A DNA stretch of 64,000 bases, from contig NZ_CP072643.1 of NCBI RefSeq assembly GCF_018304765.1, positions 1-64,000 on the forward strand, read 5' to 3'. This DNA comes from Chloracidobacterium sp. N (GTDB lineage: Bacteria > Acidobacteriota > Blastocatellia > Chloracidobacteriales > Chloracidobacteriaceae). Both the position numbers and the translations under genes were made by a program. A model generated the notes under the pieces. The model saw only the letters and a list, made by a program, of their open reading frames with translations. It was not told the origin of the DNA and searched no databases. Shown one piece after another: positions 1-64,000 of the stretch; position 1 is the first letter of the stretch, and the number at the start of each line of letters is the position of its first letter.

Positions 1-1911
1 ATGCCCCATCCTGTCGTTGACGCCATTCGGAACGGAGCTGCCCCGCGCGCAGCCAAACTGGCCGCCGCCAATGGTTTGTTGCCGTTGGCCCCGGATGACA
101 GCCTGCTTGTGCTGTCCACGCTGGTTCACGATAGTGACGAGGAAATTCGCACGGCCGCCCAAACCTCAGTCACGAAGCTTGATCCAACAGTCGTGTTGCC
201 CATTGCGCGCGATGACCGTACCGATCCGGCGATTCTGTCCCTGCTGTGTACGGCCAGCACCGATCCGTCCATCACCGAAGCCGCCGTTTTGAACCGGGCC
301 ACCCCGGATGCCGCCGTCGAGGCGCTGGCGCTCAAAACAACGCAGCCCCACATCCTTGAAGCCCTGACCATCAACCAGCAACGCCTGATTCGCCGCCCGG
401 CGCTCATCGAGGCCATTCTGCACAATCCCCACCGGACGCCGGAAGCCGAGCGCCGGGCGCGGGAGGTCAAGGCCGAGTTTCTCGAAAAGGAATTCGGGCG
501 CCGCCAGGTGGCCGGTGAACGGGCGGCGTCCACGCCCGAAGTTCCGCTCAAGTCTGCGGCTGACCTTGTCCCGGAAGCCTTTGTGGATGCCCCGCCGGGC
601 ATCCCTTCCGGCCCGCCGCCGGTCGCCCCCACGCCGCCCCCGGCGGGGCCGCCTTCTCCGCCGCCGGTGACGGCTCCCACGTCGTCTGGCGTCAGCGCGC
701 CACCACCGCCGGCCAAACCGCTCAAGCTGTCCAAGTCGCCCCCGGTGGCGATGATTCAGCAGGGGAAAGCCCCGCGCCCGGCCAAACTCATGGTGGCGCA
801 GGGGAAACTCCCGCTGGCCCCGGAGGACATGCTGTTTGCGCAGGTGCTTCTGACGGCCGATGCGGATGCGGAAATCGCCGAGGCCGCCCGGACTTCGCTC
901 GCCACACTGGACTTCGACGCCCTGCAACCGGTGGCCCAGGACCCGGAGACCCCGGAAGAAGTTCTGCGCTACCTGCTTCTGCACGCTGACCTTCCCGAGC
1001 GGTTTGGTGAGCAGTTGCTGTTGCATCCGGCGCTGCCGGACGAGTCGGTGCTCGCCTTCGTCCGGCAGACGACGAGCGGGTATCTGCTGGAAGCTGTCAC
1101 CATCAACCAGCAACGGCTCATCCGGCTGCCGGCCCTGCTGGATGCCATCCTGGAAAACCCGGCGAGCACGTTTGAAGCCATCCGCAAGGCGCGCGAAATC
1201 AAGACGGAGTTCTTCGAGAAAGAACTTGGCGCGGAGCGGATTGCACGCGAACAAAAGGCGCGGGCGGCGAAATTTGCGGCCGTCCTCGACCTGCCGCCCA
1301 TGCCGGACGACGCCTTCGAGGCCGAGTTTCAGTCCGTCCTGGCCGGTTTCGAGGCGGAAGTCGGACAGTCCTTTTCCGATGAAGCCCCCAGCGAATCCGA
1401 CGCCGACGCCGACTTCGAGGCCATGCTGGCTGCCGTCAAGAGCGAAGAAGGCATTGATCTGCGTCAGTCAACCGACCCGCAAACGCAGGAGCGGCTTTCC
1501 GTTTATCAGGCATTGGCGCGCATGTCGGTCAAGGAACGCATTTTTGCGGCCCTCAAGGGGGGACGCGACGTGCGGGCCATCCTCATTCGTGACTCGAACC
1601 GCATGGTCAGCACGGCGGTGGTCAAAAACCCACGTATTTCGGACGCCGAAATCGAGGCCATTGCCAACATCAAGGGAATCAATGAGGATGTGCTGCGCAT
1701 CATTGCGATGAACCGGGCGTGGGTCAGCAACTACGCCATCATGCACAACCTCGTGCGGAATGCCCGTTGTCCGCTCAACTTCAGCATGCAGTTCATCAAC
1801 CGGCTTCAGAGCCGCGACCTCGTCAACCTGACCAAGAGCAAGTCCATTCCCGACGCCCTGCGGCAGGCGGCCAACCGGCTGGTTACCAAGCGCCGGGAGG
1901 CCGGCGGGTAA
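1..1911 (+). CDS. Internally duplicated helical-repeat protein, unknown function
   Basis: A 636-aa soluble protein with no signal peptide. Residues about 1-170 and 250-420 are two copies of the same all-helical module; both contain the motif TINQQRLIR followed by an AILxNP segment and a charged KAEFLEKE/KTEFFEKE helix. They are joined by a linker of roughly 50 residues very rich in Pro (195-245). The C-terminal part (about 500-630) is a further helical region with a KNPRISDAEIEAIA segment, reminiscent of HEAT-like or leucine-rich-repeat-variant folds. This suggests a scaffold or binding protein, but no enzymatic motif is visible. The ATG is the first base of the window, so a start further upstream cannot be excluded. 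Confidence 0.75.
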   Translation: MPHPVVDAIRNGAAPRAAKLAAANGLLPLAPDDSLLVLSTLVHDSDEEIRTAAQTSVTKLDPTVVLPIARDDRTDPAILSLLCTASTDPSITEAAVLNRATPDAAVEALALKTTQPHILEALTINQQRLIRRPALIEAILHNPHRTPEAERRAREVKAEFLEKEFGRRQVAGERAASTPEVPLKSAADLVPEAFVDAPPGIPSGPPPVAPTPPPAGPPSPPPVTAPTSSGVSAPPPPAKPLKLSKSPPVAMIQQGKAPRPAKLMVAQGKLPLAPEDMLFAQVLLTADADAEIAEAARTSLATLDFDALQPVAQDPETPEEVLRYLLLHADLPERFGEQLLLHPALPDESVLAFVRQTTSGYLLEAVTINQQRLIRLPALLDAILENPASTFEAIRKAREIKTEFFEKELGAERIAREQKARAAKFAAVLDLPPMPDDAFEAEFQSVLAGFEAEVGQSFSDEAPSESDADADFEAMLAAVKSEEGIDLRQSTDPQTQERLSVYQALARMSVKERIFAALKGGRDVRAILIRDSNRMVSTAVVKNPRISDAEIEAIANIKGINEDVLRIIAMNRAWVSNYAIMHNLVRNARCPLNFSMQFINRLQSRDLVNLTKSKSIPDALRQAANRLVTKRREAGG

Positions 1912-1984
1912 GCGCCTGACCTGCCCGGTGCGCCGCGTTCCCATCCGGTTGATTGGGCGGGACGGCACAGCGAGAATAAACCCC

Positions 1985-4900
1985 ATGGCGTCTATGGCAT
2001 GGCTTGCATACAGCCGGTGGGTGCTCCTGATATGCAGTATCGCGTTCTGGTTCCTGCCGGCCGCGGCCGGGCCACGTCTGCGGGTGCAACGCTGGTCGGT
2101 CGAGCAGGGCATGTCCCAGGCCAGCGTGAATACCCTGCTCCAGGACCGTACGGGACTGATGTGGATTGGGACACACGACGGGCTGAACCGCTTTGATGGT
2201 TATACGTTCACGGCGTACCGCGCCGACCCCTTCAGCCCGGCGAGTCTCACCCACAGCAACATTACCGCGCTCGCCGAAGCCGCGGACGGCAACCTGTGGG
2301 TTGGGACGCTGCGTGGTCTCAACCGCCTCGACCCGCGCACCGGACAGGTTTACCCGCTGCCCCTGGATGGCGTGCGCGTGTTGGCGCTGTACGTTGACCC
2401 ACAGGGGTGGGTCTGGGCCGGAACAACCCGGGGACTGTACCAGATTGACCCGACGACCTGCGCCGTCAGCAGCGTTTGGACGGAACCGACCGATGGGGGC
2501 GCGCCGGCTGCGGTGCCGACTGCTGTGTATGCCCTGGCCCACGACGGCGCGGGCGGCCTCTGGCTGGGGTTGGAGCGTGGTGTGACCCGCTTTGACATGG
2601 CCACCCGGCAGGCGACGCCACCGGCCGACCACATCCTGTCCCGCCTGCCGGCCGAACGGGTGTGGTTCATTCGTCCGGTGGAGGGCGGTGTCCTCTGGCT
2701 CGGTCAGAATGCCGGTGTCACCTGTTTCAACCCGCTCACCGGGCAGGTTGAGCCGCTGGCCATCACCGATGCCCAAAGTGGCCAACCGGTCTCCGGCTGG
2801 TTGCGTACGGCGCGAAACTGCACAACGGATGCCCAGGGGCAGGTCTGGATTGGCACCGAAGACCAGGGGGTGGTGAGCCTGGAACCCAAGACCGGGCGCG
2901 CCTGGCGCTTCGTGCATCAGCCGGCAGACCCATCGGGCCTGAGTCATAACGCCATCCGGGCGCTGTGCCGCGATCAGGCGGGCGGCCTGTGGTTCGGAAC
3001 GCCTACGGGACTGGATCGCTATGATCCCCAGGCTCCGGTGTTCACGCCCTATCGCCACGAAGTCGGGAATCCGAACAGCCTGGGCTACGATGCGGTTTCG
3101 CACTGCTTTGAAGACCGCCAGGGCCGCCTCTGGGTTGGTATGGATGGCGGCGGTCTGGACTGCCTCGACGGCTCAACCTTTACCCATTTCACGACCCAAT
3201 CCGCCCCCGCTTACCGGCTGGAGGGCAATCGCATCTGGTGGATCACCGAAGACCACCGGGGAAACCTCTGGTTTGCCGGCGGCGCGGGCGGACTGGGGCG
3301 GCGTGATCCACGTGGAAACCTGCACTTTTACCGTCCCCGTCCGGGCTTTCCGCGCAGCTTCAGCAGTGAAGTCGTTTATGCGTTGCTGGTGGATCGGGAT
3401 GGCACGCTGTGGATTGGCACGGAACAGAGTGGACTGGCGCGCTATGAACCGGCCACGGATGACTTCACGCACTTTCGTCATGACCCGAACCGGCCGGGGA
3501 CGCTTCCCAGCAATACGGTGTCCCGCCTCGCTGAGGATGGGCAGGGGCAACTCTGGGTGGGGACGCCACAGGGCGTAGCCCGGCTTGACCGTCAGACGGG
3601 CAATGCCCAGGTGTTTGTCCCCGACCCGAACCGGCCAGGCAGCCTGGGGAACGGAAGTGTCGTCCGGTTGTTCCGGGACAGCGCCGGCGAGATTTGGGTG
3701 GGCACCCACTTTGGCATCTACCATTTCGAGCCGGGAACCCAGACCTTCCGCGCTTTTCGGTCCGGGGCGGGGCAGGGATTTGTCGGGCGCATCATCAACG
3801 ATGTGGTCGAATCGCCGCCGGGGGTGCTGTGGGTTGGAACCGAAGATGGTCTCAATCGAATCGAGTCGGCCACCGGCCGGGTGACGGCCATGACGATGCG
3901 TGACGGACTGCCGGCCAGCCGCATCGTCGAGCTTTACGCCGATACCACAGGGAAACTCTGGCTGGGGCTGAACATCGGCCTCTGTCAGTTCGATCCCGTC
4001 ACACACCGTTTCCGCCTGTTTGATGTCCGTGACGGACTGGTGGACAACCAGGCGCGACAGAGCTTCTTCCAGCGGCGCAACGGCGAGGTCCTGTTTGTTT
4101 CAACCAAGGGCTTCACGGCGTTTCGTCCCGAAGCCGTCCGCGCCAACCCTGTCCCTCCGCCGGTCGTCGTGACCGGTTTTCGCAAGTTTGACCGGTTGCA
4201 GCCCTTCGACGGCGAGAGTGTGCTTTCGCTCGACTATGACGAAAACCACTTCGCCTTCGAGTTTGCCGCGCTGAACTACACCGTCCCGGAAAGAAACCAG
4301 TATGCCTACCGGCTCGAAGGCTTCGACCGTGACTGGATTTACTGCGGGACGCGCCGCTATGCGAGCTACACGAATCTTGATCCGGGCGAGTATGTGTTCC
4401 GGGTCCGTGGCTCGAACGACAGCGGCCTGTGGAATGAAGACGGAAAGCGGGTGCGCGTCCGCATCCGCCCCGCTCCGTGGCGCACCTGGTGGGCCTACCT
4501 GGGCTATGGACTGCTGCTGGCCGGTGGGGTGTGGTTTGGGTTGCGCGTGCGTCTGGCGCGCGTCCGGGCCCAGGCGCGGCTGCGTGAAGCGCAGTTCCGG
4601 GCGCAGGCGGCGGAAAGCCAGGCCTCGGCCGCGGCGGCGCTGGCGACGGTGCGTGAGCGCGACGCTGAAATTTTCCGCCTCCGCAACATCGAACTGGCCG
4701 AAGCCAACCAGCTCGTGACGGACAGCCTGCTCTATGCCCAGCGGATTCAGTCGGCCATCCTGCCCGACCCCGGACTGCTCCGTTCCGCCTTTGAGGAAAC
4801 CTTCGTTCTCTACTGCCCGAAAGACATCGTGTCCGGCGATTTCTACTGGTTTCACCGCACGGATGACGCCTGGTTTCTGGCCGTCGGCGACTGCACGGGG

Positions 4901-5494
4901 CATGGCGTCCCCGGCGCATTGATGGCCATGGTCGGCACCACGCTGCTCAACCAGATGGTTGTCGAGCGGGGACTGGTTTCGCCGGCCGCCATCCTGGCGG
5001 AACTGGATGGCGCGGTGCGGCGACTTCTGCGCCAGGACCAGGATGCCAACCAGACGGGGGCCGCGGATGGGATGGACATCATCCTGTGCCGTTTCGACCG
5101 CACCCACGGCGGCCTGACCCTGGCGGGAGCGCGCCGGCCGCTCTATGTCGTCACGGCGGAGGGCGTGCTGACCGAGTACCGTGGCTCACGCCGGGCCATT
5201 GGCGGACGGCCGGGAAGGCACGGGCTGTCCTTTGAGGAAACACACCTGGTGGTTGAACGTCCGGTCAATGTCTATCTCACCACGGATGGCCTGGCCGACC
5301 AGCCTGATGCCGGGCATCGCAAGTTCGGCACCGCCCGCCTGCGCACCTGGTTACAGCAGGTTGCGGCGTTGCCGTTGGCGCTCCAGGGGGAACAGCTCAC
5401 CGCCGTCCTGACGGCGCACATGGGGGCGGAGCCGCAGCGGGACGACATCACGCTGGTGGGCGTAAGGTATCCGGGCGCAAGCCGGTCGTTCTGA
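1985..5494 (+). CDS. Beta-propeller sensor with Y_Y_Y domain and SpoIIE/PP2C phosphatase output
   Basis: Membrane receptor of the two-component-propeller type. A signal sequence (MASMAWLAYSRW, hydrophobic to AAAG) is followed by about 14 Reg_prop repeats recognisable by LWVGT/LWIGT and GLNR/GLxRxD signatures, then a Y_Y_Y domain (around YAYRLEGFDRDW), one transmembrane helix (WWAYLGYGLLLAGG), a coiled coil rich in A/E/R, and a SpoIIE-type PP2C phosphatase. The phosphatase has SGDFYWF, the metal-site GDCTGHGVPGA and the terminal RDDITLVG. The propeller probably senses a periplasmic ligand and the phosphatase probably acts on an anti-sigma-antagonist-like partner (family knowledge). I chose the ATG at 1985 because it starts the signal peptide; an in-frame GTG at 1928 would add 19 residues that spoil it. 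Confidence 0.9.
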   Translation: MASMAWLAYSRWVLLICSIAFWFLPAAAGPRLRVQRWSVEQGMSQASVNTLLQDRTGLMWIGTHDGLNRFDGYTFTAYRADPFSPASLTHSNITALAEAADGNLWVGTLRGLNRLDPRTGQVYPLPLDGVRVLALYVDPQGWVWAGTTRGLYQIDPTTCAVSSVWTEPTDGGAPAAVPTAVYALAHDGAGGLWLGLERGVTRFDMATRQATPPADHILSRLPAERVWFIRPVEGGVLWLGQNAGVTCFNPLTGQVEPLAITDAQSGQPVSGWLRTARNCTTDAQGQVWIGTEDQGVVSLEPKTGRAWRFVHQPADPSGLSHNAIRALCRDQAGGLWFGTPTGLDRYDPQAPVFTPYRHEVGNPNSLGYDAVSHCFEDRQGRLWVGMDGGGLDCLDGSTFTHFTTQSAPAYRLEGNRIWWITEDHRGNLWFAGGAGGLGRRDPRGNLHFYRPRPGFPRSFSSEVVYALLVDRDGTLWIGTEQSGLARYEPATDDFTHFRHDPNRPGTLPSNTVSRLAEDGQGQLWVGTPQGVARLDRQTGNAQVFVPDPNRPGSLGNGSVVRLFRDSAGEIWVGTHFGIYHFEPGTQTFRAFRSGAGQGFVGRIINDVVESPPGVLWVGTEDGLNRIESATGRVTAMTMRDGLPASRIVELYADTTGKLWLGLNIGLCQFDPVTHRFRLFDVRDGLVDNQARQSFFQRRNGEVLFVSTKGFTAFRPEAVRANPVPPPVVVTGFRKFDRLQPFDGESVLSLDYDENHFAFEFAALNYTVPERNQYAYRLEGFDRDWIYCGTRRYASYTNLDPGEYVFRVRGSNDSGLWNEDGKRVRVRIRPAPWRTWWAYLGYGLLLAGGVWFGLRVRLARVRAQARLREAQFRAQAAESQASAAAALATVRERDAEIFRLRNIELAEANQLVTDSLLYAQRIQSAILPDPGLLRSAFEETFVLYCPKDIVSGDFYWFHRTDDAWFLAVGDCTGHGVPGALMAMVGTTLLNQMVVERGLVSPAAILAELDGAVRRLLRQDQDANQTGAADGMDIILCRFDRTHGGLTLAGARRPLYVVTAEGVLTEYRGSRRAIGGRPGRHGLSFEETHLVVERPVNVYLTTDGLADQPDAGHRKFGTARLRTWLQQVAALPLALQGEQLTAVLTAHMGAEPQRDDITLVGVRYPGASRSF

Positions 5495-5513
5495 TCGTGG
5501 CCTGTCCGGGCGG

Positions 5514-8500
5514 CTACACCGTCAGGGCATTGCCCCGGTGAATCCGTGACAGGTAGCGGCTCTGCTCCGGCTCCGGGGCCGGAGATGCCGCCAGCAGGAC
5601 GGCATCCACGAAACGCGCCAGTTCCTCGCGCTCCTCCCGCTCATTGCGGGGTTCTTCGACCCGTGCCCGGCGTGTCAGGTCCACCTGGTTGACCGTCGGA
5701 TGATGGGTGAACCGCTCACATTCCACGGCCAGCGTCGCCGTCAGCGCGTGAAGCGTCGTCTTGACAAACAACGCCAGGGCAAACTCTTCGCGGGATGAGT
5801 TGCGCGAAGTTTTGGGCGTGACGAGCACAATCTGCGCCTTGTCCTGCAATGCCGCCTTTTTCGCCACCCGGAAGTGGTGCGTGATGTGGGTTTCGACAAG
5901 CTGCTCGAAGTCCTTTTCGTTGAGCACGCCGCGCCAGTCGTCCGTCGCGGCCAGCGGTTTGAGCGGCAGCGGGTCAAAAGGCGTGGACACCACGACATCC
6001 AGATGCCCGAACCGCCGGATGAGGTCATCCATGGCCGCTTCGACGTTGGCCCCACCGCTGAAGACGTGCAGGTTGTTGAGCCGCTGGGCAGAGAAGTAGT
6101 GCCGCAGCGAATCCGCCCGCTCCGCCGTCCTGGTCAGAAGAATGCAGTTGCGGACGACGAGCTGAATGGCAAAGGCCCCGACCAGCCACCGGAGTTCCTC
6201 TTCCAGGTAGTCACCGATGAGCAGGATGTTCTTGCGGCGCAGCTCCATGAGGTCTTCGTTGCGCGGCAGGCCGTAGAACTCCCCTTCCGTCACCGTCCGG
6301 TCAAACTTCAACCCGCCCGACGGATGCAGGGTTTCGCCGCTGACGTTGGGATCGGAAAGGTAAAAGACCGTCGCAATGGCAATTTCCTCCTCGGTGGGCA
6401 TGCGCCCCAGATTGAGCATGGTCAGCACGCTGGACTGCACGCGCACGGCTTCCTTTTCGACTTCGACCGGATCGAAAAACGGCTCAGGCGGTTCGGGCAA
6501 CTCACCCAGAAACCCCAGCGTGAAGGCTTCCCGGTCTTCGACCGAAGCCAGATAGCCCCCCTCAAACAGCCGGTGGAGCAGTTTTTCTGCAATCTTGCGC
6601 GTCATGAGATAGTGGCTGTCGGAGTGGCCTTCATTGACGGCGCCGGCGCGCAGATGGGCAATGAGTCGCCGCACGGGTTCGGGCGGGTTGGCTGCCAGTA
6701 CCTCGTCAAAGTGGTTGTGCGCCAGCGCTCCCAAGGTCGCCTTGACCGTTTCACCTTCACGCCAGGCGCGGATGACGGCATCGTGGATGTCGTTCAGACG
6801 CTTGTTTTCGAGAATGAGCCGCGCCCGGCGGGCGTACAACCCCGGCCGCGAACCCTCCCCGCGCAGCCGCTTGCCTTCGACCGGACCCGGCGAGAGGGCA
6901 TTGATCTGGATTTCAGGCCCCAGATGCCGCGCCAGAATCTCGGCCAGCGCCCGTTGCCCGGCTTTGGAAACGGCATAATCGCTGCGGTTGGGATAGGCCA
7001 CCGCCACGTATTTCTCGCCGCCAAAGTACGAGCTGACGTTGAGAATGTAGCCCGCGCCCTGTTTTTTCATCAGTGGCGCGATTTTGTAGATGAGCGAATA
7101 GTTGCTGAGCAGGTTTGCCTTGAGGGTGTGCCGCCAGGCCGCCAGCGGCAGGTCCACGACCATTTCCTCCGCCCCGGCAATGCCGGCGTTGTTGATGAGA
7201 AAGTCAATGCGTCCGAACTTGTCCATGGCGAATTTGACCAGCCGCCCCAGGGCTTCTTCATCCGCCACGTCAATGTCGGGCAGGATTTCGACCCGTGTTT
7301 CCGGCTGCGGATAGCCAATGGCAAACAGTTCGGCGACGATCTCGCGTTTGAGCGCCGCCAGCCGTTCGGCGTCCCGCGCCGCCAGGACGACCTTGGCCCC
7401 GGAAAGCGCCAGGTAGTGGCCAATTGCGCCGCCGATGCCGGCGCTGCCCCCGGTGATGACCGCCACCTTGCCGATGTGCAGGCCGAGCAGCGTCCGGGCA
7501 ATGTCGCGGGGCAGTTCGGCCTTGCCGGTGGTGCGCTGGATGTTTTCGGGAACGTAGAGGTTCAGTTCGTCGAAGAGACGGACGCGGTTGGCCAGCGTCG
7601 CCAGCCAGTCGGCCGTGAATTTGAGGTTGTCCGGCTCGGCGTTGGCATAGCGGACAATCTGGTTGGTCCGCACGGCAAAGCGGCGCGTTCCGGCCGCCAC
7701 CTGAAGTTCGTCTTCGTGCCGCCACACCCGCAGCAGTTGTTCCACGGCCGCGCGGTAGATGTCTTCAAAGGCATTGGTGGCACCGTCGTGTTCGTTGGTG
7801 AGGAACAGGACGTTGACCGGTTCCTGGAGTTCGTTTTCGGCGTCGAAAGCGAGCAGGAAGCGCGAAAGTTGCGCCGCAAAAGCCGTCGTTCCGAGAATGG
7901 CTTCGTCGGTGAACTGCCGGATGCGTTCCGGCTCGTCCGGGATGAGTTCCGGGCCGTAGTAGCCTGCCGCATGCGCCGGAAAGACAATGACTGTATCCAG
8001 CCGGTGGTAGCGTTCCCGGATGAGGTCAAAGACGCTGGTCACCGACTCCCGCCGCAGGGGATCGAGCCAGGTGACGGCGATGCTGTGGTTGAGGCCATGG
8101 CTTTCGAGCTGGGCCTTGGCCGTATTGACGGCTTCCGGCTGCCGGAACGTCAAAATGACCGATGCCCCATAGGACTGCTGGCTGGCGGCAATGGTCACGG
8201 CGTCGTGAACCTGCTCGCCGCCCACGATGAGCACGACGCGCCGGCTGAGGTCAATGAGCCGCTGGTCAGGCCACGCCGTGAGCTTGGTGCGGCTCTGGGC
8301 CTTGACCTGCATGCCGTGGGTAATCTCGAAGTTGTGCCCGGAAATGGCGGCCGATTCGTCCGACCCGAGAAAAAGCATGACGTGTGCCACGTCGGCCTGG
8401 GTCGGATAGCATTTGGTCGGCGCTTCACCCCCGCGTGCCCGCGCCAAAATCATGATGTCGAAAAATTCCTGCGCCGTCGTTCCTTCAGGAACGCCCTTGA

Positions 8501-9179
8501 GGCGGTCCATCGCCCCGAACACAGTGCGGATGCGGTCGGAATCAATCGGCCCCGGAAAGACGGTATTGACGCGCACGGCGCGGTCGGTCGTCCCAAGCTG
8601 TTTGGCCAGCCCCAGCGACAGCGCATTCAGGGCCGACTTGGGCACGACGTAGGGAATCCGCCCGTAGTAGTTCGTCCGGGAAAAAATCGTGGAGACATTG
8701 ATGATGCTGGCCCCGACGCGCAGGTAGGGCAGCGCCAGGCGCGTCAGATGCCACGGCAGTCCCAGCAGGTTGGCCGCCGATTCGCGCATCGTTTCCGTTT
8801 CGGTGAAGCCTTCGGCCGCCAGTTGGTCCAGGTCTTCCAGAGTGAAGGGAATCCGAAACAGGGGCTGTTTGGCCCCGGCCGAGCCGGCATTGTTGATGAG
8901 CACATCCAGCCCGCCCCAGCGCGCTGCAATGGCTTCGAGCGCCGCCTGCATGCCTGCCAGGTCCGTGGGCGCAAAGGCAACCGGCAGGATGTCGTCGCCG
9001 GAGAAACCTTCGGCCATGAGCGCCGCCCGGAACTGCTCAGCCCGTTCGAGCGACCGGCTGGAAATGGCGACGCGCGCGCCTTCCCGCAGATACATCCGCG
9101 TCACGACGCCGCCGATTCCGCCGGCCGCGCCGGTAATGAGAGCCACTTTTCCGTTCAAACGCATGGTTTCACCCGCCAC
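5514..9179 (-). CDS. mcr: Bifunctional malonyl-CoA reductase (NADPH)
   Basis: A 1221-aa multi-SDR protein that matches the Chloroflexus-type malonyl-CoA reductase in length, domain order and recalled sequence. The N-terminal half has an SDR with TGAAGGIG (16-23), NVS near 163 and YVVPK (177-181), then a degenerate SDR starting near 315. The second half starts with VAVITGGSAGIGG (572-584) and has NVSSYFGG and YAVSK (735-739), then another degenerate SDR and the terminal RIHRG. In Chloroflexus the C-terminal half reduces malonyl-CoA to malonate semialdehyde and the N-terminal half reduces that to 3-hydroxypropionate. Both catalytic Tyr-Lys pairs are intact here. GTG at 9179 is preferred because MAGET aligns with the MSGTG start of the Chloroflexus enzyme; ATG at 9164 is the alternative. 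Neighbours do not include the rest of the bicycle. Confidence 0.9.
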   Translation of the reverse strand: MAGETMRLNGKVALITGAAGGIGGVVTRMYLREGARVAISSRSLERAEQFRAALMAEGFSGDDILPVAFAPTDLAGMQAALEAIAARWGGLDVLINNAGSAGAKQPLFRIPFTLEDLDQLAAEGFTETETMRESAANLLGLPWHLTRLALPYLRVGASIINVSTIFSRTNYYGRIPYVVPKSALNALSLGLAKQLGTTDRAVRVNTVFPGPIDSDRIRTVFGAMDRLKGVPEGTTAQEFFDIMILARARGGEAPTKCYPTQADVAHVMLFLGSDESAAISGHNFEITHGMQVKAQSRTKLTAWPDQRLIDLSRRVVLIVGGEQVHDAVTIAASQQSYGASVILTFRQPEAVNTAKAQLESHGLNHSIAVTWLDPLRRESVTSVFDLIRERYHRLDTVIVFPAHAAGYYGPELIPDEPERIRQFTDEAILGTTAFAAQLSRFLLAFDAENELQEPVNVLFLTNEHDGATNAFEDIYRAAVEQLLRVWRHEDELQVAAGTRRFAVRTNQIVRYANAEPDNLKFTADWLATLANRVRLFDELNLYVPENIQRTTGKAELPRDIARTLLGLHIGKVAVITGGSAGIGGAIGHYLALSGAKVVLAARDAERLAALKREIVAELFAIGYPQPETRVEILPDIDVADEEALGRLVKFAMDKFGRIDFLINNAGIAGAEEMVVDLPLAAWRHTLKANLLSNYSLIYKIAPLMKKQGAGYILNVSSYFGGEKYVAVAYPNRSDYAVSKAGQRALAEILARHLGPEIQINALSPGPVEGKRLRGEGSRPGLYARRARLILENKRLNDIHDAVIRAWREGETVKATLGALAHNHFDEVLAANPPEPVRRLIAHLRAGAVNEGHSDSHYLMTRKIAEKLLHRLFEGGYLASVEDREAFTLGFLGELPEPPEPFFDPVEVEKEAVRVQSSVLTMLNLGRMPTEEEIAIATVFYLSDPNVSGETLHPSGGLKFDRTVTEGEFYGLPRNEDLMELRRKNILLIGDYLEEELRWLVGAFAIQLVVRNCILLTRTAERADSLRHYFSAQRLNNLHVFSGGANVEAAMDDLIRRFGHLDVVVSTPFDPLPLKPLAATDDWRGVLNEKDFEQLVETHITHHFRVAKKAALQDKAQIVLVTPKTSRNSSREEFALALFVKTTLHALTATLAVECERFTHHPTVNQVDLTRRARVEEPRNEREEREELARFVDAVLLAASPAPEPEQSRYLSRIHRGNALTV

Positions 9180-9224
9180 GGCGAAGGCGCTCCGGCGCTA
9201 TCCGGCGCACCTGCCGCTGCCACC

Positions 9225-9728
9225 TCAGTTCTCGTTGTTGAGGAGTTGGTTTTTGCTGCGCGAGATTTCAGCCATCTTGGCCTTGAAGTCCACCAGTTCG
9301 CGCTGGAGCTCCGGGTTGTCCGCCGCAACAATCTGGACGGCGAGGATGCCGGCATTCTTGGCCGCGCCAATGGCCACCGTCGCCACCGGTACGCCGACCG
9401 GCATCTGGACAATCGAGAGCAGCGAATCCAGCCCGTTGAGCGCCTTCGACTGAATGGGGACGCCGATGACCGGAAGGGGCGTCAGGGACGCCACCATGCC
9501 CGGCAGGTGGGCGGCTCCACCTGCCCCGGCGATGATGACCCGCAACCCACGCATGTGCGCCGTCTCGGCGTACATGAACATGTCGCGCGGCGTCCGGTGG
9601 GCAGACACAATCCGCATCTCGTGCGCGACCCCGAACTCACTGCAGATAGCCGCTGCATCCTTCATCACCGGGTAGTCGCTGTCACTGCCCATGATGATGC
9701 CTACGGCCGGAAGCTCATGTCTGGCCAT
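9225..9728 (-). CDS. purE: N5-carboxyaminoimidazole ribonucleotide mutase PurE
   Basis: A 167-aa PurE of the usual bacterial class I length. Visible family motifs are [13 protein letters not shown] near the N-terminus, SAHRTP with the catalytic His, and [13 protein letters not shown] followed by PVIGVP. The enzyme moves the carboxyl group of N5-CAIR to C4 in cytosolic purine synthesis; PurK is not in this window. The start codon overlaps the 3' end of the upstream acyl-CoA dehydrogenase gene by 14 bp, so the two are translated from one message. The malonyl-CoA reductase gene follows 45 bp downstream on the same strand and may be co-transcribed. Confidence 0.97.
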
Positions 9729-10959
9729 GTTTTCCTCCGCTTGCGCGTTCCTCGGTTCTGGAACGGTATTTCGTCAACTCCAGCTTGGCGATGGTTTCCC
9801 GGTGCACTTCGTCGGGGCCGTCGGCCAGACGCAGGGTGCGCGCCTGCGCCCAGGCGTAGGCCAGCCCGAAGTCGGCGCAGACCCCGCCGCCGCCGTGCGC
9901 CTGAATGGCGCGGTCAATGACCCGCAGCGCCATGTTGGGGGCGACGACCTTGATCATCGCAATTTCGGTGCGGGCGACTTTGTTGCCGTAGCGGTCCATC
10001 ATGGCCGCCGCCTGCAGGGTCAGCAACCGGGCCTGATCAATCTCGATGCGCGAGTCGGCAATGGCCGCCCGGAGCACGCCCTGTTCGGCCAGCGACCGGC
10101 CGAAGGCCGTCCGGGTCAGCACCCGCCGGCACATGGCTTCCAGGGACCGCTCGGCCAGACCGATGAGCCGCATGCAGTGGTGAATGCGGCCGGGGCCGAG
10201 CCGCCCCTGGGCAATCTCGAAGCCCCGCCCTTCCCCCAGCAGCAGGTTGGATGTTGGAACCCGGACGTTTTCAAACCTGACCTCGGCGTGGCCGTGGGGA
10301 GCATCGTCATAACCGAAGACATCCAGCATGCGGACGACCCGGACGCCCGGCGTGTCCATCGGAATGAGCAGCATGGACTGCTGCTGGTGCTTGGGCGCTT
10401 CCGGGTTGGTCTTGCCCATGAAGATGATGAGCTTGCAGCGCGGATCGCCCGCCCCGCTCGTCCACCACTTCCGGCCGTTGACGAGGTAGGTGTCACCGTC
10501 GCGCTCGATGCGGGCCGTGATGTTGGTGGCGTCCGAACTGGCCACATCCGGTTCGGTCATGGCAAAGCACGACCGGATTTCGCCGGCCAGAAGCGGTTCG
10601 AGCCACTGTTTTTTCTGCTCCGGCGTGCCGTACCGCACGAGCACTTCCATGTTGCCGGTGTCCGGGGCCGAGCAGTTGAACACCTCCGGCGCCAGAAACG
10701 ACCGCCCCATGATTTCGCACAGCGGGGCGTAGTCGAGATTGCTCAGCCCGGCGCCGTATTCGCTTTCCGGCAGGAACAGGTTCCACAGCCCGGCCGCCCT
10801 GGCTTTGGCCTTGAGTGTTTCGATGATGCGCGTCGGCTGCCAGCGGGGGCCGGCGGCAAGTTCGTCCCGGAACGTGGCCTCGTTGGGGTAGATGTGCTCA
10901 TCCATAAAGGCCAGGAGTCGTTCGCGGAGTTCACGGGCTTTGGGTGAAAACTCAAACAT
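9715..10959 (-). CDS. Acyl-CoA dehydrogenase family protein
   Basis: Flavin-dependent acyl-CoA dehydrogenase of about 414 aa. It carries the FAD/acyl-binding signatures [16 protein letters not shown] and [13 protein letters not shown], plus the C-terminal [24 protein letters not shown] segment that lies near the FAD site in this fold. The [15 protein letters not shown] start resembles the ACAD10/11-like subgroup, which acts on longer or hydroxylated acyl chains, but substrate cannot be read from sequence. ATG at 10959 is chosen: it has a GAGG 9 bp upstream. It is sandwiched between a MaoC hydratase gene (23 bp upstream) and purE (overlapping), so a fatty-acyl degradation or remodelling step is likely. 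Confidence 0.92.
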
Positions 10960-10982
10960 AACCGGAACCTCAACCAGGATGC

Positions 10983-11438
10983 CTAAACCAGAACACGCAG
11001 AATCCACTCGGCGACACAGGCCGGCTTGTCCGCGCCGTCCAGTTCCACGGTGCAGTTGAGCGTGAGGTCAAGGCCGTTGTCGAGTGATTTGACCTGGGCC
11101 ATGGCGAAGCGTCCCCGGACGCGGCTGCCCGCCGGAACCGGCGTGACGAACCGCACCCGGTTGAGACCATAGTTGAGCGCCAGCCGCGCCCCCTCGAAGT
11201 GCAGGGTCTGCTCCACCAGATGCGGAATCAGCGACAGTGTCAGGAAGCCGTGCGCAATGGTGGTTTTGAACGGGGATTCGACGGCCGCCCGTTCGGGATC
11301 GCAGTGAATCCACTGGGTATCGCCGGTGATTTCACCAAAGCTGGTGATGCGCGCCTGGTCAATGGTGAACCAGTCGCTGACGGCCAGTTCCTGACCGGCC
11401 AGGGCGGAAAGCGATGCAAGCGAAAAAGTCGTGGGCAT
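10983..11438 (-). CDS. MaoC-like (R)-specific enoyl-CoA hydratase
   Basis: A 151-aa single hot-dog protein. The hydratase-2 motif is present as [19 protein letters not shown], with the catalytic Asp and His, followed by the [11 protein letters not shown] helix. The family hydrates trans-2-enoyl-CoA to (R)-3-hydroxyacyl-CoA. It is the first gene of the minus-strand set hydratase - acyl-CoA dehydrogenase - purE - malonyl-CoA reductase; the first two make consecutive beta-oxidation-type steps. ATG at 11438 is preferred over an upstream TTG at 11486; neither has a clear ribosome-binding site. About 145 bp upstream of it hold no gene. Confidence 0.9.
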
Positions 11439-11583
11439 GGGACGTAAAAACCGCAGGAAGGAACGTGGGATGTTTCTTCCATGCAACCACTATTTTGTGC
11501 GTTTGCCAACCGATTCAGCAGGGGCTGACACCCGGGCCGCTGCCCCTGGGAGGTGGGGACGGGCCGGCGGGTGGGAAGCCGTC

Positions 11584-12465
11584 TCACGTCTCCACCGCCA
11601 GCCGGTTGACAAGCCACTGCTGCCAGTGCGGGCGGTAGTGGTGCAGCAGCCAGGCGATGAGCGGCGGCAGCAGGCAGGTCACGAAAAAGGCCAGTACGAC
11701 GAGCAGAAAGCGGCCTCCGAAAAACTCATCGGCCAGCCGGCTGAAGTCCATCCAGTGGCCGCCACCCTTGGCGTCTTCGTAATCGAGGCGCGCCGCCTGG
11801 CTGGTCAGCAGCTCAAAGGCGAAGCGCAGGTCATGGAACTGGATGTAAAACCCGGCAAAGGCATAGATGGGACGCTCCAGTGCATGGACAAGCGAGGTGC
11901 CGCTCCACGCGCGGTAGAGAAACACGGTGGCAAACAGCAGTTCGCCGCCGTGCCCCATGGCGATGACGATGGCCTCGTGCCAGGACGTTGCAGCCGTGGT
12001 GATGTACGCCCCGGCGAGGCTGCTGATGACGAGCAGCGTCCCCGGATTGCGGCGGAAGCAATACAGCAGCCAGGCAAAGGCGGCCAGCCACAGCCCGGTA
12101 AGCAGCCACTGCCGGTCCTGGTGAAGCGTCACCCCGCCGCCATACACGAAGTCGAACGCCGGAATCGAAGGATAGCCGTAGAGCCAGCCGGCCAGCGTGT
12201 GTCCCAGTTCATGCACCAGGGTCACAAGCGGGTGCAAAAGAAACGAAATGAAGCCAAAAAAGGGCAGGAAAACGACGGCTGCCGCCAACCCGGCGCCGCC
12301 AAGGATGGACTGGTAGCCCGGCCGGTCCACCCGTTCCGCCTCCAGCGGCGGCTGCCAGGCTTCGTGATGCGCCCACCCCAGCGGCAGCGGCATCCCGCAG
12401 CGGACGCAACTGGTCTGGGTCAACGGCTGACGAAGCTGGCAGTGGGGGCAGGTCTGGTGGTGCAT
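11584..12465 (-). CDS. Zinc-ribbon membrane protein with HELGH motif (M50-like)
   Basis: A 293-aa membrane protein. The N-terminus is a four-Cys zinc ribbon (CPHC near residue 6 and CVRCG near 20). It is followed by a hydrophobic segment and the metallopeptidase-like motif HELGH (about residue 85) directly after a transmembrane stretch, then several further hydrophobic helices, ending in a last transmembrane segment (FLLVVLAFFVTCLLPPLIAWLL). This layout resembles site-2-protease/M50 proteins, but I do not see the second typical metal-ligand motif clearly, so it may be a degenerate relative. The gene stands alone on the minus strand, back-to-back with the SurA-like gene. Confidence 0.7.
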   Translation of the reverse strand: MHHQTCPHCQLRQPLTQTSCVRCGMPLPLGWAHHEAWQPPLEAERVDRPGYQSILGGAGLAAAVVFLPFFGFISFLLHPLVTLVHELGHTLAGWLYGYPSIPAFDFVYGGGVTLHQDRQWLLTGLWLAAFAWLLYCFRRNPGTLLVISSLAGAYITTAATSWHEAIVIAMGHGGELLFATVFLYRAWSGTSLVHALERPIYAFAGFYIQFHDLRFAFELLTSQAARLDYEDAKGGGHWMDFSRLADEFFGGRFLLVVLAFFVTCLLPPLIAWLLHHYRPHWQQWLVNRLAVET

Positions 12466-12729
12466 CGGGCGAGTTCAAAAATGCCTGGGCGGTGGGCGAC
12501 GGCGTGCGGAATCCGTTGGTCAGCGGCGTAATTTCAGGCATGGTGGCATGCCGGACCGCAGGCGGCAATCCCCGCCCGGAAGACCGGCCGGGAGAGGTTG
12601 CGCCGGGCTGTCCGCACACTTTCGTCGAGAAAAGCCGGATTGCGTTTGCGAGGCGGATTCGATACGCTCGCCGACTTCGTTTGCTGCGTATTGCAGAGAC
12701 CATCCCTGGGTGAGGTGTCGTGTTCCCCA

Positions 12730-14790
12730 ATGGCTCAGTCTGAAACGTCTTCCACACTGCCGGCGTCCAACCCGCGACGCACCCTGTTGATTGTCGTCAT
12801 CTGCTTCCTTGGCTTTGTCATGGTGCTGGCGTACTCGCTGCCTTCCCGGTCACTCTTTGGCGCGAGCGGCCCCAAGGCCGTACAGCCCGTGCCCGCCGAC
12901 ACGGTCATTGCCCGCGTCGGAAGCCGGACGGTGACGGCCAAGGAGTACACCGACGCGCTGAACAATCTCGTCGCCATGTACCGCCGTTATGCGGAGCAAC
13001 TGGCGTCCGGCGGGGGCAGCTTCCCGGCGAGCATTCAGCAGTTGCGTCAGCAGGGCAGTGACCGCGCCATCCTGCAGCAGTTGGTACGGCGGCGCGTCAT
13101 CGAACTCGAAGCCGAACGGCTGGGACTGACGGCCACCGAAGGCGAAATCCAGCAGCGGCTGCGGGAGCAGTTCCGCGACGAAAACGGACGCTTCATCGGC
13201 GTGGAGAAGTACAAGCGGCAACTGGCGCGCATGGGCACCAACTACGTGGACTTCGAGCGCGACCTGGCCTACACCATCATGGAGGAAAAGCTGCGCAACT
13301 TCGTCACCAGCGGCATCCAGATTTCATCGCAGGAAGCCGAAGAGGAATACCGGCGGCAGAACACCCGTTTCGAGTTGCGTTACGTGGTGCTGCCGGCCGC
13401 CGATTTCGAGAAGGAAGTCGGCGAGCCGACCGAAGATGAGTTGCGCGCCTACTTCGAGGCGCACAAGGAAGACTTCCGCCCGACGAAAGACCGGCGCAAG
13501 GTGCGCTACATCTACATCAGCCAGGACAAGGCCGCGGAAATCATCCCGGTGTCCGATGAGGAACTGCAAAAGGAATATGACCCCAACAAGCAGGTCAAGT
13601 CGGTTCAGGTCAGCCAGATTGTCCTGAAGGTGCTGACACCGAAGGACGAAGACAAGGTGCTCCAGAAAGCCAATGACCTCGTGGCGCGCGCGCGGGGCAA
13701 GGGAGGCGCGCCGCCGGAGGACTTTGCCGCGCTGGCGCGGGGGAATTCCCAGGACCCGGCCACATCAGCCAAGGGCGGCGACCTGGGTGTGGTGGAACGG
13801 GCGAATGTCAAGCCCGGCGACCCCGTGGAGGCGGCGTTCAATCTCGGCGCGGGTGAAATCAGCGAGCCCGTCCGGCGGGGCAATGCCTTCTACATCTTCA
13901 AAGTGACCGACCGCACCATCAGGCCGTTTGAAGAAGCCAAGCCGGGTTTGCTTGCCATCGTGCGCAACCGGTTGTCCTATGCCAAGGCGTCGCAACTGGC
14001 GGACGAAGCGGTATCGCTGCTTTCCCGGACGCGCAACTTTGAAGAAACGGCGGCGTCCATTGCGACGAAGCTCAACCTCAAACCGGAAGATGTCAAACGC
14101 GAGACCCCGTTTTTCGCCCCCGGTGACGACGTGCCCGACATCGGAAGCAACCCGTCGTTCGAGGAAAAAACATCGGCTTTGACCGAGCCGAACGAGGTGG
14201 GCGAGAAGGTGGGCATCCGGGGTGGATTCGCGGTTCCGCAGCTCGTGGAAATCAAAAAGCCCGGCGATCCGACCCTGGATGAGGTACGCGACAAGGTGGC
14301 GGCCAAGGTCAAGCAGGAAAAAGCCCTGCAAAAAGCATACGAGCGCGCCAAGGAACTCATTGCCACGGCCAAAAATGCCGCCGGTCTGAAGGCTGCCGCC
14401 GAAGCCGCAAAGCTCAAGGTTGAAGAGATCAAGGATTTCAACGACACGGCCTACCTGGACAACAAATCCTTCCCGGCGGCCTTCCCGAATGCTGAAAAGG
14501 TCAAGGTTGGTGAACTCATCCCGATGCCGCTGTATGCCGCCCGCAATGCGGCACCGACGGTGGCCGTTGTGGCGGTGACAGCACGCAAGGACGCTGACCT
14601 GACGAAGTTTGCCGAGCAGCGCAAGCAAACCATGGATCGCCTGCGTGGCGACCGTGCCAACAATCTGTTTGAGACCTACATTGATGGCGTCAAGGCGCGA
14701 CTGAAGGAAAGCGGACAGCTTCGGGTGGATAAGGCGCTGGCGGAACGGGTGGTGGTTGCCGCCGCCGCCAGCGAGGCCCCAACCGAGTAG
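12730..14790 (+). CDS. SurA/PpiD-type peptidyl-prolyl isomerase, membrane anchored
   Basis: A 686-aa envelope foldase. There is a single N-terminal transmembrane anchor (LLIVVICFLGFVMVLAY), a SurA-N-like helical chaperone region (about 55-240, with IARVGSRTVTAKEY), then one parvulin domain (about 300-420) showing the family order VSQIVLK...FAALARGNSQDPATSAKGGDLG...EISEPVRRGNAFYIFKV. A long helical C-terminal region follows. PpiD/SurA proteins assist folding of exported outer-membrane proteins; the anchor makes it more PpiD-like. The start at 12730 was chosen because it places the anchor at the N-terminus and has a GAGG upstream, though at a long spacing. The TAG stop is the first three bases of the following tandem repeat. 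Confidence 0.9.
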   Translation: MAQSETSSTLPASNPRRTLLIVVICFLGFVMVLAYSLPSRSLFGASGPKAVQPVPADTVIARVGSRTVTAKEYTDALNNLVAMYRRYAEQLASGGGSFPASIQQLRQQGSDRAILQQLVRRRVIELEAERLGLTATEGEIQQRLREQFRDENGRFIGVEKYKRQLARMGTNYVDFERDLAYTIMEEKLRNFVTSGIQISSQEAEEEYRRQNTRFELRYVVLPAADFEKEVGEPTEDELRAYFEAHKEDFRPTKDRRKVRYIYISQDKAAEIIPVSDEELQKEYDPNKQVKSVQVSQIVLKVLTPKDEDKVLQKANDLVARARGKGGAPPEDFAALARGNSQDPATSAKGGDLGVVERANVKPGDPVEAAFNLGAGEISEPVRRGNAFYIFKVTDRTIRPFEEAKPGLLAIVRNRLSYAKASQLADEAVSLLSRTRNFEETAASIATKLNLKPEDVKRETPFFAPGDDVPDIGSNPSFEEKTSALTEPNEVGEKVGIRGGFAVPQLVEIKKPGDPTLDEVRDKVAAKVKQEKALQKAYERAKELIATAKNAAGLKAAAEAAKLKVEEIKDFNDTAYLDNKSFPAAFPNAEKVKVGELIPMPLYAARNAAPTVAVVAVTARKDADLTKFAEQRKQTMDRLRGDRANNLFETYIDGVKARLKESGQLRVDKALAERVVVAAAASEAPTE

Positions 14791-14905
14791 GGGCGGGTTC
14801 CCATACCCGCCCAAATGTAGGGGCGGGTTCCCACACCCGCCCAAATGTAGGGGCGGGTTCCCACACCCGCCCAAATGTAGGGGCGGGTTGGCGGCCCGCC
14901 CCTAC
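14788..14905. repeat. Four tandem 30-bp hairpin repeats
   Basis: Units at 14788-14817, 14818-14847, 14848-14877 and a variant last unit at 14878-14905. Each begins TAGGGGCGGG and folds on itself (GGGCGGGT against ACCCGCCC); the last unit is a perfect 10-bp inverted repeat (14878-14887 with 14895-14904). The stop codon of the upstream foldase lies in unit 1. The units sit between two plus-strand genes and lack long U-tracts, so they may act as 3'-end stabilisers or as a dispersed palindromic repeat rather than classical terminators. Confidence 0.9.
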
Positions 14906-14924
14906 GCACAACGGGTTTTTGGGT

Positions 14925-15995
14925 ATGCAGCTTGGAGCGTTAGGGACGGCGACGCGCGCTGTGACACCTCGTGCCTACCTGCTGGAGCGGCTGGGGCAGC
15001 GGCCGTTCATACCCGACCCACGCCTGACCAATCCCCATCTGCAAACCATTCTGGGATCGGTGCTGCCCCGGCGGTCGCCGCTTGTCGGGCAGACCGGGCA
15101 GCCACGTACCTTTCACACCTGCCCGGATACGGCCGTAACGGCCGTCTGTCACTGGCAGCCCGGATGCGCCCCGGCTGATCGTCCGACTCTGCTGCTGCTG
15201 CACGGCATGGAAGGGTCGGTTGAGTCGAGCTATATGCGCGGCATTGCGGAGAAGGCGCTGCGGGCCGGCTTCCACGTCATTCGGCTCAACACCCGTACAT
15301 GTGGCGGGACGGAGCATCTCTCGCCGCATCTCTACAATGCCGGGCTGACGGAAGATGCCCGCGCCATCATCGCCGAGTTGGCTGAGCGGGACGGTGTTCA
15401 GGATGTTTATGTCGTCGGCGTTTCGCTTTCCGGCAACGTCGTGCTGCGGTTGGCCGGGGAGTACGGCGCGCAGGCGCCCCGGCACATACGGGGTGTTGCT
15501 GCGATTTCCCCGGCGGCCGATCTGGCCGCCAGCACGGCCGCCATTGAACGCCGCTCCAACTGGTTGTACCACCGGCGTTTCGTCCGCAGTCTGAAAGCGC
15601 GCATGAAGCGCAAGGCCGCCCTGTTTCCTGATCGCTACGACGCTGGACGGCTGGCGCAGATTCGGACGATTCGTGAGTTTGACGAAGCCTACACGGCCGT
15701 GGCCGCCGGCTATGAAAACGCTGCCGACTACTATCACCGGGCGAGCGCCGTACGCATGGCGGCCGCCATCCGGCTGCCCACGCTGGTCATTCATGCCCAG
15801 GATGATCCGTTCATTCCGGCGACGCCGCTGCACGAGCCGGCCTTTGCCGACAACCCCTGCGTCGCGGTGCTGTTGACCGAGCGGGGCGGGCATGTCGGTT
15901 TTCTCGCGGCCCGGCAGGGGGACGAAGACTGGTACTGGGCCGAACACCGCATTGTGGATTTCGTCCGGGCCCTGGATGCCGCGCGGCGGCGGTGA
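14925..15995 (+). CDS. YheT-family alpha/beta hydrolase
   Basis: A 356-aa hydrolase of the YheT/ABHD (UPF0017) family. Motifs in order: LTNPHLQTILGS near the N-terminus (a family hallmark), oxyanion-hole HGMEGS, nucleophile elbow GVSLSGN, acid DDPF and catalytic GGHVGF. The triad is therefore complete. The family contains esterases of poorly defined substrate, probably lipid-related. ATG at 14925 is used; a TTG lies two codons upstream. The stop overlaps a possible GTG start of the next gene, suggesting co-transcription. Confidence 0.9.
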   Translation: MQLGALGTATRAVTPRAYLLERLGQRPFIPDPRLTNPHLQTILGSVLPRRSPLVGQTGQPRTFHTCPDTAVTAVCHWQPGCAPADRPTLLLLHGMEGSVESSYMRGIAEKALRAGFHVIRLNTRTCGGTEHLSPHLYNAGLTEDARAIIAELAERDGVQDVYVVGVSLSGNVVLRLAGEYGAQAPRHIRGVAAISPAADLAASTAAIERRSNWLYHRRFVRSLKARMKRKAALFPDRYDAGRLAQIRTIREFDEAYTAVAAGYENAADYYHRASAVRMAAAIRLPTLVIHAQDDPFIPATPLHEPAFADNPCVAVLLTERGGHVGFLAARQGDEDWYWAEHRIVDFVRALDAARRR

Positions 15996-16030
15996 CGCCG
16001 GCGGCCGCAAGTCCTGACCGACCGCCGCCC

Positions 16031-17182
16031 ATGTCCACCAACTCCATGTTGCCAGACGCGCTCGTGCCGCTGCTCCCCACCACGCCGGTGGATGTTTTTC
16101 TGCAACACGCGCTGACCGGTCAGCCGGTGGCTTGGGAGGATGGGCTGTCGGTAGCGGAGATCATGGCTGTTCTTCAGTCCCACCGGCTGGGGCCGTTACT
16201 GTGCGCGCAGTTGTTGCCGGAAACCTGGGCCACCCTGCCCGGCGAGTTGCAGACGTGGCTGAAAGCCAGCGCGCGCGGGCAGGTGGTGCTGGACCTTCAG
16301 CAGACCCTGGCGCTCCAGGAACTGCTCCCTCTGGCACAGGCGCGGGGCATCCGGGTGCTGCTACTCAAGGGGGTGCCCGTCGGTTATCGGTACTACGCGG
16401 AACCCCACCATCGCGTCAAAACCGACGTGGACCTGCTCGTTGGCCCGGCAGATGTGTCCGGTCTGGTTGCCCTGCTGGAAGCACTGGGTTACACGCGGTC
16501 AGTCGGCATCACCGGACAGCTCGTGAACCGGCAGACGACGCTGGCACGGGGTGACGTAGCCTTGGATGTTCACTGGAGCGCCGCCAATACGGCGCTCTTT
16601 GCCCACGTGCTGGACTTCGAGACCATGTGGCGCGAGCGTCTGCCCATTTCTGAACTCGGTGCGGCCGCCTGTGCCCCGGCGGATGAGGACCTGTTCCTGC
16701 ATGCCTGTTTTCACCTGGCACTGCACATCAGCTATGAGTTTGCGCTCGTCTGGCTCTACGACATCCACCTGATGGCGACCCGTTGGCCGCCGGAGGCGCT
16801 GGAGCGGTGTCTGCTCCGCGCCCGGCAGTTGCAGATAGCGCGGGTCTGCCTGGCCTGTCTGGCGCTGTCGCGGGCCTGGTTTGGCACACCTTACGCCGAT
16901 GATTTCTGCGCGGAACTGGCGCGACAGTCCGCGGACGAGCCGTCGGCACAGGTGCTCGTCCGCCACCTGAGCCGCTGGCAGCGCTTCCGGTTGGAGTTGC
17001 AGGCGCTGTCCTGGGGCGAGCGAGTACGGTTGTTGCGGGAGATGGTCCTGCCGCCGGCGGATTATCTGCGGCGACGCTACAGTGACACCACCACGTGGCT
17101 GCCGTGGCTGCATGTGAAGCGTTGGCTTGGGCAGCCGGGCAAAGCGGATGTGCCGTCCTCCGGTGCCGAAGGTCAGCGTTGA
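16031..17182 (+). CDS. Nucleotidyltransferase-like protein (NTP_transf_5 type)
   Basis: A 383-aa protein resembling the uncharacterised NTP_transf_5 family often found near polysaccharide genes. Key visible region: [13 protein letters not shown] followed by [10 protein letters not shown], which supplies the DxD of the nucleotidyltransferase fold, then ALDVHWSA. The rest is helical. The biological substrate is unknown. ATG at 16031 is preferred; a GTG at 15992 overlaps the upstream stop codon and would add 13 Pro/Ala-rich residues. Confidence 0.75.
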
Positions 17183-17363
17183 CGAAATGCTGCCCGGTGG
17201 CAATACTCGCCCGATGGATTATCCAGGTGATCCGGCTTTGGCGGCGTAGTTGCCCGTTGGGAACGACTGTACGGGATGATGTGGGCGCTACGCTGTCTGC
17301 CTGCCATTGAAAGGAGCTTGAAGTCCTTTCCCCGGCGCACTGCGCGGGTGTTGCCAGGGATGA

Positions 17364-18686
<1,323 letters not shown>

Positions 18687-18797
18687 CCGGGGTTGACGAT
18701 TCCTGACAATCGGTTGACCCAATTTGACGGACTTTGGAGCGGCATCCGGCGTCTATAGTGTCGCCGGCGAACAAAACCGTTCGCGGCTTCAAGTCCG

Positions 18798-18822
18798 TTC
18801 CCTGCGCGTCGGACGCAGGGAA
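18798..18822 (+). promoter_or_regulatory. 5'-UTR hairpin directly before the Spy-like gene's ribosome-binding site
   Basis: TTCCCTGCG (18798-18806) and CGCAGGGAA (18814-18822) form a perfect 9-bp stem with a 7-nt loop. The AAGGAG ribosome-binding site starts at 18826, only 3 nt downstream, so the hairpin could affect translation or mRNA stability. Confidence 0.55.
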
Positions 18823-18839
18823 GAGAAGGAGTATCGCGT

Positions 18840-19352
18840 ATGTTGCACCGTTTCAGTTTACGTCCCCTGATCGTTGTCGCTTCCCTGACCTTCATCCTGA
18901 CCGGGGTGCTGGGCGGGGTGGCCTATGCTGCCGGGCGCGACCGTGGCCCCGAACGCTTCATGGGCTTTTTCATCCAACGCATGGCCGCGCAACTGGGCCT
19001 CAGCGAAGAACAACAGACCCGGATTCGGCAGATTATGGAAGAGGAGCGGGCCACGGCGGAACCGCTCATGCGGCAACTCAAGGCTGTCCACGACCAGCTC
19101 CGCCCCCTTGGTACGGATGGTGTTTTCAATGAAGCGCAAGTGCGTGTGCTGGCCCAGCAACAGGCCCAGACCATGACGGAACTCATCGTTTCCAAGGAAC
19201 GCACGAAAGCGCGGGTTGCTGCCGTACTGACGCCGGAACAGCGTGAGCGTGCCAAACAGATGCTGGAGCAGTTCCACCAGCGGATGCACGGCGGTCCCAA
19301 GTGGCATCACGGGCGTGGCTTCGGCCCCGTGCCGCCGCCCCCACCCATGTAA
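18840..19352 (+). CDS. Spy/CpxP-like periplasmic protein
   Basis: A 170-aa exported protein. It has a clear signal peptide (hydrophobic LIVVASLTFILTGVLGGVAYA, cleavage after AYA-A). The mature part is helical with two LTxxQ-like elements, LGLSEEQQTRIRQI near the start and VLTPEQRERAKQML near the end, as in Spy/CpxP/zinc-resistance proteins that act as ATP-independent periplasmic chaperones or stress sensors. The tail is rich in His, Gly and Pro (GGPKWHHGRGFGPVPPPPP), which could bind metal. An AAGGAG site lies 8 bp before the ATG. A TATAGT hexamer at 18754 could be a -10 box, but no -35 is correctly spaced. Confidence 0.85.
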   Translation: MLHRFSLRPLIVVASLTFILTGVLGGVAYAAGRDRGPERFMGFFIQRMAAQLGLSEEQQTRIRQIMEEERATAEPLMRQLKAVHDQLRPLGTDGVFNEAQVRVLAQQQAQTMTELIVSKERTKARVAAVLTPEQRERAKQMLEQFHQRMHGGPKWHHGRGFGPVPPPPPM

Positions 19353-19477
19353 GCCTTGTTCGGCTTGAAACGGTGGCGGTTGTCGCGCCGCCATCGGTCA
19401 GGCAAATCGGCACACAGCATACGGCGCGCCAGGGCGGGCAGCCCAGCGCGCCGTGTGACCTTTCTGAAAAGCTGTTT

Positions 19478-19804
19478 TCAGGCGGTGGCCATCCGTACAT
19501 TCGGGTTGGCCAAGTCATCGTTGAGCGTCTGGGAAGGCACAGACTCACTCTGCTCTGTGGTCGGAGCGAAAAACACCTTCGATCCGTTTCCCTCCGCCGA
19601 TGCTGGGGATTCATCGTGAATGTCCACCGGCAGCAGCCCTTCCCGGTAGAGGGCATAGCCACTGCGCGAGCAGGCAATGACGGATGGAATCCCACGTGAT
19701 GCAAACCACTGCTGCCACTTTTCCAGGTCACGGTACTGAGGTGAGTTCCGGCTCTTGACATAGGTCGAAAAACGATTCTCCTCAGTCAACTTGATGCGTG
19801 CCAT
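19478..19804 (-). CDS. Small hypothetical protein (108 aa)
   Basis: A 108-aa reading frame starting MARIKLTEENRFSTYVKS with a strong AAGGAGG ribosome-binding site about 8 bp before the ATG, which is why I take it as real and start it here rather than at the longer frame reaching 19903. The first two thirds (WQQWFASRGIPSVIACSRSGYALYREGLLP) look folded; the C-terminus is Ser/Thr/Glu-rich and probably disordered. No family is recognised. The intergenic DNA upstream contains two palindromes. Confidence 0.6.
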   Translation of the reverse strand: MARIKLTEENRFSTYVKSRNSPQYRDLEKWQQWFASRGIPSVIACSRSGYALYREGLLPVDIHDESPASAEGNGSKVFFAPTTEQSESVPSQTLNDDLANPNVRMATA

Positions 19805-19921
19805 CACTGATGCCTCCTTGGTACAGCTCAGAAAACCCGTGGGAGACATACCCACGGCGATGTCAGCGGCGGCATCCGGGAAGAACCGGACGCCGCCAGA
19901 CACCTGTTTGGGGACGCAGTG

Positions 19922-19949
19922 TAAAACCTTACTTTCTTGTAAGGTTTTA
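19922..19949. promoter_or_regulatory. Perfect 11-bp palindrome, AT-rich
   Basis: TAAAACCTTAC (19922-19932) and GTAAGGTTTTA (19939-19949) are perfect inverted repeats around a 6-nt loop, in an otherwise GC-rich neighbourhood. A second, smaller palindrome TGTTAG-GAAG-CTAACA lies at 19976-19991. They are about 120-170 bp upstream of the small minus-strand gene and could be an operator or a bidirectional terminator. The rest of 19805-20191 shows nothing I can assign. Confidence 0.5.
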
Positions 19950-20191
19950 TGGTGAGAAGTATAACCCTTGGAAACTGTTAGGAAGCTAACATTTGGTCGG
20001 TAGGTGTCGCTTCACCGGCACGCGAGCCGGTTTCCACGCGAGCCGGCAGGAACCCGGAAAACGCGCATCCAGTGTGTGTGGGCGCACGGTTGAATCCAGT
20101 TCTGCCCGGATGATGAACCCACCCCCGGCAAGGTGAAACACAGGGCTTGTTGCCGCCTGTTCATCTGGCGTAACACAAGGTGGCTGCTGTC

Positions 20192-20734
20192 ATGACGAAA
20201 CGCATTCCGAAAGACATCCTCGAACGTGAAGTGATAGGGCTGAATCTGGCCGGGCGTACCCTGGCCGGGCAGTTGACTGCACCGGTCAATCTGCTCGTCT
20301 TTCTCCGGCACTTTGGCTGCGTCTTCTGCCGCGAAATGGTAGCCGATGTGCGTAACGCGGCCACGCAGGAAGCCAACTATCCGAACGTGGTCTTCTTTTA
20401 TCAGGGGACGGTCGAGCAGGGGCAGGATTTTTTTGCCAACCTCTGGAAGGAAGCCCGCGCCATCAGCGACACACCGCTGGTGTTCTACAAAGCACTGGGC
20501 ATTGAACGTGGCGGGTTGCGCGAGATGTTCGGCCCCGAAGTGTGGTCCTGTGGGTTGCGCGCCGTGGGCAAGGGACACTTCATCGGTCTGCCGGTTGGCG
20601 ATCCGTTTGTTATGCCCGGCGCTTTCCTGGTGTCCTCGGCCGGTGACGTTCTCTGGCAACACGACTTCAGGCATGCCGGCGATCATCCTGACTGGCAGGC
20701 AATCGTACCTGCTGCTGCCATCGCGAAGGCATGA
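20192..20734 (+). CDS. SelL/AhpC-TSA_2-like redox protein
   Basis: A 180-aa thioredoxin-fold protein. It has FLRHFGCVFCREMVADV, a CxxC at the position where SelL-type peroxiredoxin-like proteins carry UxxC or CxxC, then a long helical insertion and the C-terminal VMPGAFLVSSAGDVLW strand, typical of the family. Probable role: cytosolic thiol redox chemistry, substrate unknown. ATG at 20192 is chosen over the GTG at 20180. Its stop overlaps the next start (ATGA, 20731-20734), so these genes are translationally coupled. Confidence 0.82.
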   Translation: MTKRIPKDILEREVIGLNLAGRTLAGQLTAPVNLLVFLRHFGCVFCREMVADVRNAATQEANYPNVVFFYQGTVEQGQDFFANLWKEARAISDTPLVFYKALGIERGGLREMFGPEVWSCGLRAVGKGHFIGLPVGDPFVMPGAFLVSSAGDVLWQHDFRHAGDHPDWQAIVPAAAIAKA

Positions 20735-21495
20735 CGCGCCCGACAATCATTGCCGTTCACGGAAACGGCGGCGGCGCTTTCCGTTTTGCACGGGTGGAGC
20801 CGTTTTTTTCAGAAACCTCTCCGGTCGGCTTTACAGCCCTGACCCTGCCGGGCTTTGGCGGGACGCCACGGGACACTCAGTGTGTCACGCTGTCGGATTA
20901 TGCCGCGCATATTCAGGAATTCGTGACGCGCATTGACGCGCCACGCATCCTGCTCGGGCACGGCATTGGCGGTTCGCTGGTACTGGAGTATCTCCAGCAT
21001 TTCGCGCCTTCCGTCGCCGGCGTCATCCTGCATGCGCCGGTCGGTGCGCGGCTGGACACCCGCTGGTTTCCACGGCTGATGGCTTCCGAAACAGTCCGTG
21101 AACTGGGCAAGCAGATGTTGGCTTCGGCGCTGTTCCGCCCGCTGTGGAAGCGGTTGTTTTTTTCGCAGCCGGTCCCGGATGAGTTTCTCAACCGGTTTTT
21201 TGCCGAATACGGCACATGTGAGGCCTTCGGGCAGATGTTCGAGTTGATTACCGCCGGGTGGTTTGCCGGACTGAAGCCCGTCACGCTGCCTTCCGTCCTG
21301 CTGTGGGGCGCGCGCGAGCGGGTGCTACGACTCGATCAGGCGGCTGAATTTCGGGCCAAGCTGCCGGCAGCCACTATGGAAATCGTCAACGACTGGGATC
21401 ACTTTCCCATGGTTGAGCAGCCGGAAGCCTACGCACAAAAGCTCATGCAGCTTGCATCCAGACTCACGGCCGAACCGGCTGCCGCTGCGCACTGA
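20731..21495 (+). CDS. Alpha/beta hydrolase-fold protein lacking the nucleophile Ser
   Basis: A 254-aa alpha/beta hydrolase. The start has the oxyanion strand VHGNGGGAFRF, and the elbow reads LLGHGIGGS, so Gly78 occupies the place of the usual Ser/Asp/Cys nucleophile. The downstream LLWGARERVL supplies Glu rather than the usual Asp at the acid position, and NDWDHFPMVEQPE keeps the terminal His. The fold is intact, so the protein is either non-hydrolytic (binding, lyase or accessory role, as known for some members of the superfamily) or a pseudoenzyme. It is coupled to the redox protein upstream, and the next gene begins 43 bp downstream. Confidence 0.85.
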   Translation: MTRPTIIAVHGNGGGAFRFARVEPFFSETSPVGFTALTLPGFGGTPRDTQCVTLSDYAAHIQEFVTRIDAPRILLGHGIGGSLVLEYLQHFAPSVAGVILHAPVGARLDTRWFPRLMASETVRELGKQMLASALFRPLWKRLFFSQPVPDEFLNRFFAEYGTCEAFGQMFELITAGWFAGLKPVTLPSVLLWGARERVLRLDQAAEFRAKLPAATMEIVNDWDHFPMVEQPEAYAQKLMQLASRLTAEPAAAAH

Positions 21496-21538
21496 CGCGC
21501 CGAACGCGGTCAGCGAAACTGTTGGGACCGAAAAAGCC

Positions 21539-23803
21539 ATGCCGGAAACAGGTAACTTTGTTGTGTGGTTGGGGCGTTCGCCGTGGCCGACGCGGGTTGG
21601 ACCGAAGGCAGACTATCTCCACCGCGCAAAGGCGGCCGGTTTGCCGGTGCCGCCGGGTGTTCTTGTTTTGGAGGAAGTCCTGACCCACGGATTGGATCAG
21701 CGATGGATTCAAAACACAGAAGAAGGTTTCGTCATCGCCGACCGGGAAGCTCTTCAGAAGACGCTTGACCTTCCGCCGGTGGCTTCCAGAGTGGCCGTGC
21801 GTTCGGCTTTTTCGCGTGAAGATGGTGAAAGCCAGAGCCTGGCGGGCTGCTTCGCTTCCTTTCTGAATGTTCCCTCTCCAGAAGTCTGGCCGGCGGTGTG
21901 TCGGGTGTGGCATTCAAGCCGCCGGCTGGATGCGCCGTGCCGCCGCGACGTGCTCATCATGGCCATGGTTGACGCGCGTCACGCCGGAGTTGCCGTCACC
22001 GAAACCAGCCACGAGGATGATCTCGTCAATGTGACGGAGGGGCTGGGCGACCGTCTCGTGAGTGGGCTGGTGGCCGGTGAAACGCTCCATCTGCCCAAGC
22101 TGCGCGCCTTCGAGAAACCAACCGAAACCGGCTTTGCGGGGCGGTTGCAGCGGCTTCTGCGCGACGTACGCCGGGTGTTTGGGTCACGCAACTGGGATGT
22201 CGAGTTTGCCGATGACGGGCGGCAGTGCTGGCTGCTTCAGGTGCGTCCGCTGACGCGCCCGGTGATACGCAACGAGTGGTTCACCTATGCCAACCACCGG
22301 GAAATTCTGCCGCCGCTGCCGTCACCGTTGATGACGAGTCTCATCGCGTCATGTGCGTCTGACCTGTTTGATTACTACCGTGGGTTTGACGCACGTCTGC
22401 CGGAGCACCGGCCGTTCATCGAGGTCTTTGCCGGAAGACCCTTTATCAACCTGTCGCTGCTGACGGACATGATGCGTCTCTGGGGTTTGCCGACGCGCCT
22501 CGTCACAGATGCCATTGGCGGGCGCGACATCGGCGCACAGGGATGGCGATGGGGACGCCTGGCCCGCTCCCTGCCGGCGTTGATGCGTCTGGGGTGGGCG
22601 CAGTTGAGAGCACCGTCCGCAGCGCACCAGTGCATGGCCTGGCTTTCCGGTTTTGGTGATGCGCCACCTGAGACGGACAGCTTCGCCAACTGTGTACGGG
22701 ATTTGCAGAAGGTTTATACGGCGCTTGTCCGCGAGATGTTTTCACTGACCCAGGCCATGAGCGGCCCTCTGGCGCTGCTCCGCCGGCTGGGCGTGCTTTC
22801 TGCGCTGGCAGCGCGTCATGAAACAGTGACGACGCGCCTGCTGACCGATCTCGATCCGCTGCGTGAATATGTGCAGGCTCATCCCCATCTCACGGCTGCC
22901 CTGGCTGAAGGAAGGGTGCCCGAAGACGATGGCTTTCAAACGCTATGGCAGGCGTATCTTGCGCGCTATGGCTTTCGGGGCGTTTTTGAAAGCGACATCG
23001 CGTGCCCGCGTTATCACGAGCAACCGGAAACGCTGTTGCGCAGCCTGCTTGCTGAGCGTCCCAGGCAGGTGCCGCTGCCGCTGCCCTGGCTGGCGTGGCT
23101 GGTGTATCCCCTGTGGCAGCAGGCCCGCCGGGCACTCGCTGCGCGGGAGGCGTTGCGGCATACCGCCATGCAGACCTTTGACCGCATCCGGCGGCGGATG
23201 AAACGCCTTGCCGCGCAGGCCCTTCAGGACGGACGGCTGCCGGCGGCGGATGATCTTTGGCTTCTGGACATCGAAGAACTCCGGCAGCTCGACGGCGGCT
23301 GGTGTGCAACGCCGGACTTCCTGGCTGCGCGCCGGCAGGCACAGGCGACGCTGGCCGGCTATGCCTTCCCGGACGTGTTTCGGCGTTTTGATAACTTTTC
23401 GGCTTTTCTGGCCGTGCCTGCCGAAGGAAGCCGTCCGGCCGTCCTGCAGGGAACAGGACTGACCCGTGGTGTTGTTGAAGGACGCGCCTGGGTCTGCCAC
23501 ACACCATCTGTCCCGCCGGTTTCGACTGAACCGCTCATTCTGGTTGCCCCGGCCGTGGACGCCGGCTGGGTTCCGGTCTTTGCCGGGGTGGCAGGTGTCG
23601 TCGTTGAAATTGGCGGCGATCTTTCACACGGCTCGATTGTACTGCGCGAGCTTGGCTTGCCGGCGGTGACGAATGTCCGTCATGTGACGCGCGTCATTCG
23701 GACGGGCGACCGGATTCGGGTGCAGGCGGCGCTGGGCGTTGTGGAAATCCTTGCATCGGAGTCGGCTGTGACATCGCTTGCGTCGGTCGGCATACGCGGA
23801 TAA
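21539..23803 (+). CDS. PEP-synthase / rifampin-phosphotransferase-like dikinase
   Basis: A 754-aa dikinase-type enzyme. The N-terminal ATP-binding part (about 1-240) has KADYLHRAKAAGLPVPPG, VRSAFSREDGESQSLAG and WLLQVRPLTRP. A middle domain starts at ANHREILPPLPSPLMTSL and is typical of rifampin-phosphotransferase-like proteins. The C-terminal mobile His domain has GGDLSHGSIVLRELGLPAVT with catalytic His697. The family transfers the beta-phosphate of ATP through His to a small molecule. The substrate here is unknown; antibiotic inactivation is only one option. ATG at 21539 begins just before the conserved region; the frame is open upstream into the preceding gene but that part is not family-like. 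Confidence 0.8.
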   Translation: MPETGNFVVWLGRSPWPTRVGPKADYLHRAKAAGLPVPPGVLVLEEVLTHGLDQRWIQNTEEGFVIADREALQKTLDLPPVASRVAVRSAFSREDGESQSLAGCFASFLNVPSPEVWPAVCRVWHSSRRLDAPCRRDVLIMAMVDARHAGVAVTETSHEDDLVNVTEGLGDRLVSGLVAGETLHLPKLRAFEKPTETGFAGRLQRLLRDVRRVFGSRNWDVEFADDGRQCWLLQVRPLTRPVIRNEWFTYANHREILPPLPSPLMTSLIASCASDLFDYYRGFDARLPEHRPFIEVFAGRPFINLSLLTDMMRLWGLPTRLVTDAIGGRDIGAQGWRWGRLARSLPALMRLGWAQLRAPSAAHQCMAWLSGFGDAPPETDSFANCVRDLQKVYTALVREMFSLTQAMSGPLALLRRLGVLSALAARHETVTTRLLTDLDPLREYVQAHPHLTAALAEGRVPEDDGFQTLWQAYLARYGFRGVFESDIACPRYHEQPETLLRSLLAERPRQVPLPLPWLAWLVYPLWQQARRALAAREALRHTAMQTFDRIRRRMKRLAAQALQDGRLPAADDLWLLDIEELRQLDGGWCATPDFLAARRQAQATLAGYAFPDVFRRFDNFSAFLAVPAEGSRPAVLQGTGLTRGVVEGRAWVCHTPSVPPVSTEPLILVAPAVDAGWVPVFAGVAGVVVEIGGDLSHGSIVLRELGLPAVTNVRHVTRVIRTGDRIRVQAALGVVEILASESAVTSLASVGIRG

Positions 23804-23861
23804 GAATGCAGTTCCGGTCAACGATCCCAGTGCTGCTTCAGCTTTGTGGGGGGCTTTCTGT

Positions 23862-25073
23862 ATGCCGACACATCCGCTCACGATGTTGTGTCTTGCCAGT
23901 TATGAAAAAGGCGCGGAGTTTATGCGCGAGGCCAAGCGCCAGGGATGGCGGGTTTATCTGGTCACTTCGGAAAGCATCCGGGACGCCGCCTGGCCGCGTG
24001 AAAGCCTCGACGACATCTTCCTGATGCCGGATGAAAACAAAAAGTGGCGACTCAACGACGTGATTCTGGGGGTCAGTTACCTGGCCCGCACCCACCGCCT
24101 TGATCGCATCGTGGCGCTGGATGACTTCGATGTGGAAATCGGCGCGGCCCTGCGAGAGCATCTGCGCATACCGGGCATGGGAGAAACGACGGCGCGTTAT
24201 TTCCGCGACAAACTGGCGATGCGGGCCCGGGCGCGTGAGTACGGCGTTCCCGTGCCACCCTTTACGCCGGTGTTCAACGATGAGGTCGTCAATGCGTACC
24301 TGGCGGAAGTACCGGGACCATGGTTGGTCAAGCCGCGTTCCGAAGCTTCGACCATCGGCATCAAGCGCACGAGTTCTCCCGATGAAGTGTGGGAGATATT
24401 GAACCAGCTTGGCGACCGGCGTTCCTACCACCTGCTGGAAAAGTTCCTTCCGGGCGATGTCTATCACGTGGATTCCATTGTCTCGGAGCGGGAGGTGGTG
24501 TTCGCGGCGGTCAGCAAGTACGCGCGTCCACCTATTGAGGTCATGCACGATGGGGATGTGTTTGCGACGCGCACGGTGGAGTACGGGTCGGAGGACGAGC
24601 AGCAGCTTCTGGAGTTCAACCGCCGGGTGCTGAAGGCGATGGGGCTGGTACGCGGCGCGTCCCACACGGAGTTCATCAAATCCCATGCGGATGGGACGTT
24701 TTACTTTCTGGAGACTTCGGCGCGGGTGGGCGGGGCCAACATCGTCGAGTTGGTCGAGGCGGCGACGGGCGTGAACCTGTGGGCGGAGTGGGCCCGGCTG
24801 GAATGCGCGGAACCGCCGGAAACCTACCGTCCACCACAGGGACGGCGCGAATATGCCGGGTTGATCATTTCGTTGGCGCGCCAGGAGTGGCCGGACACCA
24901 GTGCCTACAATGATCCTGAAGTCGTCTGGCGGCTCAACAAGGCGTTTCATGCCGGCCTGATTGTGAAGTCGCCTGATTACGGGCGCGTCAGCCGCCTGTT
25001 GGATGACTACATGGCACGTTTTCGGGTGGATTTCTTCACCCGCCAGCCGGTGCCTGAACGCCCGACGGCCTGA
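23862..25073 (+). CDS. ATP-grasp enzyme, carbamoyl-phosphate/biotin-carboxylase-like
   Basis: A 403-aa ATP-grasp protein. An N-terminal pre-ATP-grasp region (MLCLASYEKGAEFMREAKRQG) is followed by FRDKLAMRARAREYGVPVPPF, WLVKPRSEASTIGIKR, the HLLEKFLPGDVYHVDSIV strand and the metal-binding FLETSARVGGANI near residue 290. Such enzymes ligate a carboxylate to an amine or thiol through an acyl phosphate. Together with the dikinase, hydrolase-fold and redox genes upstream on the same strand it looks like a small-molecule pathway. ATG at 23862 has a G-rich stretch upstream; the frame continues upstream over the end of the dikinase gene, which is unlikely to be coding. Confidence 0.82.
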   Translation: MPTHPLTMLCLASYEKGAEFMREAKRQGWRVYLVTSESIRDAAWPRESLDDIFLMPDENKKWRLNDVILGVSYLARTHRLDRIVALDDFDVEIGAALREHLRIPGMGETTARYFRDKLAMRARAREYGVPVPPFTPVFNDEVVNAYLAEVPGPWLVKPRSEASTIGIKRTSSPDEVWEILNQLGDRRSYHLLEKFLPGDVYHVDSIVSEREVVFAAVSKYARPPIEVMHDGDVFATRTVEYGSEDEQQLLEFNRRVLKAMGLVRGASHTEFIKSHADGTFYFLETSARVGGANIVELVEAATGVNLWAEWARLECAEPPETYRPPQGRREYAGLIISLARQEWPDTSAYNDPEVVWRLNKAFHAGLIVKSPDYGRVSRLLDDYMARFRVDFFTRQPVPERPTA

Positions 25074-25148
25074 TGCTTTCAAGGGGTATCTCAGGGATCA
25101 GCCGTGCCGTCCGACGGCGACTTGCCGGAGAGAACCAAAGCCCGGCCC

Positions 25149-25511
25149 ATGTTTTCAAGGATTTGGAATGCGCTCTTTCCAAAAGGCCGGCTGGCAAACC
25201 AATCGGCAGGCAAGATTTCGTTTGACGATGTGGCTGTTTCATACAGCCCGCCTGATGGTGCTGCGCGTCGCCTCGCCTGGGCAGACCTGCAGGCGGTTGA
25301 AATTGTCACCACCAGCGACGGGCCGTTTGCCGTGGATGTCTTCCGGGTGTTGTTGTCGGACGGTCCGCCGCTTTTCATTCCGCAATCAGCCGACCGTTCG
25401 GGCGTGCTGTTGAAACGCCTTCAGGAACTGCCGGGCTTTGACAACCACGCCTTCATCGTTGCGATGGGGTCAACAGATGACGCGCGTTTCCGGTGCTGGA
25501 AACGGGCTTGA
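25149..25511 (+). CDS. Small conserved-looking hypothetical protein
   Basis: A protein of about 120 aa starting MFSRIWNALF. The central region alternates strands and a helix (KISFDDVAVSYSPPDGAARR, DLQAVEIVTTSDGPF, DVFRVLLSDGPPLFIP, GVLLKRLQELPGFD), a compact alpha/beta or PH-like layout. No family is confidently recognised. A GTG at 25104 would add 15 residues. It is the last gene of the plus-strand cluster and converges with trpG, whose stop is only about 24 bp away. Confidence 0.6.
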   Translation: MFSRIWNALFPKGRLANQSAGKISFDDVAVSYSPPDGAARRLAWADLQAVEIVTTSDGPFAVDVFRVLLSDGPPLFIPQSADRSGVLLKRLQELPGFDNHAFIVAMGSTDDARFRCWKRA

Positions 25512-25534
25512 TTGAGTCCCGGACGCCAACAAGC

Positions 25535-26128
25535 TCACCCTGGCGTCAGCGCGAGAAAATTGGCCAGGATGCGCTGCCCCAACGGTGTTCCGATGGATTC
25601 AGGGTGAAACTGGACGCCATACACCGGCCAATCCCGATGCTGAAGCGCCATGATGATGCCTTCCACGGCGTCACGCGCGGTGACCATCAGGCAGTCCGGC
25701 AGCGTGGCTTCGTCCGCCACCAGCGAGTGGTAGCGCATGGCCGCAAAACGCGGTGGAAGTCCGTCAAACAGCGGCGAATCGGCTGTAATCACCATCTCCG
25801 AGGCCTTGCCGTGAACGATGCGCGGCGCCTGGACAGCGCGCCCGCCGTAGGCAACGGCAATCCCCTGGTGTCCCAGGCAGACGCCCAGAATCGGCGCCGC
25901 CAGCCCGGCGGCTGCCAGCAGAATGTCCCGACAGACGCCAAAATCACGCGGGTTTTCGGGCCGCCCGGGCCCCGGCGACAGGACAATGCGCGTTGGTCGC
26001 CAGTCCCGCAGGGTGGTTACGTCCACGGCATCGTTGCGGACGACAACCACTTCTTCGGCCGTCTGCATTTGCAGCATCTGGTACAGGTTGAAGGTAAACG
26101 AATCGTAGTTGTCAACAATGACGATCAT
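25535..26128 (-). CDS. trpG: Anthranilate synthase glutamine amidotransferase subunit
   Basis: A 197-aa class I glutamine amidotransferase. It starts MIVIVDNYDSFTFNLYQ and has LSPGPGRPENP, the catalytic Cys in GVCLGHQGIA, and His/Glu in VQFHPES. It provides ammonia to TrpE and may also serve PabB for folate, as in many bacteria. It is the third gene of the aroF-trpE-trpG operon, 25 bp after trpE. Length and all catalytic residues are normal. Confidence 0.95.
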   Translation of the reverse strand: MIVIVDNYDSFTFNLYQMLQMQTAEEVVVVRNDAVDVTTLRDWRPTRIVLSPGPGRPENPRDFGVCRDILLAAAGLAAPILGVCLGHQGIAVAYGGRAVQAPRIVHGKASEMVITADSPLFDGLPPRFAAMRYHSLVADEATLPDCLMVTARDAVEGIIMALQHRDWPVYGVQFHPESIGTPLGQRILANFLALTPG

Positions 26129-26153
26129 GGGTGTCAGGGCGGTTGGAGCGCCG

Positions 26154-27641
26154 TTATACCGGAGCCGGCCGGCCTTCCTGGGTGGAGTGCGGTGTTGGGG
26201 GCAGGGTTTGTCGTTCGGCCAGGTAGAGCGCCGTCAGGACGCTGCGGGCCTTGTTGCGGGTTTCCTCGGCTTCGAGTTGCGGCTGCGAGTCAAAGACGAC
26301 GCCGGCTCCGGCGTTGATATGGGCGATGCCGTCCTGCATGAGCACCGAGCGGATGGCAATGGCACTGTCCGCCTGGCCGGCAAAATCCACATAACCCACC
26401 ATGCCGGCATAGAGTCCGCGCCGTTCGGGTTCAAGCGTCGCCAGCAGTTCCATGGCGCGGATTTTCGGTGCGCCGGTCACCGTGCCACGCGGAAAACAGC
26501 TTCGGATGACATCAAAGGCCGTCAACCCCGGACGCAGTTGCCCGGTCACGTCCGTCGCCAGGTGCATCACGTGGGTGTAGCGCACCAGACGCGCCACTTC
26601 ACCGGTGGCGACCGTTCCCACCTGCGCCACCCGGCCGACATCATTGCGCGCCAGATCAACCAGCATCCGGTGCTCGGCCAGTTCCTTTTCGTCGGCGCAC
26701 AGTGCCCGGGCCAGCGCCTCATCTTCTTCCGGCGTCTCGCCGCGTGGGCGTGTACCAGCCAGGGCCCGCAGCGTGATGCTGCCCTGCCGCACCGTGACGA
26801 ATGTTTCCGGCGAAGAGCCAACGTAGGTAAAGCCGGGCGTTCCCGTAAAACGTCCGAACTTGAGGCAGTAGGCGTAGGGTGACGGATTGAGCGCCACCAG
26901 CGAGCGGTACACCGTAAATGGCGTCGCACTGATCCGACGTGAGAAGCGCCGGGAAGGCACAATCTGGAAGACCTCGCCGGCCGTGATATATGCGCGGCAG
27001 CGTTCAACCAGCGCGCCGAACGCAGCGTCGTCGAGCGTTGTCTCGGCATCGGCAAACACGTCGTGGCCGCGTAACGACGCTGTGGCATCGCGGAGCGGCG
27101 GGAGCGGCGTCCGGCGGCAGACCCGTTCGTATATCTGCTCGACAATGGCATCGCCACCATAGGAGACAATGTGCAGCTTGCGGTAGAGATGGTCAAACAC
27201 CACAAAGGTGTCATAGAGACCAAAGCAGCCGTCCGGCGCGGCATAGGGCATCGCCGCTTGGATGGGAATCCCAGCCAGACAGGCGGTGGTCCCATAACCA
27301 AGGTAGCCGACAAAACCTCCTTTGAACGGCAGCATCGGCGGCAATGCTGGCATCTGGTCAGTGACCTGGGCCTGCTCGCGCTCCAGGATTTCGCACAGAA
27401 ACCGCAGTGGGTCATCCGTCTGTGTCTGGCGCTCGGTCTGGCGGTGAAGGTCAGAAACCGTCACGCGCCGGTCCTGAAAAGCCACGACCAGACGCGGCTC
27501 GATGCCGATGATGGAATAGCGCGCCAGGCGGGCGTCACCTTCGGCGCTTTCAAGCAGAAAGGCCACGTCGGAAGCAGCGGCCAGTTCATGGTAAAGGGCT
27601 GCCGGCGTTACAGCATCTGACAACACGGTGAGGATGCTCAT
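26154..27641 (-). CDS. trpE: Anthranilate synthase component I
   Basis: A 495-aa chorismate-using enzyme. The LLES motif at about residue 29 is the tryptophan feedback site of TrpE. The C-terminal domain shows [67 protein letters not shown] and NAGAGVV. The Ala in LAGTRPRG favours anthranilate synthase over PabB. With TrpG it makes anthranilate from chorismate and glutamine. Its ATG overlaps the aroF stop by 4 bp, giving translational coupling. Confidence 0.95.
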
Positions 27642-28468
27642 GCCGCACGCTCCACTGGGCAGGGAAGCTGGCGGCCAACCGCCTGCGCCACACGGGCTGT
27701 TTCACGGACAAGCTGCTCCAGCTCATCGAGCGACAACGCCTGGGCGGCATCCGAAACCGACTGCTGGGGGACAGGATGGCATTCCACGATGAGACCGTCG
27801 GCCCCAACCGCCACGGCAGCCCGGGCAGCCGGGATGACCAGTTCCCGGCGACCGGTCGCATGGCTTGGATCAACGATGACCGGCAGGTGCGTCAGGCGCT
27901 TGAGCAGTGCCACCGCGCCCAGGTCAAGGACGTTGCGCGTGGCCGGGTCGAAGCTGCGAATTCCGCGTTCGCACAGGATAACCTGCTGATTGCCCCCGGC
28001 CAGAATGTACTCCGCTGCACCGAGCAGTTCCTCGATGGTGGCGGCCAGGCCGCGTTTGAGCAGGACGGGTTTGCGTACCTGCCCGAGCGCCTTGAGCAGT
28101 TCAAAGTTCTGCATGTTGCGCGAGCCGACCTGGAAACAGTCGAAGACCTCACAGGCGCGTTCAAGGTGGGCCACCGACATCACTTCACTGACAATGCCCA
28201 GCCCGTAGGCGCGCTTGATGTCGTGGAGAAGCTGGAGACCTTCGTCCTGAAGCCCTTGGAAGCTGTAGGGCGACGTGCGTGGCTTATAGACACCAGCCCG
28301 CAGCAACCGGATGTCGAGGCGGGTCAGACATTCTGCGACGGTGCGGAGTTGGGTTTCCGATTCGGCCGCACAGGGGCCGGCAATCACAACCATGGACGGC
28401 CCACCCACCGGGACACCGGCAATCGTGACCGTCGTATGTTGTGACGGGGAACTTTGGCGAACGAGCAT
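27638..28468 (-). CDS. aroF: 3-deoxy-7-phosphoheptulonate synthase (AroF, type I-beta)
   Basis: A 276-aa DAHP synthase. Motifs include [10 protein letters not shown], the [11 protein letters not shown] phosphate/PEP loop, [33 protein letters not shown] and the metal site [10 protein letters not shown]. There is no N-terminal ferredoxin-like or chorismate-mutase regulatory domain, so it is the short, I-beta form. It makes the first intermediate of the shikimate pathway from PEP and erythrose 4-phosphate. Pairing with trpEG in one operon suggests control by tryptophan demand. GAGGA lies about 10 bp upstream of the ATG. Confidence 0.95.
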
Positions 28469-28493
28469 GGCAGCAGGTCCTCACTGGAAATGG

Positions 28494-28537
28494 CCAAAAG
28501 CAAAACCGCCGACCCCCACGCTTGGGAAGGTCGGCGG
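28494..28537 (-). terminator. Intrinsic terminator / possible attenuator ahead of aroF-trpEG
   Basis: Read on the minus strand, a 9-bp perfect stem CCGCCGACC/GGTCGGCGG (28529-28537 with 28506-28514) is extended by CCC/GGG pairs and followed by TTTTGCTTTT. It ends only about 25 nt before the aroF start codon and 154 nt after the waaF stop. It may simply end waaF transcription, but its closeness to aroF fits an attenuator for the aromatic operon. No Trp-rich leader peptide is visible; a possible leader frame beginning at 28613 has a good ribosome-binding site but one Trp before the stem. Confidence 0.75.
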
Positions 28538-28690
28538 CTTCTGGAAAAATTTGGCGGAGTGTTGTTTCAATCGTCAAGCACGCACGCCAGCGCAGCCGGT
28601 CGAGCCTTCCCATTGAGGCTCCACCAATACCAATAGCCGCTAAACGTAAAGCTGCGTACGTGCATACCGGAAACGAAAGCTGAAAGTTAG

Positions 28691-29764
28691 CTACAGCCTA
28701 GCGTGACGCCACGCCGGATGCAAGCCCCGATGTTCCCCAAGGGCAGCAAGCAGCGCCTGATACACCATGTCAGGCGTCACCCCGGTCAGGCAGCGGTGGT
28801 CAATCGGGCAGTCCTTGAGCAGGCAGGGCGCGCATGGAACGAGCTTGCGTACCTGCCGCGCCGTTGGCGAAAAGGGCGAAATCTGGTTTGGGTCAGTCGG
28901 CCCGAAGATCGTCACGAGGGGACGGTCGAGCGCGGCCGCGACATAGGCCGGGCCCGTGTCGTTGCTAACCACGGCGGCGCACCGGGAAAGCAGGGCCACA
29001 CTTTCCCGCAGGGACAGTTCACCGGCCAGGACCGTGACCCGTTCGGGGCGCTGCACCCCCTGACGGATGGCTTCACACAGGGGACGTTCACCCGGCGCGC
29101 CCACCAGAAACAGCGGCCAGTCATGCTCTGCGGCCAACCGGTCAAGCAGGGCGGTAAACGCCGCGGCCGGCCACTGTTTGGCGCGGCTGTTGGCGGCGCC
29201 GGGAACAACTGCCAGCGGGTGCGCAACCTGCCGGAGATCGGGCCGTTTGGCGTCGAGGGCCGCCTGCGCCGCCGCTGAGACGGGCAGCCGGTAGTCAGGT
29301 GTCTCATAGTTGACGTGGTTGGTGCCCGTCAGGTGGGCTTCCAGTTGGGCAACGAGGTCCAGATAGAAGTATAGCTGGTGCTTGCGTCGGGTGGCCGGCG
29401 TCACCGGGAAGGCATCCGTCAGCAGGAAGCGGCGGCCATCGGTGGCAAATCCGATACGGCGTGGAATGCGGGCGGCCGTAGCCAGTGCTGCGGCTTCAAA
29501 GGCGTTCTGGAAGAAAATGGCGGCGTCAAAGCGCCCGGCTTTGAGTTTGGCCACCCCGGAAAGGAAGGATTCCTGGCGGTTGTCGTACAGCAGCAGACCG
29601 TCGGCCAAAGATGTGTCGGCAAACAGGTCGGCTACCCATGGGCGTACCATCAGCGTCAGGTGCGCCGTGGGAAACAAGCGCCGAAGTTCGCGCAGCGCCG
29701 GGAGCGTCATGATGCTGTCGCCAACCCAGTTGGTGCCGCGCACGAGCAACCGCTGAAACATCAT
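28691..29764 (-). CDS. waaF: LPS heptosyltransferase II
   Basis: A 357-aa GT9 glycosyltransferase. It shows LLVRGTNWVGDSIMTLPALRELRR at the N-terminus (heptosyltransferase II signature GxNWVGD), FDAAIFFQNAFEAA, a VVPGAANSRAKQWP nucleotide-sugar segment and SNDTGPAYVAAALDRPLVTIFGPTDPNQISPF near the C-terminus, followed by CLLKDCPIDHRCL. It adds the second heptose to the inner LPS core on the cytoplasmic face of the inner membrane, which implies a Gram-negative envelope. No other LPS genes are adjacent. Confidence 0.95.
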   Translation of the reverse strand: MMFQRLLVRGTNWVGDSIMTLPALRELRRLFPTAHLTLMVRPWVADLFADTSLADGLLLYDNRQESFLSGVAKLKAGRFDAAIFFQNAFEAAALATAARIPRRIGFATDGRRFLLTDAFPVTPATRRKHQLYFYLDLVAQLEAHLTGTNHVNYETPDYRLPVSAAAQAALDAKRPDLRQVAHPLAVVPGAANSRAKQWPAAAFTALLDRLAAEHDWPLFLVGAPGERPLCEAIRQGVQRPERVTVLAGELSLRESVALLSRCAAVVSNDTGPAYVAAALDRPLVTIFGPTDPNQISPFSPTARQVRKLVPCAPCLLKDCPIDHRCLTGVTPDMVYQALLAALGEHRGLHPAWRHARL

Positions 29765-30008
29765 TCTGTCAAAGCCAGTGGTTGGTTTGCGCTTGGCCAG
29801 TCACTTTGCTGTCTGGGAGCCGCTTCAGGAGGCGAGAGAAACGCTGAGCCCGAAGGCACGGCAGGCGTTACGGTGTACCCAGTGCCTGGGCAATCGGGTT
29901 GCCTCCTTGGCGAGACCTGCCAAAGGCTGATACGACTCTCGTTCAACCAGGGAGCAGGCGCAATGGCCTATCATTACCACGCCTTCAACTTGCAGAACTC
30001 TATATGCC
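29765..30008. other. Intergenic remnant with similarity to the S15 hydrolase 3' end
   Basis: There is no credible gene here. On the minus strand, a stretch near 29823-29890 can be read as HWVHRNACRAFGLSVSLAS and a stop, close to the last residues of the S15 hydrolase (HRIHRNARHASGLSVFLAP, around 30709-30765). This looks like a short duplicated 3' end, and the mazEF module lies between the two copies. Confidence 0.45.
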
Positions 30009-30367
30009 CTAAAATTGCTCACGAATGAGAGTGCCTAACTTCCTGACAACTTCGTTAAACTTTTCCTTCGGCAATTTGCAACTCAATTCTGCTTTCCTTG
30101 CCTTCCAGTCAAGACTTTTTACCTGATCGGATAAAATTGCGCCTTTGACTTTCAAACCTTCCGGTATCGGCACTTCAAATGGATACCCCTTGACTTGACT
30201 TGTAATTGGGCAAAGCAGGGCAAGTCCAACTTTACTGTTATAACTCTTTGGTGATAAAACCAAAGCTGGTCTGTGCCCTGCCTGCTCGTGTCCTGCCTGC
30301 GGGTTGAAATTATCCAAACGATGTCACCACTGTCGGGAATGTATGCCATAGGTTCACCAGGCTTCAT
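30009..30367 (-). pseudogene. mazF: MazF-type toxin with a frameshift near codon 18
   Basis: The toxin starts at an ATG overlapping the end of mazE (30367, MKPGEPMAYIPDSGDIVWI). After the DIVWI stretch the reading frame must shift to continue with NFNPQAGHEQAGHRPALVL, KVGLALLCPITSQVKGYPFEV, GAILSDQVKSLDW and the end at 30009. The DNA at the junction (minus strand, TTTGGATAATTTCAACCC) appears to lack one A. All MazF core motifs (GDIVWI, HEQAGHRPALVLS, QVKSLD) exist across the two frames. An in-frame TTG at 30317 could start a shortened product lacking strand 1. It is either a disrupted toxin or a sequencing error. Confidence 0.8.
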
Positions 30368-30596
30368 TTCCTACGGCAAAACCTGTCTCGACTTCGGGAT
30401 GAAGATTGTCCTCGGTGATACCTGCCAGCAATGCGTCAAGCGTCCAACCTGGCGCTGGAGCCGGAGTAATAATAATTTTGCCTTCGACTATACTGATTTC
30501 TACAAGTGAGTCATTTTGAAGCTGAGCTTCAGCCGCAAAGACTTTCGGTATTCGCAGGGCAAGACTGTTACCCCATTTCTGAATTTTTGCGAGCAT
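30354..30596 (-). CDS. mazE: MazE-type antitoxin (AbrB/SpoVT fold)
   Basis: An 80-aa antitoxin. The N-terminal swapped-hairpin DNA-binding domain reads KIQKWGNSLALRIPKVFAAEA...VEISIVEGKIIITPAP, classic for MazE/PemI, followed by a flexible acidic tail (LDALLAGITEDNLHPEVETG) that would cover the toxin. It is intact while its toxin partner is frameshifted. The 3' end overlaps the toxin ATG by 14 bp, as is normal for these operons. Confidence 0.92.
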   Translation of the reverse strand: MLAKIQKWGNSLALRIPKVFAAEAQLQNDSLVEISIVEGKIIITPAPAPGWTLDALLAGITEDNLHPEVETGFAVGNEAW

Positions 30597-30708
30597 AAGG
30601 ATAACTCCAGGCTGTTTCTACAACAAAGATACGCCTTTTGCTCCACTTTTCAAAGGCTGGTTCAGCAAGGGGCGTGCCAACGGTTGGTTTCAGCCACTGC
30701 GTCCGGTT

Positions 30709-32634
30709 TCAGGGGGCAAGGAAAACACTGAGACCGGAGGCATGGCGGGCATTGCGGTGTATGCGGTGCGTCGCCGGCTGGAAATCGCTGTCACGCGCCT
30801 GAAAGATGTTGTCCAGAAAAACCTGTGGGTTGCGGTCAACAAGGGGAAACCACGAACTCTGTACCTGTACCATGATGCGGTGTCCGGGCTTGAAGCAGTG
30901 GTCAACATCCTGAAGCTCAAAGGCAATGCGTTCGACACGTCCCGGCCGGAGCGGCTTCGGACGCTCAAAGCTGTCCCGGAACTTCGCGCGCATGACTTCA
31001 GCACGTACCAGCATCTGATAACCGCCCAGGTGGACGCCCGGCGGCAGGTCGGGCAGGTCCGGGGTGTCGTCAGGAAACACGTCTATGAGCTTGACGATGA
31101 AATCGGCATCGGTGGCCGTCGTGGTGACAAACAGCTCGGCACGCAGCGGCCCCGTCATCGTCACCGGCGCCGACAGAGGCGGCGTCTGATAGGTAAGCAC
31201 ATCCGGCCGTGCCGCAGCAAAACGCTGGTCTTCGATCATGTAAGTGATGCCGCGCCGGTTTGTAATCTGGTTCGTGTAGGGCACAGGGGTGCGCGGGTCA
31301 CTGAGATACTCGTCAGCGCCAGAGGGTTCCCGGGGCGGATCAAACGACAGTTCGCCGTTGGCCCGGAAGTACAGCCGGGCCGGTTTGAGTCCGGCGGGTG
31401 GATACTGCGCGTAACGCCGCCATTCGTTCGAGCCGGTTTGAAAGATGCAAGCTTCGGGCAGTCCGGGATCGGGTGCGTCCTTCAGGTGGTGGGCGAAAAA
31501 CCTGGCTTCGATCTCGCGGCGGTAAAATTCCGCAGTCGGTTGTCCAAAATCAATCGGGCCGAGGCGTCTTCCGTCGCTGCGCGCCCAGCCGCCGTGAAAC
31601 CAGGGACCCATGACGAGTGCGTTTTTCACTGTCGGGTTCTGGCGCTCTGTGCTGGCATAGAGCTTGAGTGGGCCGTAGAGGTCTTCAGCGTCAAACCAGC
31701 CGCCAACGAACAGCACCGCCGGCGCGACACGCCTCATGTGCGGCACAAGATTGCGCGCCTGCCAGAAGGCATCGTAGTTGGGATGCGCCGCCATTTCAGT
31801 CCAGAACGCGATGCTGCCCTTGAAGTACCGTTCCTCGATGTGCCGCAGCGAGCCGACATCGAGAAAGAAGCGGTAGGCATCGGGCGTCGGAAAACGGAAG
31901 CCGGGCGGCGTTTTGGTAGTAGGTTCAGGACGGGCCTGGCCGAAGGAAGAAAAGAACGTGAAGGAATCAATCAGAAAGAAAGCGCCGTTGTGGTGCATGT
32001 CATCGCCGATGAACCAGTCGGCGATGGGCGCCTGCGGGGAAACCGCCTTGAGCGCCGGATGAGCGTCAATCATCCCGGCGGCGGCATAAAAGCCCGGGTA
32101 GGAGATGCCCCACATGCCAACCCGGCCGTTGTTGTTGGGAACGTTGTGGATAAGCCATTCGATGGTGTCGTAGGTGTCAGATGACTCATCCACTTCCTGC
32201 CCGCGCTTGGCCGGGTTGTGGGGGCGCATGTTGACGAACTCGCCTTCGGACATGTAGCGCCCGCGTACGTCCTGAAACACGAAGATATAGCCCTCGCGCA
32301 TCATTTCGTCCGAGGGGCCGATGCGTTGCCGGTAGGCGTCGCCATAGGGAGCGCAACTGTAGGGCGTCCGGTTGAGAAGGATCGGGTAGGTACGCGAGGT
32401 GTCGCGCGGGGCATAGATGCTGGTGAAGAGCGTGGCCCCGTCGCGCATGGGGATGCGGACTTCAGTCTTGGTGTAGTGGGCCGCAACGTCAAAGGTTTCG
32501 GGTGGCGTTGCCTGCCGGGCGGTAGCCGGCGGCGCGGCAACTGCTGGAAGAAGCGGCAGGCTGAAAAGTCCACAGAAGGCAAGAGCGAGCGCCAGTGCCG
32601 GCCAGACCCGACGCTGCAGGGGTGGACGTGTCAT
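30709..32634 (-). CDS. Secreted CocE/NonD-type (S15) hydrolase
   Basis: A 641-aa exported alpha/beta hydrolase of the X-Pro dipeptidyl-peptidase / alpha-amino-acid ester hydrolase group. A signal peptide (RVWPALALALAFCGLFSLPLLPAVAAP) is followed by KTEVRIPMRDGATLFTSIYAP, NRTPYS, QDVRGRYMSEGEF, the nucleophile elbow GMWGISYPGFYAA, and LVMGPWFHGGW carrying the catalytic His. The C-terminal jelly-roll (VTMTGPLRAELFVTTTATDADFIVKLIDV) is the usual S15 cap domain. It likely hydrolyses amino-acid esters or acyl-amino compounds in the periplasm. ATG at 32634 starts the signal peptide. Confidence 0.92.
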   Translation of the reverse strand: MTRPPLQRRVWPALALALAFCGLFSLPLLPAVAAPPATARQATPPETFDVAAHYTKTEVRIPMRDGATLFTSIYAPRDTSRTYPILLNRTPYSCAPYGDAYRQRIGPSDEMMREGYIFVFQDVRGRYMSEGEFVNMRPHNPAKRGQEVDESSDTYDTIEWLIHNVPNNNGRVGMWGISYPGFYAAAGMIDAHPALKAVSPQAPIADWFIGDDMHHNGAFFLIDSFTFFSSFGQARPEPTTKTPPGFRFPTPDAYRFFLDVGSLRHIEERYFKGSIAFWTEMAAHPNYDAFWQARNLVPHMRRVAPAVLFVGGWFDAEDLYGPLKLYASTERQNPTVKNALVMGPWFHGGWARSDGRRLGPIDFGQPTAEFYRREIEARFFAHHLKDAPDPGLPEACIFQTGSNEWRRYAQYPPAGLKPARLYFRANGELSFDPPREPSGADEYLSDPRTPVPYTNQITNRRGITYMIEDQRFAAARPDVLTYQTPPLSAPVTMTGPLRAELFVTTTATDADFIVKLIDVFPDDTPDLPDLPPGVHLGGYQMLVRAEVMRAKFRDSFERPKPLRPGRVERIAFELQDVDHCFKPGHRIMVQVQSSWFPLVDRNPQVFLDNIFQARDSDFQPATHRIHRNARHASGLSVFLAP

Positions 32635-32709
32635 GGTGGTACGAAACTCCGTCGCCGGCCGACTTGAGCCGGACGCCATCAGGTTTTGTCTGCGGCTGCC
32701 GTTGTGTGC

Positions 32710-33231
32710 CTATCGGTCGTAGGTGAGCAGGGATGTAACCGGATACCGGGCGAGTTTTTCACGCCCCCCAAGGAAGGTCAGCTCGACGAGAAAGGTCAAA
32801 CCGACGACTTCGCCCCCCAGCTTTTCCACCAGCGCGGCGGTGGCGGCGGCTGTTCCACCGGTTGCCAGAAGGTCATCCGCAATCACGACCCGCTGGCCCG
32901 GCTGGATGGCGTCCCGGTGAATTTCCAGTGTGTCACTACCGTATTCGAGGTCATAACTGATACGCTCGACTTCGCCGGGCAGCTTTTTGGGCTTCCGCAC
33001 AGGCACAAAGCCCGCGCCAAGCTGGTAAGCCAGCGGCGGGGCAAAGATGAAGCCACGCGCCTCAACACCAATGACCACATCAACAGGTTGGTTGGCCAAG
33101 GCTTCGCTCATCCGGTTGACGGCCAGCTTCAGGCCACGGGAGTCTTTGAGCAGGGTCGTAATGTCGTAAAAAAGAATGCCGGGCTTGGGAAAATCAGGAA
33201 TCTCACGAATCAGGCGTCGTAACTCGTCCAT
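32710..33231 (-). CDS. apt: Adenine phosphoribosyltransferase
   Basis: A 173-aa purine-salvage enzyme. It starts [28 protein letters not shown] (APT signature), then has [33 protein letters not shown] and the PRPP-binding loop [16 protein letters not shown]. It converts adenine and PRPP to AMP in the cytosol. The ATG at 33231 has GGAG 8 bp upstream; the longer in-frame extension to 33363 is not family-like. Confidence 0.97.
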
Positions 33232-33425
33232 CGCGGTCTCCGGTGGGAAGGGCATTGCGCAGTGGGACTGAAACCTACCCACAATTACCCCATAAGTCCA
33301 TGCATGGCTACCCAGTGCCTTCAAGCTGCGAACAAAAGAGCGCCCGCATCCGCCGTTTTGCAAAAAGCCGTTGGTCAGGCAGTTCTCCGGCGTGTGGATG
33401 CTATTCAGCCTGGCGGCGCTTGATG

Positions 33426-33474
33426 GAGAATAATTAAGAGGGCAGGATAAAGCATTTTTAATTGCCCATTCTCA
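33426..33474. repeat. AT-rich imperfect inverted repeat
   Basis: GAGAAT and AGGGCA elements on the left are mirrored by TGCCC and ATTCTC on the right, giving an imperfect hairpin in AT-rich DNA between apt and acyP. It resembles small low-complexity hairpin repeats found between genes. It may work as a terminator for a convergent or upstream transcript, but there is no clean stem plus U-tract. The rest of 33232-33497 shows nothing else. Confidence 0.35.
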
Positions 33475-33497
33475 ATTGTCCGTTTCCATTAGCGCCA

Positions 33498-33776
33498 CTA
33501 CCGCAGGATACGGAACTCATCATATTTGATGGAAGCATCGGCTTCCGTGACCTCAATGCCAGTCACCTGGGCGTTGTAGGGGCCAAAACTCAACTCGTGC
33601 TGGAAAGTTTCCAGGACATTCGGAGACCCTTTGGCCCAGGCTTCGACGCTTCCATCGGGAAGATTGCGCACCCATCCGACGATGCCAAGTTCACGCGCCA
33701 CACACAGGACGAAATACCGATAGCCGACGCCCTGCACCCGCCCCGTGATGCGAAAGTGTCGTGCGATGACCGCCAT
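33498..33776 (-). CDS. acyP: Acylphosphatase
   Basis: A 92-aa acylphosphatase of normal size. Motifs: HFRITGRVQGVGYRYF with the phosphate-binding Arg, then GIVGWVRNLPDGSVEAWAKG with the catalytic Asn, and a final SIKYDEFRIL strand. It hydrolyses carboxyl-phosphate bonds of small metabolites. The start at 33776 (MAVIARHF) was chosen because seven residues of the longer frame (MIPTEQK) lie outside the family. Confidence 0.95.
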   Translation of the reverse strand: MAVIARHFRITGRVQGVGYRYFVLCVARELGIVGWVRNLPDGSVEAWAKGSPNVLETFQHELSFGPYNAQVTGIEVTEADASIKYDEFRILR

Positions 33777-33882
33777 TTTCTGTTCCGTAGGAATCAAAGG
33801 ACAGCAAGATGCGACGGCTGAAGAGCGTGTCCCGCTCTCACAACCATCGGGTCGGCGATGCGTGCTGTGGACTACAAAAGTG

Positions 33883-33959
<77 letters not shown>

Positions 33960-34046
33960 TGCAAACCATTCCAGCCACAAACCTCGCCGCGACTGTTGGG
34001 TGCTGGCTGAAACAGCCGTCAGACTATCCAGACCCGGCGCACTTTG

Positions 34047-34523
34047 TCAAACGAAAAGGTATTGTCCGGCGACAGCCGCGGCGTGGGCGCGCGCCTCGAC
34101 CTCAAAGGTGATGTTTTCATAGGCATGGGCCAGGCTGTCGCCGCGCAGGATGTTGGCGAGAAACTCCAGCCCATAGCGCAGCGTGAAGCCGAAATACCCG
34201 TGACGGCGGTACTGGACGACGTGGGTCAGTTCATGGGCAATGAGTTCCAGCCCGGCTGGCGTGCCGGGGGCATACCACCCTGGAACGACCCAGACAAGGA
34301 AGCCAAAGGTAATCGCCACGGGCGGCACGACCGCCAGGCGGCGAACCCACCACGGAAGCCCATCCACGCGCCAGAGAACATCCCGGCCAAGGTCCAGCTC
34401 TGGAAAGAAAGGCTGTAACTGCCGGCAGGTCGCTGCCGGCAGGCGCTGCCATCCGGGGGGTGGCGTTCCTTCCCACGGACGCCCTCCAAGGGCCATGGCG
34501 AGAAGACGCAGTGAGGTCCGCAT
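34047..34523 (-). CDS. Putative Zn-peptidase-like protein with HELTH motif (DUF4157-like)
   Basis: A 158-aa protein with one hydrophobic stretch (VRRLAVVPPVAITFGFLVWVVPGW) and then LELIAHELTHVVQYRRHGYFGF, which contains an HExxH motif in the DUF4157-like context HELTHVVQ. The downstream Glu-rich region (YENITFEVEARAHA) could supply the third metal ligand. Such proteins are predicted metalloproteases or structural homologues. ATG at 34523 is used; a GTG at 34538 also fits. It follows the 34542-35078 gene closely on the same strand. Confidence 0.7.
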   Translation of the reverse strand: MRTSLRLLAMALGGRPWEGTPPPGWQRLPAATCRQLQPFFPELDLGRDVLWRVDGLPWWVRRLAVVPPVAITFGFLVWVVPGWYAPGTPAGLELIAHELTHVVQYRRHGYFGFTLRYGLEFLANILRGDSLAHAYENITFEVEARAHAAAVAGQYLFV

Positions 34524-34541
34524 GTCTGCCAGCCGCACTTC

Positions 34542-35078
34542 CTACCGCATGCTGTTTCCGACGGCCGCCGGGGCAAAGTGTTCGGCGTGCCAGCTTTCGG
34601 CAAACGGCCGCTCCCAGCCGCCGGCCCGCACTTCTCCCAGCGTACGGACAGTGCCATCAAACACGGGCGTGTCAGGCCGGATGACGCCTTCCCGCACCAG
34701 TTGCCGGAAGGTGGGACGGTCAACGAGTTCGACGCCATTCGGGCCGCGGTAGGCAATGTCTGCCGTGTCAGCCAGCGGCACACCGGCGCGGCCTGCAGCC
34801 GCCTGCACGGCGTGGAACATGCTGTCAATCGAACAGCCCGAAACATCGTTGGTGGTTTCATCGGCGGCAACGAGGATGAAGCGTCGGGCGCAGAGGGCGA
34901 AGCCACCACGTACCCGCTGGCCGTGCGACATCCAATCGGCGACAAAGGTTTTCAGCCCGGTTTCGACCAGTGCGGCCAGGTCGTCTGTCAGGGGCGCCGC
35001 CGTGGTGAACACCCAGACCCGTGACTGGTCCGGCAGCGCCGCAAGGGATGATAGTTCCGCATTCGTTCTGAGTGACAT
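34542..35078 (-). CDS. Conserved hypothetical protein
   Basis: A 178-aa soluble protein starting MSLRTNAELSSLAALPDQSRVWVF. The pattern VWVFTTAAPLTDD, FVADWMSHGQRVRGGFALCARRFILVAADE and SGCSIDSMFHAVQ matches a small family seen in Bacteroidota and Acidobacteriota, sometimes mislabelled as ABC transporter ATPase; there is no Walker motif here. Function is unknown. An AAGGAAAG ribosome-binding site precedes the ATG. It probably forms a two-gene operon with the HELTH protein. Confidence 0.7.
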   Translation of the reverse strand: MSLRTNAELSSLAALPDQSRVWVFTTAAPLTDDLAALVETGLKTFVADWMSHGQRVRGGFALCARRFILVAADETTNDVSGCSIDSMFHAVQAAAGRAGVPLADTADIAYRGPNGVELVDRPTFRQLVREGVIRPDTPVFDGTVRTLGEVRAGGWERPFAESWHAEHFAPAAVGNSMR

Positions 35079-35482
35079 GGGTTCTTTCCTTGGAACGACA
35101 TCGGGATGAGGTTGCCCATCGGCACTCTACCATGCCGGTGTGGCTTTGCTGTGCCGGGCATCCGGTGTCAACTCCCCACGCTGGCTTTCCGGCCGGGGCG
35201 CATCCTTGGGAAATAATTTTCAGAAAAGCCGTCGCCGACCGTTGCTTTTCCCGACCGCGCCCCCTAAGATGGCCGCAGTGTACACCTTCTCTTGCTCATC
35301 AACGGTGACGTGCCTCGTTTCGGATAGTGGTTGGGCGTGGCGGTTTCGGATAGTCAGAGATAGGAAGGTTTGGGTTACTACGAAATCCGCCGCTTGCCGG
35401 TCTGCCGTGTATCACTCTTTTGCACCGTTCCAGAGTGAATTCCCGGCTTGGGTTTCTTCATCCGAAAGAGGAAAACGCATCC
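35079..35482. promoter_or_regulatory. Upstream region of the RRM gene with a 12-bp direct repeat
   Basis: No gene is visible. GTTTCGGATAGT occurs twice, at 35317-35328 and 35343-35354, 26 bp apart, roughly 150 bp before the RRM start. The repeats could be binding sites for a regulator. The 35400-35480 stretch probably forms the 5' leader, with GAGG about 12 bp before the ATG. Confidence 0.4.
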
Positions 35483-35833
35483 ATGAAGCTTTACGTTGGC
35501 AATTTGAGTTTTCAGACCACCAGTGAGGACCTGCGCAGCTATTTCTCACAGGCTGGAGCTGTGGAGTCGGCACTGGTCGTCGAGGACCGTGACACGAACC
35601 GCTCACGCGGTTTTGGTTTCGTCGAGTTCGCCTCAAGTGAAGATGGCAATCGGGCCATCGAAATGTTCCACGGCACCGAGTTCAACGGACGGACGCTGAC
35701 CGTCAACGAAGCCCGCCCGCGTGAAGAGCGGAACGGCGGCGGCTATGGCGGTGGCGGCAACCGTCGCGGTGGTGGTTACGGCGGTGGCGGCCGGCGCGGT
35801 GGCGGTGGCGGTTACGGTCGTGGCGGCTGGTAA
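35483..35833 (+). CDS. Glycine-rich RRM RNA-binding protein
   Basis: A 116-aa single-RRM protein. RNP2 is KLYVGNLSF (residues 2-10) and RNP1 is RGFGFVEF (about 44-51). The C-terminus is a Gly/Arg/Tyr-rich tail of about 36 residues (GGYGGGG, RRGG repeats), as in cyanobacterial Rbp cold-shock proteins. It probably binds RNA as a chaperone or stability factor. Pieces of its 3' end plus the following terminator are repeated four more times in the next 9 kb. Confidence 0.95.
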   Translation: MKLYVGNLSFQTTSEDLRSYFSQAGAVESALVVEDRDTNRSRGFGFVEFASSEDGNRAIEMFHGTEFNGRTLTVNEARPREERNGGGYGGGGNRRGGGYGGGGRRGGGGGYGRGGW

Positions 35834-35876
35834 GCATTGCACCGGGCGCTGAGTACGCCCAAAGCCAAAAATCTAC

Positions 35877-35906
35877 GGGACGTGCCCTTGCGGGTGCGTC
35901 CCTTTT
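35877..35906 (+). terminator. Intrinsic terminator of the RRM gene (array unit 1)
   Basis: GGGACGTGCCC-TTGC-GGGTGCGTCCC (with two G-U pairs) followed by TTTT. A smaller stem GGGCG/CGCCC (35844-35848 with 35856-35860) precedes it. The same two-stem block recurs at 37857, 39892, 41889 and 44868. Confidence 0.85.
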
Positions 35907-35985
35907 CATTTGGTGCTTCGTTTGGGCAACGTGCCGTCGCCCGTACTCCGGGCCCGGGGTTGGCGGATCGCAGACCGTTCCGGCC

Positions 35986-36066
35986 GGGAAAACAGACAGC
36001 CCGGCGGTTGCCTGGCGGCACAGCCGGCCGTTTGGCCAGCCCGGTCAGGCGAATGGGAAAGGTCTG
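35986..36066 (-). pseudogene. selD 5'-end remnant, unit 1
   Basis: Read on the minus strand, the segment encodes FPIRLTGLAKRPAVPPGNRRAVCF, aligning to the SelD N-terminus TIRLTKLAKRAGCAAKQPPG. The start codon position has mutated (the CAT seen in other units is lost). It lies between the RRM terminator and the promoter of secreted paralogue 1. Confidence 0.7.
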
Positions 36067-36104
36067 ACGGATTTTCAAAAAGACAGGAAAAACCTGAAGC
36101 CTTG

Positions 36105-36133
36105 TTGACCCTGCCAAAGGTGGTGATTAGATT
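36105..36133 (+). promoter_or_regulatory. Sigma-70-like promoter of secreted paralogue 1
   Basis: TTGACC (36105-36110), 17-bp spacer, TAGATT (36128-36133). The same position in units 2, 3 and 4 keeps a TTGAnN box and the conserved spacer core CTGCCAAAGGTGG, which supports a real promoter. Confidence 0.65.
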
Positions 36134-36185
36134 GAAACAGGTTTTCTCCAAAGCACAACGTCAACCGGCGGGTGCACCTGGTTTC

Positions 36186-36264
36186 GGGAGTCACGGCGCC
36201 GGTTATGAAGGGTGCCTCCCTGCTGACGGAAAGGCCATCACGCTTTCAGAAGGAGGTAAATCCG
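36186..36264 (+). promoter_or_regulatory. Conserved 5' leader of secreted paralogue 1
   Basis: The leader starts GGGAGTCACGGCGCC and ends with AGGAGGT 8 bp before the ATG. It recurs before paralogues 2, 3 and 4. Its first part, GGGAGTCAC to TGCCTCCC, is also found at the start of the ECF sigma gene (45089-45130). It can be translated in frame as GVTAPVMKGASLLTE, matching GVTAPVMDDASLPTE of the sigma reading frame. Confidence 0.6.
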
Positions 36265-37764
36265 ATGTTGAAGGCGACTGGAAAACACCGCTGTGTCGCC
36301 GGGGTTGTGGCCCTTGTGGTTGTTGTGCTGATGCTGGGGGTGCCGCCCGGCTTCAGCACCAACGTGCAGGTGGAGCGTCCGTCTGACCGGAAGGCGTCCG
36401 GCTTCGTCCATGAGCCGCAGCTTTACCGCACGCTGTTTCACACCATTTTTCTGCTGAATGAACAGGCGGAGGAAGCGGAACGGGCTGGACGGACGGATGT
36501 GGCGCAGGCGTTGCGGCGCGCGTTCAAACAGGAAGCGGACCTGGAGGCGGAGCAGGGGGTGGTCCTCGACCGGTTGGCGGCGGAGTGTGAGCAGGCGGTG
36601 CGGGCGGTGGATGCACGGGCGCGGGTAATCCTTGCGGCGCGGCGGGCGAACTATCCTGACGGGAAGCTGCGGGCGGGACAGCAGCCGCTGCCGCCATCGG
36701 CGGAACTGTTGGCGTTGCAGCGGGAGCGGGAGGCGGTGGTGCTGCGTTACCGTGACCGGTTGCGGGCAACCTTTGGGCCGCGGGCGTGGGAGGAGTTTGA
36801 GCAGCGGGTTCTGCTGCCTTTTGCCGCCGGGCTGAGCGCAGGCGGTACTCAGAGGCACCAGCCGGTTGAGGACGTTTCTGGAACGGGCAACCTGACGACA
36901 CAGGCGGGAGAGTCTATTGTCACCGGCTCGGTGCTCATCAGCTACGACCCTGAGACGAACCTTGTGACGGGGGTGGCCACGACTGAACTCGATTACGCAG
37001 CGCAGGACTGGTATATGGGGCGGGTGACGTGCAGCCTTCGCGACGGGAACGGAAACCCGCTGGCGAGCCAGAGTGCCGAGGACACCGACGGGGATGGGAC
37101 GGTGTCGGTCATCGTGCAGATGATGGGGCAGGAGGGGCTGACGACCTACGGGGCGCGCGGGGAGTACAGCCTACGGCTGGATATTTATGATCCTTTCTGT
37201 GGGTGCTGTGGTTGTTACCTTGACCCCTGTAACTTTCAGCGGGCGCTGCTGGGCGGTTGGGGCTGGGGGCCTTGGTACTGCACGGTATTTTCGGGGCACG
37301 GTCCGTTTCGCACGATGCGGTCGGGTACGCTGTTTCTGGGAGGAAGGGATGTCACCTTTCAGGTAAAACCGCTGGTCGCTGTCAGGCAGCTAAGGTTTAC
37401 CAAAAATCCCATCAGGGCCACCTTTGACTCCACCGATCTTGATGTGACTGTTAGGGCCTCACGGGCAGGGCTTCAGGATAGGGATTTTGCGGTCTTGGAA
37501 GTCAATCTCATCACTGGACCAAGCAACCCACAAGTCAGTTTTGCCTACCCACCGGGAGTAACGGACGACGTTGAATTGGTGCCAGGAGGTTATACCGACG
37601 CGAGGTTCACTATTCTCTCAATCGCACCACCTGGGAATTATTTGCTTGAGGTAAGAATCATAGATGTCAGGCGACCCGATGGGCAGGGTGGTTCGGACAG
37701 CATCGCGGATAGGGTTATTATCGGTAGCCCAGTGGAGATCACCTTGACCGTAACGGAACCGTGA
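36265..37764 (+). CDS. Secreted array protein, copy 1
   Basis: A 499-aa exported protein of unknown family. It starts MLKATGKHRCVAGVVALVVVVL, a signal peptide ending near FSTN. Next is a helical, Arg/Glu/Ala-rich region (about 45-185, EPQLYRTLFHTIFLLNEQAEEAE...). Then comes a beta-rich region from SYDPETNLVTGVATTELDY with a metal-like DTDGDGTVSV stretch, the Cys cluster CGCCGCY (312-318), and a C-terminal Ig-like part ending DVRRPDGQGGSDSIADRV. The strong AGGAGG site decides the start. The stop is unusual: TGA arises where the gene abuts an RRM-tail duplicate, so the 3' end has been rebuilt by a deletion compared with copy 3. Confidence 0.85.
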   Translation: MLKATGKHRCVAGVVALVVVVLMLGVPPGFSTNVQVERPSDRKASGFVHEPQLYRTLFHTIFLLNEQAEEAERAGRTDVAQALRRAFKQEADLEAEQGVVLDRLAAECEQAVRAVDARARVILAARRANYPDGKLRAGQQPLPPSAELLALQREREAVVLRYRDRLRATFGPRAWEEFEQRVLLPFAAGLSAGGTQRHQPVEDVSGTGNLTTQAGESIVTGSVLISYDPETNLVTGVATTELDYAAQDWYMGRVTCSLRDGNGNPLASQSAEDTDGDGTVSVIVQMMGQEGLTTYGARGEYSLRLDIYDPFCGCCGCYLDPCNFQRALLGGWGWGPWYCTVFSGHGPFRTMRSGTLFLGGRDVTFQVKPLVAVRQLRFTKNPIRATFDSTDLDVTVRASRAGLQDRDFAVLEVNLITGPSNPQVSFAYPPGVTDDVELVPGGYTDARFTILSIAPPGNYLLEVRIIDVRRPDGQGGSDSIADRVIIGSPVEITLTVTEP

Positions 37765-37813
37765 AGAGCAGAGTAGCGGCTATGGTGGCGGCAACCGTCG
37801 TGGCGGCTGGTAA
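37760..37813 (+). repeat. Duplicated RRM 3' tail, unit 2
   Basis: Eighteen codons, in frame, reading REEQSSGYGGGNRRGGW and TAA, a shortened copy of the RRM protein's C-terminus. It overlaps the stop codon of secreted copy 1. Confidence 0.85.
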
Positions 37814-37856
37814 GCATCGCACCGGGCGCTGAATACGCCCAAAGCCAAAAATCTGT

Positions 37857-37886
37857 GGGACGCGCCCTCGCGGGTGCGTCCCTTTT
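37857..37886 (+). terminator. Duplicated terminator, unit 2
   Basis: GGGACGCGCCC-TCGC-GGGTGCGTCCC followed by TTTT, the copy of the RRM terminator, here acting downstream of secreted copy 1. Confidence 0.8.
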
Positions 37887-37954
37887 CGTTTGGGCAACGT
37901 GCCGTTGCCCGTACTCCGGGCCCGGGGCTGGCAGGTCGCATGCCGTTCCGGCCG

Positions 37955-38007
37955 GGAAGACAGGCAGCCCGTTTGGCCAGCCCGGTCAGGCGAATGGGGA
38001 AGGTCAT
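37955..38007 (-). pseudogene. selD 5'-end remnant, unit 2
   Basis: An ATG at 38007 on the minus strand is retained and reads MTFPIRLTGLAKRAACLPG before diverging; true SelD begins MTSTIRLTKLAKRAGCAAK. About 37 bp present in units 1 and 3 are missing here. Confidence 0.7.
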
Positions 38008-38046
38008 GACGGATTGGCAAAAAGACAGGAAAAACCTGAAGCCTTG

Positions 38047-38075
38047 TTGACATTGCCAAAGGTGTTATTAATTCT
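38047..38075 (+). promoter_or_regulatory. Sigma-70-like promoter of secreted paralogue 2
   Basis: TTGACA (38047-38052), 16-17 bp spacer, TAATTC (38069-38074) or AATTCT. This is the best -35 match of the four units. The leader with GGGAGTCACGGC and AGGAGG follows to 38206. Confidence 0.65.
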
Positions 38076-38206
38076 GAAACAGCTTCTCCCGGAAGTGCAA
38101 TGTTGGCGGGCAGGTATGCCTGGTTTCGGGAGTCACGGCGCAGGTTGTGAAGGGTGCCTCCCTGCTGACGGAAAGGCCATCACGCTTTCAGAAGGAGGTA
38201 AATCCG

Positions 38207-39700
38207 ATGTTGAAGGCGACTGGAAAACACCGCTGTGTCGCCGGGGTTGTGGCCCTTGTGGTTGTTGTGCTGATGCTGGGGGTGCCGCCCGGCTTCAGCA
38301 CCAACGTGCAGGTGGAGCGTCCGTCTGACCGGAAGGCGTCCGGCTTCGTCCATGAGCCGCAGCTTTACCGCACGCTGTTTCACACCATTTTTCTGCTGAA
38401 TGAACAGGCGGAGGAAGCGGAACGGGCTGGACGGACGGATGTGGCGCAGGCGTTGCGGCGCGCGTTCAAACAGGAAGCGGGCCTGGAGGCGGAGCAGGGG
38501 GTGGTCCTCGACCGGTTGGCGGCGGAGTGTGAGCAGGCGGTGCGGGCGGTGGATGCACGGGCGAGGGCAATCCTTGCGGCGCGGCGGGCGAACTATCCTG
38601 ACGGGAAGCTGCGGGCGGGACAGCAGCCGCTGCCGCCGTCAGCGGAACTGTTCGCATTGCAGCGGGAGCGGGAGGCGGTGGTGCTGCGTTACCGTGACCA
38701 GTTGCAGGAAGCCTTTGGGCGGAGTGTGTGGGAGCGGTTTGAGCGGTGGGTACTGATGCCTCTTGACGCCGGGCTGAGAGCTGGCGGTGCTCAAAGGTAC
38801 GAGCCAGTTGAGGACGGTTCTGTTGAGTACAGTTCTGAAACGGGTAACCTGCCGACGCAGGCGGGGGAGTCCATTGTCACCGGCTCGGTGCTCATCAGCT
38901 ACGACCCTGAGACGAACCTTGTGACGGGCGTGGCCACGACTGAACTCGATTACGCAGCGCAGGATTGGTATGTGGGGCAGGTGGCGTGCAGCCTCCGCGA
39001 CGGGGACGGAAACCCGCTGGTGAGCCAGAGTGCCTATGACACCGACGAGGATGGGGTAGTGTCGGTCATCGTGCAGACGGTGGGGCAGGCCGGGATGGCA
39101 TACTCGGCAGAGGGCAGCTACAAGTTGAGGCTGGTTGTTCAGGACACAATTGGTCGTTATCTTGACTACTGGGACTATCCGGCTGGGGTTTCGGCCGGCA
39201 CTGGAATCCTTGGGTACTATGCCTGGTATCGTGGGCGTGGTCCACTCCAATGGAGACCGACGTGGAACAGGTTTCTAGGGAGACTGACAGCCCCCCTTCA
39301 AAGGGCTTTGGTTCTTTCCGGAAATCCGAGGTTTACGGCGAATCCCATTACTGCAGCCACTGGTCACACCCATGTTGACGTGGACGTTGAAGTCAGGACA
39401 GCAGCAGATGTGATTCAGCCTGGGGATTTTGCGGTACTGGCCATCAGCGTATCGTCAAAACCGCCGGGGGCCTCTGTGAACTTTATTTCGGGGACAAATG
39501 TCAACGTTCCACTGAAGATAGCAGACCTGAGTACCGGAAGATTCACGCTTTCCGTGAGCAAACCCGGGCAGTACCGATTCAGGGTGTCAGTTGTTGATGT
39601 CAGGCGACCCGACGGACGGGGTGGCTCGTACAGCATCATCGACAGTGTCAGGATCAATGAAGGAGGAGTCGTGAGTGACCCGCCGTTGACGGCAAACTAG
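38207..39700 (+). CDS. Secreted array protein, copy 2 (divergent C-terminal half)
   Basis: A 497-aa paralogue. The first 170 or so residues are nearly identical to copy 1 (signal peptide and helical region). After the SYDPETNLVTG segment it diverges: the CGCCGCY cluster is absent and is replaced by a DYWDYPAGVSAGTG stretch. The C-terminal Ig-like domain is only distantly related but keeps VVDVRRPDGRGGSYSI. The pattern suggests recombination or fast divergence of the C-terminal half while the N-terminal half is homogenised. AGGAGG lies 8 bp upstream of the ATG. Confidence 0.85.
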   Translation: MLKATGKHRCVAGVVALVVVVLMLGVPPGFSTNVQVERPSDRKASGFVHEPQLYRTLFHTIFLLNEQAEEAERAGRTDVAQALRRAFKQEAGLEAEQGVVLDRLAAECEQAVRAVDARARAILAARRANYPDGKLRAGQQPLPPSAELFALQREREAVVLRYRDQLQEAFGRSVWERFERWVLMPLDAGLRAGGAQRYEPVEDGSVEYSSETGNLPTQAGESIVTGSVLISYDPETNLVTGVATTELDYAAQDWYVGQVACSLRDGDGNPLVSQSAYDTDEDGVVSVIVQTVGQAGMAYSAEGSYKLRLVVQDTIGRYLDYWDYPAGVSAGTGILGYYAWYRGRGPLQWRPTWNRFLGRLTAPLQRALVLSGNPRFTANPITAATGHTHVDVDVEVRTAADVIQPGDFAVLAISVSSKPPGASVNFISGTNVNVPLKIADLSTGRFTLSVSKPGQYRFRVSVVDVRRPDGRGGSYSIIDSVRINEGGVVSDPPLTAN

Positions 39701-39737
39701 CCTCACCCAGACTTTGCCCCATCTGAAGCCCACCCCG

Positions 39738-39848
39738 CGTGAAGAGCAGAGCAGCAGCTATGGTGGCGGCAACCGTCGTGGTGGTGGTTACGGCGGTGGC
39801 GGCCGGCGCGGTGGCGGCGGTGGCGGTTACGGTCGTGGCGGCTGGTAA
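39738..39848 (+). repeat. Duplicated RRM 3' tail, unit 3
   Basis: Thirty-seven codons in frame with TAA, starting REEQSSSYGGGNRRGGG and ending GGYGRGGW, almost the full glycine-rich tail of the RRM protein, without the RRM domain or a start codon. Confidence 0.9.
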
Positions 39849-39891
39849 GCATTGCACCGGGCGCTGAGTACGCCCAAAGCCAAAAATCTAC

Positions 39892-39921
39892 GGGACGTGC
39901 CCTTGCGGGTGCGTCCCTTTT
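39892..39921 (+). terminator. Duplicated terminator, unit 3
   Basis: GGGACGTGCCC-TTGC-GGGTGCGTCCC and TTTT, identical in stem sequence to the RRM terminator at 35877. Confidence 0.82.
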
Positions 39922-39962
39922 CATTTGGTGCTTCGTTTGGGCAACGTGCCGTCGCCCGTACT

Positions 39963-40082
39963 TTAGGCCCGGGGCTGGCGGGTCGCAGGCTGTCCCGGCC
40001 AGGAAAACAGATAGCCCGGCAGTTGCCTGGCAGCGCAACCGGCCCGCTTGGCCAGCTTGGTCAGGCGAATGGGAAAGGTCAT
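39963..40082 (-). pseudogene. selD 5'-end remnant with open frame, unit 3
   Basis: An ATG at 40082 opens a 39-codon frame beginning MTFPIRLTKLAKRAGCAAR, nearly identical to the intact SelD N-terminus including the active-site GCAA(R/K), and continuing QLPGYLFSWPGQPATRQPRA to a TAA. The remaining roughly 310 codons of selD are missing. It is divergent to secreted copy 3. Confidence 0.82.
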
Positions 40083-40121
40083 GACGGATTTTCAAAAAGA
40101 CAGAAAAAACCTGAAGTCTTG

Positions 40122-40150
40122 TTGACGCTGCCAAAGGTGGTGGTTAGGTT
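40122..40150 (+). promoter_or_regulatory. Sigma-70-like promoter of secreted paralogue 3
   Basis: TTGACG (40122-40127), 17-bp spacer, TAGGTT (40145-40150), at the same place as in units 1, 2 and 4. The conserved leader follows to 40280. Confidence 0.6.
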
Positions 40151-40280
40151 GAAACAGGTTTTCTCCAAAGCACAACGTCAGCCGGCGGGTGTACTGGTTT
40201 CGGGAGTCACGGCACCGGTTGTGAAGGGTGCCTCCCCGCTGACGGAAAGGCCATCACGCTTTCAGAAGGAGGTCAATCCG

Positions 40281-41768
40281 ATGTTGAAGGTGACCGGAAA
40301 ACACCGCTGTGTCGCCGGGTTTGTGGCCCTTGTGGTTGTTGTGCTGATGCTTGTGGTGCCGCCCGGCTTCATCGCCAGGGCGCAGGTGGAGCGTCGGTCT
40401 GACCGGAAGGCGTCCGGCTTCGTCCATGAGCCGCAGCTTTACCGCACGCTGTTTCACACGGTTTTTCTGCTCAACGAGCAGGCGGAGGAAGCGGAACGGG
40501 CTGGGCGGACGGAGGCGGCGCAGGCGTTGCGGCGCGCGTTCAAACAGGAAGCGGACCTGGAGGCGGAGCAGGGGGTGGTCCTTGACCGGTTGGCGGCGGA
40601 GTGTGAGCAGGCGGTGCGGGCGGTGGATGCACGGGCGAGGGCAATCCTTGCGGCGCGGCGGGCGAACTATCCTGACGGGAAGCTGCGGGCGGGACAGCAG
40701 CCGCTGCCGCCATCGGCGGAACTGTTCGCATTGCAGCGGGAGCGGGAGGCGGTGGTGCTGCGCTACCGTGACCGGTTGCGGGCAGCCTTTGGGCCGCGGG
40801 CGTGGGAGGAGTTTGAGCAGCGGGTTCTGCTGCCTTTTGCCGCCGGGCTGAGCGCAGGCGGTACTCAGAGGCACCAGCCGGTTGAGGACGGTTCTGGAAC
40901 GGGCAACCTGACGACACAGGCGGGAGAGTCTATTGTCACTGGCTCGGTGCTCATCAGCTACGACCCTGAGACGAACCTTGTGACGGGGGTGGCCACGACT
41001 GAACTCGATTACGCAGCGCAGGACTGGTATATGGGGCGGGTGACGTGCAGCCTTCGCGACGGGAACGGAAACCCGCTGGCGAGCCAGAGTGCCGAGGACA
41101 CCGACGGGGATGGGACGGTGTCGGTCATCGTGCAGATGATGGGGCAGGAGGGGCTGACGACCTACGGGGCGCGCGGGGAGTACAGCCTACGGCTGGATAT
41201 TTATGATCCTTTCTGTGGGTGCTGTGGTTGTTACCTTGACCCCTGGAACTTTCAGCGGGCGCTGCTGGGCGGTTGGGGCTGGGGGCCTTGGTACTGCACG
41301 GTATTTTCGGGGCACGGTCCGTTTCGCACGATGCGGTCAGGTACGCTGTTTCTGGGAGCAAGGGATGTCACCTTCCAGGTAAAACCGCTGGTCGCTATCA
41401 GGAGGCTGAGGTTTACCAAAAATCCCATCAAGGTCAACATTGACTCCACCGATCTTGATGTGACTGTTAGGGCCTCACTGGCAGGGCTTCAGTCTGAGGA
41501 TTTTGCGGTCTTGGAAGTCAATATCTTGGATCGACCAAGCGAAGGACACCTCACTTTTGGCGACCGAATAATCGGCGTTCGATTGGTGCCGGGAGACATT
41601 ACCACGAAGATGTTCAACATTGTCTCAAGCAATAGGGCCGGGAACTATGTGCTTGAGGTAAGAATCATAGATGTCAGGCGACCCGACGGGCAGGGTGGTT
41701 CGGACAGCATCATGGATAGGGTTATTATCGGTAGCCCAGTGGAGATCACCTTGACCGTAACGGATTAG
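40281..41768 (+). CDS. Secreted array protein, copy 3
   Basis: A 495-aa paralogue starting MLKVTGKHRCVAGFV. It is almost identical to copy 1 through the helical region, the DTDGDGTVSV stretch and the CGCCGCY cluster, and diverges only in the last 110 residues (for example GHLTFGDRIIGVRLVPGDI). It ends DVRRPDGQGGSDSIMDRV...TLTVTD and TAG, which appears to be the ancestral end, shared with copy 4. The strong ribosome-binding site AAGGAGG decides the start; a frame running in from 39852 crosses terminator and leader and is not coding. Confidence 0.85.
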   Translation: MLKVTGKHRCVAGFVALVVVVLMLVVPPGFIARAQVERRSDRKASGFVHEPQLYRTLFHTVFLLNEQAEEAERAGRTEAAQALRRAFKQEADLEAEQGVVLDRLAAECEQAVRAVDARARAILAARRANYPDGKLRAGQQPLPPSAELFALQREREAVVLRYRDRLRAAFGPRAWEEFEQRVLLPFAAGLSAGGTQRHQPVEDGSGTGNLTTQAGESIVTGSVLISYDPETNLVTGVATTELDYAAQDWYMGRVTCSLRDGNGNPLASQSAEDTDGDGTVSVIVQMMGQEGLTTYGARGEYSLRLDIYDPFCGCCGCYLDPWNFQRALLGGWGWGPWYCTVFSGHGPFRTMRSGTLFLGARDVTFQVKPLVAIRRLRFTKNPIKVNIDSTDLDVTVRASLAGLQSEDFAVLEVNILDRPSEGHLTFGDRIIGVRLVPGDITTKMFNIVSSNRAGNYVLEVRIIDVRRPDGQGGSDSIMDRVIIGSPVEITLTVTD

Positions 41769-41803
41769 CTTCACCCGGCGTTGCCTGGCCTGAAGCCTGC
41801 CCG

Positions 41804-41845
41804 TGTGAAGAGCAGAGTAGCGGCTATGGCCGCGGCGGCTGGTAG
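41804..41845 (+). repeat. Duplicated RRM 3' tail, unit 4 (eroded)
   Basis: In-frame EEQSSGYGRGGW and TAG, a much shortened copy of the RRM glycine-rich end. Confidence 0.8.
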
Positions 41846-41888
41846 TCACCGCACCGGACGCTGAGTACGCCCAAAGCCAAAAATCTGT

Positions 41889-41919
41889 GGGACGCGCCCT
41901 TTGCCGGTGCGTCCCTTTT
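41889..41919 (+). terminator. Duplicated terminator, unit 4
   Basis: GGGACGCGCCC and GGTGCGTCCC stem followed by TTTTC. It lies between secreted copy 3 and the convergent selD 3' end, so it may serve both strands. Confidence 0.75.
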
Positions 41920-41985
41920 CGTTTGGTGCTTCATTGGTGCAACGTGCCGTCGCCCCGACCCTGAGCCAGGGCTTGATGCCGCGCA

Positions 41986-43035
41986 TTATGAGCGGTGGAC
42001 GGTCAGCCGCCCTGGCGTCCCGGCTGCCAGGCGGCCGATCCGGGCGGCGCATGGCGTCTGGCGGCGCTTCAGCTCTCTGACGAGGTCTTCTACTGTTTCC
42101 GGCGCAACGGCCAGCAGCAGACCGCCCGAAGTCTGCGCGTCGCACAGCAGCAGTTGGTCGGTTTCGGTTACTTCCGGCGCGTAGGTCGTCCAGTCCTGCA
42201 GGAAACGCCGGTTGGCATGCGTGCCGCCGGGAACGATGCCCTCCGCCGCATAGTGTCGCGCCGCCGCCAGGATGGGAACGTCCGTCAGGTCAACTTCTGC
42301 CGCGCAACCACTGGCGTGGGCCAGATTGCGCAGGTGGCCCAGAAGCCCGAAGCCGGTGACATCCGTCGCTGCCCGGACGCCGACGGCGCAGGCGGCTTCG
42401 GCGGCCGCACGGTTGAGGGTCCGCATCAGTTGGATGGCTTCACCGATGGCGCCCAGCGTGTCCACGTCGTTTTTGGCGGCCGTGGTGATGACGCCCACCC
42501 CGATGGGTTTGGTCAGCACCAGCCAGTCGCCCGGTCGTCCGGCGGCGTTGGTCAGCATCCGGTCGGGCGCAACTGTACCGACTACGGCCAGCCCGTAGAT
42601 GGGTTCTTCGCTTTTGATGGTGTGACCGCCGACGATACTGACCCCGGCCGCTTCCGCCACGGCGGCTGCGCCGCGCAGGATGTCGCCGAGAACCTCCGGT
42701 GGCAGCCGGTCATCGGGAAAACCGACCAGGTTGAGCGCCACCCGTGGCGTGCCGCCCATGGCATACACGTCGCTGAGCGCATTGGCGGCGGCGATGGCTC
42801 CAAAGTCGGTTGGGTCGTCCACGATGGGCGTGAAAAAGTCCGTTGTCAGCACGAGCGCCAGATCGTCGGTCAGCCGGTACACGGCGGCGTCATCGGCCGT
42901 GGCGCTGCCCACCAGCACCTGCGGATCGCGGAGCGGTGGAAGCTGTCCCAGCAGGGAAAACAGGTAGCCCGGTGGTTGCTTGGCGGCACAACCGGCCCGC
43001 TTGGCCAGTTTCGTCAGGCGGATAGTTGAAGTCAT
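41986..43035 (-). CDS. selD: Selenide, water dikinase (selenophosphate synthase), Cys form
   Basis: A 349-aa SelD. It starts MTSTIRLTKLAKRAGCAAK; the Cys-x-x-Lys pair is the active-site Cys and Lys, so the enzyme uses Cys rather than Sec. Further motifs: DDAAVYRL, TTDFFTPIVDDPTDFGAIAAANALSDVYAMGG, VGGHTIKSEEPIYGL, ATDVTGFGLLGHL and LLCDAQTSGGLL. It makes selenophosphate from selenide and ATP. No selA, selB, selC or selU is in the window. It is the only gene of the array on the minus strand and is divergent to secreted copy 4; truncated copies of its 5' end occur in units 1 to 3. Confidence 0.95.
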   Translation of the reverse strand: MTSTIRLTKLAKRAGCAAKQPPGYLFSLLGQLPPLRDPQVLVGSATADDAAVYRLTDDLALVLTTDFFTPIVDDPTDFGAIAAANALSDVYAMGGTPRVALNLVGFPDDRLPPEVLGDILRGAAAVAEAAGVSIVGGHTIKSEEPIYGLAVVGTVAPDRMLTNAAGRPGDWLVLTKPIGVGVITTAAKNDVDTLGAIGEAIQLMRTLNRAAAEAACAVGVRAATDVTGFGLLGHLRNLAHASGCAAEVDLTDVPILAAARHYAAEGIVPGGTHANRRFLQDWTTYAPEVTETDQLLLCDAQTSGGLLLAVAPETVEDLVRELKRRQTPCAARIGRLAAGTPGRLTVHRS

Positions 43036-43236
43036 AACGGATTGGCAAAAAGACTGGAAAAACCGGAAGTCCTGTTGATGCTGCCAAAGGTGGTGATTAA
43101 CCTGAAGCAGATTCTTCCCAAAGTGCAACATCAGCCGACGGCGATAGCAGGTTCTTGGGAGTCACGACACCGGTTGGGAAGTGCGTGTCCCCGGTGACGA
43201 AAAGGCAATCACACTTTCTGCAGGGAGGTAAACCTG
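43036..43236. promoter_or_regulatory. Divergent promoter region selD / secreted paralogue 4
   Basis: On the plus strand TTGATG (43075-43080), 17-bp spacer and TAACCT (43098-43103) match the promoter position of units 1 to 3. The leader GGGAGTCACGACACC and GGGAGG follow before the ATG at 43237. The minus-strand selD start is 40 bp from the -35 box, so its promoter must overlap this region. Confidence 0.55.
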
Positions 43237-44736
43237 ATGTTGAAGGCGACCGGAAAACACCGGTGTATTTCCGGGATGTTTGTCTTGGTTGGTCTGGTGC
43301 TGATGCTTGTGGTGCCGCCCGGCTTCAGCACCAACGCGCAGGTGGAGCGTCGGTCTGACCGGAAGGCATCCGGTTTTGTCCCTGAGCCACAGCTTTACCG
43401 CACGCTGTTTCACACGGTGTTTCTGCTCAACGAGGAGGCGGAGGAAGCGGAGCGGGCTGGGCGGACGGAGGCGGCGCAGGCGTTGCGGCGCGCGTTCAAA
43501 CAGGAAGCGGGCCTGGAGGTGGAGCAGGGGGTGGTCCTCGACCGGTTGGCGGCGGAGTGTGAGCAGGCGGTGCGGGCGGTGGATGCACGGGCGCGGGCAA
43601 TTCTGGCGGCGCGGCGGGCGAACTATCCTGATGGGAAGCTGGGGGCGGGACAGCCGCCGCTGCCGCCGTCAGCGGAACTGTTCGCATTGCAGCGGGAGCG
43701 GGAGGCGGTGGTGCTGCGTTACCGTGACCGGTTGCAGGAAGCCTTTGGACCGCGGGCGTGGGAGGAGTTTGACCGGCGGGTTCTGGCACGGGTTCGGGCG
43801 GGGATGCGCACCAGCCGCGCGCTGGCGCGTGGTGGGGAGGGGCAGTCTGGAACAGGCAATCCGGTGCCGCAGACGCCAACGGAAGCTGTGGCTACTGGAG
43901 TGACCCTCATCAGTTATGACCCTGAGACGGGACTTGTGACGGGGGTGGCTACGGTCGAACTCGATTACACGGCGCAGGACTGGTATGTGGGGCGGGTGAC
44001 GTGCAGCCTCCGCGACGGGGATGGCAACCCGCTGGCGAGTCAGAGTGCCGAGGACACCGACGGGGATGGGACGGTGTCGGTCATCGTGCAGATGGTGGGG
44101 CAGGAGGGACTGACCTACGGGGCGTGTGGAGAGTACCGCCTACGGCTGGGGATTTATGATCCGTTCTGTGGGTGCTGTGGTTGTTACCTTGACCCCTGGA
44201 ACTTTCAGCGGGCGCAGTTGATCGGTGGGGGTTGGGAGAATTGGTACTGCCTGGTAGCTTCGGGGTACGGTCCGTTTCGCACGAGGCGGTCGGATGAGCT
44301 GTATCTGGGAAGAGGGAATGTCATCACTCAAGCTAGAACGCGGGTCATTGTTCGGAATCCAAGGCTTACCAGGAATCCCATCAGGGTTAGCCTTGACTCC
44401 ACCCATCTTGATGTGACCGTCAGCGTCTCAGGGAGTGGTATCCGGCGTAGGGATTTTGCGGTCTTGGGAATCACTATCCTGGAAGGTCCAAGTTCAGGAA
44501 TCACTTTTGCCCATCCGCCACCGCTAGGACAAGAAATCGCCATTGAGTTGCCGGAACGAAACAATACCAACGCAAGGTTCACCATTGGTTCGGCCAATAC
44601 GGCTGGAGACTATTTGCTTGAAGTAAGAATCATGGATGTCAGGCGACCCAATGGGCAGGGTGGTTCAGACAGTATCTTTGATCAGGTTACTGTCAATGAT
44701 GACGGCGTAACGATTACCTTGACCGTAACGGATTAG
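43237..44736 (+). CDS. Secreted array protein, copy 4
   Basis: A 499-aa paralogue starting MLKATGKHRCISGMFV. Signal peptide, helical region, DTDGDGTVSV stretch and CGCCGCY cluster are kept, but it is the most diverged of the three Cys-containing copies (for example RRVLARVRAGMRTSRALARGG in the middle and GSGIRRRDFAVLGITI near the end). It ends DVRRPNGQGGSDSIFDQV...TLTVTD. GGGAGG lies 8 bp before the ATG. Its position next to intact selD suggests it is the copy in the original context. Confidence 0.85.
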   Translation: MLKATGKHRCISGMFVLVGLVLMLVVPPGFSTNAQVERRSDRKASGFVPEPQLYRTLFHTVFLLNEEAEEAERAGRTEAAQALRRAFKQEAGLEVEQGVVLDRLAAECEQAVRAVDARARAILAARRANYPDGKLGAGQPPLPPSAELFALQREREAVVLRYRDRLQEAFGPRAWEEFDRRVLARVRAGMRTSRALARGGEGQSGTGNPVPQTPTEAVATGVTLISYDPETGLVTGVATVELDYTAQDWYVGRVTCSLRDGDGNPLASQSAEDTDGDGTVSVIVQMVGQEGLTYGACGEYRLRLGIYDPFCGCCGCYLDPWNFQRAQLIGGGWENWYCLVASGYGPFRTRRSDELYLGRGNVITQARTRVIVRNPRLTRNPIRVSLDSTHLDVTVSVSGSGIRRRDFAVLGITILEGPSSGITFAHPPPLGQEIAIELPERNNTNARFTIGSANTAGDYLLEVRIMDVRRPNGQGGSDSIFDQVTVNDDGVTITLTVTD

Positions 44737-45106
44737 TGCCCCCGGCGGGTTGCCTGACCTGAAGCCTGTCTGCGTGAAGCACCGGGTAGCAGCTATGAAG
44801 CTATGAACGCGGCAGCCATTGATCAGCGCGACACCGGGCGCTGAGTGCGCCCAAATCCAAAACCTGCGGGACGTGCCCTTATCGGGTGCGTCCCGTTTTG
44901 TTTGGTGCTTCGTTTGGGCAACATCCCGTCGCCCGGACCCCGGGCCAAAGCTTGGGGACGCGCGTCAGGACACAGCCGCGAAAACCTCCATAACGTGTGA
45001 AACTTTTTCGGCGCATTCGGCACATGCTCCATGACGGAGCAACTTTCGCCAGGAGCACAGCGTATGCCGTCGGAGTCAAATCGTTTTGGGAGTCACCGCA
45101 CCTGTC
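44737..45106. promoter_or_regulatory. Fifth array junction and ECF sigma upstream region
   Basis: It contains an eroded RRM tail (44773-44822, reading like REAPGSSYEA), a fifth terminator (44868-44898, GGGACGTGCCC/GGGTGCGTCCC then GTTTTG), and then the leader (GCACAGCG...TTTTGGGAGTCACCGCACC, to 45106) that also precedes the secreted genes. No selD remnant and no clear -35/-10 pair is visible. Confidence 0.6.
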
Positions 45107-45676
45107 ATGGACGATGCGTCCCTACCGACTGAATCACCACCGCTCCCGGATGCGGAAGCCTTTCGTCACTGGTTCGACCGGTATGCCCGTTCGGTATTCA
45201 ACTTCCTGTGTGCGCTGGTCGGCCGGCGGGAACTGGCCGAGGAGCTGACCCAGGAGACTTTCGTGCGGGCCTATGAGCAGCGCGCCACCCTGCGGGATCG
45301 CGCCCGTGTGGCGGCGTGGTTGTTTGGGATTGCACGCAATGTGTCGCGTGAGCATGTCCGTGAATATGCCCGCTGGGATTCGTTGGATGACATCTTTGAC
45401 GGCGAGCGCCAACCGGAACCGACGGATGGCACAACCCCCGATGCGCAGCTTCTCGATGCCGAACTGCGCTTCGTCGTACGGGCGGCGCTGGCAAAGCTTG
45501 AACCCGACAAGTGCATGGTGTTCGTCCTGCGAACGTTCGAGCAGTACAGCTATGAGGACATTGCCGCGATCACAGGCTTTTCGGTTGGCAAGGTCAAGAC
45601 GGACCTGCATCGCGCGCGGTTGGAAATGCGCCGCCACGTCCGACCGTACCTGTCGGCAGGACAGGGAGGTAACTGA
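45107..45676 (+). CDS. ECF-family RNA polymerase sigma factor
   Basis: A 189-aa ECF sigma factor. Region 2 is FRHWFDRYARSVFNFLCALVGRRELAEELTQETFVRAYEQ; region 4 is ALAKLEPDKCMVFVLRTFEQYSYEDIAAITGFSVGKVKTDLHRARLEMRRHV. The stop overlaps the start of the anti-sigma gene by one base. It may read promoters of the adjacent DUF4097 gene, itself and perhaps envelope genes. ATG at 45107 is used; the frame is open 7 codons further upstream, through sequence that serves as leader in the secreted genes. Confidence 0.93.
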   Translation: MDDASLPTESPPLPDAEAFRHWFDRYARSVFNFLCALVGRRELAEELTQETFVRAYEQRATLRDRARVAAWLFGIARNVSREHVREYARWDSLDDIFDGERQPEPTDGTTPDAQLLDAELRFVVRAALAKLEPDKCMVFVLRTFEQYSYEDIAAITGFSVGKVKTDLHRARLEMRRHVRPYLSAGQGGN

Positions 45677-46524
45677 TGGATTGTGAACGTTGCCTCGAAC
45701 AACTTGATGCCTATCTGGATGGTGAACTCGACGCGCCGGACGCCAGCCTGCTGTCCGCCCACCTGCGCCAGTGTCCGAACTGTCAGGCGGAGTACCGCGC
45801 CCGCGAATGGGAAAACCGGCTGTACCGTGACATGGCCGCCGGGGTTTCACTCCCGGAGGGGTTGTGGCCGCGCATTGCTGCCGGCCTTGCGGCGGTGGAC
45901 GAGCGTGAACAGCGTCGGTCAGGTGGGGGGCGTACGAACTGGTTCCGACCGGAACTGTCTGGCTGGTGGCGGCTGGGGCTGGCGCTGGGGTGCCTTCTGG
46001 TGCTGGCCGTTGGACTCTGGTTCTGGCTGCGTCCGGCCGTTCCGGCAGAGCCGCTTCTGGCTCAGGGTCCGACTCCGCCCAGCCTGTCGGATACCGGCGA
46101 CTTGCCGCGCACATTGCCGCCCGCAGGCACTCCATCGGCGGGTTCAGAAACATTGGCGCCAGCGGATACTGTCATCATTGAGCCACCCCGGCGGCGTACG
46201 GGAATGACAAGCCCGCCACCCGTACGCGAGCGCCCGCCCTCCGAGGCGGAGCAGATTCTCTCCCAGGTGGAACAAACCTATCTCGTGGTCATCGAGCGCC
46301 TTCAGTCCCAGGCCCGGTTACGGCGCATGAAGCTCGATCCGGCGACACGGACGGCCATAGACCAGACTCTGGCCGGACTGGATGCCCAGATTGCACAGAC
46401 CCGGGAGGTTGTCTGCCAGTCGTCAACCGATCCGGCCGCCCTGCACTTTCTGTTGACGGCCTATCGCAAGAAGGCGGAATTGCTAAGTGAAATCATTGTC
46501 ATGACCGAGGGGGGAGGTTCCTGA
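45676..46524 (+). CDS. Zinc-finger anti-sigma factor, membrane anchored
   Basis: A 282-aa protein. The N-terminal ZAS domain has CERCLEQLDAYLDGELD, then HLRQCPNCQAEY with the His-x3-Cys-x2-Cys motif. One transmembrane helix (LGLALGCLLVLAVGLWFWL, about 100-118) follows, then a Pro-rich linker and a helical periplasmic domain (SEAEQILSQVEQTYLVVIERLQSQ...). The topology is typical for an anchored anti-sigma factor that frees its ECF partner on an envelope signal. It is coupled to the sigma gene by a TGATG overlap. Confidence 0.93.
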   Translation: MDCERCLEQLDAYLDGELDAPDASLLSAHLRQCPNCQAEYRAREWENRLYRDMAAGVSLPEGLWPRIAAGLAAVDEREQRRSGGGRTNWFRPELSGWWRLGLALGCLLVLAVGLWFWLRPAVPAEPLLAQGPTPPSLSDTGDLPRTLPPAGTPSAGSETLAPADTVIIEPPRRRTGMTSPPPVRERPPSEAEQILSQVEQTYLVVIERLQSQARLRRMKLDPATRTAIDQTLAGLDAQIAQTREVVCQSSTDPAALHFLLTAYRKKAELLSEIIVMTEGGGS

Positions 46525-46611
46525 ACCGGCCCTTTCGGAAACGGAACGGGTTGGCCCCAAAGGGGGTTGGCTCGTGAGGGTAAGAAAACGACACACACGG
46601 GGAAAAATGCC

Positions 46612-47661
46612 ATGAAATCTGTTGTGTTGGTGGTGCGCATCCTGGCACTGGCCTGGCTGCTCAGCGGTCTTCCGGCGTTGGCGCAGGAAATCCGGCAGCC
46701 CATCGAGCGCAACGGCCGGATCACGGTCGTATGCCAGGTGGGGGAAGTCGCCATTACCGGCGGCGATGAGGCCGTTTTGACGGTCACGACGGATGGCAAT
46801 CCGGCCACGGTCAAGGTCAAACAGCTTGCCGGTGGAGCGTACGATATTTCGATCGATCCGCCGGTGATACCACATCGGTTACGCATCACTGTCCCACGGG
46901 AAGCCTCGCTGCAGGAGGTCAGGACGCGCAACGCCAATGTGACCGTCCGCGCTGTGGCCGCCGCCAATGTGGCGACGGTCAGCGGCGGGGTCCTGGTTGA
47001 ACAGGTGCCCGGTCCGGTCAATGTGACGACGATGAGCGGACGGATCCGTTTGACCGAGGTGGGGACGGTACAGCTCCGTACTGTGAGCGGCGACACGCAG
47101 GTGCAGGCGGTGACGGGCAGTGTGATGGTGAGTGCTGTCAGCGGGAAGCTGGAAGCGTCCCACATTGGGGGGGACCTGACGGCCCAGCTCGTCAGTGGCA
47201 ATGCCAGCATCCGGTGCAGCCGGGGCCGGGTTGATGTGTCAACCTTCAGCGGAGAGGTCAGGCTGAGCCGACTGGAAAATGAAGTGGTTGTCGAGACGAC
47301 GAGTGGGAATGTGTTTTTTGTCGGGGCGCTGACGCCGGTCAAGCGGTGTACCATCAATGCGCTTTCGGGTGACATCAGGCTGGCCGTACCTGAAACGTGT
47401 GGTTTTGAGACGCGGTTCAAGAGCTTCAGTGGAACGTTGAAGTCGGATTTTCCGGTGGGCGGTGCGGATGCCAGTGGGTCAGGCCCGGATACGGAACCGC
47501 TGCCGGGACCCGGGGCGCCGCCACCGCCACCGCGTCACGGCCGTTTCGTTGTCTGGCGACACGGGGATGGTGCTGCCAAGGTTCTTTTGAGTACCTTCAG
47601 CGGGACGGTTTCGTTCGTACGGGCCGACCCCGAAGCTGAGCCACCCTGCCATCAGCCCTGA
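46612..47661 (+). CDS. Exported DUF4097 beta-helix protein
   Basis: A 349-aa protein with a signal peptide (VVLVVRILALAWLLSGLPALAQ). The mature part is a run of short strands of the DUF4097 type (VTTMSGRIRLTEV, LRTVSGDTQVQAV, VSAVSGKLEASHI, VSTFSGEVRLSRL) that form a parallel beta-helix, then a Pro-rich tail and a last SGTVSF strand. This family commonly neighbours ECF sigma/anti-sigma genes; the exact role (adhesin-like or signal relay) is not established. It lies 88 bp after the anti-sigma gene and is probably in the same operon. Confidence 0.88.
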   Translation: MKSVVLVVRILALAWLLSGLPALAQEIRQPIERNGRITVVCQVGEVAITGGDEAVLTVTTDGNPATVKVKQLAGGAYDISIDPPVIPHRLRITVPREASLQEVRTRNANVTVRAVAAANVATVSGGVLVEQVPGPVNVTTMSGRIRLTEVGTVQLRTVSGDTQVQAVTGSVMVSAVSGKLEASHIGGDLTAQLVSGNASIRCSRGRVDVSTFSGEVRLSRLENEVVVETTSGNVFFVGALTPVKRCTINALSGDIRLAVPETCGFETRFKSFSGTLKSDFPVGGADASGSGPDTEPLPGPGAPPPPPRHGRFVVWRHGDGAAKVLLSTFSGTVSFVRADPEAEPPCHQP

Positions 47662-47911
47662 CGGTTGGCCTGACGGCTGGCGACGCACCCGGCGCGGACT
47701 GCCCTTCTGTCCTTGCGCGGCCGGCACTAAATTTGTGGCTTCAGCATCGAATGTGGTGTATCACTGCGACAGAGATCAGAAATCAGCCATTGGAAGCGTG
47801 AGGTAGTGACCGCCGCGCTCGGGAACTGCCGGTTGCCCGAACGGGCGCTTTCACCCAGTGCGGTTTTGGCTGCTGTAGCTTCGGGTTGCCAACGACAACT
47901 GAGAGGGTCCC

Positions 47912-50900
47912 ATGCTGACAACCGTCAGGCAGGCCTGCCGATTCAATCCTGCCATCCACGATTACCGGATGAGCCAAGGCGTCGAGAATCTGGCCGGGTT
48001 GATTGAAGGCGAAGGTGACGGGCAGGCGTTCTTTGAGCGCAACTATGTCACGCAGGGCATGGAGCAGCTTTTCCGCGAGGGATTGCTGCGTCTGTCAGGC
48101 AGGTCCGATCAGGCGGTCTTCGAGCTGACCCAGGCCATGGGCGGCGGCAAGACGCACATGATGATCGCTCTGGGACTTTTGGCGCGTCACCCGCACCTGC
48201 GGCCTGCCGTGCTCCCTCCAGACCTGCTTCCCCGTGTGGATTTCGACCAGGCGCGCCTGGCCGCCTTCAACGGCCGCAATAACCCGGACCATTACCTCTG
48301 GGGCGAGATCGCCAGCCAGCTTGGCGCGGCGGAAGCCATCAGACCCTACTGGGTCAACGGCCCCAGGGCGGTGGATCAGCGGCTATGGAAAGACATCATT
48401 GGTGATACCCCCACGCTCATCCTGCTCGACGAACTGCCGCCCTACCTCGACTATGCCAGCACCCAGGTTTTCGGACAGGGCACGCTGGCCAACATGGTGG
48501 TCTATAGCCTCTCCAGCCTGATGAGTGCGGCGCTGGAACTGCCGCGGTGCGCGGTGGTCATCTCCAACCTGTCCGGCAGTTACCAGGCCCAAACCAGGGC
48601 GCTACGCGAAGCCATCTCCAACCTCCAGCAGGAAACGCGCCGGCAGGCGATGACCATCACGCCGGTGCAACTGGCCGGCAGCGAAATCTACGAGATTCTC
48701 AAAAAGCGCCTCATTGATGACCTGCCCGGTGAGACCGTCGTTGCCGGGGTGGCTGAAGCCTACGCCCGGCAGGTCAAAAAAGCCGAAGATGGCGGCTACA
48801 TCATTGCCAGCAGCCTTGAGCGCCTTGCCGAGCAGATACGCGAAACCTACCCCTTTCACCCTTCCTTCAAGTACCTGGTGGCTCTTTTCAAGGAAAACGA
48901 GGGCTTTCGCCAGACGCGCGGCCTGATGCAGTTCACCGCCCGGTTGCTCAAAAGCGTCGCTGAGCGCCCGACGGATGATGTCTTCCTCATCGGCGCACAG
49001 CATCTGAACCTCAACGATGACCAGGTCAGGGATGAAATCGAGCGGATTGCACCCAACCTGATGCCGGCCGTAACCCACGACATCGCCGACCACGGCAACG
49101 CCGTTGCCGAACGCCTCGACGCCGAGGGGAACGGCGACGCCGCCCAACAGACCATGACTCTGCTTCTGGCTTCCAGCCTTTCCCGTGCCGTCGGCAGCCG
49201 GCTCGGCCTTTCCGAAAGCGAAATCGTCGAATTCCTGATGGCTCCCACGCGCCAGCCCGACGAATTCATGCACGCCCTGCGGCGGCTGCGCGAAACCGCC
49301 TGGTACCTGCACCGCGAGGACCAACGGTTCTTCGTCAGGGAAACCGAAAACCTGTCGCGCCAGATAGAGCGCAACGCCAGGGAAATCCCACAGCCCAGGA
49401 TTGACAGCGCCCTTGTCAACCGGCTGTCCGGCATCCTGCAACCGGTGCGCCGGGTTGCCTACCAGGAAGTTCATGTCCTGCCCCGGCTCGACGAACTCAG
49501 ACTGGGTGGGCCCCGAACCCTCATCGTCATCAAGCCCGATGGCAAGGTGCCCCCGGCCGAGCTGCAAAACTTCTTTGACCAGCAGCAGGAGAAAAACAAC
49601 CTGCTCGTGCTGACCGGTCAGGACAGCCTGCTCGCCGATGCCGTCGAAGACCGTTTGCGCGAACTCTACGCCATCGAGCAAATCCACAAACGGCTCAGGC
49701 CGGGCGATACCCTCTACGAGGAAGCCCGCGACCGCCTGGAGGACGCCGAACAACGCTTCGCCAAGGCGCTGTCAGCCGCTTACAACCGCCTCCACTTCCC
49801 GGCGCAGTCCCCGGATGGGAACAACACCCTGGCGGCCGTGACCATTGATCAGGGCCTCAAACTCGGCGAGGGCGACCAGTCGGCCGAAATGCAAATCGAA
49901 AACCTGCTCGCCGGCCCCCGGGCCGACTACAAACTCGTCCGTGAACTCGGCCGCGATAACCTCGATGAATACTTCGCCATGGCCGAAACCTACCTCTGGC
50001 CCTCCGGTGCCAACAACCGCCGCACGCCGTGGAAGGATGTCGTCACCCGCGCCAAATGCCTGCCGGTCTGGCCATGGATGCCCGGCGCCAACGGCCTTGA
50101 AACCCTCAAGGCCGAGGCCCTCAAACAGGGACGTTGGCGGTTGGGCGAAGATGGCTACATCGAAAAGGGCCCCTTCCCCAAAGACAAGGCGACGGTCAAC
50201 GTCTCGGTCATCGCCGTCAAGGCTGACACAGGCGAAACGATACTCAGCCTGACACCCCGCCACGCCGGCGACAGCCCCGTCATCTACTGGTCAACCCGGG
50301 GGGATGTCGCCGGGATGCAGCCGGTCAGCGACCTCGACAACTTCATCACCACGGAAGGAACCCTCTACTTCTGGGTCAAAGACACAACCGGCCAGCACGA
50401 AAGTGCGCCGCCCGTACGGTGGCTCGCCGACCTGAAAATCCGCCACCAGGTTGAACCTGCTGGGGACATGCGGCTGGTTCATCTCGAAGCCACGCCACGG
50501 GCCGAGCTGTACTTCACTCTGGACGGCTCCAATCCCAGAGATGGCCGGCGCTACGACGGCCCCTTCGAGATCGGCCCCCAGGCGTGCCGCCTGCTGGTCT
50601 TTGCGCGCGCCGGAGAAGCGACCGGAACGGCCGACTTCCAGATTCCGGCGGGCAGCGACCGGACGGTTGTCATTGACGATGCAAAGCGGGCGCGCCTGCA
50701 CAACAAGCGCATCATGCTCGACACCACGGACCGCGTTTTTGGCGTCATCAAACGCTTTCACGACCGGCCGGATGTGCGTTTCAGGGGGGTCCGCATCGAG
50801 ATTGGCACCGGGGAGCATACCGTGACCGTCCGCTTTCAGGCGCGGGAAGTCACGGCCGCCATGATCGAAGGCGTCGTCAACAGCCTGCGCGACATCCTGG

Positions 50901-51037
50901 GCGACCCGGATGCCATGGTCAATCTGGCGATCACGGATGGCATTGAGTTCGGCGACGGCTTTGCGCTGAAGGACTTCGCCAGACTCGCCAGCCTCGAACT
51001 CAAACCGGGTGATGTCGTGCAGGATGAAGCCGGATAA
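47912..51037 (+). CDS. DUF499 ATPase, predicted anti-phage system component
   Basis: A 1041-aa P-loop ATPase of the DUF499 family. It starts RQACRFNPAIHDYRMSQGVENL, has Walker A AMGGGKTH (about 75-82), Walker B TLILLDELPPYL (about 168-179), and a sensor-like CAVVISNLSGSYQ. A large C-terminal half includes a LRGG-like beta region around HLEATPRAELYFTLDGSNP, resembling a chitobiase/Ig-type module (about 850-910). DUF499 genes commonly sit with DUF3780 and DUF1156 methyltransferase genes in defence islands, exactly as here. It is first in the plus-strand operon; the 250 bp upstream show no gene and no strong promoter. Confidence 0.9.
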   Translation: MLTTVRQACRFNPAIHDYRMSQGVENLAGLIEGEGDGQAFFERNYVTQGMEQLFREGLLRLSGRSDQAVFELTQAMGGGKTHMMIALGLLARHPHLRPAVLPPDLLPRVDFDQARLAAFNGRNNPDHYLWGEIASQLGAAEAIRPYWVNGPRAVDQRLWKDIIGDTPTLILLDELPPYLDYASTQVFGQGTLANMVVYSLSSLMSAALELPRCAVVISNLSGSYQAQTRALREAISNLQQETRRQAMTITPVQLAGSEIYEILKKRLIDDLPGETVVAGVAEAYARQVKKAEDGGYIIASSLERLAEQIRETYPFHPSFKYLVALFKENEGFRQTRGLMQFTARLLKSVAERPTDDVFLIGAQHLNLNDDQVRDEIERIAPNLMPAVTHDIADHGNAVAERLDAEGNGDAAQQTMTLLLASSLSRAVGSRLGLSESEIVEFLMAPTRQPDEFMHALRRLRETAWYLHREDQRFFVRETENLSRQIERNAREIPQPRIDSALVNRLSGILQPVRRVAYQEVHVLPRLDELRLGGPRTLIVIKPDGKVPPAELQNFFDQQQEKNNLLVLTGQDSLLADAVEDRLRELYAIEQIHKRLRPGDTLYEEARDRLEDAEQRFAKALSAAYNRLHFPAQSPDGNNTLAAVTIDQGLKLGEGDQSAEMQIENLLAGPRADYKLVRELGRDNLDEYFAMAETYLWPSGANNRRTPWKDVVTRAKCLPVWPWMPGANGLETLKAEALKQGRWRLGEDGYIEKGPFPKDKATVNVSVIAVKADTGETILSLTPRHAGDSPVIYWSTRGDVAGMQPVSDLDNFITTEGTLYFWVKDTTGQHESAPPVRWLADLKIRHQVEPAGDMRLVHLEATPRAELYFTLDGSNPRDGRRYDGPFEIGPQACRLLVFARAGEATGTADFQIPAGSDRTVVIDDAKRARLHNKRIMLDTTDRVFGVIKRFHDRPDVRFRGVRIEIGTGEHTVTVRFQAREVTAAMIEGVVNSLRDILGDPDAMVNLAITDGIEFGDGFALKDFARLASLELKPGDVVQDEAG

Positions 51038-51087
51038 GGCTTCAAAACGGAAGCCGGCCATCACGCCGGGAGAAAAGGAGCCGGACA

Positions 51088-51720
51088 ATGCCACAAGCCT
51101 CGTCCCTGGATGCCCGCCCCGACACCGGCCAGCCAGCACCGGTACGGCATACCCTGGGCTTTGGTGTGCCAGCAACCTCCGACCCGCATCACTTCCGGGT
51201 GATCATTCCCAGAGGCAGCACGGGCAAGGTGAGCATCCACGAGCACCTTGGTTTGCAGGCCGCGCTGGGCGCCAGCGCCGTCATTGACCGGGTGGTTCTC
51301 GACCGTTCACGCTGGACGGCCATCCGCGCCGAAGTGCAACGGGCCTTCAATGCGCGGCTGGTTGCCCATGGTCTCAGGCCCAGCGCGTGGAAGGTTGGCG
51401 AAAACCCCGTGGATCGCCTGCTTGGCAAAGAACTGTGTGTCCTCGCCTGGGCCGTGGAGCGGATGAACCCCGACCGCATTCCCGTTGCCGTGCGCAACTG
51501 GGTGGCGCTGCGGCCCGAAGAACGCTGGTGGTTGTTCGGCATGACGGCCATGGCCACCGGGGGCGTTCTGGACGCCGGCAGGGGCTGGCGCGCTGCGCTG
51601 GAGCATGCGCTGGGGGATGTCGTCCAGAGCGAGATGCTGGAAATCCGTGCCCATCGCAGCCATCGTTTGCATGAAGACAGCCAGCCCCGGTTGAACCTGT
51701 TTGGCGATGACCCCCTATGA
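51088..51720 (+). CDS. DUF3780 protein, predicted anti-phage component
   Basis: A 210-aa protein recognised by HTLGFGVPATSDPHHFRVIIP and LRPEERWWLFGMTAMATGGVLDAGRGWRAAL, hallmarks of DUF3780. No catalytic motif is known for the family. It lies 50 bp after the DUF499 gene with a GGAG upstream (GAAAAGGAG), and belongs to the same operon. Function is inferred only from its repeated association with DUF499 and DUF1156. Confidence 0.88.
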   Translation: MPQASSLDARPDTGQPAPVRHTLGFGVPATSDPHHFRVIIPRGSTGKVSIHEHLGLQAALGASAVIDRVVLDRSRWTAIRAEVQRAFNARLVAHGLRPSAWKVGENPVDRLLGKELCVLAWAVERMNPDRIPVAVRNWVALRPEERWWLFGMTAMATGGVLDAGRGWRAALEHALGDVVQSEMLEIRAHRSHRLHEDSQPRLNLFGDDPL

Positions 51721-51795
51721 CCAACGTCCACGTACCATTTCACTCCAAGCCTTGTCATACCTGACTGGCACTACTGTAAAAAACCGGATGAACCC

Positions 51796-52536
51796 ATGAA
51801 CCCGCTTCCCAAACGTCTCAGGAAAGAACCCCTTATCGAAGTGCTCTGGCAGTTGCAGTTTCAGGGCAACCAGGGTGTCGGCGATCTGTTGTCGGGCATT
51901 CTTTTCAGCCAACTGAAAAAAGAGCATCCCCAAATCGAGTGGCGACGCCTCGCTGCGGCAGACATCCCGGCACCCATTGCGCAAAGCGACCCCAACCTGC
52001 GGTTCGCACCCAAAATGTTGATGGAAGCCCCCCACACGCCGTTTATCTGGCAGATCGGCAACCGCGTCCTCACCCTCAACTGCTGCAAACCATACGTGGG
52101 CTGGGACCGGTTCAAAGAGGCTGTCCTGGCGCTGACGCATATCGTCGAAGACAGTGGATTACTTCCAAACCCACAGCGTCATTCGCTGCGCTATATTGAC
52201 TTTTTGCAAGGTGAACTGGCAGCGAACCTCTCGGCGCTGAAGTTGTCCCTCCGGCTCGGCGATTTCGACATCAACGGTGACATACAGTTGCGTCTGGAAA
52301 TACCTGATGGAGAATACCGGCACGTCGTGCAGGTGGCCACTCCCATGCCACTCAATCTGCCGGGAGAGAACTCCACCGGCACCATTATTGACCTGGAAAC
52401 CCTGCCGGCAAATGCGCCGGCTGACTGTGAAGCTCTACGCGCACAGCTCGACCATCTGCACGACCACTTGAAGTCCCTGTTTTTCCGCCAGGTATTGACC
52501 GAAGCCACCATCCAGAAGCTTGAGCCGGAGTATTGA
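51796..52536 (+). CDS. TIGR04255-family protein
   Basis: A 246-aa soluble protein. It starts PKRLRKEPLIEVLWQLQF and has LRFAPKMLMEAPHTPFIWQIGNRVLTLNC, YVGWDRFKEAV and SLRYIDFLQGE, the layout of the sporadically distributed TIGR04255 family. The family is of unknown activity and often accompanies mobile or defence genes. It precedes the antitoxin-like gene with no gap; its TGA (52534-52536) is followed by that gene's ATG at 52539. Confidence 0.8.
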   Translation: MNPLPKRLRKEPLIEVLWQLQFQGNQGVGDLLSGILFSQLKKEHPQIEWRRLAAADIPAPIAQSDPNLRFAPKMLMEAPHTPFIWQIGNRVLTLNCCKPYVGWDRFKEAVLALTHIVEDSGLLPNPQRHSLRYIDFLQGELAANLSALKLSLRLGDFDINGDIQLRLEIPDGEYRHVVQVATPMPLNLPGENSTGTIIDLETLPANAPADCEALRAQLDHLHDHLKSLFFRQVLTEATIQKLEPEY

Positions 52537-52538
52537 CG

Positions 52539-52910
52539 ATGCCTTACTACACCTCGCATGTCCCGGACTTGAAGACACTGGTCACTGTCCCTCGGGATAA
52601 GACCGTCGCGTACCCTTCGGAATCATCACATTCCTATGGCTTGGCTATTGGTTACAAAGCCGGCGATGCCCGAATAATTGCCTGGACGCATTCCGAGCAA
52701 TATCCTGACTGGCTGCCTGACGATGAACTACAAACCGAATTCGCTCAGAAATTGCCCGCACCGAGCCAAGCCTGTATCGAAAGTGGCAGTCAACTCGAAA
52801 GCTTCAAAAAAGCTGAGTTGGAAAATGCTTTCCTGATCCTGTCAGAAAAGAGCCTGGCACAAGACTGGCTGCGCCCCGAGGAGGACGAGGCATGGGCGCA
52901 TTTGCAGTAG
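52539..52910 (+). CDS. Antitoxin-like protein partnered with PemK
   Basis: A 123-aa protein starting MPYYTSHVPDLKTL. The N-terminal part looks like a separate domain. The last 35 residues (ENAFLILSEKSLAQDWLRPEEDEAWAHL) resemble the acidic C-terminal toxin-wrapping tail of PemI/RelB-like antitoxins. It overlaps the PemK start by 19 bp, as in toxin-antitoxin operons. The N-terminal half has no family I recognise; it may be specific to this defence locus. Confidence 0.65.
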   Translation: MPYYTSHVPDLKTLVTVPRDKTVAYPSESSHSYGLAIGYKAGDARIIAWTHSEQYPDWLPDDELQTEFAQKLPAPSQACIESGSQLESFKKAELENAFLILSEKSLAQDWLRPEEDEAWAHLQ

Positions 52911-53139
52911 GGAATGTCGTTCTGCTGCCTTTTCCTTTTTCCGATCTCTCAGGGCAAAAAAAACGTCCGGCACTCATTCTGGCTTATTCTGGTTCTGAGT
53001 ACAGAGACTGGGTGTGCCTGCAAATCACAAGCCAATCCTATAATGACCGGGATGCGCGGCAAGCCCCGCCGTTCAGGGCGGGGAAGGATAGCGCAGACGG
53101 CGAAGCCGTCCAAACGCAGTTCATAGTACAATCAAGACC

Positions 53140-54457
53140 ATGCTGCGACTCCAAGCCTTCAAGTACGAACTGATACCCAATGGCCGGCAGGAGCGATTGA
53201 TGCGTCGCTTCGCCGGCTCATGTCGGTATGTCTATAACAAGGCGCTGGTGCTACAGAAAGAACGGCACGAGAAGGGCGGGAAGAAGTTGGGTTACGCCGG
53301 GTTGTGCAGGTTGCTTACCGAGTGGAGGCACAGCGAGGAAACGGCCTGGCTGGCAAAGGAAGCGAGTGGCGAGTGGTAAGGAAGCGAATGGCGAATGGCG
53401 AATGGTTCAGAACCCGCTATTCGCTATTCCCTATTCGCTACTCACTACTCGCTACTGGCTACTGGCTACTCGCTACAGGAAGAAAGGCCGGTCAGATAGC
53501 TTTCGTTACCCCGACCCAAAAGGGATCAAGCTTGACCAGGCCAACAGCCGTATTTTTCTGCCCAAGCTTGGATGGTTGCGCTACCGCAACAGCCGGGAAG
53601 TGCTGGGCACAGTGAAAAACGTCACCGTCAGCCAGTCTTGCGGCAAGTGGTTGGTGTCAATTCAGACCGAACGTGAAGTTGAGACGTCCCGACCAAAGGG
53701 AGGCACGGTTGGGATTGATCTGGGTATTGCCCACTTTGCTACGCTTTCGGACGGCACGTTCTTTGCTCCGCTCAACAGCTTCAAGCGGCATGAGGTAGCC
53801 TTGCGCAAGGCACAACAATCGCTCTCCCGTAAAGTCAAAGGCAGCCACAACCGAAAGAAGGCGCTAGCCCGCGTCCAGAAGATTCACGTTCGTATTGCCA
53901 ATGTCCGGCGCGATTTCCTGCACAAGGTCTCGACGGCGATAAGCAAAAACCACGCGGTCGTAGCCATCGAAGACCTGAAGGTGGGCAATATGTCCCGGTC
54001 GGCGGCAGGTACGGCCGATGCTCCGGGGAAGAATGTCCATACCAAGTCAGGGCTGAATAAGTCCATCCTCGACCAGGGTTGGTACGGGTTCCGTCGTATG
54101 CTGGAGTACAAGCTGTCCTGGAAGGGCGGACGCCTTGTTGCCGTGCCGCCGCAGAACACCAGTCGCACTTGCCCAGGCTGCGGCCACGTGTCGGCGGACA
54201 ACCGCCAGACCCAAGCCCGGTTCGTATGCGTGGCGTGCGGCTATGAGAATAACGCCGACGTTGTTGGCGCGATCAACATCCTTTCTCGCGGGATACAACG
54301 ATTGCGGGACGAAGGGCAGGACACGGCCAACGCTTTGGTCGGGATGCAGGTGGACTGGCTGCCTGTGTCAGCCCGGATGGCCTGTGGATCGAACTGCATA
54401 GGCAGTCGGAAGCAGGAACCCGCCGAGACGACGGCGCGTGGAGCGATCCGTGCGTAG
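53140..54457 (+). pseudogene. tnpB: TnpB (RuvC-like RNA-guided nuclease), disrupted
   Basis: The N-terminal part (53140-53379) reads MLRLQAFKYELIPNGRQERL and on to WRHSEETAWLAKE. The remainder continues in another frame from about 53477 with KKGRSDSFRYPDP, the RuvC motifs GIDLGIAHFA and VAIEDLKVGN, the zinc ribbon CPGCGHVSADN...CVACGYENNADVVGAINI, ending at 54457. All three RuvC acids are kept. Between them a 116-bp repeat block replaces roughly 30 residues and adds a stop and frameshift. The protein cannot be made full length. Confidence 0.9.
53361..53476. repeat. Heptamer-repeat hairpin inside tnpB
   Basis: The left arm repeats GCGAGTG/GCGAATG (53361-53405) and the right arm repeats ATTCGCT/CTACTCG/CTACTGG (53415-53476). 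The arms are broadly complementary, so the block can fold into a long hairpin. It has a 7-bp period and low complexity, unlike the surrounding coding DNA. Confidence 0.85.
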
Positions 54458-54694
54458 TTGTGGTAGGAATCTCCGCCCTTTAGGGCGGGGAGGACGTCAA
54501 AAATTGGCATTGCCGCTCGCCGAGAACGAGTTTGCGCATGGCACACTGCACCGGCAAAGTTACATCCGCCCCGGAAAAATTTTCACCGCCCATGAATCAC
54601 TTTTCACCCAAGTGTTGGGGCAACTGCGTCCCGATAAGCTTGATCAGGTCAAGGAAACCGTCATCCGTATCATTCAGCAGGGAGGAACTGAACC

Positions 54695-57649
54695 TTGACG
54701 TACTCCCTCACCCCGCTGGCGCTCAAGGATGCCCCGGCGCTGATTGAAACCGTCTTCCCGGCGCAGAAGGTTTCCTTCGAGGCGCAGGCGGAACGCAAGG
54801 CAGTCGCGGCGCAGACCTTGACGGGTCTCGGTTCCTACTGGAAAGGCAGAAAGCCCCTGATCCTTGTGCGCGCCATCGTGCTGGGCTGCCTTCTGCCCCC
54901 CACGGGCGACACCGAAGCCGACCTCGATGTGTTCGAGCGGTTGCTGGCCTTCGATGACGAAGGGCTGGCCCGCCGGGCGCTCGCCGCCAACGCCTTCTCC
55001 GCCGCCAGACTCCAGGAAATGCTGACCATCCGTGACCCGCAACGCTACTTCAGCGGACGCGGCTGGCGACGGGACATCACGGATGACGACAAACTCACCC
55101 TCTACCGCCGGGCGCTGGCCACCCTGCCAAGCTACGAAGCCAAAGCCAGCCTCGGCAAGCGTCCCGAAGAAGTCAATCCCGACTGGCTCTACGCCCCGGT
55201 CTGGCCCGTCGTCAACCGCCACTACGCGCACCTTGGCATCGAGGCGCATTCGTTCCCGGAACTCATCGAACAACTGGGCATCCTGCGCTACGGCCATCGC
55301 CCGCGTGTCGGCGACACCTTCTGCGGCGGCGGCTCCATTCCGTTCGAGGCGGCGCGGCTGGGCTGTGATGTCTATGCCAGCGACCTGAACCCGGTAGCCT
55401 GCATGCTCACCTGGGGGGCGCTCAACATCATCGGCGCCAGTCCCGAACGCCGGGCCGAAATCGAGCAGGCGCAACGCGAAGTGGCCGCCGCAGTGGATGC
55501 CGAGATTACCCGGCTGGGCATCGAGCACGATGAGCAGGGCAACCGCGCCAAGGCCTATCTCTACTGCCTGGAAGCGCGCTGCCCCGAAACCGGCTGGTGG
55601 GTGCCGCTTGCGCCCTCGTGGGTCATTTCCAGAACGCGCCGTGTCATCGCCCGCCTCAAGCCCGATCACGCCGGCAAACGCTTTGACATCGAAATTGTCA
55701 GCGGCGTGAGTGAGAAGGAACTCAAGGCCGCCGAGCGCGGCACGGTGCAGGATGGCGAGATGGTCTATCAGCTTGATGGCAAAACCTACCGCACGCCGAT
55801 CAAGACCCTGCGCGGCGACTACCGGCTGCCCGATGGATCAACTGCCAACCGCCTGCGCCGCTGGGAGAAAACCGATTTCAAGCCCCGGCCGGATGACATC
55901 TTCCAGGAGCGGCTCTACTGCATCCAGTGGATCAGGCGGGGCGGACAGGCGGAGGGCCGTCCGCCCGCTGCCCGGCAGGAAACCTTCTTTGCCGCGCCGA
56001 CCGGGGCTGACATGGAGCGCGAGCGCCGTGTGGAAGCCATCGTGGCCGGGAATCTTGCGCGCTGGCAGGCGGAAGGACTCGTGCCCGACATGCCCATCGA
56101 GCCGGGGGAAGAAACGACGCGCCTATTCCGCGAGCGCGGCTGGACGTATTGGCATCATTTGTTCAATGCGCGGCAGTTGTTATCAATGGCGCTGACGATC
56201 CAAGAATGGCGAACCTCACAAGTGGCTAATGTAGGCTGGATCAACATAGCCAAGATGCTGAATTTCTACGCCAAGCTTTGTCAGTGGTTGCCGACCCAAG
56301 GCGAAGGTGGCCCTAAGCACGTTTTCTACAACCAGGCACTCAACGTTTTTTACAACTACGCCGTGCGAGGCTTTGTTCGATTCACACCAGATTTCTTCGA
56401 GTTAAGTAGGGTGACGATGCCGGATGTAAAGCGCGAGATCGTCTCTGTCCCAGCCAATCATCCTCAACAGCACTGCGAATTCTGGATCGCCGACCCACCC
56501 TACGCCGACGCCGTCAACTACCACGAGATCACCGAATTCTTCATTGCCTGGCTGAGGAAGAACCCGCCCAAGCCCTTCGACGAATGGGTGTGGGATTCGC
56601 GCCGGGCGCTCGCCATCAAGGGTTCCGGCGCAGAGTTCCGGCGCGGCATGGTGGCCGCCTACCGGGCCATGGCCGCGCACATGCCGGACAACGGCGTGCA
56701 GTGCGTCATGTTCACGCACCAGGACACCGGCGTGTGGAGCGATCTCATTGCGATTTTCTGGGCGGCGGGACTGCAGGTGGTGGCCGCATGGTACATCGCC
56801 ACGGAGACCACTTCCGAACTCAAGCAGGGCGGCTACGTACAGGGGACGGTCATCCTGATGCTCAGGAAGCGCGCCCCCGGCGAGCGGCAGGGTTTCAGGC
56901 AGCGGCTTCTGCCGCAGGTACGGCAGGAAGTCCAGCGGCAGATGGAAACCATGCTGCACCTGAACGAACGGGTGGCGGCGCAGCATGGCGCGCCGGTGTG
57001 GAACGACGCCGACCTGCAGATGGCGGGCTATGCGGCGGCGCTGAAGGTGCTGACGGCATGCACGCACATTGGCGGCGAGGAGGTGACGGCCTTTGCCCTG
57101 CGCCCGCGCACCCGGCGGGAAGTGACGGTTGTGGATGACATGGTGCAACAGGCGGCGGAGACCGCCTCGAACCTTCTGGTGCCCGAAGGGCTGTCGCCGG
57201 ACACCTGGGGCCGTCTCACCGGCATCGAGCGGTTCTACTGCCGCATGCTGGAGATGGAGGCGGCTGGCGCGCACAAGCTCGACAACTACCAGAACTTCGC
57301 CAAGGCCTTTCACGTGGAGGACTACAGTCAGGTGATGGGCGATATGCGCCCGAATCAGGCGCGTGTGAAGCGCGTCAGTGAATTTGCCGGACGTGACTTG
57401 ACCGAGGCGACGGAACTGGGGCGCAGCCGGCTGGGGCGGCTCATTCTGGGTTTGCAGCAGATGCTTCGGGAGACTGAGGCGCGGGTTGTTGTGGAGCAGT
57501 TCAAGCGGGAGATGGATGATTTTCTGGACGTACGCCTGCTGCTGGCGGAGGTGTCGGCGTTTCTGGCGCGCAAGTCACCGGAGCAGCCCGTACGCGAGGC
57601 GGCCGAGGTCCTGGCCGCACGGCTGAAGAATTTGCGCTTCGGCGAGTGA
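54695..57649 (+). CDS. DUF1156 DNA methyltransferase, predicted anti-phage component
   Basis: A 984-aa DNA methyltransferase. The SAM-binding motif is DTFCGGGSIPFEAARLGCDVYASDLNPVA (from residue 207) and the catalytic motif is DPPYADAVNYHE (600-611), which fits an N6-adenine or N4-cytosine enzyme of the gamma/beta circular type. A long insertion separates the motifs and the DUF1156 N-terminus (VFPAQKVSFEAQAERK) is present. It probably marks host DNA for the defence system. The TTG start at 54695 has GGGAGG at ideal spacing and overlaps the PemK stop. Confidence 0.92.
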   Translation: MTYSLTPLALKDAPALIETVFPAQKVSFEAQAERKAVAAQTLTGLGSYWKGRKPLILVRAIVLGCLLPPTGDTEADLDVFERLLAFDDEGLARRALAANAFSAARLQEMLTIRDPQRYFSGRGWRRDITDDDKLTLYRRALATLPSYEAKASLGKRPEEVNPDWLYAPVWPVVNRHYAHLGIEAHSFPELIEQLGILRYGHRPRVGDTFCGGGSIPFEAARLGCDVYASDLNPVACMLTWGALNIIGASPERRAEIEQAQREVAAAVDAEITRLGIEHDEQGNRAKAYLYCLEARCPETGWWVPLAPSWVISRTRRVIARLKPDHAGKRFDIEIVSGVSEKELKAAERGTVQDGEMVYQLDGKTYRTPIKTLRGDYRLPDGSTANRLRRWEKTDFKPRPDDIFQERLYCIQWIRRGGQAEGRPPAARQETFFAAPTGADMERERRVEAIVAGNLARWQAEGLVPDMPIEPGEETTRLFRERGWTYWHHLFNARQLLSMALTIQEWRTSQVANVGWINIAKMLNFYAKLCQWLPTQGEGGPKHVFYNQALNVFYNYAVRGFVRFTPDFFELSRVTMPDVKREIVSVPANHPQQHCEFWIADPPYADAVNYHEITEFFIAWLRKNPPKPFDEWVWDSRRALAIKGSGAEFRRGMVAAYRAMAAHMPDNGVQCVMFTHQDTGVWSDLIAIFWAAGLQVVAAWYIATETTSELKQGGYVQGTVILMLRKRAPGERQGFRQRLLPQVRQEVQRQMETMLHLNERVAAQHGAPVWNDADLQMAGYAAALKVLTACTHIGGEEVTAFALRPRTRREVTVVDDMVQQAAETASNLLVPEGLSPDTWGRLTGIERFYCRMLEMEAAGAHKLDNYQNFAKAFHVEDYSQVMGDMRPNQARVKRVSEFAGRDLTEATELGRSRLGRLILGLQQMLRETEARVVVEQFKREMDDFLDVRLLLAEVSAFLARKSPEQPVREAAEVLAARLKNLRFGE

Positions 57650-57659
57650 GGAAAAGGCG

Positions 57660-58076
57660 GTGCAGGCGGATTATCTGGATGCGCATGAACGCCACTGGGA
57701 GGATGCGGAGCATCTCTTCCAATCCGGCCGCTGGGCGAATGCAGATCATCTCTATGGTTTGGCAGCCGAATGCGGCCTGAAGAAGTTGATGCTGGCCTTT
57801 GGCATGTCTTATGACACCAGCCGGGATCGGCCCGACAACAAAAAAGACCGGGTGCACGCTGATGGTGTTTGGGCGCGCTTCGAGAGTTATCGCTGCCGTC
57901 GCCCCCAGGGCGCCCGTTACGTTCTGGCTGTCCCGAACCCTTTCAGCGATTGGCATATTTCGCAACGCTATGCCCATCAATCGAACTTCGGACAGGACCG
58001 TGTACAGAAACACCAAGCCGGAGCCGCTTCTGTCCGCCGGCTCATCAGGCAGGCACAAAAGGAAGGACTGATATGA
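57660..58076 (+). CDS. Small HEPN-like protein
   Basis: A 138-aa protein. The N-terminal half (YLDAHERHWEDAEHLFQSGRWANADHLYGLAAECGLKKLM) is helical with the pattern of HEPN-type proteins, but I do not see a clean R-x4-6-H RNase motif; RYAHQSN near residue 103 is the nearest. It may be a structural partner rather than a nuclease. The GTG start has a GAGG upstream, 10 bp after the methyltransferase stop. Its TGA overlaps the ATG of the ParA-like gene (ATATGA), so the two are coupled. Confidence 0.6.
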   Translation: MQADYLDAHERHWEDAEHLFQSGRWANADHLYGLAAECGLKKLMLAFGMSYDTSRDRPDNKKDRVHADGVWARFESYRCRRPQGARYVLAVPNPFSDWHISQRYAHQSNFGQDRVQKHQAGAASVRRLIRQAQKEGLI

Positions 58077-59371
58077 CGACCTTCGATCAGATTCTGCCTG
58101 TATCGGCTGAGGTGCTGGCGGAGCATCGTGAACAGATCGAACCGCTGGACTGGCTGGTGATCAATCGGGACCTCAACGGCCGTGTACGGCTTATCGCCCC
58201 GGAGGCGGTTGAGAGCCATGGCGCGCAACGCGCATTCCTTCAGATGCTCTCCCAACAGCTCGCCTCCCGCCTTGGCCCACATGCCTGTTCCGCTGAGCCC
58301 GGCGTGCTGTATGAGGCAACCCGGGATGAGGCTTGTCTGGGGGCATCCAGCTACCCGCTGGAAGGTTTCGGCAAGGTCTGGATGGTTGACCGGCTGGCGA
58401 CGGAAGGCAACTGGGCGCAGATTGCTCCCGAAACGGAAGGCACGCCCCGTATGGTGTTTTTCTCGATCAAGGGTGGCGTCGGGCGCTCAACTGCACTGGC
58501 CGCCTGTGCCTGGAAGCTTGCTCAATTGGGCAAGCGCGTTTTGGTACTCGACCTGGACCTCGAATCGCCGGGGCTGTCGTCCAGCCTGTTGCCTCTGGAG
58601 CGCCAGCCGGCGTATGGCATCACCGACTGGCTGGTGGAAGACCTGGTGGATAATGCCGCCAGTGTGTTCGATGGACTGTTTGCCACAAGTGAGTTGTCAC
58701 GGGACGGGCAAATCTATGTCGTGCCGGCCCACGGGCAGGACCCCGGTGAATATGTAGCCAAGCTGGGGCGGGTGTGGATGCCCAAGGTCAGCCACGATGG
58801 CGCCCGTGAGTCCTGGTCTGCCCGCTTGCAGCGGCTGTTGCGGGAACTGGAGGAACGTATCCAGCCGGATGTCGTGCTGATGGATTCGCGGGCTGGCATT
58901 GACGAGGTGGCGTCGGCCTGCGTTACCGATCTGGGCGCCAATCTGGTACTGCTCTTTGCCGTGGATAGCCATCAGACGTGGAAGGGATACCGGATTCTGT
59001 TCGAGCACTGGCTGCGGGCTGGCGTCGCCGAGCGCATCCGTGAACGGCTGCAAATCGTGGCGGCGCTCACCCCGGAGCTTGATCCTGCGGCTTACCTTGC
59101 CAACCTGCGCGAGCGTGCCCACGCCCTTTTTCTTGAAACACTGTACGACGAGATCAGACCTTCGGAAGCCGATGGCTGGAATTTTGATCTGTCCGACGAA
59201 CTGGCGCCCCACATGCCGTGGGCGGTGCGCTGGCATCTGGGTTTTGCCGCCTTGCACACGTTGCATGGGAGGTTTGCCCGAATCGCAGAGGAAGAGGTCC
59301 GGCATGTGTTCGGGAATATGATCGGCCGAATCTTGCGCTCTTTGGGTTGGTCTGATGGCTATCCAGGGTGA
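58073..59371 (+). CDS. ParA/MinD-like ATPase with KGGVGR variant P-loop
   Basis: A 432-aa protein. An N-terminal domain of about 125 residues (MTTFDQILPVSAEVLAEHREQIEPLDW...) precedes a deviant Walker A FFSIKGGVGRSTALAACAWKLA (K133), where Arg replaces the usual Lys of KGGVGKT; VLVLDLDLESPG is the next ParA motif and VVLMDSRAGIDE the Walker B. The KGGVGR form is a recognised variant of unknown reaction. It is translated with the HEPN-like gene and followed 14 bp later by a second ATPase, suggesting a complex. Confidence 0.88.
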   Translation: MTTFDQILPVSAEVLAEHREQIEPLDWLVINRDLNGRVRLIAPEAVESHGAQRAFLQMLSQQLASRLGPHACSAEPGVLYEATRDEACLGASSYPLEGFGKVWMVDRLATEGNWAQIAPETEGTPRMVFFSIKGGVGRSTALAACAWKLAQLGKRVLVLDLDLESPGLSSSLLPLERQPAYGITDWLVEDLVDNAASVFDGLFATSELSRDGQIYVVPAHGQDPGEYVAKLGRVWMPKVSHDGARESWSARLQRLLRELEERIQPDVVLMDSRAGIDEVASACVTDLGANLVLLFAVDSHQTWKGYRILFEHWLRAGVAERIRERLQIVAALTPELDPAAYLANLRERAHALFLETLYDEIRPSEADGWNFDLSDELAPHMPWAVRWHLGFAALHTLHGRFARIAEEEVRHVFGNMIGRILRSLGWSDGYPG

Positions 59372-59385
59372 TTCGGAGGAGGTGT

Positions 59386-60801
59386 ATGTTGAGTGACCAA
59401 TCCGTCCTGACCGAAGCCCAGGTCCTGCGTGCGGCCATTCTCGCCGCCTTGCTGGAGACAGGCAACTTCGGTGCGTCCCCCGATCCCACAACGCTCTACG
59501 TGCCGCTGTCCCATCTCAAAGCCCTGCGCCTGGATGCGCATATCGTTGTCGGCGCCCGTGGAGTGGGCAAATCGTTCTGGACAGCAGTGTTGCAGTCGGA
59601 CGCTTTGCGCGCGCTTTTGGGAAGTGCCACATCTGAGCTTGCCAGAATCTCGGTCCGGGTTGGATTTTCCAACGTGGAAAATATCGCCAACCACCCGAAC
59701 GCCGATGTGTTCGCGGCGTTTCTTGACCACGGCGATGATCCGTACGATTTATGGCGCGCGGTAATTCTGCGCTGGGTGGCGGAAGAATCAAAGCAGGACA
59801 TTCCGTGCCGGGAATGGAAAGACACGGTTGTGTGGCTGAAGTCAAACCCGGAGGCGGCGGCGCGACTGATGGAGCAGCCGCGGGATTGGCGTGGACTGAT
59901 CGTGTTCGACGCGCTGGATCGCACCAGCGCCGTCTGGCAGCGCATGGACGAGATCGTGCGCGGGCTTTTGCGCACGGTGCTTTGGCTCAAGTCGTTTCCC
60001 GGTTTGCACGCAAAGGTGTTCCTGCGTGAGGATCAAGCCGAGCGGACGGTTTTCAACTTTCCTGATGCGTCGAAACTCACGGCTACCAAGGCCGAATTGA
60101 CGTGGGACCGCCATGATTTACACGGGTTGCTGTGGCAACGCCTGATCAACGCGCCGGCCGGGCAGGGGGAATGTATGCGTGCGATTTGCCCCCATCGGGA
60201 GGAAGCCGGTATCTGGCGCGTAGCCGATGAGATGAAGCGCGAATCCGAGGCGCAACGAAGAGCCTTCGAGCGTCTGGCAGGTCCCTGGATGGGGCGCGAC
60301 AGGCGCCGTGGTGTGCCGTACACGTGGTGTGTCAGCCATCTGGCTGACGGACAGGGCCGTGCTTCACCGCGCTCTTTTCTTGCGGCAATCCGGCAGGCCG
60401 CGGAGGATTCTGCCGAACGCTATGGGCAGCATGAGTTTGCGCTGCATTACGAGAGCATCAAGCGCGGCATCCAGAAGGCTTCCGAGATTCGCGTTCATGA
60501 AATTGCCGAAGACTATCCCTGGGTGCAGGAGGTTCTTTCTGAACTGAAAGGCATGAATGTTCCCTGTGAATGGGAGGCGGTTGTGACGCGCTGGAAGGCA
60601 AAGTTTCCTGATGGTCCCAAAAGCATTCCCTCGGACCGTCTGCCGGCGCAGCATGCTGAGCGGGGGTGGGAAGGCGTGCGGGAAGACCTGCGACGTCTGG
60701 GATTGCTGGAAACCAAGCAGGACGGGCGCATTGATATGCCGGACCTGTATCGCGTGGGATTTGGTCTGGGCCGCAAGGGCGGCGTCAAACCCAGAAACTG
60801 A
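59386..60801 (+). CDS. P-loop ATPase partner of the KGGVGR protein
   Basis: A 471-aa protein. Walker A is VVGARGVGKSFW (G56-S63), Walker B is GLIVFDALDRT with Ala in place of the usual Glu, and a GLHAKVFLREDQAE segment follows. The C-terminal part (from about 330) contains LHYESIKRGIQKASEIRVHEIAEDYPWV and a winged-helix-like end GVREDLRRLGLLETKQDGRI. The family is not named with confidence; it is STAND/AAA-like. The start at 59386 has GGAGGAGG immediately upstream. Its stop precedes the helicase start by 10 bp. Confidence 0.8.
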   Translation: MLSDQSVLTEAQVLRAAILAALLETGNFGASPDPTTLYVPLSHLKALRLDAHIVVGARGVGKSFWTAVLQSDALRALLGSATSELARISVRVGFSNVENIANHPNADVFAAFLDHGDDPYDLWRAVILRWVAEESKQDIPCREWKDTVVWLKSNPEAAARLMEQPRDWRGLIVFDALDRTSAVWQRMDEIVRGLLRTVLWLKSFPGLHAKVFLREDQAERTVFNFPDASKLTATKAELTWDRHDLHGLLWQRLINAPAGQGECMRAICPHREEAGIWRVADEMKRESEAQRRAFERLAGPWMGRDRRRGVPYTWCVSHLADGQGRASPRSFLAAIRQAAEDSAERYGQHEFALHYESIKRGIQKASEIRVHEIAEDYPWVQEVLSELKGMNVPCEWEAVVTRWKAKFPDGPKSIPSDRLPAQHAERGWEGVREDLRRLGLLETKQDGRIDMPDLYRVGFGLGRKGGVKPRN

Positions 60802-60811
60802 GACCGGACTG

Positions 60812-63547
60812 ATGACCATCCGCCGTTTTTCTTCGCGTACCCAGCGGCTTGATGTCAGTTTTCTGCTGCGGCATCTCCGGGGCGCACGCTGTTACATGCG
60901 CATTGCGGGCTATTTCACGAGTTCGTTGTTTGAGGTGGCCGGCGAAGTTCTGGAGGACATTCCCGACGTGCGGATTGTCTGCAACGTGGACATTCACCCG
61001 GACGATCTGAAAGTGGCGCAGCTTCGGGAAAGCCGGATGCTGGGCCGCTGGAACGAGCGCGCGCTGGAGGCCGAAACGCTGCTGCACCGGGAGCGGTACC
61101 GCCGTCTGGATGCCTTTCTGCAAAGACACGGGCAGTCTGTCCGCGTGGCCCCGGATGACCTTTGCGGTTTTGTGCACGGCAAGGCCGGCGTCATCACTCT
61201 GGCTGACGGCCGCAGGCTGGGCTTCATGGGTTCGATGAACGAGACCCGCAGCGGCTGGCAGCGGCACTATGAAATCCTGTGGGAGGATGAATCGCCGGAG
61301 GGGGTGGCCTGGATTGAAGCGGAGTTTGAATTTCTCTGGCAGGCGGCCAAACCGCTGCCGCAGGCGGTGGTGCGTGAAGTGCATCGGCGCGGCTATCGCC
61401 GGGAAGTGGGCTTCGATGAGATTGATGAAGACGAGAACCTGGCGCCGGCGGCGCTCATCGAGTCGCCGCTGTACCGGGAGGGCTATGAGCTGCAACCGTG
61501 GCAGCGTGGGTTTCTGACCGAGGTGTTGCGTCACTACCGGCTTTATGGCGTGGTCAGGCTGCTTTTGGCCGATGAGGTTGGTCTGGGCAAGACGCTGTCG
61601 CTGGCCACGGCGGCGCTGACGCTGTGCCTGCTGTCTGACCGTGACGCCGGGCCGCGGCGGCCGGTGATCATTCTGGCGCCGGCGACGCTCACGGCGCAGT
61701 GGCAGACCGAGTTGCTGGACAAGCTGGGGATTCCGACGGCGCGCTGGGACACTGTCCGCAAGGTGTGGCTGGATGCCGATGAGCGCGCCATTTCACCTGT
61801 GGGGCGTGAGCAGATTGCCCGGTGTCCGCTTCGCATCGGGATCGTTTCTACCGGGCTGATGATGCGCGATGCGCCCGAAAAACAGCATTTGCTGGGTTTG
61901 CGGTTTGGGGTTGTCGTTCTGGACGAGGCACACAAGGCGCGGACGCGCCGGGCCCTTGGGCGGGACGCCGACACCCCCAACGAATTACTGGCTTTCATGC
62001 GCGACGTAGCCGAGCGGGCTGACCATGTGCTGCTTGGTACGGCGACGCCCATCCAGACCCATCCGGCCGATCTGTGGGACCTGCTGGGGATTCTGCATCG
62101 CGGCCGGGGACGGTTTGTGCTGGGGAATCAGTATGCGCTGTGGCATCAACCGGAGAAGGTGCTGGAGCTGCTGGCCGGCCGGGAAGAAGTCAGTGACCTG
62201 AACTATGGCTGGGAGCTGCTGCGCTCGCCGCTGCCGCATGTTGATTCGACGGATGAAACACGCGCCCGACGGCTGTTTTCGGCCATCCGGCAGGACCTTG
62301 GTCTGGGGGAAACGGACTGGCAGACGGACCGCCCATGGACTGATCTCACTGCGGAGACGCAGGAGATTCTGGAGGAGGAACTGGAGCGACGCCTGGACGG
62401 TGTGGCGTTCTTTCAGCGTGAAAATCCGCTGGTCCGACACACCGTGCTGCGCCGGCGGCCGCAGTTGGAAGAAGCCAGGCTGCTGGCGCGCATCGGCGTT
62501 GAGGTGCATCCGAACCGGAATCTGGTCCGGGCGGTCCGCGAGTTTGATGTTTTGTTTGAGGGGCGGGTGCTGCGTACGTCGGAGGTCTTCCGCCAGGCAT
62601 ACGGGCAGGTCTGTGCCTTTGGCCGGATGCTGGCGAAGCGCCAACCGGGGAACAGCTTTCTCCGGCGGTTGCTGGAACAACGGCTTTGTTCCAGCTTTCA
62701 GGCGGCGCTGGCTACAGCCCGGAGGTTGTTGGGTGGGCGCGCCGTTCACGAGGAGGGGGATGACTTCGACGCCGATGTGACTGTTGAGACGCATGAAGAG
62801 CGCGCGGCGCTGGAGGAGCTGGTGTCCTGCCTGGAACAGATTGCCGAAGACCCCAAGCTGGAGGCGGTCATTCACTATCTGGAGCGGGAAAAGTGGCTTG
62901 AGTTGGGGGTAATCATTTTCAGCCAGTACTACGACACGGCGAAGTGGTTGGCCGAGGCGCTGGCTGCCCGGTATCCGGCCGAGGCCGTTGGGCTGTATGC
63001 CGGGGCCGGGCGCAGTCGGCTGTACCAGGGGGGCGACAGCGTCGCGGTGGAGCGCGAGACGCTCAAGCGGATGGTGGCGGAGTATCGGCTGCGGATCATG
63101 GTGGCGACGGATGCGGCATGTGAAGGGCTGAACCTCCAGACCCTGGGGACGCTCATCAACGTTGACCTGCCGTGGAATCCGACCCGTCTGGAGCAGCGGA
63201 TTGGGCGGATCAAGCGATTTGGACAGCGGCGCGAAACGGTGGACATGCTCAATCTGGTCTTCCAGCAGACGGTGGACGAAAGCATTTACGAGCGGTTGTC
63301 CGAGCGTATGCGGGATCGGTATGACCTGTTTGGCGCGTTGCCGGATGTGATCATGGACGAGTGGATTGAAGACATCAGGACGCTGGGGGAGAAGCTGGAC
63401 GAGTACATCAACGCCCGGAAGGCGGCGACGGGTTTTGATGTGCGTTACCGGGCCACGCTGGTGCCTGGGGAGCGGGACTGGCGCGCATGTACCGAAGTGT
63501 TGTCACGGCGCGAGTTCTCGGACCTGATGCGCACCCCTTGGGGCTGA
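60812..63547 (+). CDS. PLD-domain plus SNF2-type helicase, predicted anti-phage effector
   Basis: A 911-aa protein. The N-terminal region (1-200) is a phospholipase-D-like domain with HGKAGVITLADGRRLGFMGSMNET, that is H122-x-K and GSxN, one HKD half-site. It is followed by a Swi2/Snf2 helicase: LLADEVGLGKTLS (Walker A, from 254), ILAPATLTAQW, VVVLDEAHKAR (DEAH at 371), LLGTATPIQT, and the C-terminal helicase lobe MVATDAACEGLNLQTLGTLIN...RLEQRIGRIKRFGQ. A single HKD suggests a dimeric nuclease or a DNA-binding use. It ends the defence operon. Confidence 0.93.
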   Translation: MTIRRFSSRTQRLDVSFLLRHLRGARCYMRIAGYFTSSLFEVAGEVLEDIPDVRIVCNVDIHPDDLKVAQLRESRMLGRWNERALEAETLLHRERYRRLDAFLQRHGQSVRVAPDDLCGFVHGKAGVITLADGRRLGFMGSMNETRSGWQRHYEILWEDESPEGVAWIEAEFEFLWQAAKPLPQAVVREVHRRGYRREVGFDEIDEDENLAPAALIESPLYREGYELQPWQRGFLTEVLRHYRLYGVVRLLLADEVGLGKTLSLATAALTLCLLSDRDAGPRRPVIILAPATLTAQWQTELLDKLGIPTARWDTVRKVWLDADERAISPVGREQIARCPLRIGIVSTGLMMRDAPEKQHLLGLRFGVVVLDEAHKARTRRALGRDADTPNELLAFMRDVAERADHVLLGTATPIQTHPADLWDLLGILHRGRGRFVLGNQYALWHQPEKVLELLAGREEVSDLNYGWELLRSPLPHVDSTDETRARRLFSAIRQDLGLGETDWQTDRPWTDLTAETQEILEEELERRLDGVAFFQRENPLVRHTVLRRRPQLEEARLLARIGVEVHPNRNLVRAVREFDVLFEGRVLRTSEVFRQAYGQVCAFGRMLAKRQPGNSFLRRLLEQRLCSSFQAALATARRLLGGRAVHEEGDDFDADVTVETHEERAALEELVSCLEQIAEDPKLEAVIHYLEREKWLELGVIIFSQYYDTAKWLAEALAARYPAEAVGLYAGAGRSRLYQGGDSVAVERETLKRMVAEYRLRIMVATDAACEGLNLQTLGTLINVDLPWNPTRLEQRIGRIKRFGQRRETVDMLNLVFQQTVDESIYERLSERMRDRYDLFGALPDVIMDEWIEDIRTLGEKLDEYINARKAATGFDVRYRATLVPGERDWRACTEVLSRREFSDLMRTPWG

Positions 63548-63681
63548 CGGCCTGATATTCCGCCTTTTTGCAAAGCTTGGGCGCGTATGCGGGCTTTTGG
63601 AAAAGCCGTCGGCAGGCCCGTTGTGCCGGGTAGGGGGTGCAGGCCAGTAGTCATCAACAACTCCTGCCGGCGGCTGTCGCG

Positions 63682-63984
63682 TCAGTTCCCGACGCTGCCT
63701 TGCAGGGGGAGGCGCTCCGGCAAGCGGGCGGCGTACTCGACGAGATCGCACAGCAGCGCGACGGAGCGTTCGGCATTTTCGACCGTCAGATAATCCCACC
63801 AGCCAAAACCGACACCCAGCACCCCTTCAAACGTGATACCGCCGAGGCGGCGTCTTACGTCGGGATGCGCGACCTCGACCCCATACTGGAGTTGCGGCCG
63901 CGTCATCCGGCCGGAATAGCGAATCTCCACGCTCACGGCTGTTTCACCGAGTGTGCCCTGATAGCGCCAGAACTCACTCCCCAT
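63682..63984 (-). CDS. Small hypothetical protein at the window edge
   Basis: A frame of 100 codons from the first ATG in the window (MGSEFWRYQGTLGETAVSVEI). It contains GITFEGVLGVGFGWWDYLTVENAERSVALLCDLVEY, which looks like a compact alpha/beta protein. It stays open to the window edge upstream, so the true start may lie outside. No family is recognised. Codon usage looks natural (GC-rich third positions). The 134 bp between this gene and the helicase hold nothing recognisable. Confidence 0.5.
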   Translation of the reverse strand: MGSEFWRYQGTLGETAVSVEIRYSGRMTRPQLQYGVEVAHPDVRRRLGGITFEGVLGVGFGWWDYLTVENAERSVALLCDLVEYAARLPERLPLQGSVGN

Positions 63985-64000
63985 GTCTTGGCTGGCAGTG

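Follow-up and report, generated by a model that had tools for sequence, protein, structure and literature searches.

What does a bifunctional malonyl-CoA reductase (MCR) do in a Chloracidobacterium, a light-using bacterium from hot springs, that carries no propionyl-CoA synthase (PCS) gene beside it? The question comes from a window of 64,000 nucleotides (Chloracidobacterium sp. N, contig NZ_CP072643.1, positions 1 to 64,000), in which an initial annotation had placed an MCR outside the usual context of the 3-hydroxypropionate (3-HP) pathway.

The malonyl-CoA reductase and its locus

The coordinates first proposed for the gene hold on the minus strand (Table 1); the plus-strand reading of 5514-9179 is interrupted by stops and was ruled out, and a 1348-aa plus-strand ORF at 5874-9920, which overlaps MCR in antisense, was taken for a shadow ORF. 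The product matched the solved bifunctional chains 8hi4 (query 6-1221) and 8hjw (5-1221) from end to end (E = 0), and both of its halves carry an NADP motif (TGAAGGIGG at 16, TGGSAGIGG at 576) and a Tyr-x3-Lys site (Y177/K181 and Y735/K739). Judged from these features, 5514-9179 encodes a full-length bifunctional MCR with both SDR sites, as the initial annotation had it, and malonyl-CoA reductase activity is predicted. Length, the two SDR halves, motifs and the end-to-end match are common to the enzymes of Chloroflexota and aerobic phototrophic Proteobacteria (8hi4, 8hjw, 8a30, 6k8s/6k8v), which are named SDR in the PDB and which we take to be MCR. Phylogeny had been proposed as a check, and a quick tree with midpoint root, built without an SDR outgroup and excluding rows matching ≤600 residues, identical rows and three loci overlapping the window, placed the protein among MCR.

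Table 1. Positions of the MCR locus in the window and of the two PCS genes in the strain's own genome (G000).
Feature	Position	Strand	Remarks
MCR, bifunctional malonyl-CoA reductase, two SDR halves	5514..9179	minus	1221 aa, GTG start
purE (5-(carboxyamino)imidazole ribonucleotide mutase)	9225..9728	minus	immediately upstream of MCR; order conserved
Acyl-CoA dehydrogenase (ACAD)	9715..11007	minus	order conserved
MaoC-type hydratase	10983..11486	minus	167 aa
PCS-N	C2:590,995-594,120	minus	1041 aa; synthetase domain and first part of hydratase domain
PCS-C	C2:1,016,337-1,018,793	plus	818 aa; rest of hydratase and reductase

At a threshold of E ≤ 1e-100, MCR was detected in 8 of 58 genomes, namely all seven of the genus (the own genome included), one of three other family members and none of the 48 beyond. 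The neighbours named earlier, PurE, ACAD and a MaoC-type hydratase, were all recovered on the same strand as MCR, and the best solved relatives of the ACAD are 4hr3 and ACAD11-type chains (8v3u, 2wbi). The order ACAD-purE-MCR was conserved in all eight other loci compared, from six genomes of the genus (one as two records) and from G008, a genome of another genus in which the genes are more widely spaced. No PCS gene was found at the locus. In this the Chloracidobacterium MCR, with purE and ACAD as its conserved neighbours, differs from those of Chloroflexota and Proteobacteria; PCS adjoins MCR in 23 of the 33 MCR loci fetched (22 upstream, 1 downstream), which links the two functions. The description as outside its usual pathway context is thus correct locally, but it does not hold genome-wide, because a split PCS lies on the same replicon and methylmalonyl-CoA mutase genes lie on the other.

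A propionyl-CoA synthase encoded by two genes

The search of the genome for PCS, which the initial annotation had suggested, found the enzyme as two genes, PCS-N and PCS-C, about 422 kb apart on the replicon that also carries MCR. PCS-N (query 16-1037) matched 6eqo at 1304 bits; this 1850-aa chain is titled acetyl-CoA synthetase in the PDB, and we take it to be PCS. For PCS-C, identity to the C half of an intact PCS was 59% over residues 3-789 of that half. The end of PCS-N and the start of PCS-C map to one loop, a position derived from alignment and Pfam positions: PCS-N finishes with GGTQRLPRLLALRRG-x-stop within the hydratase domain, at position 144 of 251 of the ECH_1 profile, and PCS-C opens with a short leader followed by LLDAIEIIVGGR. 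Like 6eqo, the pair has all three domains of PCS type (ACS, hydratase and reductase), but here a cut within the hydratase domain divides them between two genes, whereas the intact PCS rows compared here are single open frames. Since the three domains do not lie on one polypeptide in Chloracidobacterium, we filed the pair as a two-gene variant and not as a typical PCS. PCS-C was not found in one of the seven genus genomes (G006, a draft of 90 contigs).

Sequencing error as the cause of the split was rejected, because the same cut occurs in eight family genomes, three of which are two-contig assemblies. A split intein was also rejected, as the conserved end of PCS-N is followed by only about 1-7 varying residues in the eight family genomes and the PCS-C leader is short and variable. 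The DNA beyond the PCS-N stop varies between species.

Together, the two halves keep 387 of 391 residues that are invariant in 14 intact PCS picked for spread from those fetched; by region, 186/187, 45/45 (the hydratase stump of PCS-N), 16/17 (the helical hydratase remainder in PCS-C) and 140/142 are kept. The glutamates of GGGxE and QPE in the hydratase, presumably catalytic, are present in the aligned rows. Pooled pN/pS within the genus (five genomes each) was 0.120 for ACS, 0.074 for the N part of the hydratase, 0.166 for its C part and 0.111 for ECR, and it reached 0.425 in the short PCS-C leader. Pairwise dN/dS was 0.03-0.08 for MCR, PCS-N and PCS-C (7, 6 and 5 genomes, respectively). By these measures both PCS halves are under purifying selection, and we infer that the two products join in a single enzyme, with PCS-C completing the hydratase domain in trans. 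Intact PCS is thought to form a closed compartment that traps the toxic intermediate acrylyl-CoA, and a naturally occurring, conserved break within one of the catalytic domains of such a multi-step enzyme raises the question of whether two chains can build a closed chamber.

The halves might instead act separately: PCS-N would be a 3-hydroxypropionyl-CoA synthetase carrying a dead hydratase stump, PCS-C a free acrylyl-CoA reductase, and an ordinary enoyl-CoA hydratase would work between them. The distance between the two genes and further enoyl-CoA-hydratase-like ORFs in the genus (G006) would suit such an arrangement. A dead stump, however, would be expected to drift as the PCS-C leader does, while the stump of PCS-N shows the strongest constraint of any region measured (93.0% identity) and keeps every invariant residue along with both glutamates; the hydratase remainder in PCS-C is likewise preserved. 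We therefore regard separate action as unlikely, although it is the strongest of the alternatives to the reading proposed below.

Origin of the split

Three Chlorobi-class genomes also have PCS cut at the same loop as in Chloracidobacterium. A single fission shared with Chlorobi was rejected, since the AU test excludes one clade of split PCS for the N half (p = 2e-8), the C half (9e-51) and the joined data (6e-191); these tests used LG+G4, with the group defined after the split had been seen and with several rows of unlike letter make-up. With the single clade rejected, fission of PCS probably occurred at least twice, a case that on these trees is strong but not final. The joined tree leaves the branching order of G060, G157 and G059 unresolved, so that a single event, two events or one followed by refusion could account for the splits in Chlorobi. 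The trees give MCR and PCS of Chloracidobacterium different neighbours. All PCS trees were built without G160, in which both halves appear frameshifted, and without G162, represented only by residues 1341-1812 at the end of a contig; in addition, the N tree leaves out L032, L121 and the G002 fragment, the C tree the partial C half of G008, and the joined tree G002, G006, G008, L027 and L031 (a half missing or none used).

A proposed open half of the 3-hydroxypropionate pathway

We propose, with a probability of about 0.7, that MCR and the split PCS serve half of the 3-HP pathway as an open route running in one direction, with the PCS halves forming a two-subunit enzyme. The chemistry of the steps from acetyl-CoA to succinyl-CoA via 3-HP is that of a known pathway. 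Acetyl-CoA would be carboxylated to malonyl-CoA, which MCR, as the first committed enzyme, would reduce with two NADPH to 3-HP; PCS-N and PCS-C together would convert 3-HP through 3-HP-CoA and acrylyl-CoA to propionyl-CoA, and propionyl-CoA would be carboxylated and turned into succinyl-CoA by the B12-dependent methylmalonyl-CoA mutase. The net conversion, acetyl-CoA + 2 HCO3- to succinyl-CoA, would refill the TCA cycle and the precursors derived from it and would use up reductant in a photoheterotroph. For the later steps, there are two methylmalonyl-CoA mutase genes, both ORFs being the catalytic chain without the B12-binding part. The carboxylation of propionyl-CoA weighs against the proposal, since the two larger biotin-dependent carboxyltransferase genes are ambiguous candidates for it: their highest scores came from a chain of methylcrotonyl-CoA carboxylase, at 644 and 386 bits, and from 9tps, named propionyl-CoA carboxylase (630 and 403 bits), and canonical PccB chains scored far lower, at 286 and 253 bits at best. 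The genes for MCR, PCS-N and PCS-C lie far from one another, and MCR and PCS differ in their neighbours in the trees; we counted both against the proposal.

A 2015 report describes C. thermophilum as requiring bicarbonate and B12 and as living on amino acids (PMC4376005, in the part available). The proposed half-pathway offers a testable cause of the response to bicarbonate and B12. The amino-acid diet would also fit a reverse or partial use, in which amino-acid breakdown supplies 3-HP or propionyl-CoA for oxidation via MCR to malonyl-CoA, or in which the cell imports 3-HP and assimilates it; the beta-oxidation-like genes flanking MCR (ACAD, MaoC) agree with this. PCS consumes ATP and NADPH toward propionyl-CoA. 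The retention of all three PCS activities speaks more for synthesis than for oxidation, and the frequent adjacency of MCR and PCS noted above also speaks against this use, which we consider improbable, slightly more so than separate action of the halves. Which way flux runs through the MCR/PCS route, and the physiological role proposed for it here, are our inference; conservation of these genes is in itself no proof of flux direction.

The genome shares with the Chloroflexus bicycle the enzymes from malonyl-CoA to propionyl-CoA and the mutase, but two markers of the second cycle and of glyoxylate formation were not found. Mesaconyl-CoA C1-C4 transferase (TIGR04253) had no match in G000, G001, G005 and G008, whereas the Chloroflexales genome G058 scored 805 bits, over the cut-off; for the malyl-/methylmalyl-/citramalyl-CoA lyase family (PF03328), the search suggested earlier gave one sub-cut-off match each in G000 and G001 (20.4 bits, against 91.5 in G058). 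Because these two markers were not found, the half-pathway is not taken to close into autotrophy, and the gene content points to a partial CO2-incorporating route. Photoautotrophic growth is not reported for Chloracidobacterium in the available parts of PMC4376005 and PMC12816986. Operation of the complete bicycle, for which MCR, all PCS domains and the mutase genes could be cited, is accordingly very improbable; the autotrophy that the initial annotation allowed for, should other genes lie elsewhere, finds no support, while its suggestion of partial 3-HP chemistry in a mixotroph has support from the sequence.

According to a 2026 paper, in the part available, genes for carbon fixation are lacking in nine sequenced Chloracidobacterium strains (PMC12816986); the MCR and PCS genes are at odds with this. 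That published statement, the divided gene and the scattered loci might suggest decaying relics, but stop-free frames in the genomes compared, the low dN/dS and the kept motifs and invariant residues make decay the least credible reading of all. Key 3-HP enzymes with an incomplete cycle, as in Chloracidobacterium, are described for Actinobacteriota MAGs, where use in co-assimilation was proposed; in the parts of that paper available, the main text does not name Acidobacteriota and the co-assimilation section does not mention a split PCS (PMC9802188). Pathway searches that require an intact PCS may miss split cases. We give even odds to the wider proposition that a compartment-forming megaenzyme was cut at least twice, in Chloracidobacterium and in the Chlorobi class, at the same hydratase loop, works as two subunits and in Chloracidobacterium serves half of the 3-HP pathway, as an open route of CO2 incorporation that had been overlooked.

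The genes were also compared with the presence of a type I reaction centre. Beyond the family the link is loose, which counts against the proposed route: G160, G062 and G066 have PCS and no reaction-centre match, and G155 and G067 have a type I reaction centre and no PCS. Within the family the pattern favours the route: the two genomes without a type I reaction-centre-like gene (G007, G009) have neither MCR nor PCS, and all four tested with one (G000, G001, G005, G008) have both.

Malonyl-CoA reductase and its neighbours

An unexpected lineage here carries a bifunctional malonyl-CoA reductase (MCR) that is typical of its family. It was initially annotated as full length with both SDR active sites, which our analysis bore out: the protein aligned from end to end with 8hi4 (1130 bits) and 8hjw (1107 bits), solved bifunctional SDR enzymes that are themselves full length, and an NADP motif and a Tyr-x3-Lys site are found in each half. 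The PDB names both structures SDR, and we take them to be malonyl-CoA reductases. The phylogeny proposed as a check placed the window MCR with its own genus in a quick tree of 39 rows, all MCR, rooted at the midpoint; the Chloracidobacterium sequences adjoin a Halieaceae/Alteromonadaceae/Myxococcales group (SH-aLRT 97).

The neighbours described earlier (purE, an acyl-CoA dehydrogenase and a MaoC-type hydratase) were all seen on the same strand as MCR, and the order MCR, purE, acyl-CoA dehydrogenase was constant in eight further loci, two of which are one and the same MAG contig. Convergent with MCR is a gene at 1928-5494 (+) for an 1188-aa protein with two-component-regulator propeller repeats, a Y_Y_Y domain and a SpoIIE-type phosphatase. 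A 1348-aa open frame at 5874-9920 (+), antisense through MCR and purE, is a probable shadow ORF opposite a G+C-rich gene. GC skew is raised at 36001-44000 (0.13-0.17) and similarly at 60001-64000 (0.14), most of the remaining window being lower.

The genome comprises 3,715,176 bp in two contigs, the window being bases 1-64000 of contig 2. MCR was present in 7/7 genus genomes, one of three other family members (G008, where the gene ends at the contig end) and 0/48 more distant relatives; an uncultured Chloracidobacterium MAG carries an MCR 90% identical to that of the window.

Genes discussed in the text (C2, contig 2 of this genome, G000; L-numbers, fetched loci)
Gene	Location	Strand	Remarks
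MCR	5514-9179	minus	1221-aa ORF
PCS-N	G000:C2:590,995-594,120	minus	1041 aa (the 1076 open frame)
PCS-C	C2:1,016,337-1,018,793	plus	818 aa from chosen ATG; 59% identity to L040 PCS query
Cytochrome_P460-like gene	L161 8515-9081; L160 9785-10321	minus, antisense	between PCS halves, two Chlorobi-class genomes
BsaWI-like restriction endonuclease + DNA methylase	L158 5141-7098	plus	between PCS halves of G160

A propionyl-CoA synthase in two genes

What is new here is the partner of MCR, a two-gene propionyl-CoA synthase (PCS) that is cut within a catalytic domain and kept in the genus, with a parallel case in another phylum. A contig scan gave at least 80 loci, and among those listed 33 were taken as true MCR, including that of Chloracidobacterium (L019). 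PCS adjoins MCR in 23 of these 33, lying upstream in 22, at a distance of 3-181 bases, and downstream in one; of the 10 listed loci where it does not, six start <1.4 kb from a contig end, and the others are L019, L024 and L025 from Chlorobi, and L051. A gammaproteobacterial MAG (L049, 6178-14984) has a divergent MCR (34% identity) in reversed order, MCR then PCS.

The AMP-binding open frames of this genome include none of intact PCS length, the longest being 1076. Its protein, PCS-N, matched the PCS 6eqo over PCS-N residues 16-1037 (1304 bits), its ECH_1 match stops at profile position 144 of 251, and a putative trpF ORF starts nine bases past its stop. The missing half, PCS-C, was sought with the intact 1817-aa PCS encoded directly upstream of MCR on a gammaproteobacterial contig (L040). 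Its first residues form a short, non-homologous leader. In G000 the upstream region holds a divergent AA_kinase/PUA gene and, at a distance of ~3.8 kb from PCS-C, a gene of TnpB type (OrfB_IS605; L143 1532-2557, +). The earlier description of MCR as outside its usual context thus holds in that no PCS adjoins it, but not for the contig as a whole, on which the suggested genome search located PCS in two halves.

PCS-N, with a C-terminal end constant to within a few residues, occurs in 7/7 genus genomes and in G008; the G002 and G008 copies are fragments. PCS-C occurs in 6/7, the draft G006 being the one in which it was not found, and as a partial copy in G008. Against 14 intact PCS picked for spread, Chloracidobacterium keeps 186/187 invariant residues in the synthetase (ACS) domain, 45/45 in the N part of the hydratase, 16/17 in its C part and 140/142 in the reductase. 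Pairwise dN/dS was 0.03-0.08 for MCR (7 genomes), PCS-N (6) and PCS-C (5). Pooled pN/pS (five genomes each) was 0.120, 0.074, 0.166 and 0.111 for the same four regions in order, the short leader of PCS-C reaching 0.425. Intact PCS, too, is least conserved in the hydratase C part (40.7% mean identity, 91 pairs); between Chloracidobacterium and intact PCS the identity of this part is 39.8%. Because the cut hydratase remains so constrained, these patterns imply that its two pieces would meet.

Among the matches listed in open-licence PMC text, to which our literature search extended, none described a split PCS; the genes may already carry database annotation. Tank and Bryant 2015 (PMC4376005) reported that C. 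thermophilum requires bicarbonate and B12, and the 2026 description of C. validum (PMC12816986) states that nine strains have no genes for carbon fixation; both papers report no photoautotrophic growth. In the text available to us, the main text of Tank and Bryant 2015 contains neither 'malonyl' nor 'hydroxypropionate', the 2021 genome paper (PMC8245765) has no word that starts with 'malonyl' or 'propion', and the Chlorobi papers PMC9342728 and PMC9560492 show no MCR or PCS. In the part of PMC5459899 that our search covered, the three key enzymes are credited to Chloroflexi alone, and its supplementary table of MCR genes and their affiliation could name Chloracidobacterium.

The same cut in the Chlorobi class

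We searched 98 genomes of the class of the Chlorobiales MAG ES-bin-17 (G060) at E <= 1e-90, and found PCS in seven. It is seemingly intact in G153, G154 and G059, the last spanning two contigs yet continuous across the cut site. In G060, G157 and G160 it is cut in the same loop, with additional DNA between the halves: an antisense gene matching Cytochrome_P460 in the first two, and genes for a BsaWI-like endonuclease and a DNA methylase in G160, whose PCS also has apparent frameshifts. The PCS of G162 ends at a contig end and is uninformative on the cut. Since trees of the N half, the C half and both joined separate the split forms of Chloracidobacterium from those of Chlorobi and reject a single clade, PCS probably underwent two or more fissions at one site, barring refusions.

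The remaining route and the reaction centre

This genome has two catalytic chains of methylmalonyl-CoA mutase and four carboxyltransferase matches. The two full-length ones are not canonical PccB; each resembles a chain of methylcrotonyl-CoA carboxylase as well as 9tps, which bears the name propionyl-CoA carboxylase. TIGR04253 had no match in G000, G001, G005 or G008 (805 bits in the Chloroflexales genome G058), and PF03328 gave just one sub-cut-off match of 20 bits in each of G000 and G001. Together these gene contents support a route from acetyl-CoA to succinyl-CoA rather than the bicycle. The suggestion of autotrophy, should further genes lie elsewhere, is accordingly disfavoured by the TIGR04253 and PF03328 results, and the search for malyl-CoA lyase returned only the sub-cut-off PF03328 match in G000.

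A type I reaction-centre-like gene is present in this genome (PF00223, 30.1 bits; cut-off 23.3). Among the 18 genomes searched for it, the gene goes with MCR and PCS within the family (four genomes with all, two without). Outside the family the tracking is loose: G160, G062 and G066 have PCS but no reaction-centre match, and G155 and G067 have a reaction-centre match but no PCS.
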